Source: a virus. From it: a stretch of DNA of 20,072 nucleotides. The notes below the pieces were generated by a model. The model did not search any database and was not told the DNA's origin. It worked only from the letters and a program-made list of their open reading frames with translations. The stretch's first letter is position 1. Every line of letters begins with the position of its first letter. The DNA lies in the IMG/VR virus record IMGVR_UViG_3300047550_005009, positions 1-20,072 of that record. One strand, 5' to 3'. The position numbers and the translations under genes were made by a program. Shown piece by piece: positions 1-20,072 of this stretch.

Positions 1-233
1 GCAGAGGTTAAGGTAGAGATACCTAACTGCCTTGACTTGTTTATAATGGTGTAATCGTGTCTTTGTAGGAGTCTAAGAACTTTTTCCTGAAACGGGTAGA
101 GATTAAAGGTCATCCTACCTCTAGTAGGGTGTTGAATAGTGTAGTACTTCTTCATGAAGTATACAGGATCTTGCTTACACCGTATTAATTCTTGTTTAAT
201 TGCATCACCTATAGCTGTACGCGTGGTTGTCAT
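1..233 (-). CDS. Terminase large subunit, N-terminal part (cut by window edge)
   Basis: The frame opens with ATG at 233 and stays open to the window edge, giving 77 residues of a longer protein. The segment NLYPFQEKVLRLL (residues 43-55) followed by a strand and NKSRQLGIST (64-73) is the adenine-binding Q region and Walker A loop of phage large terminase ATPases, which drive DNA into the prohead. The usual lysine of T4-type loops (SRQLGK-T/S) is Ile71 here. A lysine at the start of the loop (Lys65) may substitute, as in the deviant Walker A of lambda gpA. The gene starts 20 bases after the stop of the 153-aa gene, the usual place for the large subunit after the small one. The nuclease domain lies outside the window. 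The family call is secure from the ATPase motif; the choice of subfamily is inference. Confidence 0.88.
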   Translation of the reverse strand, partial: MTTTRTAIGDAIKQELIRCKQDPVYFMKKYYTIQHPTRGRMTFNLYPFQEKVLRLLQRHDYTIINKSRQLGISTLTS

Positions 234-241
234 TTATAAAA

Positions 242-249
242 ATTTATAA
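242..249 (-). promoter_or_regulatory. Possible T4-like late promoter box before the terminase gene
   Basis: The minus strand reads TTATAAATT here, close to the T4 late consensus TATAAATA, eight bases before the terminase start. A second TATAAAT overlaps the start codon itself. The region is very AT-rich, so chance is a real alternative. Transcription from this box would leave almost no 5' leader. Confidence 0.25.
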
Positions 250-253
250 CCCC

Positions 254-715
254 TCAAGCTAGATCGTCTTGATCATCCTCTAATTCAGGTTGCATAGCCT
301 TTTGAATATCGGCTCTCAATTTTTTAATTTGTGTAGGAATATTACCAATAGCGGCTTTATATTGATCTAGACTTAATTGTCCGCTCTTAAGCTGCATTAG
401 TAATGCATCTTTTTGGTCTTCTAGACCTTTTAATTTAAGTTCTTTAGTATGTAGATTTTTAGTCTGTCTATCAGTCCTAACGCTTGTTGGTGCCGGTTCT
501 TTTTCTACTTCGCCTCCAAAATCTTCCTTCTCGTCATCGGATTTATAAGGATTATCAGCATCAGGATCAAACATTTCTTCATCACCTTGTTCCGCTCCCA
601 TGGCCAGTTTTTCGGCATCAGTTTTAGTCATGCCACCGACATTATCCTCTTCGTTCAACTTGGAACGCTTAGTTAATCTGTTCTCTACTAAGAACTTTGG
701 TAGATTAAATATCAT
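254..715 (-). CDS. Coiled-coil protein upstream of TerL; candidate small terminase subunit
   Basis: This 153-aa protein has no family I can name with certainty. It starts with a short hydrophobic/basic segment (NLPKFLVENRL, 4-14) and a second L-N-E at about 20-22. A strongly acidic, probably disordered stretch follows (about 40-75), then a charged helical region rich in Leu, Lys and Asp (about 88-145) that looks like a coiled coil, and an acidic tail. Its size, its helical core and its position directly before the large terminase gene match the T4 gp16 small subunit, which recognises DNA and regulates packaging. No DNA-binding motif is evident. The LVEN/LNEE N-terminus also resembles the capsid-targeting-like N-termini of other proteins here, so an internal head protein is the alternative. 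It ends with TGA, so the phage uses UGA as stop. Confidence 0.8.
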   Translation of the reverse strand: MIFNLPKFLVENRLTKRSKLNEEDNVGGMTKTDAEKLAMGAEQGDEEMFDPDADNPYKSDDEKEDFGGEVEKEPAPTSVRTDRQTKNLHTKELKLKGLEDQKDALLMQLKSGQLSLDQYKAAIGNIPTQIKKLRADIQKAMQPELEDDQDDLA

Positions 716-729
716 AGTGTCGTTTATTA

Positions 730-737
730 ATAAATAG
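730..737. promoter_or_regulatory. ATAAATAG intergenic motif (copy 1)
   Basis: The plus strand reads ATAAATAG, so the minus strand reads CTATTTAT. It lies one base after the stop of the 83-aa gene and 14 bases before the next start. Near-identical elements sit before the genes starting at 3262, 10198, 11746 and 16498. The function is unknown. Confidence 0.3.
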
Positions 738-738
738 T

Positions 739-990
739 TTAAAGTAGTGAATCAGAAGATATATCTGTAGGAGCTATAACTTTCTTCTGGGTTAGCTTTT
801 CCTTCCATTCTGCTTTTGAATACCGGATTCCGTAAAGGTAATATTCGGGTGCTTTGCCTTCATTTTCGGCATAAATCAGAGCCGGTCCGTCTACAGAATG
901 CATTTTACTAACCTGTCCATCGACTTGTAAATAGCTAATAGTTTTTCCGCAAATAGTATTTATTGTTCTAACAACGCTTTTTGTTCTCAT
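739..990 (-). CDS. Small phage protein with DGPALIY / EYYLYGIRYSKAEW motif
   Basis: This 83-aa protein contains a short beta-rich unit, VDGPALIY (residues about 33-40) then EYYLYGIRYSKAEWKE (about 49-64). The pattern 'DGPA-x-x-Y ... E-Y-Y-x-x-G-x-x-Y/H-S-K-E-W' recurs in many small phage proteins, where it resembles single MORN-like repeats ending in a tryptophan helix. The biochemical role of the family is not known to me. The gene is the first after the terminator at 1036-1060, so it probably begins a separate transcription unit with the 153-aa protein and the terminase. No signal peptide, membrane segment or cysteine cluster is present. The ATG start is the only sensible one, since the terminator and A/T-rich leader lie directly upstream. 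Confidence 0.8.
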   Translation of the reverse strand: MRTKSVVRTINTICGKTISYLQVDGQVSKMHSVDGPALIYAENEGKAPEYYLYGIRYSKAEWKEKLTQKKVIAPTDISSDSLL

Positions 991-1006
991 GCTCTAGGTT
1001 TTATTG

Positions 1007-1035
1007 ATAATAAGAAAAAATATTCAAACCTCCAA
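1007..1035 (-). promoter_or_regulatory. Possible sigma70-type promoter after the terminator
   Basis: The minus strand carries TTGGAG (1035-1030) and TATTAT (1012-1007) separated by exactly 17 bases. These match 4/6 and 5/6 of the -35 and -10 consensus. Transcription would start near base 1000, about ten bases before the 83-aa gene. If the host is Bacteroidota, whose promoters differ, this match would mean little. Confidence 0.25.
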
Positions 1036-1060
1036 CAAAAAACCCTCCGAATTTGGAGGG
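1036..1060 (-). terminator. Rho-independent terminator ending the long upstream operon
   Basis: The minus strand has a perfect 6-bp G/C-rich stem, CCCTCC with GGAGGG (1060-1055 and 1048-1043), a 6-base loop and then an immediate run of six T (1042-1037). The plus strand lacks a T run after the stem, so the direction is clear. It begins 21 bases after the stop of the 136-aa gene and is the only strong intrinsic terminator I see in the window. Confidence 0.9.
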
Positions 1061-1081
1061 CTTTACTGACTGAGCAGTTTT

Positions 1082-1492
1082 TTATGCTTTAAGGCTATCT
1101 ATCCATTTGTATACCTCTAGTTCTTTTTCTGTGTCAACGTAGTTACCAAACTCTGTTATTTCAAAAAATCCTCTTTTTTCTCCTTCAGCTACTATTTTCT
1201 CTACAGTCAACCCTGGTTTCAACCTTACCGGTTCTGGTTCGTCGTCTTCTTCATCTGCTGCAGAAGCAATATCTAACCAGTAGCAGGAGCCGCCATAATC
1301 GGCAAGCGCAAATAATGTTTGCTCCCAACTATCATCACTGATAAAAACTGTATAGCTTGGACTATCTAATAATCTATCAACCGTTACTGCAAATTCAGGC
1401 ATGTCTGATAAGTCGAGATCATCGTCCTCTTTTAAAAGACCTGCAATCTTTTGCATTTTACGGACTTCGTCAAGTAGTGCTCTTTTTTTCAT
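1082..1492 (-). CDS. Small acidic phage protein with 'RMQKIAG' N-terminal module
   Basis: I chose the ATG at 1492. It lies one base after the TAA of the upstream gene (TAATATG), whereas the longer reading from a GTG at 1561 would add 23 very basic residues antisense to nothing and overlapping the upstream coding end. The protein is then 136 aa. Its first 20 residues, LLDEVRKMQKIAGLLKE preceded by MKKRA, match the N-terminus of the 106-aa protein at 2942-3262 almost residue for residue, while the rest differs. The body has an acidic loop, a beta-rich section (about 30-75) and an acidic DEEDDEPEP stretch before a helical C-terminus. I do not recognise the body. The shared head suggests a targeting or processing signal, possibly for loading into the capsid. 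It is the last gene before the terminator. Confidence 0.78.
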   Translation of the reverse strand: MKKRALLDEVRKMQKIAGLLKEDDDLDLSDMPEFAVTVDRLLDSPSYTVFISDDSWEQTLFALADYGGSCYWLDIASAADEEDDEPEPVRLKPGLTVEKIVAEGEKRGFFEITEFGNYVDTEKELEVYKWIDSLKA

Positions 1493-1493
1493 A

Positions 1494-1964
1494 TTAAGCT
1501 TCTGTTTTTTCTGCTTCAGCTTCTGCCGGCGGTGTTTCTTCTTCAGCCTCTTCTGGTTCACCTGCTACCTGTTCTTCTCCTTCAGGACCCTTAGTCTCAA
1601 TGGGATTACCGACGGATAATATACGTGCGATAGCATTAGTACATCTCTCTCTTTCCCCGATTGTCTGTAGGTAAAACTTCTTTCCCGCTACTGTCGCCTC
1701 GTAGGCCTTACCTAGGAAGGTGAGCATGAAAGTTTGTCCATTGTGAAGAACTATTTTAAAAGTGGTGGGCTTGGGTGCAACAATGTATATACCTGTAATA
1801 TAGTCTTTAAAAGCGGGAGACATTAGCATCTCCAAGGTTTTTCTGAGGGTTGGATACTTCTGTAGTATGAAATTAATAGGATCATCTTCAAAAGATTTAA
1901 CTTTTGGTTCCATCCTCTCAACTTCGTTGAGTATCAACCTTCTTATGATATCTCTATTTGTCAT
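1494..1964 (-). CDS. Uncharacterised 156-aa protein with acidic tail
   Basis: No family is recognised. The N-terminus (MTNRDIIRRLILNEVERM) is a basic amphipathic helix with an L-N-E core, like several neighbours. The middle (about 25-115) is a mixed alpha/beta fold with LHNGQTFMLTFLGKAYEATV (about 74-93) as a likely beta sheet. The last ~38 residues are almost entirely Glu, Ala and Pro and should be disordered. The start follows the endolysin stop as TAATATG, which suggests coupled translation. The same 12 bases, AGCTTAATATGA, occur at the junction at its own 3' end. A capsid-internal or accessory role is only a guess from the N-terminus and its neighbours. Confidence 0.75.
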   Translation of the reverse strand: MTNRDIIRRLILNEVERMEPKVKSFEDDPINFILQKYPTLRKTLEMLMSPAFKDYITGIYIVAPKPTTFKIVLHNGQTFMLTFLGKAYEATVAGKKFYLQTIGERERCTNAIARILSVGNPIETKGPEGEEQVAGEPEEAEEETPPAEAEAEKTEA

Positions 1965-1965
1965 A

Positions 1966-2565
1966 TTAAGCTAATAACGCGTGATACTCTTTAAAATGTT
2001 TGATACGATCGGCAAGTCCAATTGTACCTCCGTTTACGAGTTTAGTTATTTTAGTTACTACAGCATCGGTGGCACCTTGATCGGCTACTGCATTGATCTT
2101 ACGGCTATTCCAGTACCAGGCAGCTGATAACAAAGGATACTTTGTAGCAACAAGGTCAGGGTTGGCTAAAATATCTACACCGACTGCTTTACCAAATGCA
2201 GTATAATTATCCTTTCCTGTTAATTGAATGTATCCACGTCCTCTATGTTTCCACCCGTCTCCAGATGCCTCTGGGCCGTTACCCATTCTACCTCCGTAAA
2301 TTAAGTTGGCGATCTTTTCGGGCTTACGCTCGTATAATTTAGCTTTTTCTGGTGTAGGAAAATACTTTTTAAAAAGACCGAGTAATCCCTTTGCACCGTA
2401 ATTTAAATTCTCGTTTACTACTCTAAAATTACCGCTCTCGTGTCCGCACTGAGAGAGAAAATGTGCAAGGCGCAAAGGCGTATTGATAGCAAACTTAGTT
2501 CCTACTTCAGGAATCTGAGCGATTACAGTATCGGGTACGTGTCCTTTTAGTTTATCTAGATTCAT
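1966..2565 (-). CDS. GH19 chitinase-like endolysin (lysozyme)
   Basis: This 199-aa protein is a single glycoside hydrolase family 19 domain, the fold of plant chitinases and many phage endolysins that cut peptidoglycan glycan strands. The diagnostic elements are in order: RLAHFLSQCGHESGNF (32-47) with likely catalytic Glu43, NENLNY (51-56) with likely second acid Glu52, then the RMGNGPE...GDGWKHRGRGYIQLTG block (about 93-118), and NYTAFGKAVG. Length fits the catalytic domain alone. There is no signal peptide, membrane anchor or cell-wall-binding domain, so release would need a holin, which is not evident nearby. It sits among small accessory genes near the terminase. A virion-associated hydrolase is possible but less likely without a tail domain. 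Confidence 0.93.
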   Translation of the reverse strand: MNLDKLKGHVPDTVIAQIPEVGTKFAINTPLRLAHFLSQCGHESGNFRVVNENLNYGAKGLLGLFKKYFPTPEKAKLYERKPEKIANLIYGGRMGNGPEASGDGWKHRGRGYIQLTGKDNYTAFGKAVGVDILANPDLVATKYPLLSAAWYWNSRKINAVADQGATDAVVTKITKLVNGGTIGLADRIKHFKEYHALLA

Positions 2566-2570
2566 TTTAC

Positions 2571-2930
2571 CTAGCTTTTTGGTTTTTTACCTGCCTTTTG
2601 TAACGCTATTGCAATAGCAGCTTGTTGTGCTTTGCTATGTGCTTTCTCTTCTATTCCGTATCCAGGACCTGGTTCTTGCATACGGCTAGATTCGCCGGCT
2701 AAATACTCAGCTACTGAATGCATATAGTCGGCAGCAAGTGAGATATATGCCGATACCCATCCTGGTAAATTATCACCTTCACCTACCATATGGTCAATTT
2801 TAGAGGCGTTAGAGATCATATCTCTCAACTCGTTCTTTGCCATACCGGCCTCGTGATCGTGTCCGTGATTCCAGTCACGTGCACACTCGTTGCATTGGCC
2901 TTCTGGTAGTAAATGTTTTAGCTTTATCAT
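2571..2930 (-). CDS. Small phage protein with 'ELRDM..AS..DHM' helical domain
   Basis: This 119-aa protein belongs to a family I have seen in marine T4-like phages but cannot name. It begins MIKLKHLLPEGQ, an N-terminus with a short hydrophobic/basic helix and L-P-E, followed by a Cys/His-rich piece (C-N-E-C and H-G-H-D-H, about 13-26) that could bind a metal. The central helices (about 30-80) contain LRDMISNASKIDHMVGEGD and LPGWVSAYISLAADYMHSV. The C-terminus (about 99-119) has SKAQQAAIAIALQKAGKKPK, a basic tail also common in phage proteins. It lies five bases upstream of the endolysin gene. A role as a virion-internal or regulatory protein is speculative. Confidence 0.8.
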   Translation of the reverse strand: MIKLKHLLPEGQCNECARDWNHGHDHEAGMAKNELRDMISNASKIDHMVGEGDNLPGWVSAYISLAADYMHSVAEYLAGESSRMQEPGPGYGIEEKAHSKAQQAAIAIALQKAGKKPKS

Positions 2931-2941
2931 TTTAAAGATTT

Positions 2942-3262
2942 TTAACCAATTATGCTTATATTACGGGGAGCTTTCGCATAAAACTCTGCGTCAGGAAATG
3001 CATACATGTACTCCCCCGAAGGTAGCTTATATACTCCAAATGTTCCACCATACTTGTCGTTTTGGTAAACGGTTTCAACGTTACCACTTTCCAGGTTCTG
3101 AATATCTTCTTCGGATGCATCTAAAGTAAAAATATCATCTCGATTACCTTGATCTCCAAAATCAATATCAGCAATATTAATAGTTTTTTCGTTAATACTC
3201 TCTTTTAGAATACCGGCAATTTTTTGCATCCGACGAATTTCGTTCAGTGTTTGCTTTATCAT
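2942..3262 (-). CDS. 106-aa protein with 'RMQKIAG' N-terminal module
   Basis: The N-terminus MIKQTLNEIRRMQKIAGILKE (written here without its last residues as TLNEIRRMQKIAGILKE, 5-21) is shared with the protein at 1082-1492, but the rest is unrelated. The body (about 22-106) is acidic, with two predicted beta-rich sections, ending KLPSGEYMYAFPDAEFY and a short basic tail. There are no catalytic motifs, cysteines or membrane segments. The gene is preceded by a 12-base gap holding a CTATTTAT element immediately after the stop of the 394-aa gene. The conserved head on different bodies suggests a signal, such as capsid targeting or protease processing at L-N-E. The function of the body is unknown. 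Confidence 0.78.
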   Translation of the reverse strand: MIKQTLNEIRRMQKIAGILKESINEKTINIADIDFGDQGNRDDIFTLDASEEDIQNLESGNVETVYQNDKYGGTFGVYKLPSGEYMYAFPDAEFYAKAPRNISIIG

Positions 3263-3266
3263 GATA

Positions 3267-3274
3267 ATAAATAG
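3267..3274. promoter_or_regulatory. ATAAATAG intergenic motif (copy 2)
   Basis: It fills most of the 12-base gap between the stop at 3275 and the start at 3262 (minus strand CTATTTATTATC then ATG). It is identical over eight bases to the copy at 730-737. Confidence 0.3.
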
Positions 3275-4459
3275 TTAGCAATGATAGTTTAAATATCTTT
3301 GAAGTGCTTTTGCGTAATGAGTCCCTTTATTTTTTAACTTGGATTTAGCAGATCTTACTCTGGAACATGATAGTTTTCCTAGTCTTTTTTTAAGGATTCC
3401 GGGTTTTACCGGGTCATCTATTCCTTCATCTAAATCTTCTAAACCTGTATCATCTTTCTTAAGATCTTTTTCTATATCCTTCATCGTATTTGTAGCCCAT
3501 TGTTTTTGATCAGGTGTCAATTCATCATTAACAGCGTTTTCTACAAAAGAAATAAATTCGTCTTCACCTAATTTGTATACTTGAGCAAAAAACAATTCAC
3601 GAACGCGTGCATCTTCTATATTACTCTCATTATATAATTTTGAGATAGCATCATAAAAAAATTTACCAAACCGTAAATCGTTTGGTTCATTAGATACCTT
3701 ATCTACAGCTCCGACAATGGCTTGATTTTTTTCTTTATCTGGACCAAATCCTTCTGTACCTACAATTTCGTATAATCCTTTTACTATTTCGTGAACGAGT
3801 ACTGGGAAGCAGATTGCTTTTGCTTTAATAACAAACTGTTCGTTTTCTTCGTCATACTCCATTTTACTTTCACCGCCTTGCATTTGACCTCCAGCACCAC
3901 CCCTCTGGGCAAGGGCGGCAAGCATCATAGCAATCGCGTTTGGGTCATCATAGACACCAAAAGATAGTTTTAGTATTTCGTTATATTTTTGAACTAACTC
4001 TGGATTAATTTGATCTAAATATTCTCTAAAAAGCATAAAACCAAAAGCACCTCTAATAGAAGCACCTTGAGTAATACCATTAATTATACGACGTTTTGCT
4101 TTTAATTTTTCAGGATCTCCTTCCCCGAAGTCAGGTAACGATGGATCATCCTGAGGTGGAGGTTCTTGAATATTCATATCACCCGTACCTACAATCTTAC
4201 CGTCGATTTTTATATTGGCGTAATCAATAATAGGATAGGCGTCGGTAACAATTTGTGCAGCTACCATCTCCAATTCATCTCGATAGTCTTTTTCTGCTTC
4301 TATTATTTCACCTAGTAGTTGCTGGGATTTCATCATTGCTTGCATCATGTTCTTGTTACCAAGCATTTGACGTAAAGATTCCCCGGACTTACCCTTAAGG
4401 GCGTTCATAGTCTTAGGTGAAAATATTTTTTCGTATTCTATTTCTAGAAGTTTAGCCAT
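3275..4459 (-). CDS. 394-aa conserved phage protein (GASIRGAF / YLNYHC family)
   Basis: I recognise this as a family recurring in uncultured T4-like phages, without a known function. It is mostly helical and acidic. Recurrent blocks are INGITQGASIRGAFGFMLF (about 126-144), FGVYDDPNAIAMMLAALAQ (about 167-185), FPVLVHEIVKGLYEIVG (about 218-234) and a basic C-terminal module, KLSCSRVRSAKSKLKNKGTH...RYLNYHC (about 361-394). That last module also occurs at the ends of other phage proteins, so it may be a separate targeting or binding unit. A Gly/Gln loop lies near 186-196. The gene overlaps the 86-aa gene by eight bases, so the two are probably translated together. Its location between uncharacterised structural-region genes suggests a head-associated or virion-internal protein, but this is inference. 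Confidence 0.85.
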   Translation of the reverse strand: MAKLLEIEYEKIFSPKTMNALKGKSGESLRQMLGNKNMMQAMMKSQQLLGEIIEAEKDYRDELEMVAAQIVTDAYPIIDYANIKIDGKIVGTGDMNIQEPPPQDDPSLPDFGEGDPEKLKAKRRIINGITQGASIRGAFGFMLFREYLDQINPELVQKYNEILKLSFGVYDDPNAIAMMLAALAQRGGAGGQMQGGESKMEYDEENEQFVIKAKAICFPVLVHEIVKGLYEIVGTEGFGPDKEKNQAIVGAVDKVSNEPNDLRFGKFFYDAISKLYNESNIEDARVRELFFAQVYKLGEDEFISFVENAVNDELTPDQKQWATNTMKDIEKDLKKDDTGLEDLDEGIDDPVKPGILKKRLGKLSCSRVRSAKSKLKNKGTHYAKALQRYLNYHC

Positions 4460-4712
4460 TCTTTTTAGTTGTTCTAAAACGTTTAACGATTTTATCTAAC
4501 ATTTCAGCTTCTTTCATTGAAGCTTTGGCTTTAGGTGCAGGTTTAACATCGGGGTTACCTAGAGGACGGCGAGGCTTTGGTTTACCTGGTGCTTTAGTAG
4601 GCGGTTCGGCTACGCCCGGTTTTTCTTTTGGTTTAGAAGGAGCAGGTGCATTCTCCACTATATTCTTCTTCACAATACGGCGTAGTATTTCTACTATTAC
4701 TTTCTTATTCAT
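4452..4712 (-). CDS. Small Pro/Lys-rich protein
   Basis: This 86-aa protein starts with a basic amphipathic helix (MNKKVIVEILRRIVKKNIVE, 1-20) containing I-V-E and V-E-N. A long disordered Pro/Lys/Ala segment follows (about 22-65), then a short basic helix (about 66-82). No known family is evident. It overlaps both neighbours by eight bases, which indicates translational coupling and a genuine gene rather than a spacer. The strongly basic, proline-rich middle could contact DNA or another protein. The N-terminus fits the set of capsid-targeting-like peptides described in the findings. Confidence 0.7.
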   Translation of the reverse strand: MNKKVIVEILRRIVKKNIVENAPAPSKPKEKPGVAEPPTKAPGKPKPRRPLGNPDVKPAPKAKASMKEAEMLDKIVKRFRTTKKNG

Positions 4713-7377
4713 GTTTCTTATTTATATGCTTACGCAAAATTTGTTTAAACTCTTCTAGATTATTAGGGTTAGTATCTAAATAACTTCTTATTAAATATTT
4801 TTTAGCTTCTGCCAGGTTACGTTGACGTAGTGCTGTTATCAAATCTCTAGGTTCGTCTAATTGTAGAGCTGCTTGACCAGGTATCAGTAAATATTCTCTA
4901 TTACCCGGATATACCTTAATTGAAATTACAGTTTGACCGTTTCTAAGTCTTATTATATACATACGGCTCTGGCCTACAGCTATTGCATCTGTTACAATTC
5001 CGGCAGTACCTAATAACTGGTTTCTACGGCGAGCACCTCCATCAGTTAAGCGGTTGAGAGGAGCTGCGTTATCAATATTCAATCTACGTCTATCTCGGTC
5101 TGGGAGTCTATTAAATTGCACGGCTGCGCCTAATTCGGTCATTTTGTCTCCTACACTAATGTTACCTACCGGTGCGGGTTGTTGCCAGTAGGCACGTGTT
5201 ACGCCTTGCTGTTGTGGCTGTTGTGTGGGTTGTTGTTGTGGGGCTTGAACGCCTAGTAGTTGATTTGCTTTTGCAGCAGAAATTGGTGCTTGTACTAGCC
5301 CTCCACGTGTAGATGGCTTACGAGTATTTCTTGGATTTTGTGGATCTATTAATAAAACCCTATCACCATCAACTGCTAACTTGAATCTATTCTGCGGATT
5401 AACAGGAGGATTAGAAGCGGCAAAGTCGTACAAACTATTATACATTCCGTTCCTTAGGATATCGATCAGCAGGGCGTCGTCAATCAAATTACCGCTCTGT
5501 CTTAAGTAATTGAAATAGGCAGGATACATTGATCGATCTAAATTTTCTTGAGTATCATACCGCCTCCAGTCTCTACCTCTTCCAAATAAAGCCGGTGAAA
5601 TAGTATAGGCTCTACCGTTTGTAGGATTAGTCTGCATAAAAAAGAAATTCCTCTCACCTTGCGGCGTCGATAATAACACCACTCTATCCTCTCCTTCTCC
5701 AAATGTTCTATTACCGTAAGGTATCGATTCTACAACGTTTAATAAAGCGTCTTTGTCTACGGTAGCAGAAATATCTTTATTTGTTCTAAATATGTTAAGA
5801 ACATTCTTCTGGAATGTTTCATTATCTATAGAGTCGTCGAATGCTTGCTGTACTTCTTCGTCATTAAACGGTACCTGTGTTACATTACCTTCTTTGTCTA
5901 TCTTAAACGAGGTCAGAGAACTTGAATCTAGTATAATCTCACCATTATCAACAGGCTTGACCGTAGTACCGCTCTCTCCGGGTTTCTCTTTTATCTTTTC
6001 TACTAACTTTTTAATTACATCGTTACTTATTGCTCCGTCCTTTACTAAATCTACAAAAGTCTTAAAAGGGACTTTTTCTAATTCAGGATAATCTAGTAAA
6101 TATTTTGATGTTCTTTTTGTCAGTTTTACATTCGGGTAATTATCATCTTCTTGATACAATTGAATCTTTAACGGATCTTCAAAAGTTAACTTTACTATTG
6201 TATCACCATCTTTAGCTACATACAGTCTCTCATCAGGTTTTAATTCGTACTTACCGAGTTTAACTAAAAGCTTCTTGACGTTAAAAGGTAAAAATGAGGA
6301 TGCTAAATATTTTTGATCGACATCTTCAAAGAAGTTTGCCATTATCGAACGTCTTGCCGAATCAGGGAACTTCTCTAGGGCTCTTATGAGGAGAGTAGGT
6401 TTAATTACACCGGGAGTGGTAGCTACGAAATTAAGTATTTCTGGATATTTCGCTAAATGGTTTTCTACAAAATCTCTATCGTCTATATCACTAAAGATTC
6501 TCTCGTTACCGTTTCGCCCTCTAACGTCTTTCCTGACAACTAGGTATTGTTTCTTTACTGAAAACGGGAATTTAGTCCACTCGCTGTAACTTACAGGATT
6601 GTTTTTATACTGCTGTGTTACTTTTTCGCCGGTTGATAGCGGTATGTATTTCAGAACATTCTTAAGGTTTGGGATTTCTCTTAACCAAGGAACTTCTCTT
6701 TCGAGTCGATCTAGACTCATTGGCTCTGATTCGTTAGGCGAATTCTCTCTATTTGTATAAACGTATCTTTCGTCTACATCTTCTGTCTCAGGATTTCTAA
6801 CTTGAATAGCTACAAAGCTTAGTTTATTACTATCAGACAGGTTTGTATTTCTAGCCAGGTAAAAAGTTGGGTAACCTCTTTGTGAACTATACCTGTAATT
6901 GGCATAAGAACCTCTAGTTATACACCATTTCTCTCCTTTTCCAAATTTTATACAATTACCTTCTTTACTTCCGTTATATACTGCAATACTATCATCATCG
7001 TTGTGGTAGACTACATCCGGTGTTATATCTATTGCTTCAGGTGCTTCATCTCCAGGGCTTGCAGTTGCGAATTTAATAAGTTTAGAAATAGACCATTTAT
7101 CTAAATCTCTTTGATCGGGAGGTAATTTTTCTTTCCCTTTATCAAAATTCTTAATATAATTTTCTAGATCTTCATCTGTAACATTAATATTTAAATCTTC
7201 AGCCTCATCTTTAAATTTTTGAATAAACTTTTTTAAAGTTCCTTCACTGTAGGCCTCATTCATAGAACTAGGCCAATTATACACAGTATGCTCTATGAGC
7301 TTGTAGATAAGTTTTTTATTACGCTTAGAAGTACAGGGCGTACATTCTTCTTTTTCTATGTCTACTGATTTCATCAT
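4705..7377 (-). CDS. 890-aa uncharacterised protein with GxxWCIT domain
   Basis: The function is unknown. After a short Cys-containing start (CTPC, 12-15) and a helical acidic section, residues about 122-215 form a domain with NCIKFGKGEKWCITR (141-155) and GYPTFYLAR (168-176). The pattern 'C-I-x-Y/F-G-x-G-x-x-W-C-I/T' followed by a 'Y...PTFYF' strand recurs in large proteins of marine and jumbo phages. The middle (about 250-700) is a series of helical and beta sections without recognisable motifs. A Gln/Pro-rich linker (about 705-724) joins it to a C-terminal part (about 740-890) with a beta sheet and a basic helical tail. No membrane segments are present. It overlaps the 130-aa gene as ATGA and the 86-aa gene by eight bases. 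A virion-internal or host-modifying protein is a guess. Confidence 0.85.
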   Translation of the reverse strand: MMKSVDIEKEECTPCTSKRNKKLIYKLIEHTVYNWPSSMNEAYSEGTLKKFIQKFKDEAEDLNINVTDEDLENYIKNFDKGKEKLPPDQRDLDKWSISKLIKFATASPGDEAPEAIDITPDVVYHNDDDSIAVYNGSKEGNCIKFGKGEKWCITRGSYANYRYSSQRGYPTFYLARNTNLSDSNKLSFVAIQVRNPETEDVDERYVYTNRENSPNESEPMSLDRLEREVPWLREIPNLKNVLKYIPLSTGEKVTQQYKNNPVSYSEWTKFPFSVKKQYLVVRKDVRGRNGNERIFSDIDDRDFVENHLAKYPEILNFVATTPGVIKPTLLIRALEKFPDSARRSIMANFFEDVDQKYLASSFLPFNVKKLLVKLGKYELKPDERLYVAKDGDTIVKLTFEDPLKIQLYQEDDNYPNVKLTKRTSKYLLDYPELEKVPFKTFVDLVKDGAISNDVIKKLVEKIKEKPGESGTTVKPVDNGEIILDSSSLTSFKIDKEGNVTQVPFNDEEVQQAFDDSIDNETFQKNVLNIFRTNKDISATVDKDALLNVVESIPYGNRTFGEGEDRVVLLSTPQGERNFFFMQTNPTNGRAYTISPALFGRGRDWRRYDTQENLDRSMYPAYFNYLRQSGNLIDDALLIDILRNGMYNSLYDFAASNPPVNPQNRFKLAVDGDRVLLIDPQNPRNTRKPSTRGGLVQAPISAAKANQLLGVQAPQQQPTQQPQQQGVTRAYWQQPAPVGNISVGDKMTELGAAVQFNRLPDRDRRRLNIDNAAPLNRLTDGGARRRNQLLGTAGIVTDAIAVGQSRMYIIRLRNGQTVISIKVYPGNREYLLIPGQAALQLDEPRDLITALRQRNLAEAKKYLIRSYLDTNPNNLEEFKQILRKHINKKHE
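4719..4726 (-). promoter_or_regulatory. Perfect TATAAATA late-promoter-like box
   Basis: The minus strand reads TATAAATA, the T4 late consensus, within the last codons of the 890-aa gene and six bases before the start of the 86-aa gene. A transcript starting a few bases after it would be leaderless or nearly so. It is the only perfect copy I found in gene orientation. A few chance copies are expected in a window this AT-rich. Confidence 0.25.
5206..5243 (-). repeat. CAA/CAG-rich tract coding for a Gln/Pro linker
   Basis: On the minus strand this tract of CAA, CAG and CCA/ACA codons encodes an interrupted polyglutamine linker at about residues 711-724 of the 890-aa protein. It marks a domain boundary and could change length by slippage. 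Confidence 0.6.
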
Positions 7378-7766
7378 TTTGTTTTACCCCATTTTTTACC
7401 TTTACCTGGATCTTTACAAGCTGAAGGTGTTGGTCTACAAGAAGGATATTTAGATCTTTTTTCACCTTTTTGTCTACCGCAAGACTTACATTTAGTCTTA
7501 CCATCTACCTCTCTACATGTATTACAGTCTACCCATCCTTTCGATCCACCAGAACCTCCTTGTCTTGAAAACCATTTATGAAGAGATTCTTTCTCTTCAG
7601 TGATATCTTCTTCTTTTAGTCCTTTCCAAATCTTTCCTTGACGACATCTTACGATTGCACCAGAACGGTAGGCAGAAGGCTTATCATACTTGCGGCGAGC
7701 AATACGAAGACAGCGGTCTTCTTTTTCCTCAATAATCTCGTTTAGTATGTCTGATAATTTAATCAT
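7374..7766 (-). CDS. Cys-rich basic protein, putative zinc binder (DUF5872-like)
   Basis: This 130-aa protein has two parts. The first (about 1-55) begins MIKLSDILNEII, a targeting-like N-terminus, and contains DKPSAYRSGAIVRCRQGKIW (28-47), a segment repeated in other phage proteins. The second (about 60-130) reads LHKWFSRQGGSGGSKGWVDC, then C-x2-C-type pairs (N-T-C-R, C-K-S-C-G) and RSKYPSCRPTPSAC, and ends in a very basic tail. I recall the second part as the family called DUF5872, a small zinc-ribbon-like domain without known function. The spacing of the cysteines suggests one or two metal sites. It starts one base after the 496-aa gene (TAATATG) and ends in an ATGA overlap with the 890-aa gene, so the three are coupled. 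Confidence 0.85.
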   Translation of the reverse strand: MIKLSDILNEIIEEKEDRCLRIARRKYDKPSAYRSGAIVRCRQGKIWKGLKEEDITEEKESLHKWFSRQGGSGGSKGWVDCNTCREVDGKTKCKSCGRQKGEKRSKYPSCRPTPSACKDPGKGKKWGKTK

Positions 7767-7767
7767 A

Positions 7768-9258
7768 TTACCAAGCTCTACAGGACCAGTAACGTGCCTT
7801 CCAGCGTGGTCCAGGGTTACTGCATTTATGTCTTGCTCTAAAACTCCTTCTACGGGCAGGATTAGATTTTTTTATTCGCATGTTAGGGTCACCAAAGTTA
7901 ACCTTCACTACATTACCCTTTGCATTCTTAACATACACAGATCTTTTCTTTGGGCCTCCAGGGGTTAAAAAAGGTTTACCGAGTGATACTTTGCGTCCTC
8001 TGTATTCAGCTTCTTCTAATTTATGCTCATACTCCATCAAGTATTCCATCAAACAAGCCTCACAAAATTGATCTGTTTCGTCGATAAACTTTGGATCGAA
8101 ATCCGATAGATCTTGTTTCAATTCTTCGAATTCTCTCTGATTTATTTCGTGTACGTAGTTTACTACGTCTTCGATCTTTTTAAAATACCATCCTTTATCC
8201 TGTAAATGAGCTAATGCGTCAGGATTTTGGTGTAGATAGTTTATAAAAGCTTCAACTCCTGATGAAGTACCGGATAGTTCTTGAATTTCTTCTTCTACAT
8301 CTGCTCTCACTTGGTGAAATTCACCTGCCCCGTCATCGACCATAGTATGCATTTCATTAGTTCTACGGCTACAATGATGTTTTCCTGTTAAAAAAGGTTT
8401 AGGGCAACTAGTGCCCTTTACGTGGACATGCCCGCATTTACCGCAGCATGTACCTTTTTTCTCCTCTAGAGACATATCTTCTCTTTTTAAAGTTTTACCG
8501 AAGTATGCATTTGTGAAAATATTTTCAAACCGGCGAGTATCTTGAAATTTTCCTCCTTTTAAAACAGGTTTTTCAAATTTAACTTCTACCCAATCTACCA
8601 CACCATTTGTACCCCCCTTACCTCCTCCTGCTGCTGCTATTACTATTCCTTTACCGTATTGCTTGTGTTCGAAAGGGCTGCCTTTTCTGTAGTCAGTCCT
8701 TACTTTATAGGGTAACGAAGTTTCTGAAGCTTTAATTATTTCTGGTTTCTCTTCTTTCTCGATTACCCTGTTACCGTCAATATCTACTAGAAATTCTGCG
8801 TAAGATGGAGTGTATACGCCTGGAGGTCTTACGCCTAGATCTTCTGGTCTCTCTCTTTTAAGGTGATCTTCAATAGTGATCAATATCTGTTCATCATCTG
8901 ATTTGTAAGTAGGATACATTGTTAGAGCCTTATCGTTGGCTACAACAACTAAGTAGATCGTTCCACCTCCATCCCCGTTAATTATTCCTATATTATACTT
9001 CTTGCCATTATGTACCAGTTGAGGAATAAAAACCTTAACGCCAAGATTAACGTTATTAGATCTTCCGACGTTACTAACCTCAAGCCTTGTTAAGTTTTCG
9101 TTTAATTTTTCTTGAAGTACAGAAATTAACTTGCTATCGACTTCTTCTTTATTTCTATCTCCGTAAACAGCTTCAGGGAGCTCAATAGCTTTGATTGTAC
9201 CTCGCTCTGCTTTTCGTTTGAGGTAGTGGTCTGTTCTTATAGCTTCCCATAGTTGCAT
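7768..9258 (-). CDS. 496-aa multidomain phage protein with YGxG and Cys-rich modules
   Basis: This is a composite protein of unknown function. The N-terminal part (about 1-135) starts MQLWEAIRTDHYLKRKAERG and contains LGVKVFIPQLVHNGKKY, a mixed alpha/beta unit that recurs in phage proteins. Residues about 195-252 hold FEHKQYGKGIVI and WVEVKFEKPVLKGGKF...TRRFENIFT, which looks like a small Tudor/CarD-type beta barrel. Next is a Cys/His cluster (GTCCGKCGHVHVKGTSC and KHHCSRR, about 267-300), probably zinc-binding. After a helical acidic part (about 310-410) the C-terminal ~60 residues carry GNVVKVNFGDPNMRIKKSNP, ARRRSFRARHKCSNPGPRWK and ARYWSCRAW. I have seen that last unit at the C-terminus of several marine phage proteins. 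The modules suggest nucleic-acid contact; this is inference. It begins as TAATG from the 120-aa gene. Confidence 0.85.
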   Translation of the reverse strand: MQLWEAIRTDHYLKRKAERGTIKAIELPEAVYGDRNKEEVDSKLISVLQEKLNENLTRLEVSNVGRSNNVNLGVKVFIPQLVHNGKKYNIGIINGDGGGTIYLVVVANDKALTMYPTYKSDDEQILITIEDHLKRERPEDLGVRPPGVYTPSYAEFLVDIDGNRVIEKEEKPEIIKASETSLPYKVRTDYRKGSPFEHKQYGKGIVIAAAGGGKGGTNGVVDWVEVKFEKPVLKGGKFQDTRRFENIFTNAYFGKTLKREDMSLEEKKGTCCGKCGHVHVKGTSCPKPFLTGKHHCSRRTNEMHTMVDDGAGEFHQVRADVEEEIQELSGTSSGVEAFINYLHQNPDALAHLQDKGWYFKKIEDVVNYVHEINQREFEELKQDLSDFDPKFIDETDQFCEACLMEYLMEYEHKLEEAEYRGRKVSLGKPFLTPGGPKKRSVYVKNAKGNVVKVNFGDPNMRIKKSNPARRRSFRARHKCSNPGPRWKARYWSCRAW

Positions 9259-9620
9259 TAATGCAAGAATTTAAGCTTATATTTAGTTGACTGTATCAAG
9301 GTCATTACTTCATCATACTGATTTACAAGAAAAGTGTCTTGAGGTAATGAAGGTAGAATTGCTTCTACGAATTTGCATAGCCCTTCAAAATACATTGCGG
9401 GGTTTTCGTCCTCTTTAATCGTACCTGCCATCTTATAATCACGTAAAATACCGTATTTACCTTGGTAACTCTCTACAAGTCCATCTATTAATGGAATAAT
9501 ACCTTCGTAATAGCCTTGTAGAGCAATATGCTGGGCATAAGAAGGTGTTTGCAGGTGGTAGATGTGAGCCTGATTACGACTCTGCATCAAGGTTCCAATA
9601 AAAGTTCCGTACTGTTCCAT
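9258..9620 (-). CDS. Small all-helical protein (DUF5856-like, possibly ferritin/Dps-like)
   Basis: This 120-aa protein has the pattern LMQSRNQAHIYHLQTPSYAQH (about 11-31; quoted in part) then ALQGYYEGIIPLIDGLVESYQG (about 33-54), typical of a phage family I recall as DUF5856. The His, Glu and Asp residues on successive helices (H19, H22, H31, D46, E50) resemble the metal-binding face of ferritin-like and Dps four-helix bundles, but the protein is shorter than Dps (about 160 aa). A role in iron or DNA protection is therefore only a hypothesis. It overlaps both neighbours by one base (TAATG), the tightest coupling in the window. There is no signal peptide or membrane segment. Confidence 0.82.
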   Translation of the reverse strand: MEQYGTFIGTLMQSRNQAHIYHLQTPSYAQHIALQGYYEGIIPLIDGLVESYQGKYGILRDYKMAGTIKEDENPAMYFEGLCKFVEAILPSLPQDTFLVNQYDEVMTLIQSTKYKLKFLH

Positions 9621-10198
9621 TATTTTTCTTCGATTTCAGGTAATTGCTTTTTAGCGGCTTTAACCATTTTGTGCTTATCTCGCAACCCTTTAATCATGGC
9701 CATCTTTCTTTCAGCGAGGTCATGATGTTTTTCAGACATTTCTGGAAGATCAGTAGCATCTTTCATATGACTGTTGATCTCTTTCTGAAGTCTGGCAATA
9801 TGTTTATCGATTTTCTCTAGAACAGTATCTTTTTTCTTCTCAACTTCTTCTAAATGCTTACGAAGCTCCATGCAAGCTGCTTCTGCAACTAGCTTTGCTT
9901 CTTCTTCTTCATTGTAAACTCCGTGAACACTTTGAGGCTCAAACTGTCCCATACCAAAAGCATGTGTTTGATGCATCACATCATCAGGTGTAGACTCAGG
10001 TCCGGGCTTTAGAACTACGAAAATCTTACCGATTTTATCCTCGCATCCTGGATGATCCCAGTTTTCTGATATTACTGGCTCTTCAGATACGTGTTGAGGT
10101 AGATTTGTGATATCGGGAGTATGTGCAGCCCACTTTTTTGCAATCTTGGGGTGCTTGGCGAACATAAATCGCTGTTGAGCTTGTGATTTAAAGGGCAT
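9620..10198 (-). CDS. Phage protein with 'MPFKSQAQQRFMFA' N-terminus
   Basis: The first 30 residues, MPFKSQAQQRFMFAKHPKIA then KKWAAHTP, are a motif known from many phage proteins ('SQAQ' unit), in which a basic helix ends in a Trp and a T-P-D/N turn. Its role is unknown to me; DNA or virion binding has been my working guess. The middle (about 55-105) is a folded section with GKIFVVLKPGPESTPDDVMH, reminiscent of the acylphosphatase-like or MbtH-like short domains but not diagnostic. The rest (about 105-192) is a long charged helix, probably a coiled coil. It lies two bases after the 194-aa gene and overlaps the 120-aa gene by one base. A TATAAATA element (opposite strand) lies about 20 bases upstream. 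Confidence 0.82.
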   Translation of the reverse strand: MPFKSQAQQRFMFAKHPKIAKKWAAHTPDITNLPQHVSEEPVISENWDHPGCEDKIGKIFVVLKPGPESTPDDVMHQTHAFGMGQFEPQSVHGVYNEEEEAKLVAEAACMELRKHLEEVEKKKDTVLEKIDKHIARLQKEINSHMKDATDLPEMSEKHHDLAERKMAMIKGLRDKHKMVKAAKKQLPEIEEK

Positions 10199-10200
10199 TT

Positions 10201-10785
10201 TTATGGATTTTCTCCATTATAAATATCCAGTTTTCGTAGTTCAGCAATCTGTTCTTTAACCTGTTTATAAATGGCTTTTCTATCGCCTCCATCCCATTTT
10301 TCGACCTCTCCTTGTTCAGATACAAAGGTTTCTGATTGATCTACCCATTGCTCTAGGGCTGCTTCTAGGTGGTCTAATTCAGCGTTCTTATTACGATTCA
10401 TAATATTTGCAGAATATTCGTTCCATTCACCGAGACGCTTAATTTCTGACTCCATTTTAATAACGCAATCAAAGCATTTCTTGTGAATACCCCACATTTT
10501 TTTGTTGTAATCATTAATTTTCATCAAGTTTCCACATTCTGGACATGTAAGAGGCATTAGTACCAGCTCTTTTATCTTATCGAGCTTGGTAACAGACATT
10601 TTAATTCCGTTCTTTATAGTCCATTTCTTACCGTTTTCTTCCCAAACGTCCCCTTCTTTGTGGTCTTGATTACTCTTCTCGTATCCGGTTTGGATTTGAG
10701 TTCTAGCACCTGTATCACCGGTGATAATGTTTCGCATCCTCTGTACATCGCGAGGATTGAACTCTTTCTTAAGATTATTTTCCAT
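10201..10785 (-). CDS. Zinc-ribbon protein of marine T4-like phage type
   Basis: This 194-aa protein has three parts. Residues 9-65 contain NPRDVQRMRNIITGDTGA and EGDVWEENGKKWTIKNG, a segment I have seen in marine T4-like phage proteins. A zinc ribbon follows with C81-x2-C84 and C104-x2-C107, joined by a 19-residue loop. The C-terminal half is helical and acidic (about 110-194). The function is unknown; the ribbon could bind DNA, RNA or a protein. It sits between the metallopeptidase and the SQAQ protein in one continuous operon. No catalytic motif or membrane segment is visible. Confidence 0.85.
   Translation of the reverse strand: MENNLKKEFNPRDVQRMRNIITGDTGARTQIQTGYEKSNQDHKEGDVWEENGKKWTIKNGIKMSVTKLDKIKELVLMPLTCPECGNLMKINDYNKKMWGIHKKCFDCVIKMESEIKRLGEWNEYSANIMNRNKNAELDHLEAALEQWVDQSETFVSEQGEVEKWDGGDRKAIYKQVKEQIAELRKLDIYNGENP
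10218..10225. promoter_or_regulatory. TATAAATA motif (copy 3), opposite to the genes
   Basis: The plus strand reads TATAAATATC within the last codons of the zinc-ribbon gene, 19 bases before the next start. The ten bases match those at 11753-11762. The orientation is opposite to all genes. Confidence 0.25.
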
Positions 10786-10794
10786 AACTAAAAC

Positions 10795-11166
10795 TTACAA
10801 AACATCTAAATTATATACGCTTAAATTTAATTTTCCGTATTCTCTCATTATAATTCCAGCTATCGCATTAGCATCATTTTCAATTTCTGTCCCAGTTTCA
10901 CCAGCATCACTATAAATTAGATTTAGTTCCTGCTGCCGATGATGTACTAGTTCGTGAGCAAGACTTCTACATACATCAGCAAGGTTTCTCCCGGTTATAA
11001 ACACCTTTACTGTCATTTCACCAGGATTATATTCACCGAAAGATCTACGCATCTCCACAAAGCTTCTGTCTTTTACTAAAGAGATTTTCGGAAGAGATTG
11101 AATCTCTAGCTCTTTTTTGCAGAAGCCAACAAAGTGTTTTAGTATATCAAGATTCTTCTGGTTCAC
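10795..11166 (-). CDS. Small HELVH metallopeptidase-like protein
   Basis: This 123-aa protein is a compact gluzincin-type zinc peptidase domain. H71-E-L-V-H75 supplies two zinc ligands and the catalytic Glu. The later GTEIENDANAIAG (92-104) gives a probable third ligand (Glu96) in the position used by ImmA/IrrE and SprT-like families. It is shorter than SprT, lacks a C-terminal zinc ribbon, and has no DNA-binding domain. The role could be processing of a phage or host protein; the substrate is unknown. The start is GTG at 11166, overlapping the nucleotidyltransferase gene by 20 bases. No ATG lies before residue 39, and starting there would lose the first helix but keep the HELVH site. Confidence 0.85.
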   Translation of the reverse strand: MNQKNLDILKHFVGFCKKELEIQSLPKISLVKDRSFVEMRRSFGEYNPGEMTVKVFITGRNLADVCRSLAHELVHHRQQELNLIYSDAGETGTEIENDANAIAGIIMREYGKLNLSVYNLDVL

Positions 11167-11746
11167 TTTTGCTCATTTTAGGGGCAAGCATTTTAAATAT
11201 CTTTGATGCAGCCCCGCGATTGTATGCCGATGTTGGAACAGATTCTTTAAACTCTTCATAGTCCCCCGTCTGTAATAATGTTCTTACATGCGGGGCAGAA
11301 GCGTTTGCTTGTCTCTCTTTGACTTTTATCACCTTAACTCTATCCCCGAATTGCTGCTGAAGGGAATTCCCATACTCCATATCATCACTCTCATCATCTC
11401 CTACAGCAATATACACAGGATCTACTGTGGGATTCTTTGCTAGAAAATCTATTATAGTTACAACCGGGGATTCTTTAGTTGAAATACGAACTGTTATCTT
11501 AGGGTTAGGTTCTGCTTGAAGATACATGTTCCAAATCATAAGAGAGTCTTCCGGCGTAATCCCGTCTATTACTTTCTTACTTATAATGATATATACCTTG
11601 TTGATATACGGTTTTGCAGCTAGAGCTTTTGCAGCTTCGTAATGTCCTTTATGTGGAGGCTTGAATCTTCCTGGATAAAAACAAGGGCCTGGTTCGTTCA
11701 GAACAGCTTCAGCAATAGTTTTTCCTAGTATTTGAGGATTAATCAT
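11147..11746 (-). CDS. HxGH nucleotidyltransferase (NMNAT/cytidylyltransferase-like)
   Basis: This 199-aa protein belongs to the HxGH nucleotidyltransferase superfamily, which transfers AMP or CMP from a nucleotide triphosphate. FYPGRFKPPHKGH (23-35) holds the phosphate-binding H32-K-G-H35, and SAPHVR (150-155) is the second, ISxxxR-like motif near the C-terminus. GDDES (116-120) is typical of the substrate loop. The closest match in layout is archaeal-type NMN adenylyltransferase (NadM/NadR-like), which makes NAD+, but substrate cannot be read from the sequence. A 20-residue N-terminal extension ends in VLNEP, echoing the L-x-E N-termini of other proteins here. It lies between the exonuclease and the metallopeptidase and overlaps the latter by 20 bases. 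Confidence 0.88.
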   Translation of the reverse strand: MINPQILGKTIAEAVLNEPGPCFYPGRFKPPHKGHYEAAKALAAKPYINKVYIIISKKVIDGITPEDSLMIWNMYLQAEPNPKITVRISTKESPVVTIIDFLAKNPTVDPVYIAVGDDESDDMEYGNSLQQQFGDRVKVIKVKERQANASAPHVRTLLQTGDYEEFKESVPTSAYNRGAASKIFKMLAPKMSKSEPEES

Positions 11747-11752
11747 ACTAGT

Positions 11753-11760
11753 TATAAATA
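11753..11760. promoter_or_regulatory. TATAAATA motif (copy 4), opposite to the genes
   Basis: The plus strand reads TATAAATATC in the 15-base gap between the exonuclease stop and the nucleotidyltransferase start (minus strand GATATTTATA). It is a perfect T4 late-promoter core but points away from the genes. Confidence 0.3.
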
Positions 11761-11761
11761 T

Positions 11762-12400
11762 CTACCCTAAAAGCAATTTAGGTTTTGCACCTTCTATCTC
11801 TTCTCTTAGCTCCTCCATATACTTTACAGCTATCTCTATTCTTTCCTTTATTAGAGATGCTTCCTCCTTATCTAATTCTAACCTGTATATAAACATCTGA
11901 TAGTCGCTAGACACGCGAGGATCAAAGCTAATAAAGTCACACCACTTAGCCTTAGCACAGATCATATTAGAAACGCATTGATAGTAGTAGTTTGGAGCTA
12001 CCTTCTTGAATTTTGCTGGGCTATCTATCAATCCGTGTTTAAAATGATTGGCAGACTTAAACGGGCACTTTACTTCAATCACTCCATCAGGTTTAACAAT
12101 ACCGTCTGGAGATCCGCCATAGAATTTGTTTACAACAATAAAGGATGCTTTTTCAACCTCTGTTTTTGTAACCTTCGAATAGTGTTCGATCGCTACCGGT
12201 TCAAGTTCTGTACCCCAGTCAAGAGCCTGTCCGTGTGCTGGTTCAGTTACTCCGCCGAAATTCTCACATACTTTCTCTAGTAGATAGGTCTTAGCCGTTT
12301 CGGTTAGTCCTTTCTCTCCCATTATTTTGTGAATTTCCGAACTAGTGATTTTACCTCTCCTTATCTTAAACCATTCCTCTGATCTTTGTTCAATTAGCAT
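11762..12400 (-). CDS. YqaJ/lambda-exonuclease-like recombination nuclease
   Basis: This 212-aa protein is a YqaJ-family (PD-D/ExK) exonuclease, which degrades one strand of double-stranded DNA ends for recombination or replication. Motifs in order: EQRSEEWFKIRRGKITSSE (4-22), W62-G-T-E65-L-E67, GGSPDGIV (95-102) with Asp99, and IEVKCP (108-113) with Glu109 and Lys111, the metal-binding and catalytic residues. Length fits the lambda exonuclease core. No single-strand annealing partner is evident next to it. The start overlaps the end of the primase gene by seven bases, so the two are probably coupled and act together in DNA metabolism. Confidence 0.93.
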   Translation of the reverse strand: MLIEQRSEEWFKIRRGKITSSEIHKIMGEKGLTETAKTYLLEKVCENFGGVTEPAHGQALDWGTELEPVAIEHYSKVTKTEVEKASFIVVNKFYGGSPDGIVKPDGVIEVKCPFKSANHFKHGLIDSPAKFKKVAPNYYYQCVSNMICAKAKWCDFISFDPRVSSDYQMFIYRLELDKEEASLIKERIEIAVKYMEELREEIEGAKPKLLLG

Positions 12401-13323
12401 AGTTGCATTTTTTTAAGCAATAACTCACCGAAGGTAAGCTGTTTTGCTGTGTGTAAATATTTTGTTATTTCTTCGAACCCTATTTCTGAAGGATCTTTTC
12501 CTTCTAACTCTACCAAGTAAACATCTTTACCTAAGTTAATTAATTCAAGAGCGTAATTAAAAGACTGCTTTAAAGCATCATTATCTAAGACTAAATAAAC
12601 AGTTTTAACATTACTCTGTACAAGCTTTAGCATTAAAGCCCTTGGAATAGTTTTACCAAACAGAGGTATAGCATTTCTCCTCAACGCTATTGCATCAAAT
12701 ATACCTTCACATAGAATAACAGGTACATTCCAGTTAATAAAGTACTCCAAGCCTATCAACTCATTCTTATTACAAGAAGGAGCATTATATTTTCTACGAG
12801 GCTCTTTTTCAAACGACCTTGCTATAAAGTAATTTATACGTCCATTGTTATTGTAAGAAGGAATTATTATAGAATTTGCATACTTTCCTTTTTCACAGTA
12901 ACCTATGTTATACTTTAAAATATCTTCTTCTGTTATATTCCTACTTTTGATGTAGGCCTTAGCCTGACGGTAGGTTATATTAGTACTTTTTTGAGAAAGG
13001 GATATAAACTCTTTAGGCATCTGTACTACTTCATATTTCTTATCTTCTAACTCTACCTTACCGCCCGGAAAGTAGGTCTTCATTTCAGCTATCTGCGCCG
13101 AGCTTGCTTGTAACTTTTTTAAGAGAGATACTAAATTACGTCCTTTAGTAGCAGGCTCGCAAGTCCAACAGTGGTAAAAGCCGCTCTTTGGATCTATCTC
13201 TAATTTAGGCTTATGATGCTTACAAAAAGGGCAATAGAAAGCATAATTCCCTTTAGTTGAAGGTTTAGATTTACCTAATACACTATGTAAGAGTCCGAGA
13301 ACTAGACGTGATTGCTCCATCAA
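12394..13323 (-). CDS. DNA primase (CHC2-like zinc finger plus TOPRIM)
   Basis: This 309-aa protein is a compact DnaG-type primase like T4 gp61, making RNA primers for lagging-strand synthesis. The zinc-binding domain has C31-x2-C34 and C52-x2-C55 with the FYHCWTC signature. The linking region (about 115-180) carries the RNA-polymerase-basic-domain elements, including ARSFEKEPRRKY. The TOPRIM fold follows, with ILCEG (203-207, Glu206) and YLVLDND (243-249, Asp247 and Asp249), the metal-binding acids. There is no fused helicase, so a separate DnaB/gp41-like helicase is expected elsewhere. It starts 27 bases after the GIY-YIG gene stop and overlaps the exonuclease start by seven bases. Confidence 0.93.
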   Translation of the reverse strand: MMEQSRLVLGLLHSVLGKSKPSTKGNYAFYCPFCKHHKPKLEIDPKSGFYHCWTCEPATKGRNLVSLLKKLQASSAQIAEMKTYFPGGKVELEDKKYEVVQMPKEFISLSQKSTNITYRQAKAYIKSRNITEEDILKYNIGYCEKGKYANSIIIPSYNNNGRINYFIARSFEKEPRRKYNAPSCNKNELIGLEYFINWNVPVILCEGIFDAIALRRNAIPLFGKTIPRALMLKLVQSNVKTVYLVLDNDALKQSFNYALELINLGKDVYLVELEGKDPSEIGFEEITKYLHTAKQLTFGELLLKKMQLC

Positions 13324-13350
13324 ATAATATTCTTACTTTATTATAAGAAT

Positions 13351-13818
13351 TTATTCTGGTATTACCAAATCCTTTCTAAAAAACTTAGCAAGTACGTTGT
13401 CGTTATAAGACCTGTCAGTTAGTAATACTTCATTTACGCATTGCAAATGTACTTCCCAATAGGTGAGCTGCTTTTTATTAAAGCAAAACTTAATAATCTC
13501 TCTACGAAAATGACTTGTTCCACTATCTACGATTTCCTGTAGTAATACTTTATTTGATCCCCAGTAATCTGACCAGTTTGACTCTTTAGTTACTAATTTT
13601 TTTGTTGGCTTTTTTCCAGGTCCGGTATGTTCGGCGAGCTCTTTTTTTGTTAGCTTCTTTTTAGTATTAGAGTAGAGGGATTTTTTTCCGATATAAAATC
13701 TTCCAGTTCTAAGATTGGTAATTTTATATACAAATCCGATACATCCTTGAGGGAATTTATTTACAGAATCGTATTCTACTACGTTTCCGTCTTCGTACGT
13801 AAACCATTTTTTCGACAT
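13351..13818 (-). CDS. GIY-YIG nuclease
   Basis: This 155-aa protein has a GIY-YIG catalytic domain. GFVYKITN (28-35) and FYIGKKS (41-47) are the two signature strands, with Lys/Arg residues after the second, and SNWSDYWGSNKVLLQEI (80-96) and the YWEVH helix (120-124, Glu122 as a likely metal-binding acid) follow in the order seen in T4 Seg-type and other phage GIY-YIG proteins. No DNA-binding extension such as NUMOD is visible. It may be a free-standing homing endonuclease or a phage recombination nuclease; sequence alone cannot decide. It sits between the virion structural genes and the primase, separated by short gaps, which fits either an inserted homing gene or a stable part of the operon. 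Confidence 0.88.
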   Translation of the reverse strand: MSKKWFTYEDGNVVEYDSVNKFPQGCIGFVYKITNLRTGRFYIGKKSLYSNTKKKLTKKELAEHTGPGKKPTKKLVTKESNWSDYWGSNKVLLQEIVDSGTSHFRREIIKFCFNKKQLTYWEVHLQCVNEVLLTDRSYNDNVLAKFFRKDLVIPE

Positions 13819-13828
13819 AAAATAAAAT

Positions 13829-14725
13829 TTAACTATCCCACTTAACGATAAAAGTCATATCTGTATTTGGCGGGATTGGGTAAGGGGTTGCTAGCTTTCC
13901 TATTACGAGAAGCTGGTTGTTTTCGTTATAAAGTCCGATAGTTGTAGTGTAGGGGCGGAAGGAGGATCCAGTTACGGTGTCAATTAGTGTTCCGTCTACT
14001 ATTTCTGCAAAAGAGGCGGTACCGTCTTGGGGTGCGAAGAAGGGTAATGCGGCCGATCCTGTAATAAATTGCTTACGGGCAAAAACAGTGGGATTTTGGG
14101 AATAATTAAAGTCGTTTTCAGAGACCCTACATTTTACTTCATTTTGAAATATAGTAGTTTCGGCGGTAAGAGACATCGTACAAGGAGATGATGCGATAAG
14201 GGAATTGTAGCTTCCAGATGTTAATAGTACCATCCCTTGTGGGTAAATGATATTGCCTACCTGTTTATAGCTCTGGCTCACGTCTAATACATTACCGTTT
14301 CCGTCATCTATTAGATTAAATGTAGAAGAGCTAAAGGAAAAGCTCTGTCGTGAAATTTGTTGACCATATATGCTGACGGGGATCGATATGATTGTGATCT
14401 CTGCATTAGATTGAGTCGGGAAATATCTGTTATCAGAGTCTCCGGAGCTAGAGGCAGCGGTAGATTGGAGGTAATTATCGGCTCCGGAGGCGGATACAGG
14501 GAATGAGCCGGTTAGGTAGTTTGAGTAGTATAAATGCTTGACAGAGAAATAGTTTAAAGTTTCTTGTGGTATCGAGCCGGTGATAGTTATCGGTCCGTTT
14601 ACTCCTTTTAAGACCTTAATATTATATCCTGCAAAAGAGCTTGAGTCGAATGAGGAGCTATATTTTAACTTAATAGGAGTAGTGATAACATCTGAAATCA
14701 GAAGGCTATTTGCTGCTCTACTCAT
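13829..14725 (-). CDS. Virion structural protein, paralogue of the upstream gene
   Basis: This 298-aa protein is beta-rich with many Ser, Gly and Thr residues and short SGS-like turns typical of phage tail, fibre or baseplate proteins. Its last 99 residues (200-298) align with the last 73 of the 361-aa neighbour: R-V-x4-FNYSQNPT (200-213), TTTIGLYNENNQLLVIGKL (261-279) and FIVKWDS at the end, with a ~26-residue insertion in between. A further shared block is VGNIIYPQGMVLL (about 156-168). The matching arrangement suggests duplication. The family is conserved in marine T4-like contigs, where I know it only as 'structural protein'. No enzymatic motif is seen. Confidence 0.85.
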   Translation of the reverse strand: MSRAANSLLISDVITTPIKLKYSSSFDSSSFAGYNIKVLKGVNGPITITGSIPQETLNYFSVKHLYYSNYLTGSFPVSASGADNYLQSTAASSSGDSDNRYFPTQSNAEITIISIPVSIYGQQISRQSFSFSSSTFNLIDDGNGNVLDVSQSYKQVGNIIYPQGMVLLTSGSYNSLIASSPCTMSLTAETTIFQNEVKCRVSENDFNYSQNPTVFARKQFITGSAALPFFAPQDGTASFAEIVDGTLIDTVTGSSFRPYTTTIGLYNENNQLLVIGKLATPYPIPPNTDMTFIVKWDS

Positions 14726-14737
14726 TATTTTTAACTA

Positions 14738-15823
14738 TTACCAATCCAGCTTAACTCTAATTAGTGCCTCCTTAGTAAAATCTTTTACAAGGGGTACTGA
14801 CATCTTAGCTACTGCTAATAACTCGCTATTATCATTGTACAGTCCTACAGTTGTAATATAAGTTTGTGGATTATAAATCATTGTAGGCCATAATACGGCT
14901 CCAGATCCGGAAGAGAACGTAGGATTTGAGGAGTAGTTATATTCAGCGTTTCCTATTCTTACAAACACGTAGTCGGAAGAGATAGTTTCTTGAGCGTTTA
15001 ATTGGAAGTTAGCACTACGTGAGATTGCTTGATAAAGAAAAGTGTTATTTGTAGATGTGTAAGAGGCGGAAGCATTTAATGTATAGCTTCCAGATCCGTA
15101 GTTACCGTCATCTATTACAAATCCAATACCTCCTGCACCTGCATTGAGTGCGAGTGCTCCAGGGTTTAGAATTATTGTACCGATATCTGGTAGGTAGAAT
15201 CCGTAAGATCCTGATACGGTATAGCCCTTAGCGATTGCTCCAGCAGGTAGTACGTCGGCTGCTCTTCCGAACGAACCGGATACTAGGTTAAATACTCTAC
15301 CACAGTCGAGGTAGGTTACAGTTGTTACGTCGTTGCTATTGTCACAAATTGTAATCTGTCCTGCAGATCCAGATAAAGAAAGATTAAATGTACCGGGGAA
15401 TAGGCTTTCTTTATATCTATTTCTATCAACGTTAATTGCAAAAATACTTGGTGCGCTGGTAGATGCTCCGCCAAAATTAAACCCTTGAGTAGATCCTGAT
15501 AAAGCAGGTCCATATACCAAGGTTTCATACTGACGGTAAGTTGTCAGTGATGGCGACACGCCAGGAACTAGGGGGTTATACCATTGAGATCCTGATCCGT
15601 TTATACTACCGTAAGCGATTGCAAATTGAACTGAGGCTCCGTTTGCGTTACTTTGAGTTTGATATACGTTAAGGTAAAATGCCCCTGCACTAATGGTAGT
15701 TGTTACCGTAGATGATGCAGTAAAGAAAGTAGTTAGCGTAGGTTGATTACTACTCCAAGCCGGAGCTGTAATCGAATCGGCGCTAATTACAAAGTCTGTT
15801 GGAGCTAGTCTTGTAAATGACAT
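14738..15823 (-). CDS. Virion structural protein with conserved C-terminal domain
   Basis: This 361-aa Ser/Gly-rich, beta-rich protein has an N-terminal region (about 1-110) that includes VQFAIAYGSINGSGS (65-79) and TYRQYETLVYG (94-104), which I have seen in baseplate/tail-type proteins of uncultured large phages. The C-terminal domain (289-361) has RIGNAEYNYSSNPTF, YITTVGLYNDNSELLAVAK and ends IRVKLDW, the same domain as in the 298-aa protein downstream. It starts six bases after the 222-aa gene and 12 bases precede the next. A role in the baseplate or tail sheath-tube junction is plausible from neighbours but not proven. Confidence 0.85.
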   Translation of the reverse strand: MSFTRLAPTDFVISADSITAPAWSSNQPTLTTFFTASSTVTTTISAGAFYLNVYQTQSNANGASVQFAIAYGSINGSGSQWYNPLVPGVSPSLTTYRQYETLVYGPALSGSTQGFNFGGASTSAPSIFAINVDRNRYKESLFPGTFNLSLSGSAGQITICDNSNDVTTVTYLDCGRVFNLVSGSFGRAADVLPAGAIAKGYTVSGSYGFYLPDIGTIILNPGALALNAGAGGIGFVIDDGNYGSGSYTLNASASYTSTNNTFLYQAISRSANFQLNAQETISSDYVFVRIGNAEYNYSSNPTFSSGSGAVLWPTMIYNPQTYITTVGLYNDNSELLAVAKMSVPLVKDFTKEALIRVKLDW

Positions 15824-15829
15824 ATTCTA

Positions 15830-16498
15830 TTATTGATTTACTTTGGTTATTTGAACAGGGACAAACAATCTAGCGCCAGAATCGCGACCTACAACTGTCA
15901 GGGTCGTGTAAAGTACTGTACTGTTTGTACCAAATAACGTATTAACTGTTGTTCCGGTAATATTGATAGTTGTACCGATTACAGTTTTCGAAACATTAGT
16001 ACCTACTGTTGTAATTCCAGTAGCGTTGAGCGCTGTTGCTTGTGTGGTGTTAATTCCTACTCCGTTAAAGGCAGCGGTAGTTCTTACGTCTCCTATTGTT
16101 GCAAGATATCCGGATTGTTCGAAGGTGGAAGTAGCGCCAAGGTAGTTTAAAGTCTGTGGAGTGATTGATAGTGAGGCTCCTTGCTTTAATACAATTGTAC
16201 TGTATCCGATGCTGATAACTGGAAGTGCAGCGGTTCCTCTAGGTAGAGTAATAAGCTTATACTTCATAATCTCTTGAGATTCAGGGAAGGCTTGGATGAT
16301 TGGCATATTTTCGATAGCCTCTCCGTAAAAAGCAGATCCTGATGGATGATTTGGATTATACAAAGTATAGTCTACTTCGTCGTCGGAGAGGGAAAACTGT
16401 GTAATTTGGAAAGATCCGTTGTTTTGTGCTAGCAGCTGTCTTCCTGTATCTGTCAGAATAGCATCAACAACAACACTAGTATTACTTAAATATGCCAT
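15830..16498 (-). CDS. Conserved phage virion protein (tail/baseplate region)
   Basis: This 222-aa protein has an N-terminus recognisable from many T4-like marine phages: VVDAILTDTGRQLLAQNNGS (11-30) and ITQFSLSDDEVDYTLYNPNH (32-51), followed by ENMPIIQAFPESQEIMKYKL (63-82). The remaining half is Thr/Val/Gly-rich and should be a beta sandwich. It has no enzymatic motif. The family usually lies beside tail or baseplate genes and is annotated only as structural. A 45-base gap with a CTATTTATA element separates it from the large tail gene upstream, the longest gap in the right half of the window, so transcription could start here. Confidence 0.87.
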   Translation of the reverse strand: MAYLSNTSVVVDAILTDTGRQLLAQNNGSFQITQFSLSDDEVDYTLYNPNHPSGSAFYGEAIENMPIIQAFPESQEIMKYKLITLPRGTAALPVISIGYSTIVLKQGASLSITPQTLNYLGATSTFEQSGYLATIGDVRTTAAFNGVGINTTQATALNATGITTVGTNVSKTVIGTTINITGTTVNTLFGTNSTVLYTTLTVVGRDSGARLFVPVQITKVNQ

Positions 16499-16518
16499 GT
16501 TTTACTTGTTTTTCTCTT

Positions 16519-16527
16519 TATAAATAG
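16519..16527. promoter_or_regulatory. TATAAATAG motif (copy 5), opposite to the genes
   Basis: The plus strand reads TATAAATAG (minus strand CTATTTATA) inside the 45-base gap, 20 bases before the start at 16498. This is the fullest copy of the recurring element. Confidence 0.3.
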
Positions 16528-16543
16528 TGTAATTTTTTAAATT

Positions 16544-19500
16544 TTATATACCGAACTCGGTTGGGGATTGAGTGTTTAATACTTGAGATTGAACGGCTGC
16601 CTGTAGTGTATTTATGTTCTCCAAAACTTCTGGATTAATGTTCTCAGGTATCAAAAATCCGTACGAAGTCGCTCCAGGGGCTTTGTTGAAGGTCAAAATT
16701 ACATTCTGCTCATCATTATATCTCTTTAGAAGTAAGAACGGGCCGACTGCTTCTGGCGTTCCTATCCAGTTATCAATTAATTGAGGAGTTACCTGGATTT
16801 CTAGCTGAGATAAGTTATTAAAAGATGCAGTTACAACGTCTACATCTTGGTATAAACCGTCGTAATCAAACAGTACTACTTTGTCGCCAGGTTGCGGATT
16901 GAACGGATAGTTTATATCTCCGTAAGTGCTGTATAGGCTGCTGGAAACTATGGTAGAGCCGGATAGAAAATAAGGTACAAACTGGTAATTTACAAATTGA
17001 CTCAAGTTAGCACTTAGAGTTATTGTACTTGTTTGAGATGTTGTATCTGTCAGGCTATATATAAAAGGTTGCGGAATAGTTCCGTTTGCGTATGCATATC
17101 CGCCTCCGCCTGCATTAGCGGGCGTTGATGTTAAACTATTATAGGTCCCGGCTGTTACTACAGATGCAGTATAGTTGTCTGTTGTGACTCCGACTTGCTT
17201 GAATTCGAACAGTACTTTTGAATTTGGAACTAGGTTAATAGCAGGAGTTGTATAGTCGAAGAATAGAGTAGATCCGGAAATTAGGATCGGGTTTATGGGA
17301 GAAGAGCCTGCTGGTAGGAGCGAGAATACTGTAGGGAAGGGTGCGCTAGCGGAATATAGGTAAGGATTCAGCGCTGCATCAAAACTGTAAGGTACGTAAA
17401 AAGATCCGTTTCCGGTTGTTATAGAGCACATCGTCAAAGCGGTAGAAGAGTCTCCTATATTTGAAGTGTTTAATACGCCGTTTATATAAAGATCGTAGGG
17501 ACCATAAACTGTTGCAAATATTTGATCTAAAGAGAAGGTTCCTGAGGCGTCGTCTGTTGTAGTATATAAAGATCCTGTTGTATGACCTCCGGGCTGATTT
17601 ACAGATGTAAAAGTCTGAGTTTGTAGGGATCCTATCAGTGAGGTTCCGTTCAAATATGCACCCCATGAAAATGATGCACTTTGCACTCCGAATGTTTGTG
17701 GATTAGGGAACTGGATGTTTATTCCGAACTTTGCAGTGAACGTTCTCTGACCGGCAATAGAGGCGGTGTAGCTAGCCCAGTTGTCTACAGATCCTGTTGT
17801 AAAATCTGCGCTAACGGGATTCTCTCCGTCAAATAGTCTATAGATATTACCTTCTCTAATAGAGTAGTCGGTAATAGAGGCTGAATAATAAGGATTTGCT
17901 CCTCCGCTTATAAAGGCGTTAGGTGATCCCGTATTAGTTCCGATAAAGGTTCCTGTTGTACTGCCGCCTACGTATTCGAAATATAGTCTACCAGATCCGC
18001 TAAAGTAGAGCTGAGGGGTATAACTGTATCCACTATTGTAGATAGCTTTTATTCCGTCAGTACTTACCTGGTTACTAAATTTTTTATTATCAAACTGCTT
18101 TACAGTTGCGGTAGTACCTGCTACAAATATGTTTTGAACATCTTGCCAGTTTTTGTTATTCTGGTTTAATTCAAATAATCCGCCTGATACGTCGGCTAAA
18201 TACGCAAAGGCGACATTCACTCTTCCGGGAAGGAATGAGCTAGTTGCTACCTGTGTAAAATAGCCTAGTTTATTAGTATAATAGTTAATTACAGGGTCGT
18301 TTCCGTAAGATACATCGCTAGCTGAAGAAGAGTTATATTGTCCGGATAAATAGGAGCCGCTGTATCTCGGGATAATGTAAGAGCGTGCAATGTGATTATA
18401 ATCCTGTATATAGGCGTATTGTGAATATGGTTGCTTGCTCTGATAAATATTACCGTATAAGACTGTTTCGTCTATAGATTGTGTAATAAGACCATAGTTT
18501 ACTGGTGCAAACTGGGTGGTGTTGAAATCTAAATCTAAAAATCTCTGAGATCTTACAGGGACGAAACTATTATTTAGTAATGGACTTACTGAATAAGTGA
18601 GAAACATTATATTTTCTCCTCCGTGTTGTGACGGAGCAACAGAAGAAGTCCATGGGTAGATATAACTTGATACTTCTTCTTGTGAAAAATAATTAGTAGT
18701 TGCTTCAATATAACTACCGCTAAACTCACCTGTGAATTTTTGAATATCGTTTGATGAGCTCATATACACAATACCTAACGATTGAGTAAGAGCCATCGAT
18801 GCAGTTCCGTTATACTGTATTGGTATAGCCTGTACATATGCTGTACTACCTGTTACCGCTCCTCCGTCAGATCCAGTTACGGACAGTAGATAATAGTCTG
18901 CATCAAAAGAAGAAGTAGACCAAGTAGGTTCATGTCTTGGGTACTTGTTTCTCTCAAGCATATGAGATTTAATAACGATACCTGTATCGGCGCTAGCTCT
19001 CGCAGGTACCCAATCCCTCAACATCTTAAATAAAGAGTTATTATAGAATTTAATAACCCTAATAAAGTCCCAGACATTATACCTACTTGTATATTCGGCG
19101 TCAAAGTATGTATTGGCTAGGTCTACAAGAGGTATGTAAGAACTTGAATACTGCAGTATAGGGTTTCCGATTAACTGCATTATATTGAAATAACCGGGCT
19201 GTGTAGACGAGGTTACATATCCTGAAGAGGTAATACTTGCGTTAATAGAGTCAGCGGGTGAGAATCCTGCTTGTACTGTATTTGAAGTTTTTTCTAAGTC
19301 GTTTGAATAATATTGAATCGTAGAGAAGGGAGATAATAAGCTACTAGATATTTGAGCAACACTTCCCGTAAGAATTCGTGTGTTGGAAATTTCTTGTATA
19401 CCGGCTACGTCTAGGTAGTTGTATCCGCCATATTCGTGTGTCTGTAGGATTTCTGACGGTACTCCATAAGTTGCAATTAAGGCTTTAATACCTCTCTCCG

Positions 19501-20071
19501 TACCTCTTGTTTTAAGTAAGTAAGGTAGGTTGTGGTAAAGACGTTTATAGATCTCGTCTTGTATTTGTGTACCCGGTAGGGTTGGGAATGGATTTGCAAT
19601 AGCTATAGCAGCGGCACCGTATACTGTTGTTCCGTCATAGAGTGAATTAACATCATCCCAGAATCCTACATAATCGGCGTCAGAGTACGGGAATGTAAGT
19701 ACATATCTGAATATTAATTCTTCACCGACTGGTGGTAAAAATAAGGATGAGCTTAAATATAAATCAGTACTTGCAGTCACACTTCCAGAGACAATTGTAC
19801 TTCCTGAAGGATATATGCTACTGCTTGCATAAACTACTCTTGAATAATCACTAGAGGTTACAGGTAAATTGGATCCGGTTTCGTTTATTCCTAAGAGAGA
19901 ATAATAGAGATTATCTGTAACGCTTGTATTTGTATAAAGTTTTATTCCAAAACTCTGCAAGGCTTCAGATACTTGGTCTAATGAAATACCTACAAAAGGA
20001 TTATTTTCTGCCGAGTAGCGATTACTTAGGTCCTTTTGGTAGATCCAAATATTGTCGAAATGCTGACCTAT
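16544..20071 (-). CDS. Large tail/baseplate-type structural protein (5' end outside window)
   Basis: The frame is open from the stop at 16544 to the right edge, giving 1175 residues; the TTG at 19960 is an internal Leu codon, not the start. The extra 37 residues begin GQHFDNIWIYQKDLSNRYS, a typical conserved helix of the family. RLYHNLPYLLKTRGTERG (177-194) followed by ALIATYGVPSEIL (about 197-209) resembles the conserved helix-turn of tail proteins of the P2 gpI type and T4-like wedge proteins. The centre and C-terminal half are long Ser/Gly/Thr-rich beta regions. The end has VILTFNKAPGATSYGFLIPE, a recurrent phage tail ending. Such proteins build baseplates or tail tips. The exact homologue cannot be named. 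Confidence 0.88.
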   Translation of the reverse strand: MGQHFDNIWIYQKDLSNRYSAENNPFVGISLDQVSEALQSFGIKLYTNTSVTDNLYYSLLGINETGSNLPVTSSDYSRVVYASSSIYPSGSTIVSGSVTASTDLYLSSSLFLPPVGEELIFRYVLTFPYSDADYVGFWDDVNSLYDGTTVYGAAAIAIANPFPTLPGTQIQDEIYKRLYHNLPYLLKTRGTERGIKALIATYGVPSEILQTHEYGGYNYLDVAGIQEISNTRILTGSVAQISSSLLSPFSTIQYYSNDLEKTSNTVQAGFSPADSINASITSSGYVTSSTQPGYFNIMQLIGNPILQYSSSYIPLVDLANTYFDAEYTSRYNVWDFIRVIKFYNNSLFKMLRDWVPARASADTGIVIKSHMLERNKYPRHEPTWSTSSFDADYYLLSVTGSDGGAVTGSTAYVQAIPIQYNGTASMALTQSLGIVYMSSSNDIQKFTGEFSGSYIEATTNYFSQEEVSSYIYPWTSSVAPSQHGGENIMFLTYSVSPLLNNSFVPVRSQRFLDLDFNTTQFAPVNYGLITQSIDETVLYGNIYQSKQPYSQYAYIQDYNHIARSYIIPRYSGSYLSGQYNSSSASDVSYGNDPVINYYTNKLGYFTQVATSSFLPGRVNVAFAYLADVSGGLFELNQNNKNWQDVQNIFVAGTTATVKQFDNKKFSNQVSTDGIKAIYNSGYSYTPQLYFSGSGRLYFEYVGGSTTGTFIGTNTGSPNAFISGGANPYYSASITDYSIREGNIYRLFDGENPVSADFTTGSVDNWASYTASIAGQRTFTAKFGINIQFPNPQTFGVQSASFSWGAYLNGTSLIGSLQTQTFTSVNQPGGHTTGSLYTTTDDASGTFSLDQIFATVYGPYDLYINGVLNTSNIGDSSTALTMCSITTGNGSFYVPYSFDAALNPYLYSASAPFPTVFSLLPAGSSPINPILISGSTLFFDYTTPAINLVPNSKVLFEFKQVGVTTDNYTASVVTAGTYNSLTSTPANAGGGGYAYANGTIPQPFIYSLTDTTSQTSTITLSANLSQFVNYQFVPYFLSGSTIVSSSLYSTYGDINYPFNPQPGDKVVLFDYDGLYQDVDVVTASFNNLSQLEIQVTPQLIDNWIGTPEAVGPFLLLKRYNDEQNVILTFNKAPGATSYGFLIPENINPEVLENINTLQAAVQSQVLNTQSPTEFGI

Positions 20072-20072
20072 C

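Follow-up and report, generated by a model that had tools for sequence, protein, structure and literature searches.

Candidate capsid-targeting leaders on a cassette of probable virion-internal proteins in a Far-T4-like aquatic phage

Introduction

Phage T4 loads a set of proteins into its head by means of tags, and a phage protease then removes the tag. Within the T4 leader, residues 4 and 7 serve targeting and residues 8 and 10 control cutting (PMC9026906). Most of the propeptides reported for phage SPN3US are much longer, for example 124-127 residues (PMC5694885). In phage P1, a short N-terminal stretch of DarB suffices for sending a protein into the head, and no consensus has been reported among the Dar N-termini (PMC9024508). 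The polyvalent proteins of phages and conjugative elements are mosaics of small domains, including ADP-ribosyltransferase (ART) domains, and are predicted to be injected (PMC5512222). The literature examined, mostly non-subscription, contains no description of leaders such as those reported here in Far-T4 phages, and the Far-T4 genome paper mentions neither internal proteins nor their protease. Here we describe a cassette whose leaders closely resemble the head-loading tags of T4, which makes it likely that the region codes for a large kit of virion-internal proteins.

Results

The window (the whole stretch of DNA analysed, 20,072 nucleotides) is a 20-kb fragment of a T4-related aquatic phage. 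The window had no Megablast match among phage records, and most cassette proteins have either no curated family or weak matches only. The phage groups with the Far-T4/Immutovirus-like phages, which are characterised by a T4-type terminase, portal, gp21, and gp23, and Flavobacterium phage immuto is the closest phage; the terminase of the window's near-identical relative, the 51-kb contig G006, is 59% identical to that of immuto, and synteny with immuto is also present. The leaders, modules, and candidate cargo proteins of the window given below lie on the minus strand. The window end cuts the gene for the terminase large subunit, also on this strand, leaving only its N-terminus (3-233); the head genes of relatives begin there. 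Candidate cargo genes cluster between the tail and terminase genes, with about 10-15 candidates per genome.

The sequence-only reading had listed eight N-terminal peptides as possible capsid-targeting signals. All eight are present on the minus strand where that reading placed them, and two of its cut sites, those in 4452-4712 and 11147-11746, had been misplaced. Protein 7374-7766, which has a DUF5872-like body, begins with the class B leader MIKLSDILNE/IIEEKEDRC (7737-7766; slashes mark candidate cut sites), whose L4, I7, L8, and E10 occupy the positions that matter in the T4 capsid-targeting sequence. This exact register (4, 7, 8, 10) is shared by the class B leader MIKLKHLLPE/GQC (2901-2930) of protein 2571-2930 and by the MIKLxDLLxE proteins of relatives. 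The remaining window leaders match the T4 sequence in the hydrophobic-x-E part only, and leader types A, C, and D are unlike it apart from that end. A leader is found in 9 of 9 distinct members of the 7374-7766 family, one of which bears MNTSELQQLIRE instead. Standalone homologues of 2571-2930 conserve the site as LLPE, LIKE, or LLRE, with one loss (IIGK), and its body also occurs within an 841-aa immuto protein.

The 153-aa protein 254-715 begins with the class A leader MIFNLPKFLVE/NRLTKRS (683-715). Its site, in the form FLVE, FLIE, or YLTE before N[RKN]LT, is found in 4 of 4 distinct homologues of one family and 3 of 3 of a related family, and the same leader type heads other immuto proteins (103806, 117631, 118632). 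Class C leaders are carried by protein 1082-1492 (MKKRALLDEVRKMQKIAGLLKE/DDD, 1427-1492) and by protein 2942-3262 (MIKQTLNEIRRMQKIAGILKE/S, 3200-3262), the latter having a tblastn match to an immuto protein in a syntenic region. The listed peptides LLDEV (start 1492) and LNEI (start 3262) are the opening of a longer common leader, L-x-E-x-x-R-x-Q-K-I-A-G-[IL]-L-K-E. For the gene starting at 1492, a GTG at 1561 is a possible upstream start; the ATG at 1492 was adopted. Protein 1494-1964 has the leader MTNRDIIRRLILNE/VERMEPK (1923-1964), and in its homologues the [LI]xE position is conserved down to about 64% body identity, with another leader in the 40-49% group. The leader of protein 4452-4712 is MNKKVIVEILRRIVKKNIVE/NAPAPSKPK (4653-4712); the site conserved among relatives is IVE/NAP (residues 18-20) and not the listed KVIVEIL, and relatives present [LI]xE/N[AQ]P behind varied leaders (LNE/NAPA, LSE/NQPA, LTE/NQPA, LVE/NAPA). 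Several genes of this stretch are untagged, among them 739-990, 1966-2565 (endolysin), 4705-7377, 9258-9620, 9620-10198, and 10201-10785.

The nucleotidyltransferase (11147-11746; NadD/CoaD fold) is a candidate cargo protein with the N-terminal extension MINPQILGKTIAE/AVLNEPGP (11693-11746). The listed LNE precedes proline, a poor P1' residue. All 30 homologues have the glutamate at residue 13; it lies in IAE/A (residues 11-13), a match to the way the T4 IPIII leader ends. The extension is modelled as a separate helix ahead of strand 1, and NMN adenylyltransferase models align to the protein from residue 21-23 onward. As cargo, the enzyme is less well supported than the MIKL... proteins. Leader-tagged proteins of relatives include an ART fold, a zeta-like kinase, and an NT5C-like nucleotidase. 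Such bodies bear on a different account, which we regard as unlikely, in which the tagged proteins are prohead core or scaffold (like T4 gp22, gp67, and gp68) that gp21 fragments and that exit the head with no delivery. In its favour, leaders of the 1082-1492 type, E..R[ML]Q.[LI]AG[IL], also occur on proteins flanking gp21 and the scaffold in the relative G001 (54916, 58919), several bodies are small, acidic, or low-complexity, and sites are found inside proteins too. The nucleotidyltransferase, kinase, nucleotidase, and ART-fold bodies, however, are folded enzymes with no scaffold role, and leaders are swapped among them; scaffold and cargo roles are, moreover, not exclusive.

Packaging followed by cleavage as in T4 would call for a prohead protease. 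A search of the window for PF03420 (gp21) found none, because the window is a fragment, and gp23 is likewise absent from the window. Of 11 related contigs, 9 carry such a gp21-like protease (E 4e-23 to 6e-36), the near-identical G006 among them. The GELDHP and SSR motifs of the relatives' gp21 align with those of T4 gp21, and most relatives conserve the LI[ED] at the N-terminus of the protease itself. The T4 gp23 maturation site FLTE/A aligns in relatives with VTE/A, VLE/S, VSE/A, VVE/S, ISE/A, and VTE/T. In immuto, predicted cut sites include VSE/A in gp23, LVE/N in 118632-118931, LLE/E in 109856-110455, and LRE/A in 112261-112575. The proposed rule of a cut after L/I-x-E is supported by this V/I/L-x-E at the aligned site in all relatives, from which we infer a V/I/L-x-E specificity for the protease of these phages.

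Across phages, leaders are swapped, gained, and fused, so that the same body is found with a different leader or with none; the glutamate and the P3 residue persist while the remaining leader residues vary. Most cargo is single-domain, and proteins 3275-4459 and 7768-9258 contain several modules, with internal sites in place of an N-terminal leader. The C-terminal basic module of 3275-4459, GIDDPVKPGILKKRLGKL...YLNYHC (3278-3424), has LDE/ just before it (3425-3433). All 20 distinct standalone forms of this 49-residue module carry a hydrophobic-x-E leader, and in fused forms a site lies immediately N-terminal of the module in 9 of 11 contexts. The C-terminal basic module of 7768-9258, AEYRGRKV...WSCRAW (7771-8010), is preceded by LEE/ (8011-8019), and [LIVMF]xE stands exactly at its border in 52 of 66 distinct upstream contexts. 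This boundary site tracks gp21 (6 of 18 contigs with the site versus 0 of 17 without), and HK97-type proteases (PF14550, PF04586) were not found in contigs lacking it. If the leaders were instead never cut and served permanently as docking helices in virion or membrane assembly, with the terminal glutamate as part of the helix, one could account for short amphipathic N-terminal helices and for the helix modelled in the nucleotidyltransferase and in the ART-fold protein. We consider this improbable, as the glutamate and P3 residue are conserved despite the changing leader and the same signature recurs between modules inside proteins and where gp23 is matured.

The loose motif [LIV]xE occurs in the first 20 residues of 12 of 18 cassette ORFs, compared with 6.7 in within-protein shuffles (p ~0.006). 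A stricter motif, which takes either hydrophobic residues at P7, P4, and P3 together with Glu at P1 or an E..RMQxxAG leader, gives 5 of 18 against 1.0 (p ~0.002). The listing alone is therefore suggestive and not decisive, and the comparative tests decide. T4 IPII, IPIII, and Alt conform to the motif used in the analysis, which was selected once the sequences had been seen. In four near-complete genomes, the first 26 residues yield 27, 30, 23, and 33 matches versus 11.2, 13.6, 12.0, and 12.7 in shuffles. In pooled data the motif is concentrated in the head/terminase module relative to the rest of the genome (OR 4.3, p 2.5e-10); taken singly, G003 (p 0.22) and the nearest relative, G006, show no significant enrichment. 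Consistently tagged families number 11 of 107 against 0.5 expected, and 134 pairs of different families have at least six residues in common among N-terminal residues 2-11, compared with 2-5 pairs in control windows. Chance, on the grounds that hydrophobic-x-E strings are common (the loose motif appears in about 1/4-1/3 of shuffled N-termini) and that AT-rich genes often begin MIK or MKK, is a most improbable source of these leaders in view of the shuffle and control-window tests, conservation in divergent homologues, and head-module clustering; ordinary enzymes with motif-like starts are ruled out by the conservation and control-window results.

We also considered whether the mature cargo as a whole is basic, a property that binding to DNA might bring; this is not supported, tagged bodies being no more basic than other module proteins. 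Some tagged bodies are basic nonetheless, for example 7374-7766. In RM378, a Far-T4 isolate, the stretch examined has almost no such leaders.

Discussion

The best reading of this region, and one in which we have considerable confidence, is a T4-type system of capsid targeting and gp21 processing whose cargo set is enlarged and modular. By analogy with T4, MIKLxDLLxE and three other short leader types would act like the T4 capsid-targeting sequence, docking each cargo protein on the prohead core. A gp21-type serine protease would then cut after hydrophobic-x-E, so that the leader is gone before DNA packaging, and interdomain sites in the larger proteins would let it free modules from fusions. 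The released proteins would remain in the head and accompany the DNA into the host. A broader proposal, on which our judgment is evenly balanced, is that Far-T4-like phages practise modular delivery, with interchangeable leaders and cut module borders loading about 10-15 effectors per phage and effectors being exchanged by joining a leader.

If the best reading is right, a simple sequence rule, a leader plus hydrophobic-x-E within the head module of phages that have gp21, predicts which of the many unknown proteins of abundant aquatic phages travel in the virion and probably pass into the host as infection begins. The rule would also provide a directly testable list for the cultured phage immuto (grown on Flavobacterium sp. 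LMO8), as well as candidate tags with which proteins could be loaded into the heads of this phage group.

Like the gp21-cut T4 proteins IPI, IPII, IPIII, and Alt, the candidate cargo has an N-terminal leader of about 10 residues with hydrophobics at 4, 7, and 8 and Glu at 10; the protease family and head gene order are also those of T4, and, as with Alt, a relative has ART-fold cargo. Unlike T4, the system, here known from sequence alone, has about 10-15 clustered candidate cargoes, at least four leader types, and module-border sites. Many inner-head proteins with propeptides for a prohead protease, predicted in the present case, recall the ejected head proteins of SPN3US and phiKZ-type phages, but the leaders here are of about 10-22 residues. 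Unlike those of the P1 Dar proteins, they are common to many proteins. In contrast to polyvalent proteins, the candidates are mostly short, each with its own leader, and have candidate protease sites between domains.

Gene layout of the window

The window is a single linear viral contig of 20,072 bases whose clear genes all lie on the minus strand: tail genes at the high-coordinate end, then a primase (12394-13323, minus strand), a YqaJ-type nuclease (11762-12400, minus strand) and, at the far end, the N-terminal part of the large terminase subunit (3-233, minus strand). About 17 mostly unnamed genes lie between the tail/primase/nuclease side and the terminase. A GIY-YIG-type protein at 13351-13818 matches phrog_447; its homologues are called "NAD synthetase" in PHROGs and in Flavobacterium phage immuto, which looks like a misannotation because this protein also matches homing endonuclease families. 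The DUF5856 protein at 9258-9620 shares its PHROG annotation with T4 rI.-1, a starvation-inducible regulator, and stays adjacent to the cassette in relatives. At 10795-11166, a metalloprotease-like ORF bearing HELVHH starts with GTG, overlaps the end of the nucleotidyltransferase gene and has longer, fused forms at four compared loci (L016, L017, L018 and L022). The 890-residue protein at 4705-7377 has no family match, is kept by relatives at 37-50% identity, and contains a GKGEKWCITRGSYANYRY...PTFYLARN stretch; the N-terminus of its family is variable, being MYRLLDILLE in locus L010 and untagged in the window.

N-terminal leaders

The sequence-only reading proposed a cassette of proteins (233-11746) with L/I-x-E N-termini. 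All eight of its peptides are found at their starts. A leader, meaning a short N-terminal peptide that ends in hydrophobic-x-E and is likened to the T4 capsid-targeting sequence, is present on only about half of the gene products here; the untagged ones include the endolysin, the 890-residue protein and a number of others. Two sites required correction: in 4452-4712 the conserved one is IVE/NAP (slash, predicted cut), closing a 20-residue leader, and the invariant Glu of the nucleotidyltransferase lies in IAE/A rather than in the LNE first listed; LNE/P would be a poor site.

In the ten-residue leader of T4 IPIII, targeting depends on residues 4 and 7 and processing on residues 8 and 10 (PMC9026906). 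Hydrophobic residues at 4, 7 and 8 and Glu at 10 are present in MIKLSDILNE (7374-7766) and MIKLKHLLPE (2571-2930). The remaining window leaders form three types: FNLxKFLxE/N[KR]LT (254-715), the RMQ type LNEIRRMQKIAGILKE (2942-3262 and 1082-1492), and a basic helix, MKKSQLRxIIRE, to which 1494-1964 and 4452-4712 are nearest. The RMQ leader is also found on both proteins flanking the prohead protease gene in the related contig G001 (54916 and 58919), tying this leader type to the head core operon.

The loose motif is common (12/18 cassette ORFs versus 6.7 in shuffles), and on their own the listed peptides are only moderately above chance. With gene starts from a simple longest-ORF caller (ATG only), a motif settled only after sequences were inspected (it also fits the known T4 substrates IPII, IPIII and Alt) and non-independent same-lineage sequences among the counts, four near-complete genomes have 27, 30, 23 and 33 motifs in the first 26 residues, versus 11.2, 13.6, 12.0 and 12.7 when shuffled. 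The syntenic head/terminase module carries the motif in 46/143 ORFs versus 70/700 elsewhere (OR 4.3, p 2.5e-10), an enrichment that is not significant in G003 alone or in G006, a short (51-kb) near-identical relative. Among 107 families with at least three distinct members, 11 are consistently tagged (0.5 expected); eight, those with clear leaders, are tagged in every member, and the three at the bottom of the ranking resemble chance hits. In a motif-free comparison of residues 2-11 between different families, 134 pairs share at least six identities, a few being homologues left unclustered by mistake, versus 2-5 in five control windows deeper in the same proteins.

Prohead protease and module borders

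A T4-type prohead protease, gp21 (PF03420), the search for which the earlier reading had proposed as a check, is present in 9/11 related contigs, including the 51-kb contig closest to the window. Alignment with T4 gp21 shows the GELDHP and SSR motifs preserved, and most copies carry their own N-terminal LIE or LID, as T4 gp21 itself does (PMC9026906). The relatives' VTE/A, VLE/S, VSE/A, VVE/S, ISE/A and VTE/T align with the maturation site FLTE/A of the T4 major capsid protein gp23, which independently points to cleavage after hydrophobic-any-Glu by this clade's protease. G001 (L095) encodes two tandem gp23-like genes (60985-62652 and 62727-64433) with near-identical N-termini.

Leaders are exchanged between bodies. 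The DUF5872-like body has MIKL-type leaders in most phages and MNTSELQQLIRE in the related contig G002, and a deoxynucleotidase that is tagged in immuto (109856) lacks the leader in G001 (36070). Window protein 3275-4459 ends in a 49-residue module that exists elsewhere as standalone proteins of 62-68 residues, with quite unlike leaders that end in hydrophobic-x-E in 20/20 distinct forms; where this module is fused, a site lies immediately upstream in 9/11 distinct contexts. Another basic module, AEYxGRKV, forms the C-terminus of 7768-9258 and has [LIVMF]xE exactly at its border in 52/66 upstream contexts (21/34 once similar contexts are grouped). Among contigs with this module, gp21 was found in 6/18 site-bearing cases, which are shorter, versus 0/17 site-less ones, several exceeding 90 kb (p 0.019; the contigs of both sets are fragmentary, and lineage may play a part). 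Within the L213-L245 group of contigs (up to 157 kb), Ala, Ser or Gly rather than Glu precedes AEYQGRKV, and neither gp21 nor gp23 was found. An 841-residue immuto protein (114006-116531) fuses domains that the window encodes as separate tagged proteins.

Candidate cargo

By Foldseek, the modelled nucleotidyltransferase resembles NadD/CoaD (E 1.5e-7); residues 1-15 are modelled as a helix preceding the first strand, and NMN adenylyltransferase profiles start aligning at residue 21-23. In the relative L046, a leader-tagged kinase, from a family whose G001 member matches zeta toxin (PF06414, 6.6e-10), and a leader-tagged protein modelled with the fold of ADP-ribosyltransferases (KptA/Tpt1 at E 1.4e-5, ahead of DarT and further members) are encoded just before the nucleotidyltransferase. 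T4 Alt is an injected ADP-ribosyltransferase (PMC5512222). With effector-type enzymes behind the leaders, we infer that delivered cargo fits better than scaffold alone. A tagged protein of immuto (103366; L124 3366-3806), MISIYNILKE/V..., has a kinase-like glycine-rich stretch (Pfam Pkinase at only E 0.38) and is a possible delivered kinase.

Comparison with T4

The closest cultured relative is immuto (terminase 59% identical), followed by Microcystis phage Mel-JY01 and the more distant Far-T4 isolate RM378, in which the stretch read has almost no such leaders. Mel-JY01 (PP395634.1; L126, L127) is syntenic with immuto in the head module; its stated host may merit checking, because cyanobacterial cultures often hold Bacteroidota. 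Within limited literature coverage, we found no paper describing such a leader set in Far-T4 phages. The leaders are predicted signals for cleavage, packaging and, by inference, injection. The principle would be that of T4, with a leader, gp21 and packaged proteins. The features that appear to be new are how large the set is, its several leader types, its clustering, and the sites at module borders.
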